Shown: positions 1 through 64,000 of the stretch, in pieces
Numbering within the stretch: the first letter of the stretch is position 1
How the letters are laid out: the number at the start of each line of letters is the position of its first letter
Source of the DNA: Rhodococcus sp. KBS0724
Lineage (GTDB): Bacteria > Actinomycetota > Actinomycetes > Mycobacteriales > Mycobacteriaceae
DNA: 64,000 bases
Assembly: GCF_005938745.2 (NCBI RefSeq)
Contig: NZ_VCBX02000001.1
Location: forward strand, 5,346,501 to 5,410,500
Reading direction: 5' to 3'
The notes under the pieces: model-generated
Database searches by the model: none
Seen by the model: the letters and a program-made list of their open reading frames with translations, nothing else
Told to the model about the DNA's origin: nothing
Position numbers and translations under genes: made by a program

Positions 1-912
1 GGCACGAATCTGTGGGTCATGCCTCGGGGAATCAAACGAGATGACGGCGTGGGCGGGCAACTGTCCTGGACGGCCCGGTACGGCAGCGTCGTGGCGGGAG
101 CGTACGACATGATGACCGTCGACGGGATGAACGAGATTGGCCTTGCCGGGCATATTCTCTGGCTCTCCGAATCAACGTACGGCGAGCACGACAGGAGCAA
201 ACCCGCCTTGAGTATGGCGGTCTGGATGCAGTACTTTCTCGACAACTTCGCCACCGTCGACGACGCAGTGGCCTGGATCGAGGAAACCAGTGTGCAGGTC
301 GTCCCGCTGGGAGATCCGAGCACCGGCGAAGTACCCGCAGTGCACCTCGCGTTGGACGATGCGAACGGCGACTCCGTCGTCATCGAATACATCGACGGAA
401 AACCCAGCGTGTGGCACAGCCGCGATTACCGCGTGATGACAAACTCCCCCACCTACGACAAGCAGATCGAACTATTGAAGCTGGTCCAGGGGTTCGGTGG
501 AGACAAGCCCCTTCCGGGCACCACCGTGGCTTCCGACAGATTCGCACGCGCGGCGTATTACGTCGGACGCCTTCCCGCGCCCAAGAGCCAACTTGAAGCA
601 ATCGCCGGCATGTTCAGCGTCATCCGTAACACTGCACAACCGTTCCGCATCCCTGATCCAGACAAACCGAACGCATCCCAGACCATTTGGCAGACCGTTT
701 CCGACCTCACCAACAAGCGATACGTCTTCGAGTCGACAACTCGACCCAATGTCGTCTGGGTCGAGTTGAGTGAATTGAACTTCGATGAGGGCGCTCCGAC
801 CGGCAAACTCGACCTGATCGGCGACACCGCGCTAGAGGGTGGGCTCGCCGGAAATGTCACTGGACGCTTCGACCAGACCGACCCTTTGAAGTTCCTCACC
901 TTACCGTCCTGA
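1..912 (+). CDS. Choloylglycine hydrolase / penicillin V acylase family protein, 5' truncated
   Basis: Linear-amide C-N hydrolase of the Ntn-hydrolase fold. The reading frame is open from base 1 (GTNLWVMPRG...), so the true start and the N-terminal nucleophile cysteine lie outside the window; an internal ATG at 19 is not the start. Family marks visible are DGMNEIGL near residue 40 and the TNSP motif near residue 145, both part of the active-site frame in bile-salt hydrolases and penicillin acylases. About 303 residues are present, close to the usual 320-350. The substrate cannot be told; in actinobacteria such enzymes often cleave N-acyl amides or acyl-homoserine lactones (family knowledge). 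A strong hairpin follows the stop codon. Confidence 0.82.
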   Translation, partial: GTNLWVMPRGIKRDDGVGGQLSWTARYGSVVAGAYDMMTVDGMNEIGLAGHILWLSESTYGEHDRSKPALSMAVWMQYFLDNFATVDDAVAWIEETSVQVVPLGDPSTGEVPAVHLALDDANGDSVVIEYIDGKPSVWHSRDYRVMTNSPTYDKQIELLKLVQGFGGDKPLPGTTVASDRFARAAYYVGRLPAPKSQLEAIAGMFSVIRNTAQPFRIPDPDKPNASQTIWQTVSDLTNKRYVFESTTRPNVVWVELSELNFDEGAPTGKLDLIGDTALEGGLAGNVTGRFDQTDPLKFLTLPS

Positions 913-919
913 TCGGAGC

Positions 920-980
920 CGAATCCGGCGGTTACATGTGCTGGCAAGCTATGGGCAGCACATATAACCGCCGGTATTCG
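920..980. terminator. Long hairpin between convergent genes
   Basis: Arms at 920-943 and 956-980 pair almost perfectly (24 vs 25 nt, one bulged base and one mismatch) around a 12-nt loop. It begins eight bases after the stop of the upstream hydrolase and faces the convergent membrane-protein gene, so a bidirectional terminator is the simplest reading. There is no clear U-tract, as is common in actinobacteria. Confidence 0.7.
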
Positions 981-1144
981 CGCGATAAACCTTGATCGAT
1001 TGCATTTCACGATTCTTGTGTGTTCAACGACTGAATTCGAGTACACCGAAACACACGAGAACCGCGGCCTGATCGGTAATGCCGGCAGATCCTGACCTTC
1101 TCACCACTGTTTCCGGAATTACGCACAATGAAGCCGGTGCACTC

Positions 1145-1786
1145 TCAGACTGCTTCTGCCATTGCCGACACCGGTCGGGTGCTTTTTCCGAGGAACACTG
1201 CGGAAGCGAACAGGAAGAACAACGCACCGACGAAGGTTCCGACATTCGCCACGTTGGGGTCAAGCGTATTTCCGTCACGAAGTATGAACGATCCGACGGC
1301 AGAGACGCCGAAAGCAATAGATCCAAATGTGTTGAGCCATACGCTTTGCCATTCCGTCGATCGCGGCGCCCAGTACGTCTTTGCGCGCCACAGGATAAGC
1401 ACGGCGAGGCCGCTCGATACGAGGAATGCGATCGAACCCTCCGCATTGGGATTCCAGACGAGGTGCATTTCTCCTCGTACGTTGAGGTCGTGCAGCGCTG
1501 ATCCTGTACTGATGTTGAACAATATTGTGCCGAGAAACTGCACCGCTGCCGATAACCACACAGCACGGATTGCCGGCTTACCGGAGTCGGAAGTAGTGGC
1601 CGGACCACTGAGTATCAACTGGATAAAGGCGGCGCCGGTGAAAAACCAGGACCCCGCGAAAAAGAAGACGTTCGCGAGCGTCGCACCGAAAAGCGACGAA
1701 AGGAAGGGCGCCGAGCCGAGTGCGAAGAGAGTCGATCCGATCACGAATCCCCAGGACTGCATGCGCAATGTCGGGTGAATCAGCAT
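1145..1786 (-). CDS. Polytopic membrane protein, unknown function
   Basis: 213 residues with about five or six hydrophobic segments: roughly 12-30, 38-58, 75-95, 115-132, 150-168 and 182-200. There is no signal peptide, cysteine cluster or catalytic motif. No ribosome-binding site is obvious before ATG 1786; an ATG at 1762 (MQSWGF...) is an alternative. It is convergent with the upstream hydrolase and divergent from the amidohydrolase at 1956. I do not recognise the family; it resembles small uncharacterised actinobacterial integral membrane proteins. Codon use matches the neighbours, so it is likely a real gene. Confidence 0.65.
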   Translation of the reverse strand: MLIHPTLRMQSWGFVIGSTLFALGSAPFLSSLFGATLANVFFFAGSWFFTGAAFIQLILSGPATTSDSGKPAIRAVWLSAAVQFLGTILFNISTGSALHDLNVRGEMHLVWNPNAEGSIAFLVSSGLAVLILWRAKTYWAPRSTEWQSVWLNTFGSIAFGVSAVGSFILRDGNTLDPNVANVGTFVGALFFLFASAVFLGKSTRPVSAMAEAV

Positions 1787-1898
1787 GCGCTGCAGTGTAG
1801 TTCAACTGCAACACAATATTTGGCGGATCCGAGATATTTCACGCATACACCAACCAGGACTTTCGTCCCCGAGCGATTCGTCGAGACTGATCGTTACC

Positions 1899-1916
1899 AA
1901 ATCAATAAGGTGATTT
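1899..1916. promoter_or_regulatory. Short inverted repeat upstream of amidohydrolase
   Basis: AAATCA and TGATTT separated by six bases, about 40-50 nt before the amidohydrolase start, in a locally AT-rich stretch. It could be an operator; the arms are short and no cognate regulator is adjacent. Confidence 0.25.
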
Positions 1917-1955
1917 TTCATTGTTTGCCCGCAATGTCCGAATTTCGCTGTTAGC

Positions 1956-3245
1956 GTGCGGGTTATGACAGCCCCTTCAAAAGCTGGACATCGTTTACTG
2001 TTCCGCAATGTTCGTATCTTCGACGGCGTCTCTTCGACAGTGGTTTCGGGTGACGTTCTGATCGACGGAGAAACGATTGCGGGAGTCTCGGAATCCCCGG
2101 TCGGAGACGACCCCAGCCGAGAGACCACGGTCATCGACGGCGGGAATCGAGTTCTGATCCCAGGCATGAGCGACGCGCACGTGCATCTGGTCGGCAACGC
2201 GAATTCGTACATCGACATGGTGACGGGCAGCGAAGCGCATATCGCTCTCAATGGCCTCGCCGAGGCCAAGAACATGCTCCACCGCGGGTTCACCACGGTC
2301 CGGGACATGGCCGGCGACACCAGCAGCATCAAATCCGTCATCGACCGAGGACTGTTCGAGGGACCGCGAATCTATCCCTCCCAGGCCGCTATCTCTCAGA
2401 CCAGTGGGCACGGCGACTTCGGGTTTGTCTACGAATGCCCCACCGCCCTGGGCGGAAAGCAGTCTCGCGCGGAAGAAATCGGCTTCATGCGCGTCGCGGA
2501 CGGCCCCGAGCGAGTACTGGCCGCAGTGCGTGAACAACTCAAAAAAGGTGCCTCACAGATCAAGATGATGGTCGGCGGCGGCGCAGCATCGATGTACGAC
2601 CCTCTTTACACAGTCCAGTTCACCGACCCCGAACTACGCGCAGCGGTCAATGCTGCCACAGACTACGGAACCTACGTCGCTACCCATGTCTACAACGTCA
2701 CCGGCATTCGCCGCGCGATCGATGCCGGCGTGAAGTCCATCGAACACGGCCATCTCGCCGACGAGGAAACTATTGCCATGATGGCCGAGAAGGACATTTG
2801 GCTTTCGATGCAGCCCTTCGCCTTGGGGGACCACCATTACCCCGACCCCGGCCGCGCAGAAAAGGACCGTGAGATCTGCACCGGTACCGATGACGTGTAC
2901 AGCTGGGCCCGCAAACACGGAGTCAAAACAGCCTGGGGCACTGACCTTTTACTCGAACCGCAGATTGCACCTAGACAGAGCGAGATGGCCGCCCGGCTCG
3001 GCGACCACTACAGCAATGTCGACGCCCTGCGAATGCTCACCTCCGGAAATGCCGAACTATTCCGACTCGCCGGAGAGCGTGATCCCTATCGGCAGGCACC
3101 GCTCGGAGTCATCGCCGAGGGTGCGTGGGCCGATGTCCTTCTCGTCGACGGAAATCCGCTCGAGGACCTCAACCTGCTCGCAGATCCGGGCAAAAGCCTC
3201 ACGGTCATTGTCAAGAACGGCCAGGTCGTAAAGAACACTTTGTGA
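1956..3245 (+). CDS. Amidohydrolase family protein (imidazolonepropionase/prolidase-like)
   Basis: Metal-dependent hydrolase with the amidohydrolase TIM barrel. It has an N-terminal beta sandwich, then the DAHVHL metal motif (His75/His77 from the GTG start), a lysine after SQI near 203, a histidine near 244 (THVYN), a histidine in the SIEHGHL motif near 264 and an aspartate in WGTDLLL near 330. These fit the binuclear Xaa-Pro dipeptidase-like subgroup. The length of 429 is typical. GTG 1956 and ATG 1965 are both possible starts; neither has a good Shine-Dalgarno, so the mRNA may be leaderless. The natural substrate is unknown. The ABC-like gene begins about 100 bases downstream on the same strand. 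Confidence 0.85.
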   Translation: MRVMTAPSKAGHRLLFRNVRIFDGVSSTVVSGDVLIDGETIAGVSESPVGDDPSRETTVIDGGNRVLIPGMSDAHVHLVGNANSYIDMVTGSEAHIALNGLAEAKNMLHRGFTTVRDMAGDTSSIKSVIDRGLFEGPRIYPSQAAISQTSGHGDFGFVYECPTALGGKQSRAEEIGFMRVADGPERVLAAVREQLKKGASQIKMMVGGGAASMYDPLYTVQFTDPELRAAVNAATDYGTYVATHVYNVTGIRRAIDAGVKSIEHGHLADEETIAMMAEKDIWLSMQPFALGDHHYPDPGRAEKDREICTGTDDVYSWARKHGVKTAWGTDLLLEPQIAPRQSEMAARLGDHYSNVDALRMLTSGNAELFRLAGERDPYRQAPLGVIAEGAWADVLLVDGNPLEDLNLLADPGKSLTVIVKNGQVVKNTL

Positions 3246-3345
3246 CTTCTCTCGTCGATGCGTGATTCTCCACGAGTCGAGCCCACCGGGGACGCCTCGC
3301 GTAGTTCCGCGCCGCCGTGCCGCACCAAGGTCGGGAGGCCTCAAG

Positions 3346-4083
3346 TTGGTTGAAACCAGTTCAGAGAGTTGGCAATTGCCCGCCAATACATTGACGGGAA
3401 CGTTGGTCTCCGCTCGGGGCATCGAGTTACACGGACCTTGGGGCCACGTGTTCGGCCCACTCGATATGGATATCGATGTAGGCGGTGTCACCGTGATCGC
3501 AGGCCAGGCCGGCGCCGCAAGAACCGCCTTGCTGATGGCACTGTGTGGACGTATGCGATTGTCCGCAGGGACATTAGCGGTACTTGGCTACGATAATCCG
3601 AGCAGGATTTTGGCCATCTCGGCGATCGCATGTCTGAACGAACTCGACGAGGTCCGCCCGTCGGTGACCGTGTGCGACATGGTGACCGAACAACTGCGTT
3701 GGGATTCGCCGTGGTACAAATTCGTTCCCCGCGTGAGCGAGGCGGAAGTCGCACACATGTGCGCGGACACGTTCGGTGACATCGAACTACCCCCGCTCAA
3801 CGCCTTCGTCGACGACCTCCCGGAAATCCAACAATTGTTGTTGCGGATCGCGGTCGCGAACACCAAACGCCCGCCTTTACTCGTCGTGGGGCGCGTCGAC
3901 AAAATCGCCGACGACCTCGAAAGAGCCGCTCTGCTGCAACGGCTTGTCGCACTCGGCGAGCACCAGTCGGTGATCACCGCAGACGTCAACGCACTCCCGC
4001 CAGATACCGGCGTCCACGCGGTGGTGAACATGCACGGATTGCTCGGTGCCGGCGATATCGGCGTTATGACAGAAGGAAGGTGA
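3346..4083 (+). CDS. ABC-transporter ATPase-like protein with degenerate nucleotide-binding motifs
   Basis: The frame stays open up to GTG 3262, but a GGGAGG at 3333-3338 lies seven bases before TTG 3346, so I choose that start (245 aa). The fold order is that of an ABC ATPase: P-loop, Q-loop region, signature region, Walker B. The motifs are eroded. Walker A reads GQAGAARTAL (residues 53-62), with A and R in place of the usual G and K. The signature region reads DDLPEIQQLLLRIAVAN, without LSGGQ. Walker B ends LLVVGRVDK, without the D-E pair. Only three bases separate it from the YhgE/Pip gene. It is probably the paired cytosolic partner of that membrane protein, with poor or no ATP hydrolysis (inference). 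Confidence 0.75.
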   Translation: MVETSSESWQLPANTLTGTLVSARGIELHGPWGHVFGPLDMDIDVGGVTVIAGQAGAARTALLMALCGRMRLSAGTLAVLGYDNPSRILAISAIACLNELDEVRPSVTVCDMVTEQLRWDSPWYKFVPRVSEAEVAHMCADTFGDIELPPLNAFVDDLPEIQQLLLRIAVANTKRPPLLVVGRVDKIADDLERAALLQRLVALGEHQSVITADVNALPPDTGVHAVVNMHGLLGAGDIGVMTEGR

Positions 4084-4086
4084 CTG

Positions 4087-6072
4087 ATGCTCGCAGGTAT
4101 ATCTCTGGGCAGTGATGTCAAACGCTACTCTCGCGGCACCCTGCCACGGATCGCGATCGTCACCATCATCTTGTTACCGTTGCTCTACGGCGCAATGTAC
4201 TTGTGGGCCTTCTGGAATCCTTTCGGCGAGGTGAACAAGATCCCCGCAGCGATTGTCAATAACGACTCGGGGCGAACATCGACAGGCCAACAAGTCGACG
4301 CCGGCGATCAGGTCGTCAAGTCGCTCATCGCCTCCGGACAACTCGATTTGACGGAGGTCTCGGAGCAAGAAGCCCAAGCCGGACTCTCCAGCGGCAAGTA
4401 CTATTTCACGATCACCTTGCCGGAGAACTTCAGCGATGCTGTCGAGTCACCCAACGGTGACAACCCCGAGAAGGCCGATCTCACCTTCACCTTCAACGAC
4501 GCCAATAATTATCTGGCCACCATCATCGGGCAGGACGCGTCCGAACAGGTCATCAACCAGGTCAACTCGACTATCGGAGCCCAAGGTGTCGGCCAGGTCC
4601 TGACGGGTCTGCAGACCGCCGGTTCGGGCCTGGGCCAGGCTGCCGACGGAGCGAAGACCCTCGCTGCCGGTATCGACACAGCCAAAGGAGGGGCCGATCA
4701 ACTCAGCTCCGGCGCCGACGAACTCGCCACCAACATGGTTACCGCACGCGATGGGTCTGCGCAGCTCGCCGCAGGCGCCGGGCAACTTGCCACGGCGATC
4801 GACGGTGTCGCCGATCCATTGCTCAACGCCCTCGACTCCAGCAACGTGCCCGACCTCGGAGCCCAAGCGGCGCAACTGCGGCAGTCCCTCACCGCTCTCG
4901 GAGATCGCCTCCCACAACCGCCACCAGTGACCATCTCCCCCGTGGTGCAGCGAGTTGTCGACCTTCTCGGGCCCAGCACTGACCCGCTCGCACAACAGGC
5001 CGTTGCAGCACTCACCCCACTCGCCGCAACACAACCCCAAAGCGACACTGCCGCAATACAAGCGGAAATCAATCGGCTCAGCGAAGATGCACGCGCACTC
5101 GAATACCAGTTGACGGATCCATCCAGTCCCCTGCAATCCGGACTCGCACTCCTGCAAAACGGAGGGCTCGCCTCGGATGTGCAGCAACTACGCGACGGCG
5201 CCGACCAGCTCAGTTCCGGAGCCACGACCTTGAACTCCGGACTGATCCAGTTGACCGACGGTAGCAACCAGCTCGCGAGCGGAGCCGATCAGTTAGCTTC
5301 GGGGATGGTGGAACTGCAATCGGGCTCGAATGAACTGGCAGATGCACTCGCAAAGGGCGCTGGGCAAGTACCCAGCTGGACCGACGATCAGCGCACCGCT
5401 ACCGCGGACACCCTGTCCACTCCGGTCGCACTCAAGCAGGACTACACGAACGAGGCGCCCACGTTCGGTACCGGATTCGCGCCGTTCTTCCTCTCTCTGG
5501 CCCTGTTCGTCGGCTGCATCATCACCTGGATGTTGTTGACCCCGTTACAATCCCGCGCAACTATTAGCGGTCTCGGCCTCTATCGAACCGTTCTGGCTTC
5601 ATACTGGCCGGCACTTCTCATCGGCATCCTCCAAGTGATCACGATGTACGCAGTCGTACACATCGGAGTCGGCCTGGACGTCAAACACGTTCCCGGAACG
5701 ATCTTGTTCCTGATGCTGGTCTCGGCGACCTATCTGGCGATGATCCAGATGTTCAATGCTCTCTTCGGAGTTGCAGTGGGCCGAGTGGTGACATTGGCTT
5801 TCCTGATGCTGCAACTGGTCTCCGCCGGCGGCATCTATCCAGTACCCACTACAGCTACGCCATTTCAATACATCCACCCCTTCGACCCGATGACGTATAC
5901 CGTCAACGGACTGCGGCAACTCATCACCGCCGAACACGTCGATTCGCGACTGTGGACAGCAATCGCCGTTCTTTCCGGCATTCTGCTCGTCTCAATGACT
6001 ATCAGCGCACTCTCGGTACGCCGTAACCGCCGATACACCATGGAACGTCTGTACCCGTCGATCGAAGTGTAG
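4087..6072 (+). CDS. YhgE/Pip-type ABC-2 membrane protein
   Basis: 661 residues. One transmembrane helix near 20-40 is followed by a large extracytoplasmic region with repeated heptad-like blocks (GADQLSSGA, GAGQLATAI and similar, about 190-250 and 365-425). About six C-terminal transmembrane helices from 463 to 650 form an ABC-2 type module. This is the arrangement of YhgE/Pip proteins (the phage-infection protein family, and relatives near type VII-like exporters). It starts three bases after the degenerate ABC gene, so the two are co-translated. A role in export or envelope remodelling is family-level inference. Confidence 0.85.
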   Translation: MLAGISLGSDVKRYSRGTLPRIAIVTIILLPLLYGAMYLWAFWNPFGEVNKIPAAIVNNDSGRTSTGQQVDAGDQVVKSLIASGQLDLTEVSEQEAQAGLSSGKYYFTITLPENFSDAVESPNGDNPEKADLTFTFNDANNYLATIIGQDASEQVINQVNSTIGAQGVGQVLTGLQTAGSGLGQAADGAKTLAAGIDTAKGGADQLSSGADELATNMVTARDGSAQLAAGAGQLATAIDGVADPLLNALDSSNVPDLGAQAAQLRQSLTALGDRLPQPPPVTISPVVQRVVDLLGPSTDPLAQQAVAALTPLAATQPQSDTAAIQAEINRLSEDARALEYQLTDPSSPLQSGLALLQNGGLASDVQQLRDGADQLSSGATTLNSGLIQLTDGSNQLASGADQLASGMVELQSGSNELADALAKGAGQVPSWTDDQRTATADTLSTPVALKQDYTNEAPTFGTGFAPFFLSLALFVGCIITWMLLTPLQSRATISGLGLYRTVLASYWPALLIGILQVITMYAVVHIGVGLDVKHVPGTILFLMLVSATYLAMIQMFNALFGVAVGRVVTLAFLMLQLVSAGGIYPVPTTATPFQYIHPFDPMTYTVNGLRQLITAEHVDSRLWTAIAVLSGILLVSMTISALSVRRNRRYTMERLYPSIEV

Positions 6073-6155
6073 AGCGCTGCGACGCTACAACTTCGACTCA
6101 ATTCTGGACTGTCCGACTGATCCGTAATCGCTCGTTCGACTATTGGAGGAGAAAG

Positions 6156-7535
6156 ATGTCAGATATTTTTGCAGCTCCCACCGAAACCCTCGCGCCCGCG
6201 TACACCGGCAGACTCGGCACGGATCCGATTCCCGCGCTACGGCTACCCAAAGCCGAGTCCGACCCCGAAGCGGCATACCGATTCATCCACGACGAGTTGA
6301 TGCTCGACGGTAGTTCACGACTGAATCTCGCCACGTTCGTCACCACCTGGATGGACCCTCAAGCCGATCGTCTGATGGCCGAAACATTCGACAAGAACAT
6401 GATCGACAAGGACGAGTATCCAGCAACAGCGGAAATCGAAACTCGTTGCGTCAACATGGTTGCCGACCTCTTCCATGCCGAAGGACTGACATCCGACCCG
6501 GCCTCCGCGACCGGGGTCTCCACCGTCGGCTCCTCCGAAGCTGTCATGCTCGGTGGACTCGCCCTCAAGTGGCGCTGGCGGCAACGCCGCGAACAGGAAG
6601 GCAAAGACACCACGAAGCCGAATCTCATCCTCGGCAGCAACGTCCAGGTCGTCTGGGAAAAATTCTGCCGATACTTCGACGTCGAACCGAAGTACCTTCC
6701 GATGGCCAAGGGCCGCTACGTCATCACCCCCGAACAGGTCCGCGACGCTGTCGACGAGAACACCATCGGTGTAGTCGCCATCCTCGGCACCACCTTCACT
6801 GGCGAACTCGAACCCGTCGCCGAGATCGCTGAAGCACTCGACGACATCGCAGCGAACGGCGGCCCAGACGTACCGCTGCACGTCGACGCCGCGAGTGGGG
6901 GCTTCGTCGTCCCATTTCTACATCCGGAACTCAAGTGGGACTTCAAGATTCCGCGTGTTGTATCGATCAATGTCAGCGGCCACAAGTACGGAATGACCTA
7001 TCCGGGCATCGGGTTCGTGGTCTGGCGCTCGAAGGAATATCTACCGGAAGATCTTGTGTTCCGCGTCAACTATCTCGGTGGAGACATGCCGACTTTCACC
7101 CTGAACTTCTCCCGATCAGGTAATCAGGTGGTCGGGCAGTATTACAACTTCATTCGCCTCGGTGTAGCCGGTTACACCCAGATCATGGAATCCCTACGCG
7201 ATACCGCACTGATGCTGTCCGCGGCTATCTCGAAGATCGACAACATGCACGTCATCACCGACGGCACTGCCATCCCGGTCTTGTCCTTCGAAGTCGTCGA
7301 CGACCCCGGCTTCACCGTCTTCGACATTTCCCACGAACTGCGAGCTCGCGGCTTCCAAGTTCCCGCCTACACGATGCCCGCTGATGCCGAGGACGTCGCC
7401 GTCCTGCGCATCGTGCTACGCGAAGGCTTCAGTCAGGACCTCGCATACAAACTGGTGACCGCGATCAACGAGGTCGTCCAACAACTGAGAAACAGCGCCG
7501 CCGAGCGACCTGCGAAGAAAGCCTTCGCGCACTGA
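6156..7535 (+). CDS. gadB: Glutamate decarboxylase
   Basis: PLP-dependent conversion of glutamate to GABA and CO2, consuming a proton; usually an acid-stress or GABA-shunt enzyme in the cytosol. The sequence has the group II decarboxylase pattern: VSTVGSSEAVMLGG (PLP phosphate region), HVDAASGGFV (the Asp contacting the PLP ring nitrogen) and the Schiff-base lysine K277 in VSGHKYG. The 459-aa length is close to E. coli GadB (466). GGAGGAG lies just before ATG 6156. It ends 17 bases before a textbook terminator. No GadC antiporter is in the window. The preceding YhgE gene ends 83 bases upstream, so read-through from it is possible. Confidence 0.95.
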   Translation: MSDIFAAPTETLAPAYTGRLGTDPIPALRLPKAESDPEAAYRFIHDELMLDGSSRLNLATFVTTWMDPQADRLMAETFDKNMIDKDEYPATAEIETRCVNMVADLFHAEGLTSDPASATGVSTVGSSEAVMLGGLALKWRWRQRREQEGKDTTKPNLILGSNVQVVWEKFCRYFDVEPKYLPMAKGRYVITPEQVRDAVDENTIGVVAILGTTFTGELEPVAEIAEALDDIAANGGPDVPLHVDAASGGFVVPFLHPELKWDFKIPRVVSINVSGHKYGMTYPGIGFVVWRSKEYLPEDLVFRVNYLGGDMPTFTLNFSRSGNQVVGQYYNFIRLGVAGYTQIMESLRDTALMLSAAISKIDNMHVITDGTAIPVLSFEVVDDPGFTVFDISHELRARGFQVPAYTMPADAEDVAVLRIVLREGFSQDLAYKLVTAINEVVQQLRNSAAERPAKKAFAH

Positions 7536-7552
7536 CGGCCGCCGAGAAAGAG

Positions 7553-7592
7553 AAATAGGTCAGGCCACCCGAAGGTGGCCTGACCTATTTTT
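7553..7592 (+). terminator. Rho-independent terminator after gadB
   Basis: A perfect 17-bp stem (7553-7569 with 7574-7590), CGAA loop and closing T-run. It is the clearest intrinsic terminator in the window and marks the end of the gadB transcript. Confidence 0.95.
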
Positions 7593-7688
7593 CGGCGCGT
7601 TCACGTGCACATGTTCCAAGAGGTAGGCCCGCGCTCGTCTGTGGCTTCGCCGAGCTCGGAGTCTCGCGGTGCCATATTCAGGAACGGA

Positions 7689-7704
7689 GGAGGAATAATC
7701 CTCC
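7689..7704 (+). promoter_or_regulatory. Hairpin that would hide the Shine-Dalgarno of the next gene
   Basis: GGAGGA (7689-7694), loop ATAA, TCCTCC (7699-7704), ending two bases before ATG 7707. The 5' arm contains the only ribosome-binding sequence, so folding would block initiation. Confidence 0.4.
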
Positions 7705-7706
7705 GC

Positions 7707-8258
7707 ATGACTTGGAACAGCAGTCCCACCGAAACCGGGTGGTTCATCAAGCCTGCCGAAGAGAGCTCGACAATTGCGATATTCGACCCGTTTGGGATCA
7801 TGCGCGGAGAGTTGTTTCCGACTCCCGTCGACGGAATCGCCAGCTCAACCGGCAGGCGGGATCGAGAATCGTCAGTGGTTGCTGACGATCGAACCACGCT
7901 CACGCTCCGTAAAGGCCATCTCGCCACTCTCCGCCTAACTGACGGCACGATCGGCACGTTCCTCGATCAGAAACCGAAGGCGATGCGCAGGAAAAACAAG
8001 AGCTGTGAAGTCGTCGTCTCAGGCAGGACGTACCTGTTCGCGCATTCATCACGCCGAAAAGCAACAGCTCAGCGCGACGGAATCCTGTTGGCACACATGG
8101 TACGTGGACGGTGGTCGCAGAGAAATACAGTCACCCGGAAAAAACTCTCGGCAGCGGATGCTCTCGACGAGTGTGTACTGACGATATTCGAAAAAGTGGT
8201 ATCACCCGGGCGCACGGGTGCATTCGATCAGGTTCTCACCGATCTCAGCAATATCTGA
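7707..8258 (+). CDS. Hypothetical protein
   Basis: 183 residues from ATG 7707 (MTWNSSPTETGWFI...). The frame extends upstream to 7605, but the gadB terminator and the GGAGGAGG at 7686-7693 favour the later start. No signal peptide or membrane helix. The middle is rich in beta-prone segments and basic residues (KPKAMRRKNKS near 91-101), and the C-terminal part looks helical. It is not a family I recognise. A 12-bp hairpin follows 28 bases after the stop, so it looks like a single-gene transcript. Confidence 0.6.
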   Translation: MTWNSSPTETGWFIKPAEESSTIAIFDPFGIMRGELFPTPVDGIASSTGRRDRESSVVADDRTTLTLRKGHLATLRLTDGTIGTFLDQKPKAMRRKNKSCEVVVSGRTYLFAHSSRRKATAQRDGILLAHMVRGRWSQRNTVTRKKLSAADALDECVLTIFEKVVSPGRTGAFDQVLTDLSNI

Positions 8259-8286
8259 AGCAAAACTCTGCTGCAGGACACGACTA

Positions 8287-8315
8287 CAGCCGGGCCGTAA
8301 TACACGGCCCGGCTG
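8287..8315. terminator. Hairpin between convergent genes
   Basis: A perfect 12-bp GC-rich stem (8287-8298 / 8304-8315) with loop AATAC, lying between the ends of the hypothetical gene (8258) and the M23 peptidase gene (8385). Probably works in both directions. Confidence 0.8.
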
Positions 8316-8384
8316 CAGCACTCACGCGCACCAACTGGAACTCTGAATTTCGCCTAGCTGCTGAACCAGATCGGTGCAACGGAC

Positions 8385-9251
8385 TTACAGATTGATGACG
8401 TCACCGACGAAGATCTGGTCAGGATCGACGATCTGTGGGTTCAGGTCCCAAACCGCCTGCCAGGTGAGTCCTCGTTCTGCACCGATGCCGAACAAAGTAT
8501 CGCCGGCCGAAACGACCACGGATTCGCCCGATACAGGAGCCTGCTCTTCCGAAATGCTCTCTACCGGTGAGGGTTCGGTCACATCAGCTTCAACAATCGG
8601 AGCCGGTTCCGGCGCGGGCTCCGGCGCAGTTTCAGGTTCGGGTGCAGCTGCAAGTTCCGGTTCCGGAGCAGACACAACTTCAGGTTCGGGCGCAGGCGCA
8701 GCCGCCAGCACAGGTTCGGGTGCAGGCGCGCTGCCCGCGCCGGTGTCACACGCGCCGACCGAACTCAGGAATGACATGGGATCGACGGCCCCGCCACTGT
8801 GAATGCGGAGATGCAAATGTGGACCGGTGGAGCTACCGGTGTTGCCCGTTGCACCGATCTGGTCGCCGACCTGAACGTGCTCCCCGACACCGACCCATGT
8901 TTCGGAGAGGTGACCCATCTGGATCTGCTCGCCGGAATCTGCTTCCAACTGGATGTACGTGCCATATCCACCCGGATCGTTCGGTCCGGCAACAGAGATC
9001 GTGCCCGATGTAGGCGCGTGGAGCACGGTGCCGACGTTAACGGCGAAGTCAACGCCGTCATGTCCTCCGTGGTAGCCCTGAGAGAGTGATCCATTGACCG
9101 GCCACTCCCAGTTGCAGCTCGCCGACCAGCTTTGCGCACCGGCGATACCTGCATTCACTACTGCCCCGGCGCCCACGAGTGAGCCCACTCCTGCGGTGAC
9201 GGCGATAAATCGGATTGTGTTGGAAGTCTTGCGTTTGCTGTGCTTACTCAT
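8385..9251 (-). CDS. Secreted M23 metallopeptidase with C-terminal LysM domain
   Basis: Peptidoglycan DD-endopeptidase. The start at 9251 (MSKHSKRK...) is chosen because AAGGAA lies just before it; the frame is open upstream. The first 39 or so residues form a Sec signal peptide ending AGIAGA. The M23 domain covers about 45-155: GGHDGVDF supplies the zinc His and Asp, and GPHLHLRI the HxH motif. A low-complexity Pro/Ala/Glu linker (about 165-230) leads to a LysM domain (SAGDTLFGIGAERG... through FVGDVINL) at the C-terminus. It probably acts in cell-wall remodelling outside the membrane. Its upstream region is long and free of obvious genes. Confidence 0.9.
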   Translation of the reverse strand: MSKHSKRKTSNTIRFIAVTAGVGSLVGAGAVVNAGIAGAQSWSASCNWEWPVNGSLSQGYHGGHDGVDFAVNVGTVLHAPTSGTISVAGPNDPGGYGTYIQLEADSGEQIQMGHLSETWVGVGEHVQVGDQIGATGNTGSSTGPHLHLRIHSGGAVDPMSFLSSVGACDTGAGSAPAPEPVLAAAPAPEPEVVSAPEPELAAAPEPETAPEPAPEPAPIVEADVTEPSPVESISEEQAPVSGESVVVSAGDTLFGIGAERGLTWQAVWDLNPQIVDPDQIFVGDVINL

Positions 9252-9489
9252 TTTTTCCTTGACTGATGTGGTCGGAGCAGGTGCAGTCTCGACCAGGCAG
9301 ACAGCACTCAATGCGTGCTGAGCTGCATGGCGTACAGCACCGACCCCGTTGGAATGACATTTCGGAAGGCGTCACGACGAGAAGTGCACTGGCGACTCTC
9401 GCTACCGCGCACGCATGGGTGTCAATCGGAATGTCCAGAACCCGATGAGCACGTCGACGCCCGGCGGCATGCCCGGTGGCACCAGCATG

Positions 9490-9506
9490 GGGAACGCAGC
9501 GTTCCC
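9490..9506. repeat. 17-nt inverted repeat
   Basis: GGGAACGC and GCGTTCCC around a single A, flanked by weaker outer pairing (GGCACC / GGTGCC). It lies about 240 bases upstream of the M23 start on the opposite strand, so it could be part of a structured leader. Confidence 0.5.
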
Positions 9507-9590
9507 GGTTGCGGTGCCGAACTTGCCTAGCCGGATTTCAGACCCCTCCGGTGGTGCGCCCATCCTTGTAGACGCCGCGGCTGTACCGCG

Positions 9591-9612
9591 AACCCCCGCA
9601 CGTGCGGGGGTT
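9591..9612. repeat. 22-nt perfect palindrome
   Basis: Each half is AACCCCCGCAC. A perfect 11+11 palindrome with no loop. It could form a hairpin in RNA from either strand or bind a dimeric regulator. A single copy only. Confidence 0.6.
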
Positions 9613-10746
9613 GGGTCCGAACAATATTCAGTGCCTGCCGGCGATAGTCCTGGCGGAACCCGGATCCGTCGCCGAACAGGGGTGGAACCGATCCTCGTAT
9701 CGAGGGCTTCGAACGCTAACTCACCGAACTGAAAGCATGTCGAATTCTGATCAACGGGGGCGGGTGCCTACCCGGGTTGTCGGGCATTGAGGGGTGGAGC
9801 ATGCAGATCCTTGCGTTGCGGATGGGAATCGACTCATACGATGTCGTGTCCAGACACTGCATGCGACGGCTGAATTACCCAGGCGCATACCTGTCTTCGC
9901 GATTTCCACCCGACCGGTCGATATCACGACTGCGACATCCGGTCAGTGATCACCCGTCAGAGGAACTGAGGAAGCGAGCGCGCATCCATACGATCGAGAC
10001 ATACCGAGGGCTTCACCGGCCCACTCCACCGTGGCACCCATCCGAAAATGCAACCCTATTTGTTCCTCAGATCATCCAAAATCAATGATTACCAATGCAA
10101 TTCAGAAGAGGTCGATCACGGCGCACGTCACCCCCGGGGTGCAAAAAGCCGCTCGTAGTGGGGCAACACATGTTTCTCGAAGGACAGGCGGGGCGGTCCA
10201 TGCCGAACGTTCCGTATCAGCCGAAAGTATCGATCGGAGCCCGTTCATCGCCTGAAGAGGTTTCGCTGCGGGATTCTGGGTGGCGGCCATACGTGCCGGT
10301 ACCGGTCGAATTACCTACATGGGTACCTGTATTGCCGCGTCGCGTCGATGCGACTGATACTGCGCAGCGCCGACGACGGACTCTTTGCCGTGGTCACCGG
10401 CTTTTCAAGGACGGGTGGGAAATTTAACGCAAATGATCGGGTTTTTGTTGAAGGCGACGGCTACGTTGCGGTCGTTGGACAGCGCCCGGGGTCGCTCATT
10501 CCTGTACGCATTTGTCGATTCCCAGTACTTCGCGCCACCAAGATTCTCGTTCGTCAGATTCTGTCCACACCACTGGATCCATGTCACTCCTTTTTAACCC
10601 ACGTCCTCTGATTGTTACCCGGCTCACACATTTTGAAACCCGCGCGGCGAAAGCCGGATGCGCGACTGTCCATCTGGCGGGCGGGTTTGATCTCACCGCA
10701 AGGACGTCGACGAGTTCATGAAGAGCAGCGTTCATTCGTCGAACTG

Positions 10747-11454
10747 CTATTTTCGGGCGGCTCGAACCGCGGCGATCGCCCCCGCAATAATGAGTGCGAG
10801 CAGGAGGACGATAAGCAGCACCGGCCCGAGTAAGAGCGCGAGGACAATCAGAATGATGAGCATGCTTTTCGTTTGTGCGCTCAGTCCCGACACCAAACCT
10901 TTGGCCGCGGGCCACAGGGGGTTCTTACCGGCCAGAACTGCACGGATGCCTGCAAGACCAGCCGATACACCGGGCCCGTGGGGTGTGGTTTCCTCGGCAA
11001 GCGCCTTTGCCTTCTCTTGGAGCTTGCTCACCAGCGCCTCGACCCGATTTCGCACCGAGTCCGCAAAGTGAGTGTGAGCTTCCAACCACTCGAGAACGGC
11101 TTCGATCGACCGCCACACCGGGCCGGTTGCCGCCACTTCGGGAGCAATCGAGCGCGGGCGACGTGCGCTGGCGGACGCCGTCGACGCGGAGCGAGTAGTC
11201 GCGGCGTCCCTTCGATGCGTATGTCGCGATCTCGATCGTGGTGTCGGTTCCGCGCGCCGCGGTAAGCGCCGCCGCGAAACGCGTGGGGACGACTCCGTCG
11301 CCGCCTGCCGTGCCGCGAGAGCTTGCGCTGATCCCCATCCCAATCTCGTTGAGGTCTTCGCCGAACGCACCGAAGGCCGCGCCGCTGGGCGGGCTGGCGC
11401 ACCTTGTGTAGCTCCGCTGGCGATTCGGCTGCTCGCATTCTGCTGTGCACTCAT
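10747..11454 (-). pseudogene. Membrane-anchored protein, probably with two frameshifts
   Basis: One uninterrupted frame (235 aa) runs the full length, but its middle third is Arg/Ser/Pro-rich noise. The shifted frame there reads like protein (SGAAFGAFGEDLNEIGMGIS, then TIEIATYASKGRRDYSLRV) and has high GC at third positions. A coherent product therefore needs a shift near 11,385 and a compensating one near 11,165. The C-terminal part (IAPEVAATGPVWRSIEAVLE...) has a helical region and one long hydrophobic segment, near residues 195-228 of the 235-aa frame. Either a real double frameshift or assembly errors. The CsbD-like gene lies just upstream on the same strand. The family is not recognised. 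Confidence 0.55.
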
Positions 11455-11560
11455 ACTTTTTGCCTACCTCGCAATTACCGCCATCTGTTTCGGAACGCCC
11501 GCGTCGTCCCCTCGCCAGTGCAGACAATTGACAGGAGACTTCGGGAAGAGGTGCGGCACG

Positions 11561-11755
11561 TCAGTGCTTGAAGACGTGCTTGAACTTTTGTCCTGCCTCC
11601 TTGAGCTTGTCGCCGGCCTGTTTGGCCTCGCCCTTGGCCTGGTCCGCACGCCCCTCGGCCTCCATCTTTTCGTTTCCCACACTTTTGCCGACAGTCTTCT
11701 TGATGACGCCCTCTGCGGTTTCGGCCTTGTGCTTGAATTTCTTCACGATGCTCAT
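11561..11755 (-). CDS. CsbD-like stress protein
   Basis: 64 residues, almost entirely charged and helix-forming, with the CsbD pattern KHKAETAEGVIKKTVGKSVG followed by Glu/Gln-rich GRADQAKGEAKQAGDKLKEA. CsbD proteins are small hydrophilic proteins of general stress regulons (sigma-B in Bacillus); their molecular role is unknown. About 105 bases separate it from the frameshifted gene on the same strand. Length and composition fit the family well. Confidence 0.85.
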   Translation of the reverse strand: MSIVKKFKHKAETAEGVIKKTVGKSVGNEKMEAEGRADQAKGEAKQAGDKLKEAGQKFKHVFKH

Positions 11756-12594
11756 GGCAGTTCATTCTCTTCGGCGATTGTTAGCCGAAGGGTTTCCGCC
11801 AGTCGCCTTTCCGGCAACGTTCGTGATGATCGGCGTCGCAACCGCCGACCCCAACGTGCCGGTCCGAAGACAAGATCGTGGCGGCCTTCCGGCCCTGGTG
11901 CAATGCTCAGTCAACGCCGCATTCCGTTGCGCGTCAACACTGTAGATCACGACAATCAATTCCCGAGAAACGGTGGGCGGTCGGTGAAAATCTCACGATA
12001 GGCGCGAAGAACGCTAGCGCTATCTCTCGAAGGTGCACGCCCACTCGCCCGATCGAGGTGAGCAATGTTCGCGGGCGCGCTATTGCCCAACCCTGTTGGT
12101 TGACAGAAAAATACTGCGCCCGTAGGGAATCTTTCGAACCGGCGGTTCGAGCACACTGCCCCAGATCGGGTGCACCCCGATCTGACGAAGCGGAGACTGG
12201 AGAAAGGAGGTCATCAAGCTCGCCCACCGTCTTTTCGGTCTGGCAAGGCAGCTGATGCATTTCCCGTGAGCATCCCGGTACTGCCGGATTCGCAGGGTGC
12301 GAAGCACATTGGTGGCGCGCTCGTCCATCACCTCGCAAGTCGTCCGTCTCGAAGGTCGTCCGCAGCGGCGGCACTCAGCACTGTCCGACAGCGCTCCTGG
12401 AAGTGCTGCTCCAACTGGCCGCGACCGCGCTCGGCGCCGTCACGACCAGCATTTCCGGCCACCATTTCAATGTTGGCCGATCAATAGCATTGACCCCCTT
12501 GCGTTTTGACCTCTGGCGCGATCTTGTGGTCCACTCCCCCGCCGAACTTGTCTTGCGACCCCGATGGCTGCGGTGAGTGTGGTGTCGTCGGCAG
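11756..12594. other. 840-bp stretch without a recognisable gene
   Basis: Several short open frames on both strands, none with a domain or consistent codon bias. An AAAGGAGG at 12,204 is not followed by a plausible start with a believable product. I see nothing firm here. Confidence 0.45.
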
Positions 12595-13047
12595 TCATCG
12601 CGGCTCCGCTTGGCGTCGCTGAAGACCGCGCCCCATTCCCAGTGCGGCCGTGGCGAGACCCAGAACGCAGACAACTGCTCCCACAACCGTATTGGACCAG
12701 ATCATGGAAGAGCTGGTATCGACACCCGCAACGATCCAAGGGGAGACGATCAGCCAAATCCCGAGTAATGGTGCAACGAATGTCATGCCGTGGGTGCGCC
12801 CGTAAGCGGATCCGAATGCCACCGCCAACAACCCGATCGCAGCACCACAGATCAAGTTGGTGACAGTGAGATTGGTTTGCGCGGTGAAGCCGATGATCCA
12901 CGCGGACGCCGCTGCATACAGTCCGGACAGCAACATCAGCCCCTCGACAACTTGGGCGGTTGGTTGTTCTGCGGCCTGATCGTAGCGCTCGCGCATCGCG
13001 ATGATGTCAGGGTGAGTGTGCATCGGTGCGTGGGTAGATGATGACAT
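12595..13047 (-). CDS. SPW-repeat membrane protein
   Basis: 150 residues from ATG 13047 (MSSSTHAPMHTHPD...). GAGGAG lies nine bases upstream; an ATG at 13056 overlaps that site and is less likely. Four transmembrane helices are arranged as two SPW units: the first with SAWIIGF near 52, the second with SPWIVAG near 105. The N-terminus is His/Met-rich. SPW proteins are small actinobacterial membrane proteins of unknown function. Confidence 0.85.
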   Translation of the reverse strand: MSSSTHAPMHTHPDIIAMRERYDQAAEQPTAQVVEGLMLLSGLYAAASAWIIGFTAQTNLTVTNLICGAAIGLLAVAFGSAYGRTHGMTFVAPLLGIWLIVSPWIVAGVDTSSSMIWSNTVVGAVVCVLGLATAALGMGRGLQRRQAEPR

Positions 13048-13331
13048 GTGATTCATCTCCTCGACCGGAGCGGAGGGCAAAGGTTTCCCTACCGATCCGT
13101 ATGTACGTGTGCCATGTGGTGCAGACACCCTCCGAATCGAGCGTCACCGGCGAAGGTTGCCTTGCGAAGTCGAGCCTTGTCGGTGCTACCGAAATCGGCG
13201 AGTGCACTGGACCACCACATACGTACCCAATTGGGCGCCTGCCAAAGCAATAATTGGAGCAATCATCGAGAATGTCGAGGGTGCTCGGAGCTGTCAGGGC
13301 CGCGCTCGTGCTCCGGCAATTCGGGCCATAG

Positions 13332-13390
13332 ACGAACGGGAGACCGGCGCGCGTTCCGTCATCGGAAACGCGCGCTGATCTCCCGTTCGT
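13332..13390. terminator. Hairpin after the KstD-like gene
   Basis: Arms ACGAACGGGAGA (from 13332) and TCTCCCGTTCGT (to 13390) pair outside a second GC-rich stem (GCGCGCGTT / AACGCGCGC). It sits 20 bases past the stop of the dehydrogenase gene on the minus strand. Confidence 0.75.
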
Positions 13391-13410
13391 GGAGCTGTTA
13401 CCTCGTTGAA

Positions 13411-15108
13411 CTACTGCGCCGCTGCGTGCTGCGCCGCGATGTAGCCGTAAACCAGTCCCTGACCGATCGTCGCACCCGCACCCGGGTACGTGTGGCCGAA
13501 TGCATTCGCGGCTGTGTTGCCGATTGCGTACAGCCCGTCGATGGCGCTGCCGTCCTCGCGGAGGACTCGGGCGTGGTCGTCGGCCTGCACGCCGCCGCAC
13601 GTGCCGAGGTCACTCAATGTCATCTTCACCGCGTAGAGGGCCTTGTTGTCGAGCGGCCGCAGGTTCGGGTTCGGAGACACTGTCGGGTCGCCGTAGTAGC
13701 GGTCGTATGCGCTTCCGCCACGGCCGAATTCGGCGTCACTACCGGCCGCTGCGGCCTCGTTGAACTTCTGGAAGGCCTCGGCGAACGCGTCCTCAGGCAG
13801 ACCGGCCTTACGGGCGAGCTCGGCCGGACTGCTCGCCTGATGGGCGATACCCGACTCGAAGAACGACGGCGGAAGAGGCTGGCGCGGGAAGATGCCGCCG
13901 GCGAACACGTAGCTGTTGCGGTACTCCTGGTCGAAGACGATCCACATGGACTCGGCGGGATCGCCGGCCTTCTCCCGATCGAGCACGCACTGACCGAAGG
14001 TCATGTAGTCGGTGGCCTCGTTCACGAAGCGTCGGCCGGTGTGGTCGACGATGAACGAACCAGGCAGCGCACGCTCGGCGAGCATCACCATCGGTGGCCG
14101 CCCCTTGATGCTCGCCACCGCCGGGAACCACCACGACTGGTCCATCAAACCGATGTCTGCACCCAACTCCTGCGCGGCCTCGATCGCCTCGCCGGTGTTG
14201 CCCTCGGCACCGAGACTCTCGTGCTCGCCGAGGCTCTCCGACTGGTACTTGTGGCGCCATTCCATGTTGTGGTCGAAGCCGCCGGCGGCGAGCACAACAC
14301 CGCGCCGAGCCGTCACCGTCACCTCACGTCCGTCTTGCACGACGATTGCACCGGTTACGCGGTCGCCCTCGGTGATCAGCCGAACCAAGGACGTTTCCGT
14401 CCACACCGGGATACCTGCCTGCACGACACCTGCGAACAGGCCGGCGGCAAGCGCCTGACCGCCCGCAATGTATTCACGCTTGAGGACGTACTTACCGAAA
14501 ACACCCTGCGACAAGCGGCGGATGATGCGCGGAAAAGCCTTGGTCGGCTTCTTCGCCATCAGGTTCATCCACTTGTAGTCAGCACCTGTCACCGGCATCG
14601 GCAGCCCGGCTTCCATCAAACCGGGGCGCAGTCGACCGCGTTCCTCCCCCAGCACCGACGCGTCGAACGGCTGGCACTCGCAGGTGCGACCGGCAGCGCT
14701 ACCGCCCGGCAGTTCGGGGTGGTAGTCGGAGTATTCCCTGGCCCAGAAGAACTTCATGGGCGTCGTGCGGTAGAGCATGTCGACCGTGGCAGCACCATTG
14801 TCGACAAATGCCTCACCACGTTCGGCTGGTGCCGTATCACCCACCACCGCATGCACATACGTCTTCGCACGCTCGACGGTGTCGCCAGCACCGGCTTCTG
14901 CCAGCACCGGGTTGGCAGGCATCCAGAACGCCCCACCGGAGCGCGCCGTCGAACCGCCCACGTACTGCGTCTTCTCCACGATCAGCGTGGACAATCCGAG
15001 CTCGTTTGCGGTGAGGGCGGCAGCCATGCCAGTACCGGACCCGATCACCAGCAGGTCGACGGCAATGTCGTGGGCCCGTTTCGCGGGGGGTGCCTGATTC
15101 TTAGCCAT
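13411..15108 (-). CDS. FAD-binding dehydrogenase of the 3-ketosteroid-delta1-dehydrogenase family
   Basis: 565 residues from ATG 15108, preceded by GAAGGGA; the frame continues upstream without function. An N-terminal FAD dinucleotide fold (VDLLVIGSGTGMAAALTA, then VEKTQYVGGSTARSGG) is followed by a substrate domain. The C-terminal HTYPGAGATIGQGLVYGY matches the FAD/active-site loop of KstD enzymes, which desaturate the A ring of 3-ketosteroids. Rhodococci carry several KstD paralogues. Substrate specificity is not settled by the sequence, and I see no KstR-type palindrome upstream. The gene downstream in transcription is the SPW gene, beyond a terminator. An MFS transporter gene lies 166 bases upstream on the same strand. 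Confidence 0.85.
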   Translation of the reverse strand: MAKNQAPPAKRAHDIAVDLLVIGSGTGMAAALTANELGLSTLIVEKTQYVGGSTARSGGAFWMPANPVLAEAGAGDTVERAKTYVHAVVGDTAPAERGEAFVDNGAATVDMLYRTTPMKFFWAREYSDYHPELPGGSAAGRTCECQPFDASVLGEERGRLRPGLMEAGLPMPVTGADYKWMNLMAKKPTKAFPRIIRRLSQGVFGKYVLKREYIAGGQALAAGLFAGVVQAGIPVWTETSLVRLITEGDRVTGAIVVQDGREVTVTARRGVVLAAGGFDHNMEWRHKYQSESLGEHESLGAEGNTGEAIEAAQELGADIGLMDQSWWFPAVASIKGRPPMVMLAERALPGSFIVDHTGRRFVNEATDYMTFGQCVLDREKAGDPAESMWIVFDQEYRNSYVFAGGIFPRQPLPPSFFESGIAHQASSPAELARKAGLPEDAFAEAFQKFNEAAAAGSDAEFGRGGSAYDRYYGDPTVSPNPNLRPLDNKALYAVKMTLSDLGTCGGVQADDHARVLREDGSAIDGLYAIGNTAANAFGHTYPGAGATIGQGLVYGYIAAQHAAAQ

Positions 15109-15274
15109 TGAACAAATCCCTTCACGTGGTTTATCGAGGTAGAACGCTAGGGCAGGTGCGGCACAGGATGGTCCGGATGCCCAGTCAGCGGGATTTCCAA
15201 TGCGGATTGGCTCAAAATAGCCCCCGCCCGCAGTTGGGATGTTGCGGCCGTCACCAACGAGTCGTGGCGGCGTG

Positions 15275-16711
15275 TCAGCGCTTTTCGTACCTGATGCCGA
15301 GAGCAAGAACGATCGTGACGACGCACATGGCCACGAGCATCGCGCAGACAGCACCGAGCGCGGCAACTGTTGGTGTCGACGTTCCCGGAACCACCAGCGA
15401 TGCGAGCAGAACTGTCGTGATCGACGTTCCGACTGCCATCGCCGCAGTTCGCACAACCGACTGACTGCCAACAGTCTCGCTGGTGCTCTGCTCGGGAACG
15501 AATTCCACGAGAAGGTTCGACAACGCCGTGTACGCGAAAGCCGTTGCTACGGAGACGACGACGATCAGCATTGTCATTCCCACCACTGAACCGTGGAACA
15601 CGAAAAAACCGGAACAGGCGCCGAGGAACAATGCGGTTCCGATCAGCAACGCAGTGCGCGCACCCACCGATGCTGCCAATTTTCCTGCGACCGGTGTGAA
15701 CAGCATGCCTACCATCGCGCCGATGAACGACAAGAGTCCTGCGGTGGTGGGTGAAAGTCCGAGCCCGAACGGTGACGTTTTCGGCGATTGCATGATGATC
15801 GGAATGAGCATGGTGACCACACCGATCGGGCCTAGGCCGAGAGCGATTGTGCTGAGCATCGTCAAAGCGATGTTGCGTTCAGCAAGCAAGCGCAAGTTGA
15901 CAATCGGGGATGCGCAGTTCAACTCCCACCGCACCCACCAGGCAAAGATCACGGTGCCGACGACAAGAAGTCCGAGCACCCGGGTATCGTCCCAACCCCA
16001 CGATTTTCCTTGTGTCAGCCCCAACAAGATGGAAGCGACTGCCACGGCAAGTCCCGCTGCTCCCGCGAAATCGACAGGTTGTCGGTGGTAGGTCCGACGG
16101 CGCCACGGCAGTACCGCTTCGACCAGGATGATGCAGACAACGGCGTAGACGGCAGTGACAACAAAGATGTACCGCCAATCGCCCAGATCGATGATCACAC
16201 CCGCGACGACCAGCGACCCGGCACCGGCTGCAATGGCGGATCCGGCGATCAGTGCGACAGCCATCGCAACCTTCTCCGCGGGCAGATGTTCGCGGGCCAA
16301 ACCTATGCACAGCGGGAGAATCGCGCCTGCGACGCCTTGGATAGCTCGGCCGATAATGATGCCCTCGAGCGTGCCGAACGCCATGCTCACCACCGAGCCA
16401 ACGGTGGCGAATGCCAGTACGAACATAAGAACGCGTTCGCGCCCGTACATATCCCCGAGCCTGCCGCACACTGCAGCGGAAGACGCCGCGACGAGCAGGA
16501 ATGCCGTGACGGACCATCCAACAGCTGAGGCGTCGGCATCGAAGATCTCGGCGAAAGTCGGAAGCGCCGCGTACATCATCGACGTCTCAAATGCGCTGAT
16601 CACCTCGACCGTGATCAACACGGCCAATATGAGCCAGACTGGTCGGGACCGTTCGTATCGACGTTCGGCATAGCCTGCCAGCGGTCTAGTTGGGCTCACC
16701 GTTGTCCGCAT
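15275..16711 (-). CDS. MFS transporter, DHA2-like (14-helix) drug exporter
   Basis: 478 residues with about 14 hydrophobic segments. Motif A (GRLGDMYGRERVLM) follows helix 2, and the antiporter-type motif C region (AVALIAGSAIAAGAGSLVVAG) is in helix 5. Proton-driven export of drugs or metabolites across the inner membrane is the family role. The KstD-like gene follows 166 bases downstream on the same strand, so steroid-related export is possible but unproven. Confidence 0.88.
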   Translation of the reverse strand: MRTTVSPTRPLAGYAERRYERSRPVWLILAVLITVEVISAFETSMMYAALPTFAEIFDADASAVGWSVTAFLLVAASSAAVCGRLGDMYGRERVLMFVLAFATVGSVVSMAFGTLEGIIIGRAIQGVAGAILPLCIGLAREHLPAEKVAMAVALIAGSAIAAGAGSLVVAGVIIDLGDWRYIFVVTAVYAVVCIILVEAVLPWRRRTYHRQPVDFAGAAGLAVAVASILLGLTQGKSWGWDDTRVLGLLVVGTVIFAWWVRWELNCASPIVNLRLLAERNIALTMLSTIALGLGPIGVVTMLIPIIMQSPKTSPFGLGLSPTTAGLLSFIGAMVGMLFTPVAGKLAASVGARTALLIGTALFLGACSGFFVFHGSVVGMTMLIVVVSVATAFAYTALSNLLVEFVPEQSTSETVGSQSVVRTAAMAVGTSITTVLLASLVVPGTSTPTVAALGAVCAMLVAMCVVTIVLALGIRYEKR

Positions 16712-16939
16712 TCATGCTCCTCGTGGGTCGAATTCGCAGTAAAACGGTAACAATGTGACTCTTGATACAACTTTTTCATTCCGATCAGTGAGACTGACTC
16801 GCAGGTGTATAAGGCTGCAGCGCGGAGGCAGCCATCTCCAGAGAAGTGCCAATTTCGGCAACTGCTCTGATGGGCACACGAACACAAGACGTCTTTGACC
16901 GCGCTAGCACTGACCTGTCACAAGCACAGGGTGGAGGCC

Positions 16940-17393
16940 TACCGAATTGGCCCGGCATCCTGTTGATTTCCACCCCGACCTGACTGGGGCAGACGTCCAG
17001 CGCCGCCAAGCGGGCCCTTGAACGTCTCGACGCTGAACTCTCGGAAACCGATGGTCAGAGGCGCCCGACCATATTCGGCAAGACAGCAGTGGTGTCAGTT
17101 GTCGGCAACGATGACTGTGCGCACAGCATCAGGGCATCAATGTTCCAGGCCCTCAACGACTGTGGGCTCACCGCCCCGCCCGGGGATGCATTTATTGGAA
17201 CGGCAAAGCGATGACTCCTGGCGACTACAACGATCTCGACAGAGTTCTCGAGGCCGTCGCATCCGAACTCGTCGATGCAAGCGTCGAACCGCAGATCCTC
17301 AGTACCTATCAGGCCGCCGGAACACCATCCCGGCAATTGTCATCGTCCCGCCATCTGAGAATTTTGCACTTGCGCGCTGACCAGCACCGATGA
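16940..17393 (+). pseudogene. Decayed NAD(P)H-dependent FMN reductase / flavodoxin-family gene
   Basis: Translating through the stops gives a recognisable flavodoxin-like reductase: NWPGILLISTPT, then a TGA at 16981-16983 where the family has Trp, then LGQTSSAAKRALERLDAELS, GKTAVVSVVGNDDCAHSIRA and FQALNDCGL. The frame is then lost near 17,185 and the next frame continues with CIYWNGKAMTPGDYNDLDRV. Both breaks fall inside otherwise continuous homology. The N-terminal part (KALALVCTLKPS-type start) is missing or unrecognisable. It is therefore a dead gene with at least one nonsense change and one frameshift. Identification is from memory of the family pattern. Confidence 0.6.
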
Positions 17394-17441
17394 TCCTGTC
17401 TGGTTGGAGCCGTAGAGTCGCAGGCAGAGAAGAAGGAGGCG

Positions 17442-17696
17442 ATGACATTGAGCGCACGGTTTAATGACGAGGCCACGCATACTCCCGATAACGAGGCACA
17501 GCCGCACAATCCCGCCGACGAACGTTCATCCGGTGAGGTAGCCACGCCCACCAAACGTGACCGTGAACTGTCGGAATTGGTGGACGGACTCGAAGAACGT
17601 ATCGCCGCCGAGCGAGAAGCAGCTGCAGTGCCAGGCAACGCGGCCGAACGGAAACGCACGACACCCATCGATCCCGATGACAAGGCACCGGACTGA
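17442..17696 (+). CDS. Small acidic hypothetical protein
   Basis: 84 residues, hydrophilic and probably disordered except for a helical stretch (RDRELSELVDGLEERIAAERE, about residues 39-60). A strong AAGGAGG lies before it; from ATG 17442 the spacing is only two bases, while TTG 17448 gives eight, so TTG may be the true start (82 aa). No known domain. It stands alone between the decayed reductase gene and the convergent ABC1 kinase gene. Confidence 0.6.
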   Translation: MTLSARFNDEATHTPDNEAQPHNPADERSSGEVATPTKRDRELSELVDGLEERIAAEREAAAVPGNAAERKRTTPIDPDDKAPD

Positions 17697-17755
17697 CTCC
17701 GTCCCAACATATTTCCCGGCTCAGGGGAGGTCAGGCAACCTCCCTCGGAAGACGG

Positions 17756-17794
17756 GGTTTCATCGCCTGCCGTCAGGTTTCATCGCCTGCCGTC
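17756..17794. repeat. 20-bp tandem duplication at the 3' end of the ABC1 gene
   Basis: GGTTTCATCGCCTGCCGTC occurs at 17756-17774 and again at 17776-17794. The second copy contains the stop codon and last codons of the minus-strand kinase gene; the first is a downstream duplicate of that end. Confidence 0.9.
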
Positions 17795-19735
17795 GAGGGT
17801 GAAAATACGGAACACGGTCCGCATGCACAAAACAATCCCTACGAAGCCTAGAACCGCACTCACCAGTGCATAGCTCGACAACTGAGGTGTGAGCTGCGGG
17901 CCGGGCACGAACAGCAGGATCGCCGCGACGATCAGCGCGGCAACTCCAGCCGCCATTCCCAGGGCATTGTTCGCCGATCGACGGAGCCATCGCCTGTCGT
18001 CAGGGTGTGCGACAGAGCGGGTACGGAGCGTGAAGCTTCCCGACGCGAGTGAGGTCGCGATCTGGTCGAACTGACCAGGCAGACGCCTGACCACCGCGGT
18101 TGTGACCGCCACCGTCGACAGGATCGCCTGCGCAGCTGCAGTCGGGCTGGCTACCTGGGTCAACAGCCGGGGCACTTCGGCGCGAACGGCGGCAACAAGG
18201 TCGATGTCCGGATCCAGAAGCCGGAGTCCGCGCTCCAATGACGCGAGTGAACGGAATGCGGCGGCGACGTCTCCCGGCACTCCTATTCGGTGGTCTCGAA
18301 GCACGGTGAACATCCGCGCAAAGGATGCCATGGAAACATTGGGTTGGACGCTGAGCAGGGTGATCTCTCGGCCCACCTGGTGACGTAGCGCTCCGCGTTC
18401 CACTTCGTCGGGTACATCGAATGCCATCAGCATCGCATCGACGGTTGCCACCGGGTCGCCGGCGAGGGCGGCGTTCAGGAGCACTGCGAACAATATCCGC
18501 GTCTCACCGTCCAGCACACCCACTGCGCCGAAGTCGAGTAGCCCGATCCGTCCGTCGTGAAGGATCATGATGTTGCCCGGGTGCAGGTCCGCATGGAACA
18601 CCCCGTGGACAAAGATCCCGTCGAGCAGTGACGCAAGAAGCTCGTTGGCAATTCTGCTGCGGGTGTCCTTGTCGACGTCGGTGAGCGCTGCCTCGCCGTC
18701 GGACAGCGGTGTGCCGTGGAGACGTTCCATCACGGCCACCCGTCCGCTGCTGAGGTCGTGGTAGATGTGCGGAACGACAACGTCCGGACGGTTCACCATG
18801 GTGGCAGCAATCGCGGCGGTGTTCGCGGCTTCGGTACGGTAATCGAGTTCTTCGAGCAGCGACGTGACGAGCCCGCCGGCTAGTCGATGAACGCCGATAT
18901 CGCGCGCCCAGGGAAAACGGGTTTCCGCGAGGGATGAAACGCGGAGAAAGATATCGCAATCCACGCTCACCTGTGCGCTCGCCTCGGGTCGTTGAACCTT
19001 CACCACCACATCGGCGCCTTCGGTGGTGCGCGCGGAATGTACTTGTGCGACAGAGGCTGCGGCGAACGGCTCTGCATCGAACCACGCGAACACCGACTCG
19101 GGGACGTCGCCGAGTTCCGATGCCAGCACTTCGGCAATGCGCTCGGGATCAGCCGGGCGCGCCGAACTTTGGAGTGTCGACAGAGCGCGGGCCAGCTCGG
19201 GTTGAACAAGGTCGTCTCGCGTGCCGAGGATCTGCCCTAACTTGACGAACGTGACACCGCACCGGTTGATGACTTCCACCAGCGCGTCCCCGAACTGAGG
19301 TGCGGACGGTCCGGCACGCAAAGCTGGCCCGCCTCCCGCTCGCACGACGATTCCCATGATCTGGACGTACCGCTTCGTTCGGAGCCATGATTTTCGGCTG
19401 CGCCGCAGTGCTTCTGGCACACCGGGTAGAGACCCCGTAGGAATGACAACTTCGAGGAAGACCAACACAGCCAGGCACGCCGCGAACACCCAGAGCGCGG
19501 CGACACCGAAGAAGGTGAGCGCGAGTCCCTCACTCACCAGAAGTTGCCCGTCCGAGCTCGCAATTCCCGCGAGTGTTGCGGCGTAGCTCGACAACGAAAC
19601 ACCCACCGAGAGAGCTATAACCGAGACCACCAGAGTTCGCGGCCATCCGACTTTCGCCCCCAGCGTTCGTCGCATGGCAACCGCGAGTGCTGCCGCGAGA
19701 ATCGGCGTCGCGACAATCCACACAATCAAATCCAT
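17780..19735 (-). CDS. ABC1/UbiB-family atypical kinase, membrane-bound
   Basis: 651 residues. Three transmembrane helices occur in the first 100 residues and two at the C-terminus (about 580-640). The kinase-like core has the family's KxGQ motif (FVKLGQILGTRDD), an ADCK-type Ala-rich nucleotide loop (AAASVAQVH), the catalytic HADLHPGN and the metal motif LLDFGAVG. UbiB/ABC1 proteins support quinone or isoprenoid lipid handling through ATPase activity (family knowledge). N-terminal membrane helices before the core are unusual compared with E. coli UbiB, which has only C-terminal ones. It is transcribed alone. Confidence 0.9.
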   Translation of the reverse strand: MDLIVWIVATPILAAALAVAMRRTLGAKVGWPRTLVVSVIALSVGVSLSSYAATLAGIASSDGQLLVSEGLALTFFGVAALWVFAACLAVLVFLEVVIPTGSLPGVPEALRRSRKSWLRTKRYVQIMGIVVRAGGGPALRAGPSAPQFGDALVEVINRCGVTFVKLGQILGTRDDLVQPELARALSTLQSSARPADPERIAEVLASELGDVPESVFAWFDAEPFAAASVAQVHSARTTEGADVVVKVQRPEASAQVSVDCDIFLRVSSLAETRFPWARDIGVHRLAGGLVTSLLEELDYRTEAANTAAIAATMVNRPDVVVPHIYHDLSSGRVAVMERLHGTPLSDGEAALTDVDKDTRSRIANELLASLLDGIFVHGVFHADLHPGNIMILHDGRIGLLDFGAVGVLDGETRILFAVLLNAALAGDPVATVDAMLMAFDVPDEVERGALRHQVGREITLLSVQPNVSMASFARMFTVLRDHRIGVPGDVAAAFRSLASLERGLRLLDPDIDLVAAVRAEVPRLLTQVASPTAAAQAILSTVAVTTAVVRRLPGQFDQIATSLASGSFTLRTRSVAHPDDRRWLRRSANNALGMAAGVAALIVAAILLFVPGPQLTPQLSSYALVSAVLGFVGIVLCMRTVFRIFTLDGRR

Positions 19736-20310
19736 GGCGGTAGCCTAGAGGTTCACAACCCGCGTTTCATCCAGGAAAACCCTGAGCCCGCCCAGTTTCA
19801 ATTAATGCGCCAGCGGCGCCGAAACTTGCACTGCGCCTTGCCCGGGCAAAGTTGATCGCTCAACTCTGACCTTAATGCCAGCGGGCTGGGTACTGAATCG
19901 GTCGGCCCCACAGCTTGTCCGATGGCACACATGACAACGCAGCCCGCTCCCCCGCTTGCACCACGTCGGATCGATCAATGAGTTCACCTGCCCCGTCGGA
20001 GTGTCCGCAACATCGCACGCTCCTGCGGGTCAACACATATGCCCGCCCAACGGTCGGCAAGCAACTCGTGCCGCCGACCTGGTAACGCGGCAACTGGGAA
20101 GTGTCTTGCCCGTTCACCGGGACGTAGGAAGACAAAGACTTGTTGGATTGATCGTCGAGTCCGACCCGTCCCATTCTTCGATACCAACCACCCTGCGGAG
20201 TACTCGATTGCTACCCTGCGGAACGCAACGCCGAATTTGCCTACATACGTGCATGTTCCACTCAAGACTGGCTGAAGCACCTGATTGCCTGAATACACCA
20301 AGGAGATCCG
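19736..20310. other. 575-bp stretch without a recognisable gene
   Basis: Lies between the divergent ABC1 kinase and SnoaL-like genes. Only short, unbiased open frames and no clear hairpin. It presumably holds both promoters, but I could not pick out firm -35/-10 pairs. Confidence 0.4.
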
Positions 20311-20796
20311 ATGACCGATATCACCGCGCTAGTGCACTCACTCCTTGAACGAGTGCAAATACTCGAAGACGAGATTGCAATCCAGAAGCTCGTTACCGCA
20401 TACGGTCCTGCCGTCGACGCCGGAGAGGCAGAGAAGGTCGGTGCCATGTGGACCGAGGATGCCGTGTACGACATCGATATTCGTACTCTTACCGGTCGCT
20501 CCGACATCATCGAGATGGTTCGCACCACACCCCACCAGGACTACATCAACACCGGTTGCGGTCATCTTCTCGGCCCGCTCAACATCGTCGTCGACGGAGA
20601 CAAAGCTGTTGCGACGGGCCATTCTCAGTTGCTGCGGCGCAATGAGGGCGAAGATTCGTTCCGTGTCTGGCGTGTCGCTGCGAACCGGTTCGATCTCGTG
20701 AAAATCCTGGGTGAGTGGAAAATCAAACAGCGCACTACCCGGCTACTCGACGGAAGCTCTCCCGCGCGCGATTTGCTTGCCCGGGCCGGTAACTGA
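20311..20796 (+). CDS. SnoaL-like / NTF2-fold protein
   Basis: 161 residues starting at ATG 20311 after CAAGGAG. The pattern matches the SnoaL-like group: helical N-terminus (DEIAIQKLVTAYGPAVDAGE), MWTEDAVYDID, a GRSDI helix, the CGHLLGPLNIVVDGDKAVATGHS strand pair and the terminal WKIKQRTTRLLDG strand. Members are cyclases, dehydratases or ring-hydroxylase-like accessory proteins acting on small ligands; the specific role is unknown. It is transcribed alone or with the interrupted gene that follows. Confidence 0.82.
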   Translation: MTDITALVHSLLERVQILEDEIAIQKLVTAYGPAVDAGEAEKVGAMWTEDAVYDIDIRTLTGRSDIIEMVRTTPHQDYINTGCGHLLGPLNIVVDGDKAVATGHSQLLRRNEGEDSFRVWRVAANRFDLVKILGEWKIKQRTTRLLDGSSPARDLLARAGN

Positions 20797-20888
20797 TCGA
20801 TATTCTCGGCTGTCACTCTTGTCATTCGGCAAGTGACGACGGTGCCGCAGGACAGATGAGCGGCCCGACGCCGGGTAAGGTCGCTGGT

Positions 20889-21740
20889 ATGGCAGCAGGG
20901 TCATGGTGGGAGCGCTGCAACGACGACGTTCGCCGCTTGCACGACACCGGCTGGGATGAGAGCACTTCGATACTCTCGCAAGATATCTGCGAACTGCTCG
21001 TCGACGTCGACACGGCATTCGCTGTCACCGGAGCACACACTCCTGAGTGGCCGAACCCGTAAAAGGATGGCTCCGATCTGAACGAAGCGGCCTACGAGCG
21101 TTCCACTAACCCGGAGAAGTACCTGATCGTTGTCGCCAGGGCGCAGGCCTGGACAAAAGTTCTCCTCGACCGAGGCTGGGCGCGAGAAGCTTCACCCGTG
21201 CGGTGGGCGCTTCGCCCCTCCGAATCCGGCGGAGCCGACACCGTCCTCGAACCGGTGACTGGCGTTGCGGTTCCGCTGGTATTGACGACTCACACTCCGG
21301 TGGACAGGAACCATCCGTTCAACATCTCGATCGCTGCGGGCAACCCGGCGGTGTGCTTGGCATCGATTCCCGACTGTGCCTGCGACGGATGTGACCGTGG
21401 ATCCGCCGCGCCGCTCGAGGAAATGGATAGATGGGTGCTCTCTGTTGTCGACGGCTCTCTCCAGGTCGAAGTTGCCGCCGATTACTCGTCAATTCGCACA
21501 TCGTTCGGTGGACAAGGCGGCACGGTCCAGTACCTCGACGAACCTACCTCGTTCACGGCGACGCCATGGCCCACGAGTTGGACGCCGCGGCCCCTCACGA
21601 CCCCAATCACGACACCGCACCCCGAACCACCGTTGCCACGAACGGTATTCGGAACCGCTGCTCGCGGGGCCTACCGTCGACTGTTGGGCAAGCCCAAAGT
21701 TGAAGGCGCATCGCAAATCTACCGCTCCACAGACGGATAG
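20889..21740 (+). pseudogene. Conserved hypothetical gene interrupted by an in-frame TAA
   Basis: From ATG 20889 the frame reads MAAGSWWERCNDDVRRLHDT and stops at TAA 21060-21062. The same frame then continues as KDGSDLNEAAYERSTNPEKY through CACDGCDRGS to the end at 21740. No frame change is needed, so a single substitution (for example GAA to TAA) explains it. The whole, about 283 codons, resembles an actinobacterial protein group I associate with DUF6226, with a CxCxxCxxGS motif near residue 165; that name is from memory. Restart at GTG 21198 could yield a C-terminal fragment. Could also be a sequencing error. Confidence 0.65.
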
Positions 21741-21874
21741 AAAAGGAGGACCCGACCCAAGTTCGGGGTTCCGGCCCACATCCAGGTCAGGGTGACTGTA
21801 TGCAAAACTCGCGCGTGCACGAATCGCCGATGACCACGAAACATCGCGTGGATCGGGCGAATCGAGCCACGACG

Positions 21875-22468
21875 CTACGGACTCTTCACCTTTCCAGGCG
21901 CGAACTCCGGCAGTTCAACTATCGCGGCCAGCAGATCAGCCATCCTCAATTCGACATTTACACGGTCGGAGCCCGCATCGTCTGCGTTGTTCAGGATTTC
22001 ACTTCCGAACAGGGACCAGCCGGCAATAGCAGCGAGCCCGAGCATGATGCGTACATCTGCCGAGTCGGACGACTGATCGATCCGAGCGAGGATGGCGCCG
22101 CCGTCGGCTTCGTCTGCAGGAAGTAGATCAGTTCGACCCTCCAAAATCAGCCACGTCACTATTCGTACATAGTCGGGATCTGCAACACCTACGAGAAATA
22201 GACGACGCACAGCGTCTGCAAGTGATTCCACACTCTCGACGACGTTCGCAGACTGCTGACTGTTGCGCACCAGGACTGCACGCACGATGTCGTCTTTGTT
22301 TCCTAGATGTTTGTGAATGAGCCCGAGGTTAACCCCGGCGTCTTGAGCCAGCTCCCGAAGCGTTACCGACATCCCCTTGGCGGCAAACTTGGTTCGGGCC
22401 GCCCGCAATACCGCATGCCGTACTTCGTCTCTACCCCACGCTTTTCCCACTGACTTCGACTCGGCCAC
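21875..22468 (-). CDS. TetR-family regulator
   Basis: 197 residues. The N-terminal DNA-binding domain covers about 12-58: VRHAVLRAARTKFAAKGM, then the HTH VTLRELAQDAGVNLGLIHKHLGNKD. The C-terminal ligand domain is generic. A 28-bp near-palindrome lies just upstream of its start (22472-22499), so autoregulation is likely. No obvious target gene is adjacent: the next gene in the divergent direction begins 800 bases away. Confidence 0.9.
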   Translation of the reverse strand: MAESKSVGKAWGRDEVRHAVLRAARTKFAAKGMSVTLRELAQDAGVNLGLIHKHLGNKDDIVRAVLVRNSQQSANVVESVESLADAVRRLFLVGVADPDYVRIVTWLILEGRTDLLPADEADGGAILARIDQSSDSADVRIMLGLAAIAGWSLFGSEILNNADDAGSDRVNVELRMADLLAAIVELPEFAPGKVKSP

Positions 22469-22471
22469 CCC

Positions 22472-22499
22472 TTGACAGTAGACGCTTGTCTATTGTCAA
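22472..22499. promoter_or_regulatory. TetR operator candidate
   Basis: TTGACA-n-TAGAC-nnnn-GTCTA-n-TGTCAA: an inverted repeat of two 14-nt halves with 11 matching positions, three bases upstream of the TetR start codon. The left arm TTGACA also resembles a -35 box. Confidence 0.75.
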
Positions 22500-23296
22500 A
22501 TCAACGGGCACTGAAAAGTGGCCCAACTCACTTCGTACTTGCTGTCGGGCCGCGCTGAGGTGATGGTCGGCGACCCCGAGACACATCCGGCTCGGCGAGC
22601 GAAAGCAGTACGTCTGAAACCTGGACCTCACCCGAGTGTCCACGGACCGCCCCTAGCTCTGCCGATTCGTCAGGACGTGGCACGACACGTTTCACGTCCC
22701 CATCATATTTCGGAGGTTCAGTTCTGAGTTGATCCATCAAAGACAGAGCGAGCGAATCGCCCTATACAACTACATCTTTCGACCGGTCAACAAAAATTGG
22801 ATGAGTCCGATGCACATTAACTGACGTCGAAATCACGAAATCACGCATTCTTGAAGCCGCACCGAACGCGACTGCAAGAGTCAGAAATGTCCTCGGGACT
22901 TCATCCACAAGTGGACATCATTTACTTGCTACTCGGTCGTTTCCGATTTCGGACGAGCCGAGAATCAGTCCACGGGTCGCATAGTCGGTCCCTTTACCGA
23001 AGACAACTATCGTCGCCCGGGCCGTCGCAAGCTCGCCGAAACGAGCACTAGAAGGTTGTCACCGTCGCGTCTCTGGACGGTACGTTCCTCGGAATTCAAC
23101 TCCCCCATCCGCGCCGAGTGGCGTGCCGGACGTCGACCCAGCGGCCACGAATACCTTTCAGACAGAACAAAATTCGGATGGCAGGATATCCGCCACTTCC
23201 GACGAGTACGACAACCTGACATTCAACACGAGGCACATCCCATGCTGAGGAATCTTCGCTGGAGATTTCACGCATATTCAATTTGGAGGCGTTCAC
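22500..23296. other. 800-bp stretch without a recognisable gene
   Basis: Short open frames only. Presumably contains the promoter of the substrate-binding protein gene. No hairpins or repeats stand out. Confidence 0.4.
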
Positions 23297-24916
23297 ATGA
23301 TTCGTAGTTCCCGCCGCGGGAATCGCAGGTTGGCCGCGGTCACCCTGGCGATCACCGCAAGCATGTTCTTGGCGTCGTGCGCCGACAGCGGGTCGAGTAG
23401 TAGTGGCGGTGAATCCGCCGAGTCGGGTTCCGCACTGAAGATCGGCATGGTCAACGAGCAAACCGATCCCGGCACCCCCACCAAGGGCGGAACATTGACG
23501 TTCAGCGGTTACTCCGCTGTGACGACACTTGATCCGGCCAAGAGCCAGGCTGCCGGTTCTGCCGGTGGCAGCGAGCTCGGCGCGATCTATGACGTGCTGG
23601 TGCGCTACGACGGAGTCCAGCAGAAGTTCGTGCCGCAGTTGGCGGAGTCGCTCGAACCGAGTTCGGATACCAAATCGTGGACGTTGAAGCTGCGTGACGG
23701 CGTCACTTTCAGCGACGGAACACCATTCGATTCCAAGGCCGTCGCTGCTAGTCTCACCCGCTACGTCACCAACAGGGGACCGTCGTCGGCTGTCTGGGCC
23801 GCCAAGGTTGCCTCGATGGACACCCCGGACGCGACGACGGTTGTCTTCAACCTGAGCAGTCCGTGGACCGGCATTCAGTCGATGCTCGCGGCCGGGCCGG
23901 GCATGATCGTCTCCCCGACCGCACAGCAGGGTGAGACGTTCACCCCCATCGGCGCCGGCGCCTTCACTCTCGAGAAGTTCTCTCCCAACGAAGAACTGTT
24001 ACTCGCAGCCCGCCCCGACTACTACGGCGGCGCACCCAACGTCGACAAGCTCAAGCTGATCAGCATCGTCGGTGCACAGGCAACCGCTGACGCGCTCAAG
24101 ACCGGCGGCATCGACGCAACGTACATCCGGACGCTCGCCCCGATCCTGGATCTGATCAACAACGGTAACCCCGGCTTCCTCGACATCCCGTCGCTCGGTT
24201 ACATCGCGAACGTCAACATGGCCGAGGGTCGCCCCGGCTCCGACCTGCGTGTCCGTCAGGCAATGGCTCTGGCCATCGACCCGGAAACGCTCAACACCCG
24301 CGTCAACAACGGCCAGGGTCTGCCCGGCCAGGTGATTTTCCAGGACACTTCGCGTTGGCACAACGACGTCGCACCGATCGGTCTCGACGCGGCCAAGGCG
24401 AAGGAACTGCTCGATGCGGCCAAGGCTGACGGTTACGACGGTAAAATCACCTATCTCGCGATGCAGGAACCTACCGCGCAGGCAACGGCTCTGGGTGTGC
24501 AGGCCATGCTCAACGCAGTCGGGTTCGACGCGCAGATCGAGTACGTCACCGGCGCAGCCGATCTGATCAAGCGCATGTACGTCGACCACAACTACGACAT
24601 GAGCTCCGCAGCGGTCTCGGTGCCCGAGGCCGATCCGTTCGAGCGTCTCTACTCGAGCCTCAAGTCCACCAGCCCCAACAACACCATCGGCTTCTCGGAT
24701 GCTCAGATGGACACCCTGATCGACCAACTCGGTGTCGCCACCACCGACGCGGACAAGAAAGCCGTCCTCGCCAAGATCCAGGAGCGCGCCAACGAGACCG
24801 TGCCGTGGCAGGTTTGGGGCAACGTGCCACAGATCGACGTGTGGAACGAGAACGTTCACGGCGTCAAGCTGAACATCGACGGCATGGTGCTCTTCGACGA
24901 AGCCTGGAAGAACTAG
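23297..24916 (+). CDS. Peptide/nickel-type ABC substrate-binding lipoprotein (SBP family 5)
   Basis: 539 residues. The N-terminus (MIRSSRRGNRRLAAVTLAIT...) is a lipoprotein signal with the lipobox LASC, so the mature protein would be anchored at about Cys28 on the outer face of the membrane. The family-5 pattern is clear: GGTLTFSGYSAVTTLDPAKS, the LAESLEPSSDTKSWTLKLRDG signature and VRQAMALAIDPE. TTGGAGG precedes ATG 23297 at good spacing. No permease or ATPase genes are near, so it is an orphan receptor or works with a transporter elsewhere. The ligand is unknown. Two hairpins follow the stop. Confidence 0.92.
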   Translation: MIRSSRRGNRRLAAVTLAITASMFLASCADSGSSSSGGESAESGSALKIGMVNEQTDPGTPTKGGTLTFSGYSAVTTLDPAKSQAAGSAGGSELGAIYDVLVRYDGVQQKFVPQLAESLEPSSDTKSWTLKLRDGVTFSDGTPFDSKAVAASLTRYVTNRGPSSAVWAAKVASMDTPDATTVVFNLSSPWTGIQSMLAAGPGMIVSPTAQQGETFTPIGAGAFTLEKFSPNEELLLAARPDYYGGAPNVDKLKLISIVGAQATADALKTGGIDATYIRTLAPILDLINNGNPGFLDIPSLGYIANVNMAEGRPGSDLRVRQAMALAIDPETLNTRVNNGQGLPGQVIFQDTSRWHNDVAPIGLDAAKAKELLDAAKADGYDGKITYLAMQEPTAQATALGVQAMLNAVGFDAQIEYVTGAADLIKRMYVDHNYDMSSAAVSVPEADPFERLYSSLKSTSPNNTIGFSDAQMDTLIDQLGVATTDADKKAVLAKIQERANETVPWQVWGNVPQIDVWNENVHGVKLNIDGMVLFDEAWKN

Positions 24917-24941
24917 ACTCGATCTAGCGCAGGAGGCTGCT

Positions 24942-24972
24942 GGCGACCTGATCGTTCATCGATCAGGTCGCC
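24942..24972. terminator. Hairpin after the substrate-binding protein gene
   Basis: Perfect 13-bp stem GGCGACCTGATCG / CGATCAGGTCGCC, loop TTCAT, 25 bases past the stop codon. No T-run. Confidence 0.8.
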
Positions 24973-25047
24973 ATAACCCCAATCCCTGTCCGGACATTGC
25001 GGCACACTCGGTCTACTCGACCAGGTAGGACGACGAAGCCACGCCTG

Positions 25048-25078
25048 CGAGCTGCGCACCCTAACGGTGCGCAGCTCG
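25048..25078. terminator. Hairpin downstream of the oxidoreductase gene
   Basis: Perfect 13-bp stem CGAGCTGCGCACC / GGTGCGCAGCTCG, loop CTAAC. It lies about 75 bases beyond the stop of the minus-strand reductase gene, so with the preceding hairpin it forms a back-to-back terminator pair between convergent genes. Confidence 0.8.
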
Positions 25079-25151
25079 TAAGGCCCCTACCTGGCGGTTA
25101 GTCAGTGGGTGGGCAATGCGCGCAGTCCCACTAGCAACAGTCCAACGCCGC

Positions 25152-27266
25152 TCACAGAGTTGTTGCGACTTTCCACGCAGTATGAATTGCACCCTCGATG
25201 TAATCGACCTCGACTGCATCGCCTACTACCTGCACGTTGGAGACCACGCCTACCAGCGCGTCGGCGAGCGGCGCCTGTGCCGAGACACCGGAAGCCACGA
25301 CAACGATGTCCGCCGGAGCGGTCAGCGTCTTGTCGCCGACGCGGAACTCGACGTGCTCCTTGGTAATTCGCTGGACCGTTGCGTTGCGATGAATGGTCAC
25401 ACCCATCTCGTTTGCGTGCCGAACAGCAGTCCAGCGACGCGGCATCGCCATCGGCACACCGAGTTGCTGACCTTCCTCGACCAGCGTCACGTTGCGGCCA
25501 CGCTCGGCCAGGAATTCCGAAAGTTCCAGTCCGACAAGAGAACCACCGATGACCACGACGTTCTTGCCCATCGGCAGGAACTTGCGAGTCACAGTTCGGA
25601 TTGCGGCGGGGCTCTTGGTGATGCCGGAGAGCTTGCCCAGCTTGGCCATGACCCGAAGGAAAGGCGGTACCTGCGAAGTGTCACCGGCACCGGTCATCAA
25701 GGCGCGCAACGTGTCACCGGTGTGCACGTGCGGCAGATCACCACCGGGAACGCTGGGCCGATCACGAACTGCGCCCGTGGCCACCACAACTACGTCCGCA
25801 TCCAGGGCCTTGATCGAAGCGACGGTGGCCTCCGTGTTCAACCGGATGTCAACACCCAAACGCTCGACCTCTACCTTCAGCCACTTCAGCAGACGCCCGT
25901 TGTCCGGCGTCGTAAGGCTGGAGAACCAGAGTGTGCCGCCGAGACGATCGGACTTGTCCAGCACTGTAACTCGGTGTCCGCGCTCGGACGCCACGCGAGC
26001 AACCTCGAGTCCGCCGGGACCCGCGCCGACAACAACAACGTGCTTCGGTGTAGCGGTGCGCACGAGCGGAAGCATTGTTTCGTTACCCAAGGCGGGGTTC
26101 ACCGCACACAGCGGAGTGCCGTCCCAGAAGTTTTCCTGAACACACACATAACAATTGATGCAGGGACGGACGCGCTCCGGTGTCCCGGCTTTGAGCTTGT
26201 TCACCAATTGAGGATCAGCGAGCAGTTGGCGTCCCATCGCCGCGAAATCGGCTTTGCCTTCGGCAATTGCCTTGTCGCCAACTTCGGGCAGTACCCGGCC
26301 GACGGTGATGACTGGGATGGACACGGCCGACTTCACTGCGCCGGCCAGTTCGATGTACGCGCCGACCTTGTCCGGCAGCGGGCCATCGGTGAAATTCGAG
26401 AAGGAATTGCGGGCCCAGCCCGTGACGTGGATCGCATCGGCGCCGGCAACCTCGAACATCTTCGACGCCGCGACAGCTTCCTCGGTGGTCAGGCCGTCTT
26501 CTTCACCGAACTCACGTCCTGCGACGCGGACCAAGACCGCTAACGTGTCCCCGACCTCCGCCTTGACTGCTCGAATCACCTCGACCGCCAACCGCGCCCG
26601 ATTCTCCATGGAACCGCCGTACCCGTCGGTGCGCTTGTTGTCGGCCCGACTCAAGAAACCACCGAGGACGTAGCCGTGCGCGCAGTGAATTTCAACGGCG
26701 TCGGCGCCCGCAGCCTTCACTCGCCCGGCAGCCTCGACGAAAGTGCGCACCAGCCAGTCGATGTCATCCTGGGTGGCCTCGTGATAGGTATCCGGCTTTC
26801 CTGCGGTAACAGCTCCCATCTTCTTCAGCTCTTCGGGAGTGTTGTCGGCCAGAGCAGACCTGTCACGGGGAACAGAAGGCGTCGACGGGACCAACATCGG
26901 GCGGTCCTGGACCGTGTCGATCCGCGCGATCCTGCCGTGGTGCGTCATCTGAACACACAGCTTGCTACCTGCTGTGTGGACGGCGTCGGCAAGCGCTGTG
27001 AGACCGGGAATGAACCGATCCTCGGACAAGCCCGGTTCCTTGGTGCTTGCGGATCCGACCGGATAGGCGACAGCGCAAGCACCGGTGATGATCAGCCCTG
27101 TTCCGCCGGCCGCACGCGCCACGAAGTGGTCGATGTCGCCCTTCTCGATCTCACCGTCTTCACAGAGGTTCATATCCATAGCGGGCATAACCACGCGATT
27201 AGGGACGGCCATAGGGCCGATATTCCCCGAAGCGAGCAGGTGAGGGAAGGTCTGGTTGCGGATCAC
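25152..27266 (-). CDS. FadH/trimethylamine-dehydrogenase-like FMN-FeS-FAD oxidoreductase
   Basis: 704 residues. Residues 1-370 form the old-yellow-enzyme TIM barrel (PNRVVMPAM, HHGRIA, EIHCAHGYVLGGFLSR, GGSMENRARL, DFAAMGRQLLADP). CINCYVCVQ followed by a Cys 12 residues later binds a [4Fe-4S] cluster. Residues 400-704 are two dinucleotide-binding folds (VVVVGAGPGGLEVA and VVIGGSLVGLELSEFL). This is the layout of 2,4-dienoyl-CoA reductase FadH and trimethylamine dehydrogenase. The substrate is not determined; reduction of an enoyl compound with NAD(P)H is likely. It is divergent from the esterase gene with 168 bp between. Confidence 0.9.
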   Translation of the reverse strand: MIRNQTFPHLLASGNIGPMAVPNRVVMPAMDMNLCEDGEIEKGDIDHFVARAAGGTGLIITGACAVAYPVGSASTKEPGLSEDRFIPGLTALADAVHTAGSKLCVQMTHHGRIARIDTVQDRPMLVPSTPSVPRDRSALADNTPEELKKMGAVTAGKPDTYHEATQDDIDWLVRTFVEAAGRVKAAGADAVEIHCAHGYVLGGFLSRADNKRTDGYGGSMENRARLAVEVIRAVKAEVGDTLAVLVRVAGREFGEEDGLTTEEAVAASKMFEVAGADAIHVTGWARNSFSNFTDGPLPDKVGAYIELAGAVKSAVSIPVITVGRVLPEVGDKAIAEGKADFAAMGRQLLADPQLVNKLKAGTPERVRPCINCYVCVQENFWDGTPLCAVNPALGNETMLPLVRTATPKHVVVVGAGPGGLEVARVASERGHRVTVLDKSDRLGGTLWFSSLTTPDNGRLLKWLKVEVERLGVDIRLNTEATVASIKALDADVVVVATGAVRDRPSVPGGDLPHVHTGDTLRALMTGAGDTSQVPPFLRVMAKLGKLSGITKSPAAIRTVTRKFLPMGKNVVVIGGSLVGLELSEFLAERGRNVTLVEEGQQLGVPMAMPRRWTAVRHANEMGVTIHRNATVQRITKEHVEFRVGDKTLTAPADIVVVASGVSAQAPLADALVGVVSNVQVVGDAVEVDYIEGAIHTAWKVATTL

Positions 27267-27434
27267 GAGTAGACGCTAAATCTCATCGCAACGCCACATT
27301 GCAAAGTTCCCGAAGAACGAGATATTCACCGGGCGTGCCCCTCGAAACAGTCCGCAATAGCCCGACTGCGATGGCCCTTTTCAGCCCACTCGCAGGCGTA
27401 TGTTCAGCAGGCACCCTGGATACGAGGAGGACGC

Positions 27435-28352
27435 GTGCGGTTCGCACTGAACGATCTACTGGTCGATATTCCTGCGGCAAAGATTGATGAAGCTCGAGCC
27501 TTCTACGCGTCGCGGGTGGCCGGCCGCGGTCCCAGCACATACGAAGAGTTGACGAAGGTTCGGGCGAGTACGTCTGCGCCGGCCCCCACCGATCCACCGG
27601 CGATCGAAGAAATCGTCGAGACCGCGGGAATAGCTGTCCCCGTGAGGATCTTCACTCCCACGGCCGGCCCAGCGCGGGGAATCTATCTGGACATCCACGG
27701 GGGCGGCTTCTACATGAGCTCCGCAGCCCGAGGAGACGCACGCAACCGGGAGCTGGCAGACACGCTCGGCATCGCCGTCGTCAGCGTCGACTACCGACTG
27801 GCACCCGAAAACCCCTGGCCGGCCGCTCCCGATGATTGTGAAGCAGTGGCGCTCTGGCTCGTCGAACATGCCGATTCCCGCTTCGGAACATCCCGCCTGG
27901 CGATCGGCGGCAGCTCAGCGGGAGCGACACTCGCTCTGGCAACCCTGCTCCGACTCAGAGACAAGGGAGCCGTCGACAGATTCACCTGTGCTGCACTACA
28001 GTTCGGCACCTATGACCTGAGCGCGCAAACCCCGGCGGGACGCCAGATAGCAGACGAGTACTTCATCCAGGCCTACGCAGGCCACATAGAAGACCGCACT
28101 GCCCCGGACATCTCCCCTATATACGGCGACCTCCGTGGCCTCCCCCCGGCGCTGATTGTCATCGGAACCGCAGACGTACTGCTGGAAGACAACCTCGCGT
28201 TGGCAGGTCGGCTTGTCGCCGCCGGAAATAACGGCGAGTTCCGGATCTATCCCGAGTCTCCGCACGGGTTCACGGGTCACCCCACGGCAATTGCAAGAAC
28301 AGCACGTGATGGCGTCGATGTCTGGCTACGCGAGAGACTCGCCCAACCGTAG
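27435..28352 (+). CDS. Alpha/beta hydrolase of the hormone-sensitive-lipase family
   Basis: 305 residues from GTG 27435 after GAGGAGG. Family IV esterase marks: the oxyanion motif HGGGFYM (about residues 89-95), the nucleophile elbow GGSSAG (about 156-161), an acid near 247 (TADVLLEDN) and the histidine in SPHGFTGHP near 276. Probably a cytosolic esterase acting on short-chain or xenobiotic esters. The adjacent divergent reductase may belong to the same catabolic function, but nothing links them directly. Confidence 0.9.
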   Translation: MRFALNDLLVDIPAAKIDEARAFYASRVAGRGPSTYEELTKVRASTSAPAPTDPPAIEEIVETAGIAVPVRIFTPTAGPARGIYLDIHGGGFYMSSAARGDARNRELADTLGIAVVSVDYRLAPENPWPAAPDDCEAVALWLVEHADSRFGTSRLAIGGSSAGATLALATLLRLRDKGAVDRFTCAALQFGTYDLSAQTPAGRQIADEYFIQAYAGHIEDRTAPDISPIYGDLRGLPPALIVIGTADVLLEDNLALAGRLVAAGNNGEFRIYPESPHGFTGHPTAIARTARDGVDVWLRERLAQP

Positions 28353-28371
28353 GCCACACATCGGCGATAGT

Positions 28372-29052
28372 TCAGTACTCGATACTGCCGGCACGGTCGA
28401 AGAACTTTCCGGTAGGTCCATCGTGACCAAGTTGGGCCAACATCACCGTCGCATCGGTTCCTTCGACGATGGTTTGATGTCCAGTGTGCCTGTTGAAGTC
28501 GGTGCTCGTGTAGCCGGGATCGCTGGCGTTGATCCGGAACTCCGGCAGGTTCTTCGCGTACTGCACGGTCAACGCGATCACCGCCGCTTTCGAGCTCGCG
28601 TACGGAACGGCTTGCACAAAGTGCTCATCGGAGCCAGGCGTGCTCAGTGCTCGCGCAAATCCCACGCCGGAGGCAACATTGACGATCACCGGGTTCGGCG
28701 AGCGCCGAAGCAGCGGAAGCGCGGTCTGTGTAAGACGCACGATGCCAAAGACATTCGTATCGAAAACTTCCTGCATGGCCGCGGCGTTCAGGTCGTCGAC
28801 GCCGAAAGACCCGCCGAGTACGCCGGCATTGTTCACGAGGACGTCGAGCGCGGGCAATTGTGCGAGCGCAACGTCAATGCTGTGCTGATCCGTGACGTCG
28901 AGTTGGACGGGGTGAGCGCCGAGGCTCTGCACCTCGGAAGCTGACGCGAGATCTCGCATCCCGGCGTAGACGGTATGCCCGGCGTCGATGAGCCGGCGCG
29001 CGGTCTCCAGCCCGAGGCTGCGGTTGGCTCCTGAAATAAGTGTTGTGGTCAT
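28372..29052 (-). CDS. Short-chain dehydrogenase/reductase
   Basis: 226 residues from ATG 29052. NAD(P)-binding GANRSLGLE at 7-15, NNAGVLGG near 81, catalytic Ser in VNVASGVG and YASSK near 152. The open frame extends far upstream, but the homology starts at MTTTLISGANRS. The start codon is inside a perfect 10-bp inverted repeat. It is divergent from an XRE-type regulator gene, the usual arrangement in which that regulator controls the SDR. Confidence 0.9.
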   Translation of the reverse strand: MTTTLISGANRSLGLETARRLIDAGHTVYAGMRDLASASEVQSLGAHPVQLDVTDQHSIDVALAQLPALDVLVNNAGVLGGSFGVDDLNAAAMQEVFDTNVFGIVRLTQTALPLLRRSPNPVIVNVASGVGFARALSTPGSDEHFVQAVPYASSKAAVIALTVQYAKNLPEFRINASDPGYTSTDFNRHTGHQTIVEGTDATVMLAQLGHDGPTGKFFDRAGSIEY

Positions 29053-29064
29053 GTCCACAACACT
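29039..29064. promoter_or_regulatory. Operator candidate over the SDR start codon
   Basis: AGTGTTGTGG (29039-29048), six-base spacer, CCACAACACT (29055-29064): perfect 10-bp arms centred on the SDR start codon, 90 bases before the divergent regulator gene. Likely the binding site of that regulator. Confidence 0.65.
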
Positions 29065-29154
29065 CGCCCAACTCCGGTGCGTGCACCAGGCACCGATTGA
29101 CGGTGGGACCAGCAGTACTACCCACTGCGAACCCACAGCTAGCAGGATGGGGGC

Positions 29155-30000
29155 ATGGACGAGTTCGCAAGTGTGCTGCGCGCATGGCGTGACCGTGTGC
29201 AACCTGAGCACGTCGGTCTGCCACCAGGTACTGGTCGACGGGCCAGAGGGCTTCGACGGGAAGAGCTCGCGATGCTCGCCGGAGTCAGCGTCGATTACAT
29301 CGTGCGACTCGAACAAGGCCGGGCGACCAACCCCTCGGCGCAACTGCTCGGTGCGCTTGCCCGGGCATTGCGCCTAACCGACGAAGAGCGCGACCACCTG
29401 TACCGAGTCGCCGGGGTCGCCATTCCGACACCTGCCTCATTGCCGCGACATGTGGGTCCGAGCGTTCAGCGGATCGTGGACCGTCTCGGCGACATTCCCG
29501 TCGGCGTGTTCAGTGCGGCGCATGACATTCTGCTGTGGAATCCCCTGTGGGCAGCACTGCTCGGCGATCCCTCACTTCGGTCCGGGATTCAGCGCAACCT
29601 TGTCTGGCTGGTGTTCTCCGAAGAAATCACGACTGTCACCCATACCGCTGTCGGAGAAGACGAATTCAGAGCGGATCTAGTGGCGGACCTGAGATCCGCT
29701 GTGGGGCGCTACCCCGACGACGCACCGCTACGAGAACTCGTGGACCGACTGCTCGCCGAATCCGACGAGTTCGCAGCGCGCTGGGCGCAGGCACACGTGG
29801 CGCTGCACCGCTCCAGCCGAAAGACCGTGCACACCCGCACCGTTGGTGACATCACGGTCGATTGCGATGTTCTCAGCGCGCCCGGTAGCGGCGATCTGCG
29901 GATCGTCGTCTACACAGTCGCGCCCGGATCCGCCGACGCAGACAAGCTCGATCTGCTTCGCGTCGCCGGCCTGCAGGATCTGTCGCACCGGTCAACGTAG
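29155..30000 (+). CDS. XRE-family regulator with MmyB-like ligand domain
   Basis: 281 residues. The N-terminal HTH (RREELAMLAGVSVDYIVRLEQGR, about 33-55) is typical of this group, which also shows the preceding PGTGRRARGLRREE pattern. The rest (about 105-270) is the MmyB-like PAS-type ligand-binding domain (SVQRIVDRLGDIPVGVFSAA, DILLWNPLWAALLGD). Such regulators nearly always sit divergent from an SDR or oxidoreductase gene that they control, as here. The small DUF1330-type gene follows. Confidence 0.92.
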   Translation: MDEFASVLRAWRDRVQPEHVGLPPGTGRRARGLRREELAMLAGVSVDYIVRLEQGRATNPSAQLLGALARALRLTDEERDHLYRVAGVAIPTPASLPRHVGPSVQRIVDRLGDIPVGVFSAAHDILLWNPLWAALLGDPSLRSGIQRNLVWLVFSEEITTVTHTAVGEDEFRADLVADLRSAVGRYPDDAPLRELVDRLLAESDEFAARWAQAHVALHRSSRKTVHTRTVGDITVDCDVLSAPGSGDLRIVVYTVAPGSADADKLDLLRVAGLQDLSHRST

Positions 30001-30143
30001 TGCAGCGCATTACCGCCGACGTAATCGACACAGCGCTGCCGCTCCCGCCAGACTCGATCCCAGACAGAAAATGCTCAACGTCGCTGGAAGACAACCTGTT
30101 AACAGCAACTACGCGCACCGTCAGGAAGGGCAGGAAACCAGAC

Positions 30144-30467
30144 ATGAGTGAAAGTTACGCAGTCGGCATCCTCAACGACGTAGTCATGGGAGACGACATC
30201 ACCGAATACCTTCAGCGCATCGACAGCACCCTCGCACCGTTCGATGGCCATTTCATCATTCATGGAGGCTCGCCAGACGTCCGCGAAGGACAATGGACGG
30301 GCGATCTCATCATCCTCCGATTCCCCACGTCCGACGCTGCCCGACATTGGTACAACTCCGACGCCTACCAAGCTATTGTCCCGCTTCGAATCAACAACTC
30401 GCTCGGCACCGTGGCCATTTTCGAAGGCGTCGACCGACAACACCGGGCAACCGACATTCTCAACTGA
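30144..30467 (+). CDS. DUF1330-family protein
   Basis: 107 residues from ATG 30144 (MSESYAVGIL...), after CAGGAAACC. Ferredoxin-like alpha/beta dimeric-barrel pattern: YLQRIDSTLAPFDGHFIIHGG, a WTGDLIILRFPTSDAARHWYNS segment and a final VAIFEGV strand. Function unknown across the family. It may share a transcript with the regulator gene ending at 30000. Confidence 0.85.
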   Translation: MSESYAVGILNDVVMGDDITEYLQRIDSTLAPFDGHFIIHGGSPDVREGQWTGDLIILRFPTSDAARHWYNSDAYQAIVPLRINNSLGTVAIFEGVDRQHRATDILN

Positions 30468-30553
30468 CCGTGCCTCAAACCTATTCTCCCACAAACTCAC
30501 CCGAGAGAATCCCGACCGCGCACAGTGCGTATCAAATGTGTCCGAAATGCCTC

Positions 30554-30581
30554 TTGAATCGAATAGATGTTCGAGTATAAT
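30554..30581 (+). promoter_or_regulatory. Promoter with perfect -10 box for the HNH gene
   Basis: TTGAAT (30554-30559), 16-base spacer, TATAAT (30576-30581). About 25 bases separate the -10 from the start codon. A LexA box fills the spacer. Confidence 0.7.
30559..30574. promoter_or_regulatory. LexA (SOS) box
   Basis: TCGAAT-AGAT-GTTCGA differs from the actinobacterial SOS consensus TCGAAC-N4-GTTCGA at one base and lies between the -35 and -10 of the HNH gene promoter, where LexA would block RNA polymerase. Confidence 0.8.
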
Positions 30582-30605
30582 TAGGTCACGGGTGGGGAGG
30601 CCTTG

Positions 30606-31964
30606 ATGACCATTGTTAGCGATTCAATTGCGGTGGGGGATGTTGTAGCCGGTTCGGCTGTGGGTGTGCGCGCCAGGTTGTGGCGGTTACGTCCGGCCGA
30701 GATTCGTGATGTTGCCGTGTCGGTGTCGGCGGAAATTCTTCGGCTGGAAGCGATTCGAGTGGCCGCGATCGACGAATTGGCCCTGAATCCGGATGAACAA
30801 GTGCTCTGCTACCGCGGTGTGGGTCGGTGGTTGGCAGCGAATACGATGCTGCAGAACTCGGCCGGCAACAAGATCGCTGCTCTCGGTGCTGCACTGCGGG
30901 TGTTCCCGGATATTGCTGCGCAATTCGAAGCCGGTGACCTCTCGCTCGATCATGCGGCGTTGATCGCCGCTTTCTGTGAATCCCCACCGAAAGGGATGCC
31001 GGACATCGCGTTAATGCCAAGCCTGAAGACCCTTCTCGCCGCCGCATCCGGAGTAGAGGCTACGACTGTCAAGGTGCGGTATGCGATCGCTGTTCTGGAG
31101 CGGATTTTCGAATCCGACGAGCATCCGCCCGGCGAGGATAACGACCTGAATGCGCTACGCATCGCGCCGACATTGAATGGTCGGGTCGTCATCAAGGGCG
31201 ATTTCGATGCGTTGACCGGCGAGATGCTGTTATCGGCGCTGTCCGGTCTGTCGATGCCGAAACCCGCTGCCGACGGGACGCCAGATGCGCGGTCGGCAGC
31301 GAAACGCACCGCCGACGCTTTCACCGAACTCATCCGCCGCTATCTCGACAATGCTGTCACCGGGATTGACGGTGGTCAGCGTCCGCATGTGAATGTGCAC
31401 ATCACCGCGAAAGACCTTGCCGAGCATCGCGAATGTGCCACCATGCGCAGCGATACCGCAGCAAACGACGAAGAAGAATTCGGCGACAGTGAGCCGGGAG
31501 TCGAAGATCTCGACGTCGGCTACATGCCCTGGATGGGGCCGCTCAGTGTGAGCAAAACCCGGATGCTCGCGTGCGACTGCATGCTCTCCACCGTCCTGAT
31601 GGACGGCAAGGGTGCACCCCTGGATGCGACTCCACTCAAACGTCTCGTCACGGCCGAACAACGTATCGCGTTGATTGCCCGGGACAAGGGCTGCGCCTTC
31701 CCCAACTGTGATGCCGTACCGGCGTGGTGCGACGCGCACCATATAAAACCCTGGTCAACGGGCGGTTTGACGGTCATGGACAACCTCACGTTGCTCTGCC
31801 GCAGCCACCACACGCTGATTCACAGCACATCGGGGTTCCGCGGAATCTGGGAAATCAAAATGGGTTCCGATCACAAACCATGGTTCATCCCACCGTCGGC
31901 GATCGACCCGAAACAACGACGCCGACGCTCCACCACCCGGCAAGGCCCCGTCCACCGAGACTGA
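30606..31964 (+). CDS. DUF222 / 13E12-repeat family HNH endonuclease
   Basis: 452 residues from ATG 30606 (a TTG three bases earlier is also possible), after GGGGAGG. An N-terminal DUF222 helical domain (about 20-300) is followed by a C-terminal HNH nuclease motif: CAFPNCDAVPAWCDAHHIKPW, then NLTLLCRSHHTLIH near residues 360-405. Such proteins occur in many copies in Mycobacterium and Rhodococcus. Some 13E12 copies in M. tuberculosis are SOS-induced, and the LexA box here agrees. The biological role is unknown. Confidence 0.93.
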   Translation: MTIVSDSIAVGDVVAGSAVGVRARLWRLRPAEIRDVAVSVSAEILRLEAIRVAAIDELALNPDEQVLCYRGVGRWLAANTMLQNSAGNKIAALGAALRVFPDIAAQFEAGDLSLDHAALIAAFCESPPKGMPDIALMPSLKTLLAAASGVEATTVKVRYAIAVLERIFESDEHPPGEDNDLNALRIAPTLNGRVVIKGDFDALTGEMLLSALSGLSMPKPAADGTPDARSAAKRTADAFTELIRRYLDNAVTGIDGGQRPHVNVHITAKDLAEHRECATMRSDTAANDEEEFGDSEPGVEDLDVGYMPWMGPLSVSKTRMLACDCMLSTVLMDGKGAPLDATPLKRLVTAEQRIALIARDKGCAFPNCDAVPAWCDAHHIKPWSTGGLTVMDNLTLLCRSHHTLIHSTSGFRGIWEIKMGSDHKPWFIPPSAIDPKQRRRRSTTRQGPVHRD

Positions 31965-32109
31965 AACCGGCCCTGCCGGAACTACATACCGCGTACAGCT
32001 TCGCATCACCAGCCAAACGATGCGAAGCCCACACACATGCCCGCGCAACACAGCCCAGTTTCCGCACTATTCGGCGCCGTAATCCGCGAGGTCACGCTAC
32101 CGTGCCGGA

Positions 32110-32718
32110 ATGGACGTAAAAGCTCACATCCTCGCCGAACGGCGAGAGTTAGTCTCCCTACTCGAGACTTTGAGCCCCGACCAATGGTCGACCCCGTCGC
32201 TCTGCGGAAACTGGTCGGTGCGCGACGTGGCGATACACGTGTCGATGGACTCCGTCACCATGCCCCGTTATTTCCTTGCAGCACTGCATCATCGATCCGC
32301 TAGTCGTGTCAACGAGCATTACGTCACCACGCAGAACAATGTGCCGACCGACATCCTGGTCGATCGTCTCGCAGATTCGGCGACCACGAGTTGGTTCGCG
32401 AGATATGCCCCACGCCTCACCCTGTCTGACCACGTTGTGCATCAACAGGACATCAGGCGGCCGCTCGGGCTAGGTCGAACGATCGATCCAGATCGTTTAC
32501 GACTCGTGCTCGATCGGCCCGATCCATTTGCGCAGCCTCGCCGATTCACCAAAGGACTCCGATTCACCGCATCCGATCTCCCCTGGGAACACGGCACCGG
32601 ACCCGAAGTCCACGGGCGCGCGGAGGCGTTAGCTCTCGCCATGGTCGGGAGGCCATCGGTGCTCGATGATCTGGAAGGCGACGGCGTCGACATGCTCCGC
32701 ACTCGCATGATTCATTGA
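32110..32718 (+). CDS. Mycothiol-dependent maleylpyruvate isomerase family (DinB-like) protein
   Basis: 202 residues. The helical-bundle pattern of the TIGR03083 group is visible: LSPDQWSTPSLCGNWSVRDVAIHV with the first metal His, and LTLSDHVVHQQDIRRPLG with the second His region. Members are metal-dependent, mycothiol-using transferases or isomerases; most have no assigned substrate. A TetR-type palindrome lies between it and the next gene. No ribosome-binding site of note. Confidence 0.85.
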   Translation: MDVKAHILAERRELVSLLETLSPDQWSTPSLCGNWSVRDVAIHVSMDSVTMPRYFLAALHHRSASRVNEHYVTTQNNVPTDILVDRLADSATTSWFARYAPRLTLSDHVVHQQDIRRPLGLGRTIDPDRLRLVLDRPDPFAQPRRFTKGLRFTASDLPWEHGTGPEVHGRAEALALAMVGRPSVLDDLEGDGVDMLRTRMIH

Positions 32719-32723
32719 GCCCT

Positions 32724-32743
32724 AACGAACCGACCGGTTCGTT
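32724..32743. promoter_or_regulatory. TetR-type operator candidate
   Basis: AACGAACCG-AC-CGGTTCGTT: perfect 9-bp arms, 20 bases before the start of the beta-propeller gene. The shape is that of AcrR/TetR operators. No TetR gene is within 10 kb, so a distant regulator would be needed. Confidence 0.6.
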
Positions 32744-32763
32744 ATATCAGCTACGGTCATTCG

Positions 32764-34185
32764 ATGCAGCTACGGTTGAAAGAACACTGGAAGTTGGTCT
32801 GCCTCGGAGTCGCATTGATCGTCGCTACTGCGATGATCATCGTCTCGACACTTTCGGGCTCACCAAGGTCGGACATGCCTCCGAGCAATAACAGCGGATC
32901 GACCGCAAAGCAGAACGTGGTCGACATAGATCTCTCTCATCCGCCTCAGCAAGCATGGGAACTGGACGCCCAATCACTCACAGACAATTCCGGCGACGTG
33001 CTGCTGTCAATGCCGCACTCGCTTGATTCCTACTACGGCTATGGCAACGTGTACGAGGTCGGAAATATACTGGTGGCGGCAAGTGCATATCCACTGCCCA
33101 AGACCTCCGAATCTTCCTCGAGCCAAGGCGTCGGTGACGTTTCACTGATCGGCGTGGATCCCGACAGCGGGACTCCCCTGTGGGAGACACGAATCGGAGG
33201 CGCTCTCAGTCAATGCAGTCAGCAGAACGAGTCAACGATCATCGCATGCTGGGGTAATCGACGGGTGATCTTTGTCGACACCTCCACCGGCACACTGTTG
33301 TCCGACCTCGGGACCGACTTCGACGTCACTGGTGCCACTATCAGCGGGGACACGGTTTACACGTCAGGAGAAACAGTAGAAGGCGCCCTCCGAACGCGGA
33401 TCTTGTCAAGCGGCAACACAACTGACCTGACTGCCAACTTCCGTCGGGCAATCGAACCAAGCCAAGAGTTCGGTTCACTGTATGCATTCCCGTCCACCGA
33501 CACCGCAATCGCAATGGAACGGGGAAGCGGCGATCCCCAGTATCGATACACGATCTACGATCTAAGTTCCGGCGCAGAACGATTCCGGTTCGAGGGCGAT
33601 TCGCTAGCCCCCGTCGGGGACGGCCTGTTCCTGACCAGTGTCGGCGGGCGATCAGGGTACGTCGGCACACAGAACCTGCTGGATTCCGATGGATCTACGA
33701 TCCGCGCGATTCCCATCCCTTCCTCGGGGGCATCGCGATTCCCGAGCAAGCCTTCGACATCGATGCCGATGTTTCTCGGCGATGGTGCATACGACCCCTC
33801 TTCCGGTGACGAGCTCTGGCGCAGTTCGCAATTGAACAATTCTCAAATGGCAGGCACGACTAGCGCTATCGTCGCGATCGTCGGCAGAGCAACCCTGGTT
33901 GCCTCACCCGAGACCCGAACTATCTCCGCTCTCGACACCGAGTCCGGACGTCAACTCTGGCAGACCCCCTGGCAAGACGCGTATTGGGTACGGAACGGGG
34001 TAACGGACGGCGAACATTTCGTCTTCAGTGACTACACGGGCATACACTCGATCCGATCCCGCGATGGAAAAATGATGTGGTCGATTCCGCTTCCAGCAGA
34101 AGTCGATCCGCGGGAGGTCGTCATCTCGAGCGCCGGAGACAATATGACGTTCTCCTGGCGAAATCACTTCACGGTGTGGCGTTAG
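32764..34185 (+). CDS. Membrane-anchored PQQ-like beta-propeller protein
   Basis: 473 residues. A single N-terminal transmembrane anchor (about 10-31), a Ser/Asn-rich linker and a WD/PQQ-like propeller with repeated blades (GVDPDSGTPLWETRIGG, VDTSTGTLLSDLG, ALDTESGRQLWQTPWQD, RSRDGKMMWSIPLP). The blades lack the PQQ-ligating residues of true quinoproteins as far as I can see, so a binding or assembly role outside the membrane is more likely than dehydrogenase activity. Its 3' end overlaps the convergent reductase gene by 17 bases. Confidence 0.8.
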   Translation: MQLRLKEHWKLVCLGVALIVATAMIIVSTLSGSPRSDMPPSNNSGSTAKQNVVDIDLSHPPQQAWELDAQSLTDNSGDVLLSMPHSLDSYYGYGNVYEVGNILVAASAYPLPKTSESSSSQGVGDVSLIGVDPDSGTPLWETRIGGALSQCSQQNESTIIACWGNRRVIFVDTSTGTLLSDLGTDFDVTGATISGDTVYTSGETVEGALRTRILSSGNTTDLTANFRRAIEPSQEFGSLYAFPSTDTAIAMERGSGDPQYRYTIYDLSSGAERFRFEGDSLAPVGDGLFLTSVGGRSGYVGTQNLLDSDGSTIRAIPIPSSGASRFPSKPSTSMPMFLGDGAYDPSSGDELWRSSQLNNSQMAGTTSAIVAIVGRATLVASPETRTISALDTESGRQLWQTPWQDAYWVRNGVTDGEHFVFSDYTGIHSIRSRDGKMMWSIPLPAEVDPREVVISSAGDNMTFSWRNHFTVWR

Positions 34186-34792
34186 CGGTGGCATACTGCG
34201 GCCGTCCGGTCGGCCGGTAGACCTGAATTGTCACGCCCCTCGGAGTGACTCGCGAATCGACCAGGTCCAGTGCGATATCGGGACCTGAGTCGGGAAATAG
34301 CCGCGTGCCCTGGCCGATGACTATGGGATAGATCAACAGGGTGATCTCGTCGACGAGCTGGTTGTCGAACAGCCAGCGAACCAGGTTGCCGCTGCCGTGT
34401 ACCTGCAACTCACCCCCAGGCTTGGCTTTCAGCTCTCGGATGGCCGCCGCGACGTCGCCGGAGAGGATGGTTGTGTTCGCCCAGCTCGGTTCGGCGAGCG
34501 TGGTCGACGCCACGTACTTCGGTCGCGTGTTCAACGCCGTTGCGATGGGGTTACCCGAATCTTCCATCACTCCCCAGTATCTCGCGAAGATCTCGTAGGT
34601 CAGTCGGCCGAACAGGAAAGCGTCTGCCCGTTGGTAGACCTCCTCGACGAACGTCGCGCCCTCCTTATCGGTACCGAACAACGGCAACGCCCATCCGCCA
34701 CGCTCGAATCCGCCCCTGCGATCCTCATCTGCCCCGCCGAGCCCCTGCATAACGCCGTCGAGGGAGATATTTGTGATTGTCGTCAGTTTCAT
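34169..34792 (-). CDS. Dihydrofolate-reductase-like (RibD C-terminal) protein
   Basis: 207 residues from ATG 34792 (MKLTTITNISLDGVMQG...). GAGAAGGGA upstream favours this start over one 24 bases earlier. RibD_C pattern: ISLDGVMQ, DAFLFGRLTYEIFARYW, YVASTTL, GGELQVHGSGNLVRWL and LVDEITLLIYPIVIGQGTRLF. Probably a small NADPH reductase of unknown substrate. Convergent overlap with the propeller gene. Confidence 0.9.
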   Translation of the reverse strand: MKLTTITNISLDGVMQGLGGADEDRRGGFERGGWALPLFGTDKEGATFVEEVYQRADAFLFGRLTYEIFARYWGVMEDSGNPIATALNTRPKYVASTTLAEPSWANTTILSGDVAAAIRELKAKPGGELQVHGSGNLVRWLFDNQLVDEITLLIYPIVIGQGTRLFPDSGPDIALDLVDSRVTPRGVTIQVYRPTGRPQYATANATP

Positions 34793-34877
34793 GGCTGCAG
34801 TTCCCTTCTCCGCCATCGAGTGTTCAGAACGTCCCCAGATGTCACTGACTCAGCTTGCTCGGACGAGGTCCGAGGCG

Positions 34878-35333
34878 TCAATCTGCGACGAGTTGCGGCC
34901 CATTGTTCACTCGTCCGACGCCCCGCTCTCGCTGCCGCCCGATGACATAGCGACCTGGCGCGATACCGGTAGCTCCGTGCTCTGGGTGAATGAGATAAGC
35001 GGTCACGCGGGTGTCGAGGATGCCCAGCGCAAGACCACGGGAGTCTCTCACCGGCGACGACCACGTACACACACCTTCATCGGCGACAAGGCTGTGTGGA
35101 TTCCCGCCCGCCGCACTACGCAGCAACTCCACGCCAGAGAGTGGCACGTTCACCGACCTGGTCCACGCTGCGGTCGTAACGATATTGGCGACAAGCGAAT
35201 ACGGGAGCACGATGAGATCACCTTGGGCTTGTAAGCCGTCGACGACGGGTATGGACACTTCTTTGTCGAGATAGTCGAAGACATCGAGCCCGGTGAGGGC
35301 AGTGAGCGCGGACAACGTCATGGTCGAATTCAT
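34878..35333 (-). CDS. Hypothetical protein
   Basis: 151 residues from ATG 35333 (MNSTMTLSAL...). GAGGTGG five bases upstream supports it over GTG 35342. No signal peptide or transmembrane helix. Mixed alpha/beta composition with an SGVELLRSAAGGNPHSLVADE segment. I do not recognise it. It is the first of three consecutive minus-strand accessory genes (with the DUF6745 and Imm5-like genes), which suggests a small variable island. Confidence 0.6.
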   Translation of the reverse strand: MNSTMTLSALTALTGLDVFDYLDKEVSIPVVDGLQAQGDLIVLPYSLVANIVTTAAWTRSVNVPLSGVELLRSAAGGNPHSLVADEGVCTWSSPVRDSRGLALGILDTRVTAYLIHPEHGATGIAPGRYVIGRQRERGVGRVNNGPQLVAD

Positions 35334-35378
35334 ATGATCCACCTCGTAATTCAGAATGCAATGTCCAGGGTTTGATGT

Positions 35379-36581
35379 TCAGGTTCGACGAACGAGACGG
35401 GCGTAATCGGCACCGTTGATACCGTAGGTCCAGCCTGCGGCATCGAGGGCTGACGAGAACCATCCGGGGACGTAGATCCCGTAACGACGGCGCCTACCGT
35501 CACGTTCGAGAGAACCGTTGACTGCAAGCAAGATTCGGCCATCACGCCCCCAGCCGTCCGGTGATGCATAGAGCTGCAGCATGTGACCGGCATTGCCTGG
35601 ATCATCAGCTTTGTCAACCAGTTCGAGCCCCGCCGTATCGATGTACGTGTCCCACCCGATCCGTTCGATCGCGCAGCGGCGGACCTCGACATTACGTTCG
35701 CCTGCAATGCGTTCGACCGTCGGATCGAGGACTACCCAGCTCGGGACAATTGTCCCGTGCTGGACATAGACAGCTTGTCCGTCACCGAATTCAACTGCTG
35801 GAGAATCTGAATCGTGTAATCGACGTTCGCTGTGCATTCTGCCGGGGATGGGCTCGCTACGCAGGGCGGTGGGCCGTTCCGACATGATGCACATGGTGTC
35901 GAACGCCCACCACCATCCAGTTGCACCTGCCAGCGCGGCGTGAATGTCGAGTAGTTGGTCATCGTCGGCATGGAAAGAAACAAGATCACATCGACGGTAC
36001 AAGTCGTAGTAGGCGATTCGATGCGCTTCCTGCTGTCCGTACCATGTCACACTTCCGGCGACAGGAGTGGACAACGTCCGTATCGCAGCTGCAACCCCGT
36101 CGAACAGTGTGGTGTGCAACGAGTCCCAGACAGCCGCTCTGACGATTCGATCTGGGCTGATTCCGAGACCCACCGATTCCTCGAGTGATTGAACGCGTGC
36201 GGCGTCGATCCACCAGCGTTCGTTCGGCCAGTCTGATCTTCTACGCGCGATGTACGCGTCCATCCGCCTGCGCGAATCCGAAAACATACTCGCAAAGCAG
36301 GCGGAAGCGCCGCGAAGTCGGTTGCTGTCCAACGACATCGACATCGACAAGCCCTCTGCAACGATGAGGTCCGATCCAGCCGGCGGCGAGGGAACCCAGA
36401 CGAACTCCGGTTCCGGAAATCCTGATCGCCGATACAGTTGCGCGACAGCCCATTCTGCAGTGTCTCGATCGGAGGGGCGTGTGCAGAGTCCGTGTTCCAG
36501 CCACACATTCTGCACAGCTTCGACGTTCTCGATGAATGATGCTCGGTGTCGAGACGGCGAATAAATCGGCGCGGCGCTCAC
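35379..36581 (-). CDS. DUF6745-domain protein
   Basis: About 400 residues from a chosen GTG 36581 (VSAAPIYSPSRH...). The frame stays open further upstream, but there it lies antisense to nothing sensible and is Arg/Ser-rich. The C-terminal half has the DUF6745 pattern: GWWWAFDTMCIMSERPTALR, RLHDSDSPAVEFGDGQAVYV, HGTIVPSWVVLDP and NVEVRRCAIERIGWDTYI. The role is unknown; the family is widespread in actinobacteria and cyanobacteria. The start is uncertain: the nearest purine-rich site is 20 bases upstream. Confidence 0.75.
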   Translation of the reverse strand: MSAAPIYSPSRHRASFIENVEAVQNVWLEHGLCTRPSDRDTAEWAVAQLYRRSGFPEPEFVWVPSPPAGSDLIVAEGLSMSMSLDSNRLRGASACFASMFSDSRRRMDAYIARRRSDWPNERWWIDAARVQSLEESVGLGISPDRIVRAAVWDSLHTTLFDGVAAAIRTLSTPVAGSVTWYGQQEAHRIAYYDLYRRCDLVSFHADDDQLLDIHAALAGATGWWWAFDTMCIMSERPTALRSEPIPGRMHSERRLHDSDSPAVEFGDGQAVYVQHGTIVPSWVVLDPTVERIAGERNVEVRRCAIERIGWDTYIDTAGLELVDKADDPGNAGHMLQLYASPDGWGRDGRILLAVNGSLERDGRRRRYGIYVPGWFSSALDAAGWTYGINGADYARLVRRT

Positions 36582-36663
36582 GCGATGGTGGCGGTGTCGG
36601 CCTTTCCTGTAGTCATAGTTATCGAGAGTGACACGAGTAAGCGCGGAACGCAAGGCCGACGCA

Positions 36664-37179
36664 TCAGCCGTCGAACACCGACCAGCAGATGTCGTTCCGC
36701 AGCCGCTGGTCGTCGAGTACCAGCTCGCGAATCGCCGCCGGGAGCTGTTCGCGCTGCCACTGGCACTCGAGCCGCCCCGCAGCCACACCCCCACCTTCCG
36801 TCGCAGCAGCGCGGGCGGCCTTGATCGCGTAGGCGGCAGCGCCGAGTTCATGCGCGGCGACGTGCGGGACGGCTCCGGCCTGGCCGGCAGCGTAGGCGGC
36901 ATGTCGCGCAGGTCCACGCAGATCCCGAGCAGCCCCCATCGCGTGACCGCCCGCAGCGCGAGATTGCATCATCGTGACCTCGCCCCGCACCCACGCTCGG
37001 GCATTCTCGATCGCCTCACGCGGCCGCGGATCTTGCGGCCGCTCCGACTCGAAGAGGTCAAGGACGTGCTCCGCACACGCTGCCGCCCAGAGCGCGAGGA
37101 GATGGTGATCCGAATCTGTGAGTGTCCCTCCACGACGGATCGTCACGAAACGTGGATCCCGAACCTTGGGGAGGATCAT
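36664..37179 (-). CDS. Imm5-like putative immunity protein
   Basis: 171 residues from ATG 37179 (MILPKVRDPRFVTIRRGGTL...), with AAGGAG upstream. The pattern of the Imm-5-like group is clear: LTDSDHHLLALWAAACAEHV, RPREAIENARAWVRGE, then an Ala-rich helical part (ARHAAYAAGQAGAVPHVAAH, ELGAAAYAIKAAR). Members are predicted immunity proteins of polymorphic toxin systems. No toxin gene is visible nearby, so this is an orphan or protects against toxins of other strains (inference). Confidence 0.82.
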   Translation of the reverse strand: MILPKVRDPRFVTIRRGGTLTDSDHHLLALWAAACAEHVLDLFESERPQDPRPREAIENARAWVRGEVTMMQSRAAGGHAMGAARDLRGPARHAAYAAGQAGAVPHVAAHELGAAAYAIKAARAAATEGGGVAAGRLECQWQREQLPAAIRELVLDDQRLRNDICWSVFDG

Positions 37180-37635
37180 CGCTCGGCACTCCTTAGCTTG
37201 CTCGCTTCTGCTTACATCCAGCCACAAGTTCAGCACTGCCGCCCTTCACAATTGGGGTGTAGGCATCCAGAATCACCAGTAAGAGTAGTTCATCAAACTT
37301 ACCTGCTGGAAACTTCACTGCGTGCAGCGGCGACACTGAAACAACCGTCCGGAATACCTTCACCGACAGTGATCTCGTGATGCCGATTCTGTATCGCCAC
37401 AAGGCCCTCGTAACACCGTCGATTCGGTCGGATTTGTTTGCGCAACAAGCAGTGTCGACCCAGCAGATACCGTTCCGCGCAGAACCACGGATTCACACGG
37501 CACTTTGCTCGCGACATTTCCGCAATTTTGTGTTTACCGGGAGGTGAGACGGCAATCCTCCCCAATGGGCATGATTGCCGATTCGTGCCGACCAGGCAGC
37601 GGACGTGCGTCTCCCAACTCACAGAGGAGTCGATC
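37180..37635. promoter_or_regulatory. Upstream region of the gas-vesicle operon
   Basis: About 450 bases between the divergent Imm5-like gene and the gas-vesicle operon. It contains GGCAATC (37551-37557) and GATTGCC (37573-37579), perfect 7-bp inverted arms 56-84 bases before the first gas-vesicle start, and a second pair GGGAGG / CCTCCC around 37540-37562. These could be operators or a leader hairpin. No confident -35/-10 pair. Confidence 0.4.
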
Positions 37636-38274
37636 ATGAAAGGTGGCACGAGAGTCGCCCTCGGTGTAGCGATCGGATACTTTCTCGGCAGAACACGCAA
37701 AATGAAGGTCGCACTGATGCTTGCGGGAGCAGGTGCCACGGGTCGGTTACCCAGCAATTCCCGCGACCTCGTACGTGAAGGCATCAAGCGTCTCGGCGAC
37801 TCGGAAGAGATCGGAAAGCTCACCGACAGCGTGCGCGGTGAACTGGTGGATGCCGCCAAACGGGCTGCAATTGCCGCGGCCAGCAACCGCATCGATTCCC
37901 TGAGCAACCGTATCGAGGGTGTGGGCGGTCAGGTCGAGAACGTCGGTGAAGAGGTCGGAGATGTAGCCGATGACCTGACGAGTTCCATCCTGCCGAAGTC
38001 CAAGGAAGACGAGAGCGACTCTGACGAGCGCACGACGCAGTCGCAGCATGACCGTGAGGATACGGACACCGAGGACGAGGACGAGGGCGACGAAGACAGC
38101 AAGTCAGAGAGGAAGCCCGAACCGCGAAGGCGTAGCAGCACATCGACACGAACCCGATCCACTTCGTCACGGGGAACAACATCGCGAACTCGCAAAACCT
38201 CCGAACCCAAAGTCCGGGCCCGTACCCGAAGCGCTGAATCGGACGACGCGCCAGTCCGTCGCACCAAGAGGTGA
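37636..38274 (+). CDS. gvpY: Gas-vesicle operon protein GvpY-like
   Basis: 212 residues from ATG 37636, with GAGGAG six bases upstream. A short hydrophobic N-terminal segment (VALGVAIGYFLGRTRKMKVA...) precedes an amphipathic helical region to about 110. The tail is highly charged: an acidic stretch near 125-150, then Ser/Thr/Arg-rich. It holds the GvpY position, directly before GvpZ, as in Streptomyces clusters; assignment rests mainly on position and length. The next gene starts eight bases after its stop. Confidence 0.65.
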   Translation: MKGGTRVALGVAIGYFLGRTRKMKVALMLAGAGATGRLPSNSRDLVREGIKRLGDSEEIGKLTDSVRGELVDAAKRAAIAAASNRIDSLSNRIEGVGGQVENVGEEVGDVADDLTSSILPKSKEDESDSDERTTQSQHDREDTDTEDEDEGDEDSKSERKPEPRRRSSTSTRTRSTSSRGTTSRTRKTSEPKVRARTRSAESDDAPVRRTKR

Positions 38275-38279
38275 GCCAC

Positions 38280-39287
38280 ATGTCCACAACTGAGAAAACA
38301 AAGACGGAGAAAACAGGATCGAAGGACGGCGCCGACCAACTCAAAGCGTCGCTCAAGCATCTTGTCGGCGCCGTGACCGAGAAGGGAGTGAAGACGCTGA
38401 CAGACACCGTCACGTCGACCGTGGGACATCTCGACAATGTCGGCACGGGAACCGCCACCGCAATGGGCGGGCTGGCGGAAGGTGATTCGCCGGCAAAAGC
38501 TGCGCTCAAGGCCGGAGCATCGAGCGTCACCGGCAAACTGAAGGAGAAGGGGCAAGACCTGAAGAATGCTCTGACCGGAGGAAAGGGCAAAGGCAAAGGC
38601 AAATCCGACAAGATCATCAACATCGTCGAACAGATCGACATCGGTGCCCCCGTTGATCTTGTCTACGATCAATGGACACAGTTCGCGGACTTTCCTCAAT
38701 TCATGAAGAAACTCGAACAGGTAGAGCAAGTCTCGGACGAAAAGCTGCGGTGGAAAGCTCAGGTCTTCTGGTCGCATCGTTCGTGGGAATCGACAATCGT
38801 GGAGCAGGTTCCCGACGAACGCATCGTCTGGCGGTCCAAGGGAGACAAAGGCTACCTCGACGGAGCAGTGACCTTTCACGAAGTCACCCCCGACCTCACG
38901 AGAGTCCTACTGGTCATCGTGTACCACCCCCAGGGCCTCTTCGAGAAGACCGGCAATATCTGGCGCGCCCAAGGCCGACGAATTCGGCTCGAACTCAAAC
39001 ACTTCCGGCGTCACGTGATGACCCAATCGGTACTGCACCCCGACGAAATCGAAGGCTGGCGCGGCGAGATTCACGACGACGAGATCACCCCGCCGGAAGA
39101 AATGGAAGACGCCGAAGAGACAGAGCACGACGAGGAAGCAGAGGACACCGAACTCGAGGGCGACGAACTCGAGGGCGATGAGCCGGAAGAAGACGAGTTA
39201 GAAGAAGACGAAGAAGAACCGGAACAGGAAGAACCGGCCGCAGAAGCTAAGCCACAACGCAAGCGGCGGGCAAGAGCGTCGACCTGA
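38280..39287 (+). CDS. gvpZ: SRPBCC-domain gas-vesicle protein GvpZ-like
   Basis: 335 residues. An N-terminal helical region is followed by a SRPBCC (START-like) domain at about 115-255: [36 protein letters not shown] and [19 protein letters not shown]. The extreme C-terminus is a long Glu/Asp tail (about 270-320) with [20 protein letters not shown], ending in a basic cap. GvpZ-type proteins accompany actinobacterial gas-vesicle clusters; their role is unknown. The acidic tail is longer than I would expect for this domain alone. Confidence 0.75.
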
Positions 39288-39303
39288 GAGGGAGGCACGG
39301 GAG

Positions 39304-39705
39304 ATGACCTCGGTACAAACATCAGGCGGTGGAGTGGGCGGCGGCCCCAGTTCCAGCAGCCTGGCAGACGTAATCGACACCATTCTCGACAAGGGGCTTG
39401 TCATCGACGCCTACGTTCGTGTGTCGCTCGTGGGCATCGAAATCCTCACAGTCGACGCCCGAATCGTCGTGGCCAGTGTCGACACCTATCTGCGTTTCGC
39501 CGAAGCGGTGAACCGGCTCGAGATTTCCGATACCAAACAGGAAGGGCTGCCCGATCTGATGCAGGACATCACGGAAGGCGGCGCCCGATCGAAGACGAAG
39601 GGCGCGCTCGAAGCCGCCGGCGACAAGGTTCTCGATCTTCTCGGCGGCAGTGCGGACGAACGAGAAAAGCAGCCCCGCAGCCGATCTCGTGGGGGTGACG
39701 AGTGA
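39304..39705 (+). CDS. gvpA: Gas-vesicle structural protein GvpA
   Basis: 133 residues; GGGAGG upstream. The GvpA hallmark is complete: [40 protein letters not shown] and [16 protein letters not shown] at residues 20-75. This is the shell-forming hydrophobic protein. It has an N-terminal Gly/Ser extension and a C-terminal extension of about 55 residues, whereas classical cyanobacterial GvpA is near 70. The stop overlaps the start of the next gene (TGATG). Confidence 0.93.
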
Positions 39706-40487
39706 TGACCGAACAGGAATCCGACGCTGGCGAGAAGGCACCGGCCGTTTACGTCTACGGCGTTGTACCGGCAGACGTCGAAGTAAAGGAGAGCGCAACA
39801 GGAGTGGGCTCCCCGCCAGGCCCGCTTGCCACAGTGGTATTCGAGGACATCGCGGCGCTCGTCAGCGAAATCGACCCGGCCGCTCAGCTGGGAACTCCCG
39901 ACGACCTTCGCATTCACGCGGACATCCTCGACAACACCGCTACGGTCGCGCCTGTCTTGCCATTCCGTTTCGGCGCCGTGATGACAAACCAAGACGCCGT
40001 GGTGTCCGAGCTACTCGAACCGTTCAAGGGCGAATTCATGGATGCTCTCGAACAACTCGAAGGATTTGCCGAATACATAGTGAAGGGCAGATATGTCGAG
40101 GACGCCATCCTTCGAGAGATCGTGTCGGAGAACGACGACGCGGTGCGGCTCCGTGACACGATCCGGGAGCAACCGGAGGACGCCACTCGGGAGGAGCGAC
40201 TGGCACTGGGCGAACTGATCAGCGGTGCTCTGGCAGCCAAACGCGACGCCGACACCCAGCATCTGGTCGAGGTGCTCGAGCCGCTCGCTACGGCTGTGTT
40301 GGTTCGCGAACCAACACACGACGAGGACTCAGGCTCGGTAGCGGTACTGCTTTCACTCGACAAGGTTTCGTCCTTGGACGATGCAGTTGCACAGCTTGTT
40401 CAGGATTGGCAGGGACGAGTCGATATCACTGTCCTCGGGCCGCTTGCTGCGTATGACTTCGTGAAAACTCGAGCCCCAGGAACTTGA
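39705..40487 (+). CDS. gvpF: Gas-vesicle protein GvpF/GvpL family
   Basis: 260 residues from ATG 39705 (GTG 39702 is possible). GvpL/GvpF pattern: APAVYVYGVVPADV, IAALVSEIDP, VAPVLPFRFGAVM and VDITVLGPLAAYDFV. These proteins bind GvpA and other minor components and act in assembly. It is the first of two paralogues in the operon. Confidence 0.92.
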   Translation: MTEQESDAGEKAPAVYVYGVVPADVEVKESATGVGSPPGPLATVVFEDIAALVSEIDPAAQLGTPDDLRIHADILDNTATVAPVLPFRFGAVMTNQDAVVSELLEPFKGEFMDALEQLEGFAEYIVKGRYVEDAILREIVSENDDAVRLRDTIREQPEDATREERLALGELISGALAAKRDADTQHLVEVLEPLATAVLVREPTHDEDSGSVAVLLSLDKVSSLDDAVAQLVQDWQGRVDITVLGPLAAYDFVKTRAPGT

Positions 40488-40488
40488 G

Positions 40489-40749
40489 ATGGGTATTTTC
40501 TCGGCCGTTGTCGGCCTTCCACTCGCCCCCGTTCGTGGAGTGCTGTGGATTGCCGACATCGTGCGTCAGCAAGTGGAAGAAGAAATGTACAGTCCCACCG
40601 CGATACGGAGTCAACTCGAAGAAATTGAAGAAAAGCGTGCGGCACAGGAAATTTCCGACGAAGAAGCCAAAAATGCGGAGGCCGAAATTCTCGACCGGGT
40701 GACTGGGCGCGGTACCAGTGCCGAGCCACCGGAGGGGAGTGAAACATGA
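40489..40749 (+). CDS. gvpG: Gas-vesicle protein GvpG
   Basis: 86 residues beginning one base after the previous stop. LLxGPxxG-like start (MGIFSAVVGLPLAPVRGVLW), then a helical EEEMYSPTAIRSQLEEIEEK block, typical of GvpG. A small assembly component. Confidence 0.9.
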   Translation: MGIFSAVVGLPLAPVRGVLWIADIVRQQVEEEMYSPTAIRSQLEEIEEKRAAQEISDEEAKNAEAEILDRVTGRGTSAEPPEGSET

Positions 40750-41063
40750 CCGAACCGCGAGATCCGGATAGCGAACAGGACGCCGACGACGATGTAGATC
40801 TGACGGCACCTCAGGCGGCTACCGAGGCCCTTCGGCAGATCGCTGACCTCACCGGGCGGACGCCGGTCGGGGCCGTGTCGGTGGCCCCGAGCGACGAAGG
40901 GTGGTCTGTCGAAGTCGAAGTTATCGAAGACCGTCGGATACCGTCGTCGTCCGATGTCCTGGCGATCTATGCCGTCGACTTGGATCTGGACGGCATGCTG
41001 CTGTCCTACAAACGGATTCAGCAGTACACACGTGGTCGTTCCGCGGGTGGGGTGAAGTCGTGA
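40746..41063 (+). CDS. gvpO: Gas-vesicle protein GvpO
   Basis: 105 residues; ATGA overlap with gvpG. Acidic N-terminus, then the GvpO core: AATEALRQIADLTGRTPVGA, GWSVEVEVIEDRRIPSSSDV, LAIYAVDLDLDG and YKRIQQYTRG. GvpO is required for vesicle formation in halophilic archaea. It usually opens Streptomyces clusters but is internal here. Confidence 0.93.
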   Translation: MTEPRDPDSEQDADDDVDLTAPQAATEALRQIADLTGRTPVGAVSVAPSDEGWSVEVEVIEDRRIPSSSDVLAIYAVDLDLDGMLLSYKRIQQYTRGRSAGGVKS

Positions 41064-41488
41064 CCTCGCCAGGAGGTCGGCCCGTCTACTCTGGCAACAG
41101 CAACCAGGGTTTCGGTGGATCGGGTCATGAACCGGCGAATCTCGGGGATATCCTCGAACGTGTCCTGGACAAGGGAATCGTGATAGCCGGCGATATCAGC
41201 GTCAATCTGCTCGACATCGAACTACTCACCATCAAGCTGCGCCTCGTGATCGCGTCACTGGAGACAGCGCGTGAGGTCGGAATCGATTGGTGGGAACACG
41301 ATCCCTGGCTGACAGGACGCAGTCACGATCTCGAGCTCGAGAACAAGCAATTGCGAGCGCGACTCGAAGCGCTCGAGGCCGCTGACCGTGACGCGAGTAG
41401 TCTCACTGCCGGGAATCTCACTGAACCGATCAGCAATTCTTCCCGTAAACCGTTGGAAATAAATAAGAATACCGCCAAGGAGGAGTGA
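41060..41488 (+). CDS. gvpJ: GvpA-related protein GvpJ
   Basis: 142 residues from GTG 41060 (GTGA overlap with gvpO). The GvpA-like core NLGDILERVLDKGIVIAGDI, SVNLLDIELLTIKLRLVIAS (residues 28-70) is followed by a WWEHDPW motif, a helical tail with coiled-coil potential and a Ser/Lys end. Minor structural protein of the GvpJ class. Confidence 0.9.
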   Translation: MTSPGGRPVYSGNSNQGFGGSGHEPANLGDILERVLDKGIVIAGDISVNLLDIELLTIKLRLVIASLETAREVGIDWWEHDPWLTGRSHDLELENKQLRARLEALEAADRDASSLTAGNLTEPISNSSRKPLEINKNTAKEE

Positions 41489-41492
41489 CGAC

Positions 41493-42263
41493 ATGCCCCT
41501 CGGTGAGGGCGTATGGGTATACGCCGTCACAACTGATCGTGCCGCTCTCACCGGAATCACCGAAATCCGAGGGGTAGCGGACGAACCGCTGCGCATTGTG
41601 TCCGAAGTCGGGTACGAGGCCGTCGTCGGTTCTGTTGATCTCGACGAATTCGGCGAGCAAGCTCTACGACGCAATCTCGAAGATCTCGACTGGCTTTCGC
41701 AGGTTGCCCGTCGCCATGACGCCGTCGTCGCGTCGGTGTGCACTACAGGCCCCACCGTCCCTCTTCGTCTGGCCACCGTGTACTTCGACGACGAGCGGGT
41801 AAGGACGATGTTGCATGAACAAGCCGCCGCGTTCGGTGAGGCTTTGGATCGGATCGCCGGCCGCGCGGAGTGGGGCGTCCGAGCATTCAGCAACCTCAGC
41901 GCACCAGGCAATGCTGGACAACCTTCCGGGAAGCGTTCCGGAACAGAGTATCTCATGCAGCGACGCGCTCAGGTTACAGCTAGGAGAGACGCGGAAACTC
42001 TTGCCGCTCGACAAGCTGACTCGATCTACGCGGAACTTGGTCAAGGTGCCGTCGCCTCCATCCGCCAGCCACTCTCCCAGTCCACCCTCTCCCCTCGTCA
42101 TGGATCAGAGATCCTCAACGCGACTTTCCTGGTCGACGATCGTCGATCGCGAGAATTTGTCGCGTCCGTCGAAGCTGTCGATGCCCGCTCCGACACTGTC
42201 GACCTCGTCCTCACCGGACCGTGGCCACCGTACTCGTTCACCGCCGTCGAAGCTGAGGCATGA
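41493..42263 (+). CDS. gvpL: Second gas-vesicle GvpL/GvpF protein
   Basis: 256 residues; AAGGAGGAG before ATG 41493. GvpL/F pattern: GVWVYAVTTDRAALTGITEI, EAVVGSVDLDEFGEQALRRN, VPLRLATVYFDDE and a final VDLVLTGPWPPYSF. Only distantly similar to the first paralogue. The stop overlaps the next start (ATGA). Confidence 0.9.
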   Translation: MPLGEGVWVYAVTTDRAALTGITEIRGVADEPLRIVSEVGYEAVVGSVDLDEFGEQALRRNLEDLDWLSQVARRHDAVVASVCTTGPTVPLRLATVYFDDERVRTMLHEQAAAFGEALDRIAGRAEWGVRAFSNLSAPGNAGQPSGKRSGTEYLMQRRAQVTARRDAETLAARQADSIYAELGQGAVASIRQPLSQSTLSPRHGSEILNATFLVDDRRSREFVASVEAVDARSDTVDLVLTGPWPPYSFTAVEAEA

Positions 42264-42463
42264 TGAACGCTCCCACTCGCCTGGATCGCCGAATAGCCTT
42301 GGTGGACTTACTCGACCGCGTTCTCGGTGGCGGGGTCGTCGTCAGCGGCGAAATCACCCTCTCGATCGCGGACGTCGACATGGTTCACATATCGCTGCGA
42401 ACACTCATATCGTCGGTCAGCGCGCTCATGCCACCGCCGGACGCCCCAGAAAGCGCGCTGTGA
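42260..42463 (+). CDS. gvpS: GvpA-related minor protein GvpS
   Basis: 67 residues, the shortest GvpA-like member here: RRIALVDLLDRVLGGGVVVSG, then EITLSIADVDMVHISLRTLI. ATG 42260 and ATG 42263 are both possible. The position between gvpL and gvpK matches GvpS of Streptomyces clusters. Confidence 0.85.
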   Translation: MMNAPTRLDRRIALVDLLDRVLGGGVVVSGEITLSIADVDMVHISLRTLISSVSALMPPPDAPESAL

Positions 42464-42789
42464 CCGGCGAACCGGAGAATGTCGAGCGCGAGGATGTCGA
42501 ATACGAGTCGTCGCTGCGGCGACGGATCGACGCCGATCCTGAGTCAGTCGAGCGCGGCCTCGTCGCCTTGGTACTCACCTTGGTCGAACTGTTGCGACAG
42601 TTGATGGAACGACAAGCCTTGCGACGCGTCGATGTCGGCGATCTGACCGACGCGCAGATCGAACGCATCGGCACCACGCTGATGCTACTCGAGGAGAAGA
42701 TGGAAGAGTTGCGCGAGCATTTTGATCTGACACCCGAAGATCTCAACATTGATCTCGGCCCCCTCGGACCACTTCTTGCCGACGACTGA
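42460..42789 (+). CDS. gvpK: Gas-vesicle protein GvpK
   Basis: 109 residues from GTG 42460 (GTGA overlap with gvpS). GvpK pattern: RRIDADPESVERGLVALVLT, LVELLRQLMERQALRRVD, LTDAQIERIGTTLMLLEEKM and a C-terminal LTPEDLNIDLGPLG. It is last in the operon and ends four bases before the convergent methyltransferase gene. Confidence 0.93.
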   Translation: MTGEPENVEREDVEYESSLRRRIDADPESVERGLVALVLTLVELLRQLMERQALRRVDVGDLTDAQIERIGTTLMLLEEKMEELREHFDLTPEDLNIDLGPLGPLLADD

Positions 42790-42793
42790 GATT

Positions 42794-43567
42794 TCAGGGA
42801 TGTTCCGCGGTCGCCAGCCACGCGGGAGCGAGAATCCTGTCGCGGGAATCGAAGCCGAGCCCTTCGACAATGGCAGCCAGGGGCGAGTTGGCATGGCGTG
42901 CAAACTCTTCACGAGTAAATGCCGTGGTGTAAGTAGTTCGTTCCAGGTGCCGGACAATCCAACCGGCGTCGGCCAGCGTTCGGCGCAGATTGTCCTCACT
43001 GATGCGATAAGGACCAGGGAATTCCTCCGGGACCTCGTCGGAGAAGCACACGAGATGTAGCCGAGCTTGGGGTCGGCAGCTTCGGAGCACTGCCTCTACG
43101 TACGGTTGACGCTGATCTTCCGGGAAGCAGTGATACAGCGCGCTGTCGAGAACAGTGGTGAACCGATTGTCGTACCCGTCAAGCGTCATGGCGTCGGCAA
43201 CATCAAAATCCACTTCCTTCTCCAGCCCCCGCAGACCGGCGCGTTCGCGTGCGATCCCGATCGCTGTCGGTGAGGCGTCGAGTGCACACACCCGGTAACC
43301 GCGGTCTGCGAGAAACAGAGCGTTTTCACCCAGCCCACAACCGATGTCAAGGACTTCACTCGCCAACTGTCCGTCGGCTTCGAGTTTCCGGACCACCGGT
43401 TGCGCTTCGCCGATATCCCATGGCACTCGGTCGAAGTCGAGCTCGTTGCGTTGTGCAGCGACGGGCAACTCCGTATTGCGTGCGAAGGCGTCGAAGTCGC
43501 CGCGGTACAGAGCATCGAAATCGGCTGCACTCGGTTGGCGAGGCGGTTGGGGGTCGTCGGCGATCAC
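42794..43567 (-). CDS. SAM-dependent methyltransferase
   Basis: 257 residues from GTG 43567, with AGGAGGAG just upstream; the frame continues earlier without a ribosome-binding site. Class I Rossmann methyltransferase: motif I VLDIGCGLGENALFLA near 72-87, acidic loop LDAS, and YHCFPEDQR after the post-I region. The acceptor is unknown. It converges on the gas-vesicle operon with almost no gap, so transcript ends must overlap. Confidence 0.88.
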   Translation of the reverse strand: MIADDPQPPRQPSAADFDALYRGDFDAFARNTELPVAAQRNELDFDRVPWDIGEAQPVVRKLEADGQLASEVLDIGCGLGENALFLADRGYRVCALDASPTAIGIARERAGLRGLEKEVDFDVADAMTLDGYDNRFTTVLDSALYHCFPEDQRQPYVEAVLRSCRPQARLHLVCFSDEVPEEFPGPYRISEDNLRRTLADAGWIVRHLERTTYTTAFTREEFARHANSPLAAIVEGLGFDSRDRILAPAWLATAEHP

Positions 43568-43724
43568 GAACTCCTCCTGCACGTAGCAGCATAGTGAACC
43601 AAGCGGCATAGTCACCTGAACGGGTAGCCATGCACGTGCAGCCCTAAACCCGCGAGCAGATTCTGGATGAATCGGCTCAGGCCCGGCGATTCCGGTGGTG
43701 GGACTTAATGCCGGAAAACAACTT

Positions 43725-44411
43725 TCAGCGTGTTACCGGAGCACTCCAGAGCCCGACAATCGCGTCGACAAGATCGGTCGTGAAATTGTCCCAACTCGAG
43801 ATCTCCAGCGATTCTTCCTCGGCGAGGAGCCTTTCGCGTTCGGCGCACATGTGCATCATCACGTGCCGTGCCATCTCGCCTCGCGCGCGCCGTACGTCGT
43901 CGGGCATGTCGGGCAGACACGACGTAAGTGCGACAAGCATCGTCTGCAAGTGCTCCGACATCGAAATATCTTCGTACACAACGGCTCGCAGGGTGGGATC
44001 GGCCATCAATTGAACGCTGAACCTCGCGTACCACGTGGGTCCGGTCAATTCGTAATAGTGATCGGTGGAGGCTCGAACCAGACAGGTGATCCAGTCACGG
44101 AGATCTCTCGAACCTTCGACGTCGGCCAGCAACTCCTTGCGCTTCTGCTCGATCGGCGCGGCATGTTTGTTCACGATCGCCCGGAGCAGATCGGTTTTTG
44201 TACCGAAGTGGTATCCGACGGCGGCATTGTTGCCCTGCCCAGCAGCCTCGCTCACCTGACGATTCGAGACGGCAAAGATCCCGTGCTCGGCAAACAGCCG
44301 CTCCGCGACGTCGAGTATCCGCTCGCGGGTCGCAGCAGAACGCGGAGAGCCCGCTTGGGTACCCGAATCGCTGATCGCATCTTCAGTTCTTGCTGCCACA
44401 TCTACCGCCAC
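43725..44411 (-). CDS. TetR-family regulator
   Basis: 228 residues from GTG 44411. HTH domain at about 25-72: RERILDVAERLFAEHGIFAVSNRQVSEAAGQ, then NNAAVGYHFGTKTDLLRAIV. The C-terminal ligand domain contains DHYYELTGPTWYARF and a His/Met-rich stretch (MARHVMMHMCAERER). Divergent from the MFS exporter gene with a paired operator between them, the usual arrangement for a drug-responsive repressor. Confidence 0.92.
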   Translation of the reverse strand: MAVDVAARTEDAISDSGTQAGSPRSAATRERILDVAERLFAEHGIFAVSNRQVSEAAGQGNNAAVGYHFGTKTDLLRAIVNKHAAPIEQKRKELLADVEGSRDLRDWITCLVRASTDHYYELTGPTWYARFSVQLMADPTLRAVVYEDISMSEHLQTMLVALTSCLPDMPDDVRRARGEMARHVMMHMCAERERLLAEEESLEISSWDNFTTDLVDAIVGLWSAPVTR

Positions 44412-44482
44412 AGTCAGGTGCTCGGCACTATGTGCGCACCGAGACGTTGATCACCATCTACCTCACGCCCTTGCGCGAAGTC

Positions 44483-44517
44483 AGTCAGCTGATTTAACTT
44501 TATTCAATCAGTTGACT
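44483..44517. promoter_or_regulatory. Paired operator between tetR and the MFS gene
   Basis: AGTCAGCTGATTTAA (44483-44497) and its inverted copy TTCAATCAGTTGACT (44503-44517), 13 of 15 positions matching, spacer CTTTA. It lies 40 bases before the exporter start and 70 before the regulator start. Confidence 0.7.
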
Positions 44518-44558
44518 TAATTCAAGACTTCTTTACTTTTCTCCGATGGAGTTTCCCA

Positions 44559-46037
44559 ATGTCGATATCCACTGCCGAATCGAGTAAGGCCGCACCGCCG
44601 TCCACCACTGCTGTCGTAGCAGTTCTGGCATTTGCCGGCATCGTGGTCTCACTGATGCAAACGCTCGTAATTCCGATCATTCCGCACCTTCCCGAGTACC
44701 TCAATGCGTCAGCCTCGGACACTGCTTGGGTAGTGACCGCCACCCTGCTCGCTTCAGCCGTTGCAGTCCCGACAATGGGCAGGTTGGGCGACATGTTCGG
44801 CAAACGACGCCTACTCCTGATCAGCCTCGTGCTACTGGTAGTCGGCTCGATCGTGGGCGCCATGAGTTCGAGCCTCGTTCCCCTCGTCATCGGACGCGTC
44901 CTCCAGGGACTCGCGGCCGGCGTCATCCCCCTGGGCATCAGCATCATGCGGGACGTACTCCCTCCGAAGAAACTGGCCGGTGCCGTCGCGATAATGAGCG
45001 CGGCCATGGGAGTCGGTGGCGCACTGGGACTTCCGATCGCAGCCATGATCGCCGAATACGCCAACTGGCACGTTCTGTTCTGGGCCTCGGCAGTCCTCGG
45101 CGGCGTCGTGACCGGCCTGATCCTCGTCATCGTGCCTGAATCGACCGTCCGCACCGGCGGAAGATTCGACTTCGTCGGAGCGAGCACACTCTCGATCGCA
45201 CTCATCACCCTGCTCCTGGCTATCTCCAAGGGCAACGCCTGGGGATGGACCAGCGCGACAACTCTCTCCATGCTTGCCATCGCCGTCATCGCATTCGCCG
45301 TCTTCGCCTGGTGGGAACTGCGGACTCCGAAGCCACTCGTCAACCTACGAGTGTCAGCGCGTCGCCAGGTCCTACTGACCAACGTCGCCTCCATCGTCTT
45401 CGGATTCGCGATGTTCGCCTCCAGCATGGTCTTCCCCCAGGTCGTCCAGCTGCCCGAAGCCACAGGTTTCGGTCTCGGCGGATCAATGCTCACCGCAGGC
45501 CTCGTCATGGCACCGTCCGGCATCGTCATGATGCTGATCGCGCCGCTCTCCTCGAAGATCACCAATACCTACGGCCCCAAGATCACCCTCATGACCGGCG
45601 CCGTCGTCGTCGCTCTCGGATACGCCGTCGGCATCTTCGCCCTGCACTCCATCTGGCAGCTGATCATGGTCGCCGTCATCATCGGAGCAGGCACAGGTAT
45701 GGCATACGGTGCGATGCCGGCTCTCATCATGGGTGCAGTTCCGGCCTCCGAAACCGGTGCGGCCAACAGCTTGAACACGCTGATGCGCGCACTCGGAACA
45801 TCCTTTGCCAGCGCAATCGCCGGTGTGGTCCTGGCTCAGATGACGATGTCACTCGGCGACGCCACGCTGCCCACTGAGAACGCCTTCCGCGTCATCATGG
45901 CTCTGGCCGCGGGATCAGCCCTGATGGCACTCGTCCTGGCAGCGTTTCTTCCCAAGTTCCGTGGAGCCATTTCGGTCACGGACAAGGACGCCAAGGACAC
46001 TGCCGACCAAGCGCCCGTACCCGCCGCTGCTCGCTGA
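44559..46037 (+). CDS. MFS drug exporter, DHA2-like
   Basis: 492 residues, about 14 membrane helices. Motif A GRLGDMFGKRRLLLISL near 72-88, the RVLQGLAAGVIPLGISIMRD helix 4 region, and a motif C-like AIMSAAMGVGGALGLPIAA. Divergent from the TetR gene with an operator between; likely efflux of the regulator's ligand. A strong terminator follows 50 bases after the stop. Confidence 0.92.
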   Translation: MSISTAESSKAAPPSTTAVVAVLAFAGIVVSLMQTLVIPIIPHLPEYLNASASDTAWVVTATLLASAVAVPTMGRLGDMFGKRRLLLISLVLLVVGSIVGAMSSSLVPLVIGRVLQGLAAGVIPLGISIMRDVLPPKKLAGAVAIMSAAMGVGGALGLPIAAMIAEYANWHVLFWASAVLGGVVTGLILVIVPESTVRTGGRFDFVGASTLSIALITLLLAISKGNAWGWTSATTLSMLAIAVIAFAVFAWWELRTPKPLVNLRVSARRQVLLTNVASIVFGFAMFASSMVFPQVVQLPEATGFGLGGSMLTAGLVMAPSGIVMMLIAPLSSKITNTYGPKITLMTGAVVVALGYAVGIFALHSIWQLIMVAVIIGAGTGMAYGAMPALIMGAVPASETGAANSLNTLMRALGTSFASAIAGVVLAQMTMSLGDATLPTENAFRVIMALAAGSALMALVLAAFLPKFRGAISVTDKDAKDTADQAPVPAAAR

Positions 46038-46049
46038 TTCACAGCAGTA

Positions 46050-46079
46050 CAACGCCGCAGCACCACAACGCCGCAGCAC
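46050..46079. repeat. Short tandem repeat
   Basis: CAACGCCGCAGCAC at 46050-46063 and again at 46066-46079, just before the terminator of the exporter gene. Confidence 0.8.
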
Positions 46080-46086
46080 ACAACAC

Positions 46087-46124
46087 GAAAGCCGCCGGTA
46101 CCCGACCAGGTACCGGCGGCTTTC
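46087..46124 (+). terminator. Terminator after the MFS gene
   Basis: Perfect 16-bp stem (46087-46102 / 46109-46124) with loop CGACCA and TTTC at the 3' end. Confidence 0.88.
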
Positions 46125-46339
46125 GCGTCGCTGCGAAAAATCTACCGCAACTGTCACGTCAACATCCCGGAAGCGTCAACGAGCCGAAACCCAACCTACA
46201 CAGGGTTTCTGAGAGCTTTCTGAGCATTAGCTGTCGATATCCCAAGTCACCGGCGTGCTCCCGATGGCACGTACGTGCCGAACGTAGCTGCCCATTCCCG
46301 ACCAAGGGTAAGTAAAGTACCGATCGTTCGTCCCCTGCG

Positions 46340-46382
46340 TCGTTCCGCGCACTCAACCCTTGTCGTTCCGCGCACTCAACCC
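46340..46382. repeat. 20-nt direct repeat upstream of the GH16 gene
   Basis: TCGTTCCGCGCACTCAACCC at 46340-46359 and 46363-46382 (period 23), ending five bases before the Shine-Dalgarno of the GH16 gene. A recent duplication or a repeated regulator/leader element. Confidence 0.9.
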
Positions 46383-46397
46383 ATTTGGAGAAGTCAG

Positions 46398-47294
46398 ATG
46401 CGTTTGTCCACCCTGCGGTCTCGTCGCCGCAGCACCGCCGCGGCCGCTCTTGTCGCCGCGACTGTGCTCGGGATCTTCTTGCCCTCGACCGCTCAAGCGC
46501 AACTCACCGGATCAGCCGGTTCGTCCGGTGGCGGCGTCACTGGTACTCAACCTGCACCCCGCGCTGCGTTGCCCGGTTGGCGCGAGATCTTCGTCGACGA
46601 CTTCACGACCGACGCTCCGATCGGCAGCTTCGCAAACGACGAGTGCAACAACCCCGGCAAGATCGTCTACACCGGAACCGAGAACACACGCTGGCGGACG
46701 TACCCCGAGTGCTACCTCGACACGTACAACAAGAACCCTTACCGTGCAGACGAAGTAGTCAGTGCCCACGACGGCGTGCTCGACTACTACCTCCATGACG
46801 TCGACGGCCGCCGGGCCGGAGCCAACATGTCCCCCGTCATCAATGGCAGCAGCCAGGCCCAGGTGTACGGGCGCTACTCGGCACGTATCAAGGTCAGCCA
46901 CCCGGCAATCACCGGTTACCGGTTGGCGATGCTCCTGTGGCCCGACTCCGAGGGATGGCCCGAGGAAGGCGAGATCAACTTCCCGGAAGGCCCGCTGACG
47001 GGACCCATCTACGGCTTCCATCACTATGCCGAAGACGGTGCGGACGCGAACTCCCAGGCGCTCTCGGACGTCGACACCTCCACCTACGCGGATTGGCGTG
47101 TTGTCACGATCGAGTGGACTCCGTCGGTTGTTCGATTCCTGCTCGACGACAAGGTCCTGCTCGAGTCCACTCGGGGCATCCCGGATACCGCGATGCGTTG
47201 GCAGCTCCAGCTCGAGTCCAGCCTGTACCCGGCTCTCGGCGGCGGCAATTTCCTCGTCGACTGGGTGACCGTGCACGCGTGGGACGGCGCGTAA
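46398..47294 (+). CDS. Secreted GH16-fold glycoside hydrolase-like protein
   Basis: 298 residues from ATG 46398 after TTGGAGAAG. Sec signal peptide (MRLSTLRSRRR... to STAQA, about 36 residues). The concanavalin-like GH16 fold is seen in GWREIFVDDF, YGRYSARIKVSHPAITGYRL, LLWPDSEGWPEEGEINFPEG and YADWRVVTIEWTPSVVRFLL. The catalytic box is E192-I-N194-F-P-E197: both glutamates are kept but the middle Asp is Asn, which may lower or alter activity. Likely acts on, or binds, a surface glucan made by the genes downstream. Confidence 0.85.
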   Translation: MRLSTLRSRRRSTAAAALVAATVLGIFLPSTAQAQLTGSAGSSGGGVTGTQPAPRAALPGWREIFVDDFTTDAPIGSFANDECNNPGKIVYTGTENTRWRTYPECYLDTYNKNPYRADEVVSAHDGVLDYYLHDVDGRRAGANMSPVINGSSQAQVYGRYSARIKVSHPAITGYRLAMLLWPDSEGWPEEGEINFPEGPLTGPIYGFHHYAEDGADANSQALSDVDTSTYADWRVVTIEWTPSVVRFLLDDKVLLESTRGIPDTAMRWQLQLESSLYPALGGGNFLVDWVTVHAWDGA

Positions 47295-47310
47295 GAAATT
47301 CCTGACTGCC

Positions 47311-47338
47311 GGTCGAGGCACAAAGCCGTGCCTCGACC
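47311..47338. terminator. Terminator after the GH16 gene
   Basis: Perfect 11-bp stem GGTCGAGGCAC / GTGCCTCGACC, loop AAAGCC, 16 bases past the stop codon. Confidence 0.8.
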
Positions 47339-47403
47339 AGCAGAACGGGCGTAGATTCCCGTTTTCGGACACGATTGCCTAGACTCCCAAAAGAAATCAA
47401 AAG

Positions 47404-47422
47404 TAAGGGAAGGCAAACCTGT
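47404..47422. promoter_or_regulatory. Weak IdeR/DtxR-like box at the epimerase start
   Basis: 13 of 19 positions match the IdeR consensus (TTAGGTTAGGCTAACCTAA). It overlaps the ribosome-binding site and start codon of the epimerase gene, so the purine-rich match may be due to the Shine-Dalgarno. Confidence 0.25.
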
Positions 47423-48413
47423 GCGCACGGCGGTAACCGGAGGAGCAGGATTCATCGGCTCGACGCTTGTGGATCGCTTGCGCCAGGACGGTCACCAAGT
47501 ACTCGTCATCGACGACCTGAGCCGCGGCCGGGTGAGCAACCTCGACGCCGCGCTCGCAACCGCAGACGTCGACATCGAAGTTCTCGACATCCGGGACGAC
47601 AAAATCGGCCCGTTGTTCCAGACATTTGCTCCCGAAGTTGTGTTCCATCTCGCCGCACAGATCGACGTGCGGCACAGCGTCGCCGACCCGATCCACGACG
47701 CCGACGCCAACATCCTCGGCACTGTGAAAATCGGATCCGCGGCGATCGCGGCCCATGCACGCAAGATCGTGTTCATGTCTTCCGGCGGTTCCATCTACGG
47801 ATCACCTGAGCACTTGCCGGTATCGGAACAGGCTCCCGTCAACCCACTCTCGCCCTACGCGTGCAGCAAGGTCAGCGCCGAAAACTACCTCAACTGCTTC
47901 CGTCAACTCCACGGCTTGGATTGCTCGCACATCGCCCCGGCCAACGTGTACGGACCCCGCCAGGATCCGCACGGCGAGGCCGGCGTCGTCGCCATCTTCG
48001 CCCGCGAAATGCTTTCGGGCGGAAAAACTTTCCTGTTCGGCGACGGCGGCAATACTCGGGATTACGTCTTCGTCGAGGACGTCGTGACGGCCCTGATCGC
48101 AGCATCGAGCACCGCGGGCTCCGGACAACGCTTCAATATCGGAACGGGAGTGGAGACCTCCGACCGCGAACTGCACGCACTGCTCGCGCAGGCCACCGGT
48201 GCCACGGCAGAACCCACCTGGATGCCCGCACGGCTCGGGGATGTTCGCCGGTCCGCTCTCGATGCCGGCCTGGCGCGCACAGAATTGGGCTGGACCCCGT
48301 TGACATCGCTGCCGGAGGGGATCGCCCGCACAGTCGACTACTTCCGGACACTTGATACAACCTCGTCCGATACAGCACCGTCATCAAACACAGCACCGTC
48401 GACGCTCGTCTGA
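47421..48413 (+). CDS. NAD-dependent nucleotide-sugar epimerase (GalE-like)
   Basis: 330 residues from GTG 47421, preceded by AGGGAAGG. Extended SDR: NAD-binding TGGAGFIGS (6-14), DDLSRGR, LAAQIDVRHSV, the catalytic Ser region MSSGGSIYG and YACSK (about 151-155), then NVYGPRQDPHGEAGVVAIF. UDP-glucose 4-epimerase or a related 4,6-dehydratase/epimerase making nucleotide sugars for the glycosyltransferases downstream. A short Thr/Ser tail is not part of the fold. Confidence 0.88.
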   Translation: MRTAVTGGAGFIGSTLVDRLRQDGHQVLVIDDLSRGRVSNLDAALATADVDIEVLDIRDDKIGPLFQTFAPEVVFHLAAQIDVRHSVADPIHDADANILGTVKIGSAAIAAHARKIVFMSSGGSIYGSPEHLPVSEQAPVNPLSPYACSKVSAENYLNCFRQLHGLDCSHIAPANVYGPRQDPHGEAGVVAIFAREMLSGGKTFLFGDGGNTRDYVFVEDVVTALIAASSTAGSGQRFNIGTGVETSDRELHALLAQATGATAEPTWMPARLGDVRRSALDAGLARTELGWTPLTSLPEGIARTVDYFRTLDTTSSDTAPSSNTAPSTLV

Positions 48414-48416
48414 AAA

Positions 48417-49667
48417 ATGCCGCCATCTCCCAAAGCATCTCTTCGCGTCAGTCATCTGGACGTGATGCACAGTCGTACACGGATCACGTCCGTCATCGGT
48501 CCCGTACATCTTCCTGACGACGCCACCATCGCCGCTCGACTTCGCACGATGGCCGAAGCGGGTCCACACACGCGGCTCGGCCTCAGGCCGTCGGCACACG
48601 ACAATCGGTGGACATTCGATCCCGAATCGTGCGCCCCAGAAGTAGTTCGGCTCGATCCGCCGACTTCCCCGATGGAACTGCTCGACTCGGCGTCACAGGT
48701 CTCGCAGGTTTCGCGGGAGGACCGTCCCACCACCGTCACCGTGGCCGGAAACTACCTGCGCACCGACCACAACCACGGCCTCGGCGAAGTCGCCCTGACA
48801 CTCATGATGAACGAGGTCATCCTCGGCATGATCGACCCTGCCGATCCACGAGTATGGCAACCGTCGCGTGCCTCGCGCTCGGGGATCACCACTGCGGCTC
48901 TGCGCACCTACGGTTCGGATCCTCGACGTGCGTGGGCGCTGCGTCGCTCGCTCGATCGGACGCCTCGTCCTGTGCCGTCCGGGCCGGTGGAACCGTGGAC
49001 ACCCGACCGCACTGCTGCCGTGGTCACCACCGATCCCGACACAGTTCGGTCCTTGCGCACGTGGCGAGATCAGAATCTTCCGTCGGTGTCGATGTATGCC
49101 CTGACCGCTTCGGTTCTGCACCGCGCGCTGGCGGACGCCGGACTCACGATCAACCCCGTTGCAACAGTGACGCTCGATGCGCGTCGTTACCTTCCGGCAG
49201 GTCGAGTTCCGTTGGGAAACTTCGTCTCCGGACTCGAATTCGATCTGGGCGCGAACCCCACCCCAAGTCGCATCAACGAGGTCACGTCCGATGCTGTAGC
49301 AGCGGGGCGGCCGGTTGCGAACCTGGCCTTGAACACGATGCGGACCCGAATCGGATTGCGAATCAACAATTCCGGCGCATATCCGATCAGTCGACCACAA
49401 GATCCTCAGGCCCAGCTGCTGTTTTCGAGCATCGGTCCGGTGCCTCGACAGAATCAGGTCCCGTGGCTCGCCGGCGCATCGCCGTTCTACTCGGCGCACA
49501 ACGACCCGGTCGGCCCAGAGGGCATAACCCTCACCTGGGCGATCGTGGAAGGTGCGGTCGCGACGACGGCGTCGTTCCACGGAAACGTGTTTCCGCAGGC
49601 CGCGGTGACGGCGGCTCTGGAGTGCGCTGCCACCGATCCTTTTGCCTTTCTGTCTTCGGTTAACTGA
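48417..49667 (+). CDS. Condensation/acyltransferase-like protein (tentative)
   Basis: 416 residues starting three bases after the epimerase gene (ATG 48465 is an alternative start). No signal peptide or membrane helix. The layout (an N-terminal half ending TDHNHGLGEVALTLMMNEVI, then TVTLDARRYLPAGRVPLGNF, VSGLEF and a late LFSSIGPVP region) recalls the CoA-dependent acyltransferase/condensation fold, but the HHxxxDG motif is altered to DHNHGLGE. It may add an acyl group to a sugar or lipid. This assignment is by overall pattern only. Confidence 0.45.
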   Translation: MPPSPKASLRVSHLDVMHSRTRITSVIGPVHLPDDATIAARLRTMAEAGPHTRLGLRPSAHDNRWTFDPESCAPEVVRLDPPTSPMELLDSASQVSQVSREDRPTTVTVAGNYLRTDHNHGLGEVALTLMMNEVILGMIDPADPRVWQPSRASRSGITTAALRTYGSDPRRAWALRRSLDRTPRPVPSGPVEPWTPDRTAAVVTTDPDTVRSLRTWRDQNLPSVSMYALTASVLHRALADAGLTINPVATVTLDARRYLPAGRVPLGNFVSGLEFDLGANPTPSRINEVTSDAVAAGRPVANLALNTMRTRIGLRINNSGAYPISRPQDPQAQLLFSSIGPVPRQNQVPWLAGASPFYSAHNDPVGPEGITLTWAIVEGAVATTASFHGNVFPQAAVTAALECAATDPFAFLSSVN

Positions 49668-49702
49668 CCCGATGTGCCCTCAGGCCACAGGCGTCGGATA
49701 AT

Positions 49703-49721
49703 ATAGGTAAGGCTGCCCTTC
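49703..49721. promoter_or_regulatory. IdeR/DtxR-like box before the GT2 fusion
   Basis: ATAGGTAAGGCTGCCCTTC matches the IdeR consensus at 13 of 19 positions, 42 bases before the start of the glycosyltransferase gene, in the intergenic gap where a promoter is expected. Confidence 0.4.
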
Positions 49722-49763
49722 CCGGGTGGTGTTGCACCCCGCCTAGACCCGTCGGAGTACGTC

Positions 49764-51779
49764 TTGACAGCGCAGACCCACCTGGTCCCCGGGATCACCG
49801 TTCTGATCTGCTGCTACACCCACGACCGTCTGGAACAGCTGTCCACCGGCATTCGCAGCGCCCAGGCACAGCTTCGCCCCGACGAGGACGAACTGATTGT
49901 GATCGTGGACCACAACGACGCGCTCCGCGCAGATCTGGTTGCCGCCTTCCCTACCGGCATCACCGTCATCCCCAACGCGGCGACCCCCGGCTTGTCCGGC
50001 GCCCGCAACACCGGCGCCCAGGCAGCGCGGACCGAGTTGGTCGTGTTCGTCGACGACGACGCCATGCTGCGCCCCGGGGCCCTCGACAGCGTCCGCGGAG
50101 CCTTCTCCGACGCTTCGGTTGTCGCTGTCGGAGGTGCGGTACACGCCAAATGGGAAGCGGGAGCACCACCGTCGTGGTTCCCGGACGAATTCGGGTGGGT
50201 CGTGGGCTGCGACTACCGCGGGCTTGCCGCCGACGGCGCCGAGATCCGCAATCCGATCGGCGCCGCCATGGCTGTCCGCCGCGCCGAATTGCAGAAGATC
50301 GGCGGTTTCTCCGACCGTCTGGGCCGTGTCGGAACAGTGCCGGCCGGTTGCGAGGAAACCCTCATGGGAATTGAACTACGACAGCAGTTCCCGGGGTCCA
50401 AAGTTGTGCGGATCGAGGCTTTTGCCGTCGACCACTTCGTTCCCCGCACCCGTAGCACTCTGCGCTACTTCGTCAGTCGCTGCCGCCACGAGGGCCGATC
50501 GAAGGCGGTGCTGTCCGACATGGTGGGCGGCAAAGCCGGACTCGCGGCTGAGCGCAGTTTTGTCATCCGCACCCTGAGCACCGGAGTGTTCCGCTATCTC
50601 CGCAGCGCAGTAACGGGCGACGGTATCAGCGCGGTGTCCCGCATTCTTGTCATGATCCTCGGTTTGTTTGTCACAGCGTCAGCCACTGCGGTAGCAGCCA
50701 TGCGCCAAGGCTCTCGCACCACAAAGTCGGAAGTACAAGTAGCAGTGGAAAAACCGGAAGAAGCACCCGTCACCGCCGACGAATTGATCACCGTCGTGAT
50801 TCCCACCGTCGGTCGTGATTCGTTGCTCAACACCGTGCGCACGGTGCTGGCTCAGGACCACCGCAATATCGAATTGCTGGTAGTCGACAACCGTCCCCAT
50901 CGAAGTGAGGCCGCACGGATCTTGGCCGGCATCGACGATCCCCGCCTGTCGATCCTGGAACAGCCCATCCCCGGAGTCTCGGCGGCCCGAAACAAGGGGC
51001 ATCAGAACGCCAGCGGCCGTATCGTTGCCTTCACCGACGACGACGCAGTCCCCGATCCCGGGTGGATCTCGGGGATTGTCACCAGCTTCCACGCCGACAA
51101 CACCGGTTCCGTCGGAGTCGTGACCGGCCGCGTGCTCGGTACCGAATCCAACACCCGCGAACAAGCCTGGTTCGAGGAAGCGAAGGTCTTCGACAAGGGC
51201 GAGGTAGCAACGCTCTGGGCGATGAACTCTCGCGAGGAGACTGCGCTCGGCACAGACGGCACACTCGGCGAGTACGGTCCCCACGGTCCGTTCTTCCCCT
51301 ACACGGCGGGTGAGTGTGGATCGGGTAACAACATGGCCTTCCGCGGGGCCGCTCTGCACGCGATCGGCGGATTCGACGAGCGCCTCGGCACCGGCACTCC
51401 TACCCACGGCGGTGAGGACCTCGACGCTTTCCGCGCAGCACTCCTCGACGGTTGGGCTATTGCCTACAATCCGAATGCCGTTGTGCGGCACTACCACCGT
51501 GACAACATGCCGGAACTTCGGGTGCAAAGTTACGGGTACGGCACCGGCATGGCCGCGTCGTTGACCAAGTTCGTCCTGTCCGGATCACCGCGTCCGATCC
51601 TCACGCGCATCCCTCGGGGTATCCACATGCTGATATCGCCGACGTCGACGAAGAACGTCGACTTCCCGTCCGACTGGCCACTGCACCTGCGAGTGCTCGA
51701 AGCGCTGGGTTACCTGGCCGGCCCGGTCCTCTTCGTTCGTAGCCACCTGAACGCGCGTCGGGTCGGTGCCGGGCGATGA
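49764..51779 (+). CDS. Tandem fusion of two GT2 glycosyltransferases
   Basis: 671 residues from TTG 49764. The first GT2 domain (about 5-250): ITVLICCYTHDRLEQLSTGI, LSGARNTGAQAART, the DxD-type VVFVDDDAML and GAAMAVRRAEL. A linker with a hydrophobic stretch (about 290-315) follows. The second GT2 domain spans about 335-600: ITVVIPTVGRDSLLNTVRTV, GVSAARNKGHQNASG, AFTDDDAVPDPGW and GSGNNMAFRGAAL. Both nucleotide-sugar motifs look intact. It probably adds two sugars in sequence to a growing glycan. The stop overlaps the next start (ATGA), the first of three such overlaps. Confidence 0.88.
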   Translation: MTAQTHLVPGITVLICCYTHDRLEQLSTGIRSAQAQLRPDEDELIVIVDHNDALRADLVAAFPTGITVIPNAATPGLSGARNTGAQAARTELVVFVDDDAMLRPGALDSVRGAFSDASVVAVGGAVHAKWEAGAPPSWFPDEFGWVVGCDYRGLAADGAEIRNPIGAAMAVRRAELQKIGGFSDRLGRVGTVPAGCEETLMGIELRQQFPGSKVVRIEAFAVDHFVPRTRSTLRYFVSRCRHEGRSKAVLSDMVGGKAGLAAERSFVIRTLSTGVFRYLRSAVTGDGISAVSRILVMILGLFVTASATAVAAMRQGSRTTKSEVQVAVEKPEEAPVTADELITVVIPTVGRDSLLNTVRTVLAQDHRNIELLVVDNRPHRSEAARILAGIDDPRLSILEQPIPGVSAARNKGHQNASGRIVAFTDDDAVPDPGWISGIVTSFHADNTGSVGVVTGRVLGTESNTREQAWFEEAKVFDKGEVATLWAMNSREETALGTDGTLGEYGPHGPFFPYTAGECGSGNNMAFRGAALHAIGGFDERLGTGTPTHGGEDLDAFRAALLDGWAIAYNPNAVVRHYHRDNMPELRVQSYGYGTGMAASLTKFVLSGSPRPILTRIPRGIHMLISPTSTKNVDFPSDWPLHLRVLEALGYLAGPVLFVRSHLNARRVGAGR

Positions 51780-54061
51780 GCACCGATGTAGACACCGACA
51801 CAGACATCATCGATCTCCGGCCGGGCAAGCCTGCATCACCGCTCCCCCGCTACGGGTGGAATCCTCGTATCTGCCTGAGAATCGGCGTCGCAGTTGCGGT
51901 TGCGATGTTCGTGCTCAACCTGGCCGTGGCAGCCGACATCGCCGACGTCGTGCCCGCACCGATCCGCCTGCTGATCGCGCTGGCCGGTATGACGCTGGTT
52001 CCCGGACTGCCCGTTGTTGTTGCACTGCGCATTCCAGGCCGCGCACTCTCCGCTGCCTTGATCGTGTCGGTATCTTTGGCCGTCGCCATCCTGGCCAGTC
52101 AGCTGACGATGGTGGCGCAGTGGTGGAGTCCGCTGCGCACTCAGTTCATCTTGGCGCTCCTCGCGCTAGCACTCTGCGCCGCCGCCTCGCGAACGGTGCC
52201 GTCCGACTACCGGCTTCCGAGCAGCGACCTTCAACGACTACGAACCTTCGACCGAAGCCGGGCAATCGGTTTCGGCGCACTGCTGATCGCCCTCATCCTG
52301 TTCGTGGTCGCCGCCGCGAGGTTGGATGTCACCGCGGCCGGTCACTTCGGCATCATCACCGAAATCGGGCCGATCTACGTGCTCGGGCTGGTAACGCTCT
52401 GCGGCACAATTGTGTACACGCTGCGTCGACGCCTGATCGACCACGTGTTGATGGCGGCAAACATCGTCATGCTGATCGTCTACACGACGATGCTCGTGCC
52501 GGTCTCCACCGGTGAGACCACCGTGCCGGTCGCGTTTGTACATCGCGGTTTCATCAACATTCTTGCCCAGAGCGGCACCCTCCCCAACTCGATCGACGCG
52601 CGATTCAGTTGGGCCGGATTCTTCTCCGCCGGTGCACATCTGATCACTGTCGCCGATGTTCCCGACGCGACCGTGCTGCTTCTGTGGGCGCCGCTCTACA
52701 TGGGTGCACTACTGGCGTTTCCGCTGTACGCCATCGCGATTGCCATTACCGGCCGAGTTCGGCTCGCCTGGCTGGCAGTCGTGATCTACCAACTCTTCAA
52801 CTGGTACCAGCAGGATTACTTCGCCCCGCAGGCTGTCGCGACGATCTTCTACACCACCATCCTCGCGACGCTGCTGTGGCAGCTGCGGCGCTCACCTCTG
52901 CCGGTAATCGGTTCCGGGATCGGCCGATTCATCGTTTCGGCGCCGCGGCGCACCCCGGGGTTTGTTCCCGGTTTCGATTCACTCCGAACACTCGCGGTGG
53001 GCGCGGTGCTACTGCTCCTCATCGTCGCCACCACCGTCAGTCATCAGATCACCCCGATCCTGGTCATCGTCGTCCTCGCATCGTTCTCGTTGTTCGGAGC
53101 AACGCGATATCGGACCCTGTGGCTGGCAGCGGGTCTGGTGTTCGCAGCGTGGTTCAGCTACGGCGCCACCGATTTCTGGATCGGTCACCTCCAGTCGATC
53201 TTCAGCGAGATCGGGCAGGTTGGCAATTCAGTGGGCCGCGGTGTCAGTGAACGCATCACGGGCGACCCCACGTATCAGCAGATGCAGTACTTGCGCATGG
53301 GTGCGTCCGGGCTACTCGCAATGGTGGCTTTTGTAGGTTGGGTGCTCTCTCGCCACCGACGAACCTGGCTCGTAGCCGGAGCAGTTGCCGCAGCTCCCTT
53401 CTCGCTTGTCCTGCTGCAAAGCTACGGCGGCGAGATGATCATCCGCTGCTTCGTTCTCGCCTCCCCGGTCCTGGCTCCCTTTGCCGCCATCGCCCTCGCC
53501 CATGCCGGCAACCAGATTCGTAAGGCACTGAACCCGGTCTCGTCGGGAAATCACACGCAGCCGAGCAAGACGCGACCGTCGCACTGGGTTGGGGCCGCCG
53601 CGGCAACCTTGGCGTTGGTCTCGCTTGGATTGCTCTTGACCACAAACCGCGGACTGAACACCGCATTCGAAGCGTCGACAACCGATCAGGTCACCGTCTC
53701 GGACCAGTTCATCGCCGCGGTTCCGCCGTCGACCACGATCATGACCTGGAGCCACGCCTCTCACACCAATGGTGTGCGACGGACCCTGGACCCGCTCGGG
53801 CCGCGAATGATGTTCGTCGACAGCTACGACTGCGCCAACGACCTCAGCGGTTGTGCCCTGGCCCGTGACCCGATGTACGTGTACGTCACCAGTCAGGGCA
53901 TCGGGATGGCGTTGTTGCAGCAGGGAATGACGCAGGAGTATCTCGACGCCGAACTGGCCGCTATCATCGACAGCGGCCTCTACGTTCCGATGATCGAAAA
54001 GCCGAGCATCACGATCCTGCGCCGTGTCGACGCACCCGCTATCGAATTCGAGTCCCCATGA
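51776..54061 (+). CDS. Large polytopic membrane protein, GT-C or polymerase-like
   Basis: 761 residues with about 14 hydrophobic segments between 30 and 620, then a soluble C-terminal part (about 640-761). A loop after the seventh helix (SGTLPNSIDARFSWAGFFSA) resembles the acidic first loops of GT-C mannosyl/arabinosyltransferases, but I see no clear DxD there. It could be a lipid-linked-sugar glycosyltransferase or a Wzy-like polymerase for the glycan handled by the neighbouring GT2, flippase and GH16 genes. ATGA overlap at both ends of the gene. Confidence 0.6.
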   Translation: MSTDVDTDTDIIDLRPGKPASPLPRYGWNPRICLRIGVAVAVAMFVLNLAVAADIADVVPAPIRLLIALAGMTLVPGLPVVVALRIPGRALSAALIVSVSLAVAILASQLTMVAQWWSPLRTQFILALLALALCAAASRTVPSDYRLPSSDLQRLRTFDRSRAIGFGALLIALILFVVAAARLDVTAAGHFGIITEIGPIYVLGLVTLCGTIVYTLRRRLIDHVLMAANIVMLIVYTTMLVPVSTGETTVPVAFVHRGFINILAQSGTLPNSIDARFSWAGFFSAGAHLITVADVPDATVLLLWAPLYMGALLAFPLYAIAIAITGRVRLAWLAVVIYQLFNWYQQDYFAPQAVATIFYTTILATLLWQLRRSPLPVIGSGIGRFIVSAPRRTPGFVPGFDSLRTLAVGAVLLLLIVATTVSHQITPILVIVVLASFSLFGATRYRTLWLAAGLVFAAWFSYGATDFWIGHLQSIFSEIGQVGNSVGRGVSERITGDPTYQQMQYLRMGASGLLAMVAFVGWVLSRHRRTWLVAGAVAAAPFSLVLLQSYGGEMIIRCFVLASPVLAPFAAIALAHAGNQIRKALNPVSSGNHTQPSKTRPSHWVGAAAATLALVSLGLLLTTNRGLNTAFEASTTDQVTVSDQFIAAVPPSTTIMTWSHASHTNGVRRTLDPLGPRMMFVDSYDCANDLSGCALARDPMYVYVTSQGIGMALLQQGMTQEYLDAELAAIIDSGLYVPMIEKPSITILRRVDAPAIEFESP

Positions 54062-54255
54062 GTGTTGCTATCTTCTTCTTTCTGGCCGCGGGCGTTCTCC
54101 TGGTCGCCGGCGTGATCCTGCGTGAACGCGAGGTTCCTGCCACGGGCAGCATTGGCCGCGGACACGCCGCCCAACTGATCAGCCTTGCGCTTGCAGTCTG
54201 TGTGATCACCGCCGCGACTTTGACTTTCGTACGACTGATCGCAATGGCTGTATGA
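54058..54255 (+). CDS. Small two-helix membrane protein
   Basis: 65 residues: a hydrophobic helix at about 3-20, a short charged loop (REREVPATGSIGRGH) and a second helix at about 37-60. It overlaps both neighbours by ATGA, so it is certainly co-translated with them. No known family; it may be an accessory subunit of the large membrane protein. Confidence 0.7.
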   Translation: MSVAIFFFLAAGVLLVAGVILREREVPATGSIGRGHAAQLISLALAVCVITAATLTFVRLIAMAV

Positions 54256-55157
54256 GCCGTCGACGGCGCCGCACTGCCGGAGCGATCGCGGCGCTCGCCC
54301 TCGTCGCGTCATGCACGTCGTGCACGATCGCAACCGATTCACCGGCCGTAAACCCTTGCGCGCCGGAATCGGCACCTGGTGGAAAAGCGCTTCCACAAGG
54401 TGACCTGCAAGGGTGGAAGCAGATCTTCAGCGATGATTTCGACGATTGTGATCTCGGATCGAACTGGGGTACATACAGCGGTCAGCCCGGCGGCAATCCG
54501 AACAGCACGTGGGACGATTCGATGGTGCAGGTCGACGACGGTCTGCTCAACCTGAATTCGCAACGAACCGATTCGGGATGGATCACCGGTGGGGTATCGA
54601 ACTATCCGGTCACCCAGCAGTACGGACGCTGGGAGATCCGCATGCGTGCCGACAACAGCGACGACATCTCGTACCACATGCTGCTCTGGCCGCAGAACGA
54701 GAAATGGCCACCGGAAATCGATTTCGCGGAAAGCGTCAGCGGCACCCGCGACGAGATGTCCGCCTTCCTGCACTGGGTCGACGACACAGGCAGCAATGAC
54801 AAAAAGGGTGTATCCACGGGCGGAGATTTCTCCGAGTGGCACACCGTCGGGGTCGAGTGGGGACCGGGCATCGTCCGCTATCTGCTCGACGGCAAGGTCT
54901 GGGCCGAAGCACACTCGGAGACAATGGTTCCGGACGTCCCCATGTGGCTCGGCCTGCAAGCCGAGGCCGGAGCGTGCGAACGTCGCGCGGACTGGGGAAT
55001 GACCCCGTGCGCCGAGGCATCCGAGCAGCGCCCGGACACCGTTGCCGTACAGGTGGACTGGGTCACGGTGTATGCACCGGACTTCGACGAGTTGGAGAAG
55101 ATGCAGAAATCCGGTTACTACGATCCGTCACCGGACGCCATTCAGTTCACTGACTGA
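54252..55157 (+). CDS. GH16 glycoside hydrolase lipoprotein
   Basis: 301 residues. N-terminal Arg-rich segment, hydrophobic core and lipobox near LVASC, so anchored at a cysteine around 21-24. GH16 fold: WKQIFSDDFDDCDLGSNWGT, YGRWEIRMRADNSDDISYHM, catalytic box E155-I-D157-F-A-E160 (complete), and WHTVGVEWGPGIVRYLLDGK. A surface glucanase or transglycosylase, translationally coupled to the glycosyltransferase genes. Its 3' end overlaps the convergent flippase gene by 16 bases. Confidence 0.88.
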   Translation: MSRRRRRTAGAIAALALVASCTSCTIATDSPAVNPCAPESAPGGKALPQGDLQGWKQIFSDDFDDCDLGSNWGTYSGQPGGNPNSTWDDSMVQVDDGLLNLNSQRTDSGWITGGVSNYPVTQQYGRWEIRMRADNSDDISYHMLLWPQNEKWPPEIDFAESVSGTRDEMSAFLHWVDDTGSNDKKGVSTGGDFSEWHTVGVEWGPGIVRYLLDGKVWAEAHSETMVPDVPMWLGLQAEAGACERRADWGMTPCAEASEQRPDTVAVQVDWVTVYAPDFDELEKMQKSGYYDPSPDAIQFTD

Positions 55158-56461
55158 GATTCGCTCCGCATAGCAAGAACCGCACGGGTCAGCGGCACAA
55201 CAAGGATGACGGCAGACACGGACTCGGCCACGATGTACGCCCAGCCCAAAGCAACAAGTCCGTGGTCCTCGATCAACGCCAGACTGATTCCGAGAATCAG
55301 CGCCGCATTACAGATCTGCACTGTGACGGCGAGACGCAAGCGGCGTCGCACTCGGGCAACCGCGGTGTACGCGGCCACGATTGTCGCGGGAATCAGCGCA
55401 ATCGCTGCAAGGCGGAGCAGCGGAGTCCCCTGCTCCGCGTACGGCTTACCGACGATCTCCAACATCACGGGCGCGATCACCGCAAACAGAAGAACACCAC
55501 TCAGGGCGACAGCACCGAGTATCGCAAAGAATCGAAGGGTCAGACCGTACAGGCGCGTCGGATCACTACTTGCCGACGCGGCAACATAAGGCCCGAGCAG
55601 CATGGTCATCAAGACCAGTACGGCTGTGACCAGGGACCAGGAGATTGCAAAGTACGCGTTGGCGTCGGCACCCATGCGTGAGACGACGATCAACGGGAGT
55701 AGAAGTGGCGCAAGCGCACTGACCACGTAGATGCCGTAGGAACCGGCTAGGTAGTTGCCGATCTCCCGTCGAGGTGGCAACTGCGACGCCGCGCTCAAAT
55801 AGTCGGGAGTACGTAGCCGCCTGGCCACCATCACACCCAGGATGAGTGCGGCAATCAACGCCGGCAGCGTCCACGTCCAGATGATGGTGAGATGTGAAGC
55901 GGTGAACGCCAGTGCTGCCGCAAGCACCAGTTTGACGATCGCGTGCGCGACGTTCTTTCCTGCGGCCCAACCGGCTTCGCGGAACGCCACCGCTGTGTGG
56001 TCGAGCATGGCAAACGCGGAAAACACCACCACGACCAGCGGGAAAAGCCAGTACTCGAACGGATGGAGAAACATCTCCGACGTCGGGCCAAGCAACAGGA
56101 ATCCGCCGCCCAGGAGAAGGCCGCCCACCGCGCCGACGGCAAACCCCGCCCCGACCATCGACCTCGAGCGTTGCCCGGCAAGCGGAAGGAACCGTTCGAA
56201 GAGACCGCCGATACCGAAGTTGCCGAAAGCCGAAAGCATGGTGGCCGTGGTGATCACCGCCGCGGCAGCACCGACTTCACGGGCCGGGTACAGGCGTCCG
56301 AGGATTGCCCAGTAGACAAGACCCACGACACCGGTCAGGAGCGCCGAAACGGTGAGCGCCAAACTGTTTCGCTCGAGGCTGTGGCCCCGTCCCTCGGTAC
56401 TGGATCCACCTGCAATTGCCGCCTCCGGCGATACGACGGTGTCGCCGGAGGGGGCGGTCAC
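55142..56461 (-). CDS. Wzx-like polysaccharide flippase (MOP superfamily)
   Basis: 439 residues, about 12-14 membrane helices, starting at GTG 56461 which overlaps the stop of the upstream GT2 gene (GTGA). O-antigen/polysaccharide flippase pattern: NSLALTVSALLTGVVGLVYWAILGR, FGIGGLFERFLPLAG and later paired helices. It would move a lipid-linked oligosaccharide across the membrane. Opposite in direction to the glycosyltransferase/GH16 operon but ending inside it. Confidence 0.85.
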   Translation of the reverse strand: MTAPSGDTVVSPEAAIAGGSSTEGRGHSLERNSLALTVSALLTGVVGLVYWAILGRLYPAREVGAAAAVITTATMLSAFGNFGIGGLFERFLPLAGQRSRSMVGAGFAVGAVGGLLLGGGFLLLGPTSEMFLHPFEYWLFPLVVVVFSAFAMLDHTAVAFREAGWAAGKNVAHAIVKLVLAAALAFTASHLTIIWTWTLPALIAALILGVMVARRLRTPDYLSAASQLPPRREIGNYLAGSYGIYVVSALAPLLLPLIVVSRMGADANAYFAISWSLVTAVLVLMTMLLGPYVAASASSDPTRLYGLTLRFFAILGAVALSGVLLFAVIAPVMLEIVGKPYAEQGTPLLRLAAIALIPATIVAAYTAVARVRRRLRLAVTVQICNAALILGISLALIEDHGLVALGWAYIVAESVSAVILVVPLTRAVLAMRSESQSVN

Positions 56462-57318
56462 AGTGTCAGTTCGCGGACGTCAGCCTGCGCGGTCTTCTTC
56501 TGGATGGTCTTGGTCTCGCGCCAGTGCTGCCATTCCTGACCGATGGTGCGCAGCACTCGCATGCCGTCGCTGTAGGCGTTGAGGTTGCTGCGGCCATGGA
56601 TTCGAGGGCCCTCGAAGCTGCCGACCTCGACGATGTTGAGGCCGCTCGTCGCAAGCCGGACGTTGATGACGGTCTCGATCTCGAATCCGTCGCCCCACTG
56701 TGCGCGCTGGTACTCGACCGGCGCCAGTTCGAGCAACGGGATGTGCTTGCGCCAGAAGGCGTTGTAGCCGTAGCAGAGGTCGGAGAACTTGGTTCGGAAA
56801 ATGAGGTTGACCAAACCGTTGAGGCCCTTGTTGCCGAAGTTGCGCAACCCGGTGATGTCGGAACTGCCACCGCGACCGACAAACCGGCTTCCCTTGGCGA
56901 GGTCCGCCCCGCCGACCAGAGCCTCGACGAAGAAGGGAATCTCAGCGGGATCTGTCGAACCGTCGGCGTCGATGGTGACGATGATGTCGCCGGTCGATGC
57001 CTCGAATCCGCAGGCCAGGGCGTTGCCCTTGCCGGAACGGGTCTGCACGACAAATGTTGCATCCGGCCACAATTCACGGGCCACCGCGACGGTGTCGTCG
57101 GTGGAATGGCCGTCGACGAAGACGATCTGATCGATATCTGTAGGCATCCGCGACGCAACGAACGGCAAGTTCTTTGCCTCGTTCATGGCCGGGACGATGA
57201 CGGAGACAGTCGGACGGTTTCCACCCTTACCGGATTCCGGTTCGGACGGTGTCGCTCCGGTGATGTCGGCGGCCGGGCCACCTGTCGGTATCGAAGTACT
57301 CACGACGATCGTCTCCAC
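56458..57318 (-). CDS. GT2 glycosyltransferase (dolichyl-phosphate mannosyltransferase-like)
   Basis: 286 residues from GTG 57318, or GTG 57303 which has GGAG nine bases upstream. GT-A fold: VSVIVPAMNEAKNLPFVASR, IVFVDGHSTDDTV, GKGNALACGFEASTGD and IVTIDADGSTDPAEIPFFVE (DxD). Later FRTKFSDLCYGYNAFWRKH matches polyprenyl-phosphate sugar synthases. No C-terminal membrane helices, so it relies on lipid substrate or partners. Coupled to the flippase gene. Confidence 0.9.
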   Translation of the reverse strand: METIVVSTSIPTGGPAADITGATPSEPESGKGGNRPTVSVIVPAMNEAKNLPFVASRMPTDIDQIVFVDGHSTDDTVAVARELWPDATFVVQTRSGKGNALACGFEASTGDIIVTIDADGSTDPAEIPFFVEALVGGADLAKGSRFVGRGGSSDITGLRNFGNKGLNGLVNLIFRTKFSDLCYGYNAFWRKHIPLLELAPVEYQRAQWGDGFEIETVINVRLATSGLNIVEVGSFEGPRIHGRSNLNAYSDGMRVLRTIGQEWQHWRETKTIQKKTAQADVRELTL

Positions 57319-57445
57319 TCATATTTGACAGTCCGATGCCTGGAGAATGTGTGAGCCTCTGACCCACACCCAGACAATGCCCCTCTCCAAGAACTGGATT
57401 CGGGAGGTCCTGCAGTTCGTCGAACTGCATGCCTTACAGTAGAAG

Positions 57446-57464
57446 ATAGGCAAGCCTTAGCAAA
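57446..57464. promoter_or_regulatory. Possible IdeR/DtxR-like box in a divergent promoter region
   Basis: On the minus strand 13 of 19 positions match the IdeR consensus. Lies between the GT2 gene (57318, minus) and the PobA-like gene (57575, plus). Confidence 0.35.
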
Positions 57465-57574
57465 GCCCTAACGGGCCTGTGTGTCGACTGTCACATAAGA
57501 TCCGGTGGCCGCAACGCAATCGATCCGGTACTGCGAGAACGAATACGCTCGAAGACAAACAAAGGAACTTACAC

Positions 57575-58762
57575 GTGCACACTCAGGTTGCGATCATCGG
57601 TGCCGGACCCGCCGGACTGACTCTCGCCGCTCTGCTTCACCGCCAGGGTATTTCCTCCATTGTTCTCGAGCGTCACGACCGCGCGTACATCGAGACCCGA
57701 ACCCGAGCCGGCATTCTCGAACAACCCACCGTCGACCTCATGCACGAAATCGGTGTGGGCGACGGAATCACGCGTGAAGGCATGGTTCACAACGGGTTCT
57801 ACGTTCGATTCGACCGAACCACACATCATCTCGATTTCACCAAGCTCGTCGGCGGTCACGCCACGGTCTATCCGCAGCAGAAGCTGGTTGCCGACCTCGT
57901 CGCGGATCGAGTCGGAGGCGGCGAGCCCCTACTGTTCGAAGCCTCGGTGCGTTCGATCGACACAACCACCGACGGCGCCCGCCTGCAGGTCGAGACGCCG
58001 GAGGGTCTGATCGAGATCACCGCGGACTTCGTCGCCGGCTGCGACGGATTCCACGGGGTGAGTCGCGCGCACCTTCCCGCCGACTCGGTCCGAGAGTTCG
58101 AGAGAACCTATCCTGTTGCGTGGCTCGGCATCCTGGCGCACACCGCCCCCACCACCCCCGAGGGCATGTACTGCGCACACGAGAACGGCATCTCGGTGCA
58201 CAGCATGCGCGGGCCGAACATCACCCGCCAGTACCTGCAGGTTCCCGCGGATACCGACTTGAGCGACTGGTCTGACGAACGCATCTGGGACGAGCTGACC
58301 CTCCGTAGCGCCAGCGATGATTTCCCGGTACTCGAGCGCGGCGAGATCTTCGACAAATCACTGGCCCCGTTGCGCTCGTACGTCTGCGAAACAATGCAAC
58401 ACGGACGGCTTTTCCTGCTCGGCGACGCCGCCCACATCGTTCCCCCTACCGGCGCAAAGGGTCTCAATCTTGCAGTGTCCGACGCCTGCACGCTGTCCTA
58501 CGCACTCGGTGCGCATTACCTGACCGGCGAACGCGAGCATCTCGACGCGTATTCGAGCACGTGCCTCCCCCGAATCTGGAAGGCGCAGCACTTCTCCGCA
58601 ATGCTCACCGAAACCCTGCACTCGCTGTCGGAAGATCCGCTGGATTGGCAGCTGCGACGCGCTCGCCTGACCAGGTGGGTGGAGTCGGAGCACGAGCAGT
58701 CCGCACTGGGCGAGGTCTACCTGGGCTTGCCCTTCCCCAGCCCCTGGCAGTTCCCGGCATAA
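57575..58762 (+). CDS. pobA: 4-hydroxybenzoate 3-monooxygenase-like flavoprotein (PobA family)
   Basis: 395 residues from GTG 57575 after AAAGGAA; PobA is normally 394. FAD fold QVAIIGAGPAGLTLAALLHR, TRTRAGILEQPTVDLM, the CDGFHG loop and the FAD-ribityl motif GDAAHIVPPTGAKGLNLAVS are diagnostic for the PobA branch. In PobA this enzyme makes protocatechuate from 4-hydroxybenzoate with NAD(P)H and O2. Here it sits next to aminohydroxybenzoate genes, so the true substrate may be 4-hydroxybenzoate or a 3-amino-4-hydroxybenzoate derivative (inference). Confidence 0.87.
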   Translation: MHTQVAIIGAGPAGLTLAALLHRQGISSIVLERHDRAYIETRTRAGILEQPTVDLMHEIGVGDGITREGMVHNGFYVRFDRTTHHLDFTKLVGGHATVYPQQKLVADLVADRVGGGEPLLFEASVRSIDTTTDGARLQVETPEGLIEITADFVAGCDGFHGVSRAHLPADSVREFERTYPVAWLGILAHTAPTTPEGMYCAHENGISVHSMRGPNITRQYLQVPADTDLSDWSDERIWDELTLRSASDDFPVLERGEIFDKSLAPLRSYVCETMQHGRLFLLGDAAHIVPPTGAKGLNLAVSDACTLSYALGAHYLTGEREHLDAYSSTCLPRIWKAQHFSAMLTETLHSLSEDPLDWQLRRARLTRWVESEHEQSALGEVYLGLPFPSPWQFPA

Positions 58763-58777
58763 CAGGGATCAGGTTTT

Positions 58778-59524
58778 TCAGAATCGAATCGGCCGCGGAA
58801 GTTCGGGCAACCGGATGCCGAACTCCGCGGCTAGTACGGCAAGCGCTTCGTCGTCGTCCAGTTCGCGAGCACTGCGCAGCGCTCCGTCCGTGACGGCGAG
58901 CTGGTATTGCTCATCAGGTTTGCAGGAGAGGGTCTTTCGCACGCTACCCGCCGTCAGGGAGCACACGATTCCGCTGGTGAAACGGGCTAGCGGGGAGGTG
59001 CTGTGCCACCACGCCATTGCCGCAAAATCCGAGAGCGGCTGCGGCGCAGCGTCCGTGAGGTACGCGGCACCGGAAGGAAAGCGCACGTCCCATCCGGCGA
59101 CTGCGCCGGCGTCGATCTGGTGCACTATCGCGTCGCCGCCGAACCCGACGTCGACCAACCACGTCTCGCCGGCGAAGCCGACCACGATCGCGACGTGGCC
59201 CAGTGGGAGCCCCGGCCCATTCGGCGTGACGACCGATGCGCCGACCAGCTGTGCATCGAATCCGAGTGTGCGCAGAGCGTGGGCGAGCAGGCCGTTGAGT
59301 TCGTAGCAGATTCCGCCTCGCTCACGACCGAGGAGCTTCTCCTCGATCGCGGCTACCGAGACCTCCACCGGACGCTTGCGGTGAATATCGAGATTCTCGA
59401 ACGGAATTCGGGCCAGCTGGGCGTCGGCGATCCGTCGCAGCAGAGAAGCGTCGACGGGACTTGTCAGGTTATCGTCGGGCAATCCGACACGTCGGAGATA
59501 CGACTGCATGACCGAATCCGGCAT
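58778..59524 (-). CDS. nat: Arylamine N-acetyltransferase
   Basis: 248 residues from ATG 59524 (MPDSVMQSYLRRVGLPDDN...); upstream in-frame starts lack support. Catalytic triad visible: Cys in RGGICYELNGLLAHAL (about residue 68), His in LGHVAIVVGF and Asp in VDVGFGGDAI. Transfers acetyl from acetyl-CoA to arylamines or hydroxylamines. In Streptomyces griseus a NAT acts on 3-amino-4-hydroxybenzoate, which fits the divergent GriI/GriH genes here. The IdeR-like box is shared with the aldolase gene. Confidence 0.9.
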   Translation of the reverse strand: MPDSVMQSYLRRVGLPDDNLTSPVDASLLRRIADAQLARIPFENLDIHRKRPVEVSVAAIEEKLLGRERGGICYELNGLLAHALRTLGFDAQLVGASVVTPNGPGLPLGHVAIVVGFAGETWLVDVGFGGDAIVHQIDAGAVAGWDVRFPSGAAYLTDAAPQPLSDFAAMAWWHSTSPLARFTSGIVCSLTAGSVRKTLSCKPDEQYQLAVTDGALRSARELDDDEALAVLAAEFGIRLPELPRPIRF

Positions 59525-59619
59525 CACATCACTCTCACGACGCATCTGTCGCATTCGTGGTGCTACCGAGGGCATTTGTGGTGTAGATCGCAGTGTTACC
59601 TCTACCCCGCTTGAATCCA

Positions 59620-59638
59620 TTTGTGTAGCCTACCCTAA
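59620..59638. promoter_or_regulatory. IdeR/DtxR-like iron box
   Basis: On the minus strand TTAGGGTAGGCTACACAAA matches the IdeR consensus at 15 of 19 positions. Placed 96 bases before the NAT start and 60 before the aldolase start, so it could control both directions. Confidence 0.6.
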
Positions 59639-59697
59639 TATTGCGGAGGCACTCGAGAACGTCAGCCGCACGTTCGATGCCCGATTGGAGAACCTCG

Positions 59698-60534
59698 GTG
59701 TTCACATCACCCAACTATGCGACGTCGCAGTCCTCGGGCGGTAAGTCCATCCGACTCTCCCGGATCAGCGATTACGCTACCGGGCGCACCCTCGTCGTGC
59801 CGCTCGACCACTCGGTCACCATCGGGCCGCTCGGCAAGGCAGACCACGCCAACTCGCTGGTCCGCACTCTGGCGCAGGCAGGCACCAATGCAGTAGTTCT
59901 CCATCGCGGCCGCGCCAAACACGTCGACCCGGCCCACTTCGCGCGCATGGGATTGATCGTCCATCTCTCCGCCGGGACCACCCGCAGCATGGATCTCGAC
60001 TCGAAGGTGCTCGTCGGTGGCGTCGAGGACGCACTGCGCATCGGCGCCGACGCGGTCAGCGTCCACGTCAACATCGGATCATCCACCGAACGCGAGCAAC
60101 TCCTGGATTTCGGCAAGGTCTCCCATGAATGCGAAGTGCTCGGAGTTCCTTTGCTGGCCATGATGTATGCGCGTGGCCCCCTTCGTGGTGATCTCCCCTC
60201 GGATCCCGCAGAACTGATGCACCTGGCCGCGATCGCCACCGATCTCGGGGCGGATCTGGTCAAGCTCGACTACAGCGGCACCCCCGAATCCATGCGTGAG
60301 GTTGCCGAGTCCTGCCCACTGCCCATCTGCGTCGCGGGCGGCCCGCCCCTCGAAGACGTCGACGCGCACGCACTCGAACTCGGCGCCGAAATTCTGAGCT
60401 CAGGTGTCGCCGGGTTGAGCTTCGGCCGTAATGTATTCGAGGCACGCAATCCGTTCGCGGTGGCCTCGGCGTTGGCCCGGATGATGCACTCCCCACAGGA
60501 ATCTGCGTCCCGGTCCGAACTCGAGATCGCCTGA
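59698..60534 (+). CDS. griI: GriI-like aldolase (DhnA-type class I aldolase)
   Basis: 278 residues from GTG 59698; GGAG ends seven bases upstream, and homology begins at GGKSIRLSRISDYATGRTLV. Class I aldolase of the DhnA/ADH-synthase group: VPLDHSVTIGPLG, VHVNIGSSTEREQL, and the Schiff-base lysine in ADLVKLDYSG (about residue 193). GriI condenses aspartate semialdehyde with dihydroxyacetone phosphate in the grixazone pathway; archaeal relatives make the shikimate precursor ADH. The gene directly downstream is a GriH/DHQS-II homologue, so the pair probably makes 3-amino-4-hydroxybenzoate (inference). Confidence 0.87.
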   Translation: MFTSPNYATSQSSGGKSIRLSRISDYATGRTLVVPLDHSVTIGPLGKADHANSLVRTLAQAGTNAVVLHRGRAKHVDPAHFARMGLIVHLSAGTTRSMDLDSKVLVGGVEDALRIGADAVSVHVNIGSSTEREQLLDFGKVSHECEVLGVPLLAMMYARGPLRGDLPSDPAELMHLAAIATDLGADLVKLDYSGTPESMREVAESCPLPICVAGGPPLEDVDAHALELGAEILSSGVAGLSFGRNVFEARNPFAVASALARMMHSPQESASRSELEIA

Positions 60535-60598
60535 TCTTCAGGTTTCACCACCTCGCACGCGCGCGCTTTTTCAACCAACGAAGGGAACGTGTCCAACT

Positions 60599-61783
60599 AT
60601 GGACAGCACTATCGTCACCGACCAGATCCTCCCGGCGACGGGGGCCGGCACGGACAGTCGACGGACACCCATCAGCCGCGAAGGCCACTTCGCCTGGCTC
60701 GACGTCCGTTCGGTCGAGCAGAGCTTGCTGCCGGCAATTGTGCAAGCCGCATTGCACCATCGCATCGACGGCATCCTCTCGGACAAGATCGAGACCTTCG
60801 ACGGCCTTCCCCCCACGGTGCGCCGCATCCTGAGCGTCGACGCTCCACTTGCAGAGGACTTCCCGTACGACGGCGTCGACCTTGTCGTGGTCGCCGATCG
60901 CGCGGACGCACTGTCCCCCAACATCGGCCACACCCCTGATCGTGGCGTCCATGTTGTCGTTTCCGACGCACCAACCCTGCAGTTGGCGTGCGAGGTCGTT
61001 CGTGAGGTGCCGTGGACGCTCCTCACGTTCACCGATCCGACCAAGATCCCGCTCGAGATCGTCATCGCTGCCGCGGAGAACTCCGGCGGACGCACCGTCA
61101 CCACCGTCACCGACGTCGAAGACGCCGAAATCGTGAAGCTCGTCCTCGAGCACGGATCGGACGGACTCCTGCTTGCACCCCGTAGCGCCGACGACGTCGT
61201 CCGCATCGCGCGCATCGTCGATCACCAGATCGAGTCGATGGAGCTCTCCGAACTGGTCGTCACGAAGGTCGAGCACATCGGCATGGGCGATCGTGCATGC
61301 ATCGACACGTGCTCGTTGCTCGAGAAGGACGAAGGCTGCCTGATCGGTTCGTTCTCCACCGGAATGTTCCTCTCCTGCAGCGAGACCCATCCGTTGCCGT
61401 ACATGCCGACGCGTCCCTTCCGCTGGAATGCCGGCGCTGTGCACTCCTACGTGCTCGGCCCGGACAACCGCACGCGCTACGTCAGCGAACTTCAGGCCGG
61501 CCATCCGATCCTCGCTGTCCGTTCGGACGGCAGTGTTCGCGAAGTACGCATCGGCCGCGTCAAGATCGAGAAGCGCCCACTGATCTCGATCACCGCAGTT
61601 GCCCCGAACGGCAAGAACGTCAACGTCATCGCGCAGGACGACTGGCATGTGCGTCTGCTCGGACCCGGTGGCAGCGTCAACAACGTCACCGAACTGGAAC
61701 CGGGCGACAAGCTGCTCGGCTACGTTCCCACCGAGGCGCGCCACGTCGGCCTGCCGATCACCGAATTCTGCGACGAGCGCTAG
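60599..61783 (+). CDS. griH: GriH-like / 3-dehydroquinate synthase II family enzyme
   Basis: 394 residues from ATG 60599. The family signature is complete: VEHIGMGDRACIDTCSLLEK, EGCLIGSFSTGMFLSCSE, THPLPYMPTRPFRWNAGAVH and the C-terminal RPLISITAVAPNGKNVNVIA with QDDWHVRLLGPGG. Archaeal DHQS-II (AroB') makes dehydroquinate; GriH in actinobacteria cyclises the GriI product to 3-amino-4-hydroxybenzoate. Next to a GriI homologue and away from any shikimate gene, the GriH role is more likely. Five bases separate it from the LLM gene. Confidence 0.88.
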   Translation: MDSTIVTDQILPATGAGTDSRRTPISREGHFAWLDVRSVEQSLLPAIVQAALHHRIDGILSDKIETFDGLPPTVRRILSVDAPLAEDFPYDGVDLVVVADRADALSPNIGHTPDRGVHVVVSDAPTLQLACEVVREVPWTLLTFTDPTKIPLEIVIAAAENSGGRTVTTVTDVEDAEIVKLVLEHGSDGLLLAPRSADDVVRIARIVDHQIESMELSELVVTKVEHIGMGDRACIDTCSLLEKDEGCLIGSFSTGMFLSCSETHPLPYMPTRPFRWNAGAVHSYVLGPDNRTRYVSELQAGHPILAVRSDGSVREVRIGRVKIEKRPLISITAVAPNGKNVNVIAQDDWHVRLLGPGGSVNNVTELEPGDKLLGYVPTEARHVGLPITEFCDER

Positions 61784-61788
61784 GAAAG

Positions 61789-62931
61789 ATGTCCGTTCCC
61801 GAGATCCTCTGGTACATCGGAGCAAATGACGGAGAGGTGCCGTGGGATCCACGGCACCGGTTCGAGCCGTCATTTGCCGCTCTGCGCGAGCAGGCGCGCA
61901 CTCTCGACCGGCTCGGCTACTACGGCGCGTTGACAACGGCCCGCGAGCCGATTTCGCTTGTCGCCGATACCGAACGGCTGCGCTTTGTCGTACCCGAGTA
62001 TCCCGGAGTCAAACCACCGGCGTTGCTGGCCGAGGAGGCACAGGTCTTCGACCAGTACTCCGGTGGCCGGTTGATCTACAACCAGGTCAACGGCGCCGAT
62101 CCGGTTTTGGCGCGGTACGGACGATTTCACTCCAAGGACGAGCGCTACGGCGTCTCCGAGGAGTACTGGCCGCTGTTCAAGCGGCTCTATCTCGATGAGG
62201 CGCAGGCGTTCTCGGGCGAGCACTTCGAGCTCGGTCCGCGATACAAGCCAGCCATCGCCGGACCCCGTCAGCCGGACGGGGTTCCGGTCTGGGGCACCGG
62301 GGCCTCTCCCGCCGGAATCTCGCACGCGGCAGAGGTTCTCGACGCCTACCTCATGTTCATGAGTCCGGCCGAAGCGATGTCGGCGCTGTTCACGAAGGTC
62401 AGGGCGGCAGCGTCCGACAGAGGCCGCGAACTGAAGTTCGGGGTACTGGCCAGCGTCATCGTCCGGGAGACGGAAGAGGAAGCTTGGGAACGCTTCGAAT
62501 GGCAACTGTCCCAGACCTCACCGGAATCGGTGCTCAGCACCGCGGACCGCAACCTGACCAGCTTCGGGTTCCCGCCGTTGGCGGAACTCACCTCCGACGA
62601 CGCCCAGGTACGGGCCCGGATCGACGCTCTGCGAGCCGGGCGCCTGCCCACGCGCGCCGAACTCGAATTCGCCCCCAACATGGCTGCCGGGCTGACCACG
62701 TGGTCCGGGGCCGAACCACCCTTCGACATCGCGGGTAAGGGATCCGGCAATTACCTTGTGGGCAGCGCAGACAACGTTGCCGCACGCATGCTCGAGATGA
62801 GCGAGAGTGTAGGCATCGACATCTGGATCCTGTCCGGGTGGCCACTGATCCGCGAGGCTGAAATCACGGCCGAACTGCTGTTCCCCAGACTTGGCGTCAC
62901 GGCTGCGGTCGGAGCCACTGCCGGTGTCTGA
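61789..62931 (+). CDS. LLM-class flavin-dependent oxidoreductase
   Basis: 380 residues from ATG 61789 with AGGAAAG upstream. Luciferase-like barrel of the SsuD/nitrilotriacetate monooxygenase branch: EQARTLDRLGYYGALTT, LRFVVPEYPGVKPPALLAEE, GGRLIYNQVNGADPV, PVWGTGASPAGISHAAEVLD and the late GSADNVAARMLEMSESVGID. FMNH2-dependent oxygenation of a small molecule, possibly N- or C-hydroxylation of the aminohydroxybenzoate. Its stop lies inside the start of the adenylating enzyme gene (8-base overlap). Confidence 0.85.
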   Translation: MSVPEILWYIGANDGEVPWDPRHRFEPSFAALREQARTLDRLGYYGALTTAREPISLVADTERLRFVVPEYPGVKPPALLAEEAQVFDQYSGGRLIYNQVNGADPVLARYGRFHSKDERYGVSEEYWPLFKRLYLDEAQAFSGEHFELGPRYKPAIAGPRQPDGVPVWGTGASPAGISHAAEVLDAYLMFMSPAEAMSALFTKVRAAASDRGRELKFGVLASVIVRETEEEAWERFEWQLSQTSPESVLSTADRNLTSFGFPPLAELTSDDAQVRARIDALRAGRLPTRAELEFAPNMAAGLTTWSGAEPPFDIAGKGSGNYLVGSADNVAARMLEMSESVGIDIWILSGWPLIREAEITAELLFPRLGVTAAVGATAGV

Positions 62932-64000
62932 TCTTTCGACAGTCGGGTCTTTCCTCGCTCCTCGTGGACACGAACCGTTCCCGGTCCCGTGGTCCTCGGT
63001 GCGGGAACGGTTCGAATCCGTTGCGACCGCACTGCCCGACAACATCGCGGTGGTCTGCGGCGGTAGCAGTCTGAGTTATCGGGAACTTCACTCGCGTGCA
63101 GACGCGCACGCTCGGGCCCTAGTCGGTCATCTCGGTGGCGGTCATCTCGGTGGCAGTCAGCCCGGTGGCGATAAACGCCCGGTTGCCCTCGACACCACCT
63201 GCAGCCTCGACTGCGTCGTTGCGCTTGTCTCCGTGCTTCTCTCAGGACATCCGCTGGTGCTGCTCGATTCGCAACTGCCCGAGGATCGGCGCCACAACAT
63301 TCTCACCCGCTCAGGCGCTGGCCGCTTTACTCCGGCCGCGTTGGCTGCGCTGCCTTCGCGTCCCGAGCAGCCTCTGCCCACTGTCACCCAGACAGATTGC
63401 GCAGTATTGCTTTTCACTTCCGGTTCCACCGGCGCGCCGAAGGCCGTCCGCCAGGGCCACCGACTGTGGCTCAACCAGGCTGCGGATTTTCACGCCACGC
63501 TCGGGATCGGTTCCGGCGACCGGATAGGTATGGCGTTGCCGATCAGCTTCGGCGGCGGACTCGACGTAGTGTTCAGTGCCCTGCTCAACGGCGGCGAACT
63601 GCACTTCCTCGATCCCCGGGAAGTGGGTATCGAAGAAGTCCCGCAGTGGATCTCGAGCCAGAACCTGACCACGCTGCACGCCACCCCTTCACTACTGCGC
63701 GCAGTCATGAAGGCGTGCGCCGGCAGCACAACCCTGACCGGCCTCCGGTTGGTCACCACGTGCGGTGAGGCCGTGCACGGCGACGACGTGAGACGGCTCC
63801 GCACATTGCTGAGCCCAATTGCGTCGTACTGCAATCTGTCTGGTTCCTCCGAGACCGGCAACCTCGCGTTCAACGAGTTCCCCCCTGGCCGCGAGGTTCC
63901 CGACCGGGTGCTGCCCGTCGGTGTGGTGGCTGCCAACAAAGTGGTGCGGTTGCTCGGCCCCGACGGCGGCGATGTGGCAACAGGTGAGGTCGGCGAAATT
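62924..64000 (+). CDS. AMP-forming adenylating enzyme (ANL superfamily), 3' truncated
   Basis: The frame from GTG 62924 is open to the window end (359 codons, partial). Core motifs: SYRELHSRADAHARAL, the P-loop-type A3 TSGSTGAPKAVRQG and the A5 region YCNLSGSSETGN. It probably activates a carboxylic acid, most simply the aminohydroxybenzoate made by the upstream genes, for transfer to CoA or a carrier protein. An in-frame triple repeat near residues 68-82 gives GHLGG-GHLGG-SQPGG. Any carrier or condensation domain lies beyond the window. Not listed as a closed frame because no stop is in view. Confidence 0.85.
   Translation, partial: MSDLSTVGSFLAPRGHEPFPVPWSSVRERFESVATALPDNIAVVCGGSSLSYRELHSRADAHARALVGHLGGGHLGGSQPGGDKRPVALDTTCSLDCVVALVSVLLSGHPLVLLDSQLPEDRRHNILTRSGAGRFTPAALAALPSRPEQPLPTVTQTDCAVLLFTSGSTGAPKAVRQGHRLWLNQAADFHATLGIGSGDRIGMALPISFGGGLDVVFSALLNGGELHFLDPREVGIEEVPQWISSQNLTTLHATPSLLRAVMKACAGSTTLTGLRLVTTCGEAVHGDDVRRLRTLLSPIASYCNLSGSSETGNLAFNEFPPGREVPDRVLPVGVVAANKVVRLLGPDGGDVATGEVGEI
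63125..63169. repeat. 15-nt tandem repeat inside the adenylating enzyme
   Basis: Three 15-base units (63125-63139, 63140-63154 identical; 63155-63169 diverged) encoding Gly-His-Leu-Gly-Gly twice and a variant once, between the core strands of the enzyme. Confidence 0.85.

Follow-up and report, generated by a model that had tools for sequence, protein, structure and literature searches.

A predicted operon for 3-amino-4-hydroxybenzoate (AHBA) in a bacterium related to Rhodococcus globerulus was found inside an apparent surface-glycan locus, and because of this position the sugar may carry the aromatic group. We judge the chance to be close to, though short of, even that in the mycolata an AHBA cassette has become part of a locus for a lipid-linked glycan and that it serves to decorate the glycan; attachment of the aromatic group is suggested by the gene neighbourhood. 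Streptomycetes use AHBA to build pigments, antibiotics and iron binders, and a conserved glycan link in Rhodococcus, Gordonia and mycobacteria would put AHBA chemistry in the mycolata cell envelope. No report of an AHBA cassette in a glycan locus was found in the literature searched, which held few subscription journals and no bioRxiv preprints.

Organization of the locus

Within the window (the whole stretch of 64,000 nucleotides that was analysed), the sequence-only reading had described an aldolase, a DHQS-II homologue, a luciferase-like (LLM) oxidoreductase and an adenylating enzyme in one operon. All four genes were recovered as described from the ORF list and by Pfam and NCBIfam models, with 5 bases between the g50 stop and the g51 start and an 8-base overlap between g51 and g52. 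The four-gene match is beyond chance because of the lengths (278-394 aa) and the family-model E-values. The operon also continues past 64 kb, as had been expected: the adenylating enzyme extends to 65485 as an A-PCP-thioesterase (A-PCP-TE), followed by g53 and g54. The genes are as follows.

48465..49667, + strand: g40, stand-alone condensation-domain-fold protein, candidate acyltransferase (no Pfam match; predicted structure and Foldseek)
49764..51779, + strand: g41, double GT2 glycosyltransferase (PF00535 in two stretches)
51776..54061, + strand: g42, polytopic membrane protein, possibly of GT-C fold (no Pfam match)
54252..55157, + strand: g44, GH16 protein (PF00722)
55142..56461, - strand: g45, putative Polysacc_synt-type flippase (PF01943 below cut-off)
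56458..57318, - strand: g46, GT2, polyprenyl-phosphate-sugar-synthase-like (PF00535)
57575..58762, + strand: g47, PobA-like flavin aromatic hydroxylase (NF006091)
58778..59554, - strand: g48, arylamine N-acetyltransferase (NAT; PF00797)
about 59698..60534, + strand: g49, GriI-type DhnA aldolase (PF01791 3.4e-37, NF005556)
60599..61783, + strand: g50, GriH-type DHQS-II homologue, probable AHBA synthase (PF01959 1e-103, NF002625)
61789..62931, + strand: g51, LLM flavin monooxygenase (PF00296 8e-35)
62924..65485, + strand: g52, A-PCP-TE tridomain protein running past the window end at 64000, stop at C1:5411985 (PF00501 8e-43, PF13193, PF00550, PF00975)
65482-66384, + strand, beyond the window: g53, Core-2/I-branching glycosyltransferase (PF02485)
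66381-67691, + strand, beyond the window: g54, flippase-like (no PF01943 match)
after g54, - strand: g55 and g56, GT2
after g56, - strand: g57, exo/endonuclease/phosphatase-family protein

The start of g52 was placed at a GTG at 62924, although an alternative start is possible. Overlaps of 4 bases join g52 to g53 (GTGA) and g53 to g54 (ATGA); the last two genes of the operon encode a glycosyltransferase and a flippase-like protein. Upstream lie the PobA-like hydroxylase, the NAT and the glycan locus (GT2s, flippase, polytopic membrane protein, GH16 protein and g40). Gene calls inside and outside the window came from a simple codon-usage script, in which starts or fused frames may err (e.g. at L017, L028, L183, L185 and L186); neighbours at L009 and L010 were taken by tblastn, and genes at L214 and L215 were poorly called.

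A GriI/GriH-type pair is predicted to produce AHBA

GriI and GriH are biosynthetic enzymes that convert aspartate semialdehyde and dihydroxyacetone phosphate into AHBA. The aldolase g49 scored 277.4 bits against the PRK07226 subfamily model NF005556 (cut-off 241) and 244.3 bits against the ADH synthase equivalog TIGR01949, below its cut-off of 299.45. It matches MJ0400 at 1e-57, and the Lys and Tyr at what we take to be the MJ0400 positions aligned with 2qjg (VK, MMY). The partner g50 exceeded both NF002625 (482.9 bits, cut-off 375) and PF01959 (347 against 22); a sequence search found no solved-structure relative for it. Against the exception families BagB/FevI and BagC/FevH the pair reached 260.9 and 423.6 bits, below the curated cut-offs of 500 and 750. 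By profile, and by profile only, g50 is nearer to AHBA synthases than to archaeal DHQ synthases, in agreement with the sequence-only reading: the BagC/FevH AHBA model gave 424 bits and NF002625 483, against at most 248 for models named 3-dehydroquinate synthase II, which we take to be archaeal. In a tree built without archaeal sequences, g50 fell in a monophyletic group of mycolata proteins, which made up 26 of 86 tips (23 of 83 distinct sequences) and share an additional conserved segment at the N-terminus. The prediction that g49 and g50 produce AHBA is well supported by these family relationships.

Glycan genes accompany the cassette in most mycolata loci

GriH relatives numbered 398, from which 80 loci were kept, and the 20 closest, here the top group, all belong to Rhodococcus, Gordonia or mycobacteria (mycolata). 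Neighbourhoods were counted with 11 glycan queries within 10 kb, with the thresholds for identity and length fixed. Three or more of the 11 queries were matched in 17/20 top-group loci, compared with 0/60 of the more distant loci. The flippase (16/20), the GT2 g46 (16/20) and the A-PCP-TE (17/20) recurred in the top group, and none of them was found in the other 60 loci. The order aldolase, DHQS-II, LLM and AMP-binding enzyme was kept in L011-L014; elsewhere in the top group the LLM gene was absent or a flippase gene was inserted, and L029 was rearranged. A flippase separated GriH/LLM from the A-PCP-TE in eight loci of Gordonia and Mycobacterium (L015, L016, L017, L020, L022, L027, L028 and L030), and glycosyltransferase genes lay inside the operon in some Rhodococcus and Gordonia loci. 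No glycan query reached threshold at the remaining three loci (L021, L023 and L029). Among 201 family genomes, all ten with GriH also had homologues of the A-PCP-TE (33/201; Fisher 4e-9, kinship ignored) and of g40 (51/201; Fisher 5e-7, kinship again ignored). The glycan locus was also present without aromatic genes.

These maps bear on the alternative that the cassette makes a free, secreted AHBA small molecule (a pigment, metal chelator or antibiotic) beside glycan genes that are mere neighbours, with the A-PCP-TE coupling AHBA units, or AHBA and a small acceptor, and the flippase-like proteins exporting the product. The PobA-GriI-GriH trio of L021 and L023 is accompanied only by an MFS transporter gene, A-PCP-TE enzymes are known apart from glycan genes, and AHBA pathways elsewhere yield free metabolites, according to PMC6692506, PMC10179220, PMC10777205 and PMC11429834. 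Both the restriction of the glycan neighbourhood to the mycolata loci and the flippase and glycosyltransferase genes within operons argue against such a product, which we consider possible but rather unlikely. The sequence-only reading had looked towards a metabolite of the grixazone, cremeomycin, nataxazole or manumycin sort, and on this point it was unsupported or incomplete: the neighbours are largely glycan genes, the A-PCP-TE, branching glycosyltransferase and flippase-like gene complete the operon, and Pfam results for g38-g62 held no tyrosinase, diazotase, CreD/CreE-like or ketosynthase/KS-CLF domain.

The glycan genes themselves were assigned with varying strength. The double GT2 g41 is AglG/MftF-like, below cut-offs, and g46 is AglJ-like, also below cut-off, with dolichol monophosphate mannose synthase as its best PDB match (2e-14). 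The putative flippase g45 scored 23.4 bits for PF01943, under the cut-off of 28.2, and a relative (L026:6580-7824) passes at 28.4; three of the six g45/g54-type relatives scanned exceed 28.2. NCBIfam models assigned no name to the flippases or g53. For g42, an AF2 model with a pLDDT of only 63.8, whose best four Foldseek matches were to DPY19/PglB (E 0.06-0.12), gives only a hint of a GT-C fold.

For g40 and the five homologues scanned, Pfam returned no hit to the Condensation family even with E allowed up to 10. The AF2 model of g40 (pLDDT 86.9) matched NRPS C/E domains including VibH (E about 3e-13, TM 0.5-0.6), and by this model g40 is a protein of the NRPS condensation superfamily fold; one homologue (P0137) carries the source name 'Condensation domain-containing protein'. 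In the family xHGLG[E/D] replaces HHxxxDG, with the second His invariant (22/22) and N, S, C, D or E in place of the first. An AHBA-specific role for g40, first suggested by 18 homologues among 7997 candidates, was overturned by a profile search and locus maps. The named ones among those 18 came largely from hosts that also have g52 homologues. Because both g40 and the glycan locus are also found where AHBA genes are missing, g40 need not be an AHBA transferase.

A single candidate protein for activation

The 853-aa g52 carries A, PCP and thioesterase domains. Its pocket code is GGDHTCLNL, in which G occupies the position that we take to be D235 in amino-acid A domains. AHBA loci showed two quite different codes (GGDHxCxNL and GANxxTWxx), plus GADHSCWDL in L029, and some A-PCP-TE relatives in genomes without GriH, which were orphans or stood with NRPS/ABC-like genes, had similar codes; the code was consequently dropped as an AHBA signature. 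Because different codes occur among AHBA loci, the pocket leaves the substrate unfixed. Of the earlier proposal that the operon builds and activates AHBA, the GriI/GriH-type pair and the adenylating enzyme stand, while the specificity of the A domain for AHBA is not given by its pocket. In one genome (G356) the A-PCP-TE was retained in the glycan locus with the AHBA genes on a different contig, and in another (G527) the AHBA genes were far from the glycan locus and the only A-PCP-TE found was of NRPS type.

AHBA or a hydroxylated form might instead be a building block for the siderophore-type NRPS cluster that lies next on the minus strand. This cluster contains a free carrier protein (g58), an NRPS gene is near GriH in L029, and in the window genome, L009, L010, L011 and L178 the operon is followed by the MFS gene and, in stretches long enough to show them, by binding-protein or NRPS genes. 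Set against this, g61/g62 were unmatched at L012-L028 and L030 (flanks at most 10 kb), the A-PCP-TE has its own thioesterase and the NRPS genes have their own A domains, making this use of AHBA improbable.

Accessory oxygenases and primary metabolism

The hydroxylase g47 exceeded NF006091 (492 bits, cut-off 351) and fell under the p-hydroxybenzoate hydroxylase (PHBH) equivalog TIGR02360 (414.2 bits, cut-off 538.7). Aligned to 1d7l it keeps the PHBH active-site residues, which we number as Y201, S212, R214, R220, Y222 and Y385 by assumption. In the top group g47 was present in 16/20 loci and missing in four, the NAT g48 was present in 4/20, and the LLM g51 was present in 11/20 and missing in nine. 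Identification of g51 as the SsuD alkanesulfonate monooxygenase was ruled out by its score (179 bits, cut-off 510) and replaced catalytic residues.

PobA and NAT proteins are often catabolic or detoxifying, and their presence, together with that of the flavin monooxygenase, could mark genes for catabolism or detoxification of aminophenols or hydroxybenzoates. Passages of PMC11213898 describe N-acetylation of exogenous 3,4-AHBA by the S. griseus NAT. This explanation is nevertheless very unlikely: the pair is of a biosynthetic type, a second PobA in the genome resembles known PHBH enzymes more closely (462 bits to 7on9, against 353 for g47), and no ring-cleavage family appeared among the Pfam results of the scanned neighbours. 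Replacement of the shikimate entry enzymes, a role that DHQS-II proteins take in archaea, has a negligible probability: although the only control-set genomes with a PF01959 match were 3 archaeal ones, the pair is no such replacement, in line with the sequence-only reading, because a class I aroB is encoded elsewhere in the genome (PF01761 1.9e-43 at C1:3119681), and models named 3-dehydroquinate synthase II equivalog lie far under their cut-offs for g50, with a close DHQS-II relative in just 4/28 genus genomes.

Proposed pathway for glycan decoration

Under the preferred reading, an AHBA cassette serving a glycan locus, g49 and g50 would form AHBA from the same two substrates as GriI and GriH, a step with strong backing from homology. 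The oxygenases g47 and g51, absent in some relatives, may then add oxygen at the ring or at the amine; 3-amino-4,5-dihydroxybenzoate is one conceivable product. The acid would likely be adenylated by g52 and kept as a thioester, from which the g52 thioesterase or g40 could move the aroyl group onto a sugar of the polyprenyl-linked glycan. Flipping over the membrane by g45/g54 might be followed by transfer or polymerization there, and the resulting glycan, secreted or at the cell surface, would bear aromatic groups of the aminophenol or catechol type. Slightly more tentatively still, we propose that in mycolic-acid bacteria a surface or secreted glycan bears 3-amino-4-hydroxybenzoate or 3-amino-4,5-dihydroxybenzoate in ester or amide linkage, and that a single A-PCP-TE activates this aromatic unit, which is attached to the polyprenyl-linked sugar before flipping. 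If so, an NRPS-style activation module would serve polysaccharide decoration, and redox-active or metal-binding groups would be present on the glycan. The locus is compact, conserved and, in a soil rhodococcus, open to genetic tests.

Comparison with known systems

The closest solved relatives of g51 are SsuD-type (2.7e-42), but the g51 residues aligned with SsuD C54, R226, H228 and Y331, presumably so numbered, are not kept. The predicted fold of g40 is that of stand-alone condensation enzymes such as VibH and PapA5, and g40 has HGLG(E/D) at the place of the second His of HHxxxDG; unlike them, g40 has the first motif His replaced, and its type is found in glycan loci, including those without AHBA genes.

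With haloarchaeal Agl and bacterial lipid-linked glycan pathways the locus shares an AglJ-like GT2, an AglG-like GT2, a putative Polysacc_synt flippase and possibly a GT-C enzyme, although the AglJ/AglG matches are below equivalog cut-offs and the GT-C hint is weak. We know of no AHBA genes in those pathways.

The avenalumic and p-coumaric acid clusters (ava, cma) are similar in their AMP-forming activation with a carrier protein; there, as described in passages of PMC10777205, an AMP-forming enzyme activates AHBA, which is loaded onto the carrier. In ava and cma the ligase and the ACP are separate proteins that supply a type II PKS, whereas in the window A, PCP and TE form one protein and a ketosynthase was not seen.

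GriI/GriH (grixazone), AvaI/AvaH, CreI/CreH, BagB/BagC and CmaI/CmaH are likewise adjacent pairs of a DhnA-type aldolase and a DHQS-II homologue, and the window pair scores above the cut-offs of the subfamily models. The 60 other actinobacterial loci with the pair have 42-52% identity in the aldolase and 50-56% in GriH. Phenoxazinone, diazo or PKS genes were not seen here; unlike those systems, the pair has a glycan neighbourhood.

Gene content on both sides of the probable AHBA operon

The window (C1:5346501-5410500 of a 7.25 Mb genome) has Rhodococcus globerulus as closest named relative at this locus, with 99% GriH identity in the genome_contigs scan. The aldolase (g49), DHQS-II (g50), LLM (g51) and adenylating enzyme (g52) genes described in the sequence-only reading were all found, with the spacing claimed for them. 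That reading had placed the product-defining genes of a metabolite beyond the window end; the sequence past 64 kb completed the adenylating gene as an A-PCP-TE and revealed glycan-like genes, which point to a glycan and disfavour a free metabolite. The features are as follows (positions above 64000 are window-equivalent):

47.4-57.3 kb, upstream glycan locus: epimerase, condensation-fold protein g40, double GT2 g41, large membrane protein g42, GH16 protein, flippase g45, polyprenyl-phosphate-sugar-synthase-like GT2 g46
57575-58762, PobA-like hydroxylase g47, between glycan locus and operon
58778-59554, minus strand, arylamine NAT g48, between glycan locus and operon
about 62924-65485, adenylating gene g52, A, PCP and thioesterase domains (853 aa)
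65482-66384, Core-2/I-branching glycosyltransferase g53 (PF02485), GTGA overlap with the preceding A-PCP-TE gene
66381-67691, flippase-like membrane protein g54, ATGA overlap with the preceding glycosyltransferase gene
after g54, opposite strand: two GT2 genes, then an exo/endonuclease/phosphatase-family gene and a free carrier protein
further on, same opposite strand: MFS and binding-protein genes, then two large NRPS genes

In G003, the orthologue of either gene, g45 or g54, shows 36-37% identity to the other one over 406 aa. GT2 genes within 49764-57318 resemble haloarchaeal AglG and AglJ with scores below cut-offs, and the membrane protein there shows weak likeness to GT-C/OST folds; a monophosphate-lipid-linked glycan pathway is possible. 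Beyond the glycan genes lies a minus-strand siderophore-type NRPS cluster (70644-94442; L002, L003) comprising a binding protein, an MFS protein, a free carrier protein and the two large NRPS genes. The window also carries a gas vesicle cluster (38280-42789), with Pfam matches to two Gas_vesicle proteins (39304-39705, 41060-41488) and two GvpL/GvpF proteins (39705-40487, 41493-42263).

Neighbourhoods of GriH relatives

One genome per species was scanned (84,980 species), and 80 of the 398 GriH relatives found were retained. The first 20 loci, which come from Rhodococcus, Gordonia and Mycobacterium/Mycolicibacterium, showed GriH identities of 66-99%, against 50-56% in the remaining 60. In a midpoint-rooted tree of 86 tips (83 distinct), the 26 mycolata tips of host type (23 distinct) formed one group with support 1.0; because the tree covers only 80 of the 398 relatives, further branches may be missing.

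Neighbours were counted at fixed thresholds, the counts being lowered by contigs ending within the flank (L025, L026, L027). The first 20 loci contained the aldolase (20/20), A-PCP-TE (17/20), flippase (16/20), GT2 g46 (16/20), PobA (16/20), LLM (11/20) and NAT (4/20), and at least three of 11 glycan queries were present in 17/20, although the paralogues g45 and g54 may match one same gene. At these thresholds the other 60 loci yielded the aldolase (60/60) and no other query; their sub-threshold matches (NAT-like at 25-34% in 7, PobA-like at 25-27% in 4, A-domain/ligase matches to g52 at 23-35% in 27) are as would be expected where a pathway has ligases and oxygenases of its own. GriH occurred in 4/28 genus, 10/201 family and, at 1e-30, 32/397 order genomes. 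At one locus (L185 8282-18863, G257) griH occurs twice, the copies being separated by about 7 kb in which GT2 and membrane glycan genes lie.

Glycan loci lacking AHBA genes

The Pfam scan gave no match for g40, and its predicted model (pLDDT 86.9) matched NRPS condensation and epimerisation domains, VibH and PapA5 in structure comparison. A profile search detected g40 in 51/201 family genomes, including 10/10 with GriH. Fourteen g40 places were examined, three in GriH genomes (L216, L217, L219) and 11 outside the 10 GriH genomes. At seven of these 11 (L207, L209-L214, with g40 of L214 itself placed by profile search) g41, g42, g46 and a flippase lay beside g40; L220 had g41, g42 and g46 without a flippase match, L218 had g41, g42 and flippase as far as the contig end, L208 had g40 on its own, and gene calls at L215 were poor. 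None of g47, g49, g50, g51 and g52 was found at the 11 places.

Since these glycan loci occur without AHBA genes, the broader unit is the glycan locus, to which some lineages have added the AHBA cassette together with its A-PCP-TE. This pattern is more in keeping with a pre-existing glycan being decorated than with a separate metabolite, and from the observed gene content, families and conserved neighbourhood we infer that the glycan would be the acceptor.

Counter-cases were also found. In Mycolicibacterium sp. S2-37 (L021) and Mycobacterium sp. 852013 (L023) the locus consists solely of an MFS gene together with PobA, GriI and GriH; in L021 a RibD gene comes next. In Gordonia sihwensis (L029) the AHBA genes are rearranged beside A-PCP-TE, ABC-like and NRPS genes, with no glycan query found at threshold and a 648-aa gene partly similar to GT2 g55. 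Gordonia tangerina (G356, L018) has AHBA genes with g40, g46 and LLM on contig C24, an A-PCP-TE inside a glycan locus on C22 and another with NRPS genes on C5. In G527 the AHBA genes are separate from the glycan locus, and the sole A-PCP-TE found is of NRPS type.

Separately, a protein of 533-591 aa containing two alpha/beta-hydrolase regions is encoded at five glycan loci without AHBA genes (L207, L209, L210, L211, L212); its L209 copy is similar to exosortase-system hydrolases 1 and 2, with scores under the cut-off.

Distribution of the A-PCP-TE family

Relatives of the A-PCP-TE are numerous: of 7993 candidates scored, 1204 proteins passed at 1e-40, and relatives occurred in 13/28 genus genomes at 1e-80 and 33/201 family genomes at 1e-120; the 33 include 10/10 GriH genomes. 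The gene adjoins the AHBA genes in eight of these ten (G000, the host, G003, G014, G025, G115, G464, G481, G490), and in the remaining two it lies in a separate glycan locus (one) or with NRPS genes only (one). Pocket codes differ among AHBA loci and similar codes occur in GriH-less genomes (e.g. G495, G101, G503), so the code is no proof of an AHBA substrate.

The host has a second, orphan A-PCP-TE (G000:C1:4208950-4211406, L143) in surroundings that by eye appear housekeeping-like; its code, GATHVYWVV, was seen in one database protein and in 13 sequence rows that represent 10 distinct genes. Elsewhere, six loci (L144, L168, L169, L171, L175, L177) repeat an arrangement in which an A-PCP-TE gene neighbours an NRPS gene and ABC-exporter-like genes, most of them also with GT2-like genes (by eye and BLAST).

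Enzyme families and comparison with known systems

Replacement of shikimate enzymes by the g49/g50 pair, which absence of the normal enzymes would have favoured, was rejected, as a class I aroB is present in the genome. AHBA synthesis and activation by this operon, as proposed in the sequence-only reading, is likely, the enzyme activities and the A-domain substrate being predicted ones. The A domain of g52 has G at the position that we number as D235 of amino-acid-activating domains. PobA-like g47 retains, in columns we read as such, the PHBH substrate-binding residues; it fails the PHBH equivalog cut-off and is more diverged than the genome's second PobA (353 vs 462 bits to 7on9). The nearest relative of g51 is SsuD, but the SsuD catalytic residues are absent.

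Aldolase g49 passes the NF005556 subfamily cut-off, scores under the TIGR01949 equivalog cut-off (244 vs 299) and retains in alignment the Lys and Tyr of MJ0400, at columns that we take to be their positions. DHQS-II g50, the one PF01959 protein in a whole-genome scan of the host, passes NF002625. Both proteins score under the exception cut-offs of the BagB/FevI and BagC/FevH models, and for g50 the BagC/FevH model scores widely above those named 3-dehydroquinate synthase II.
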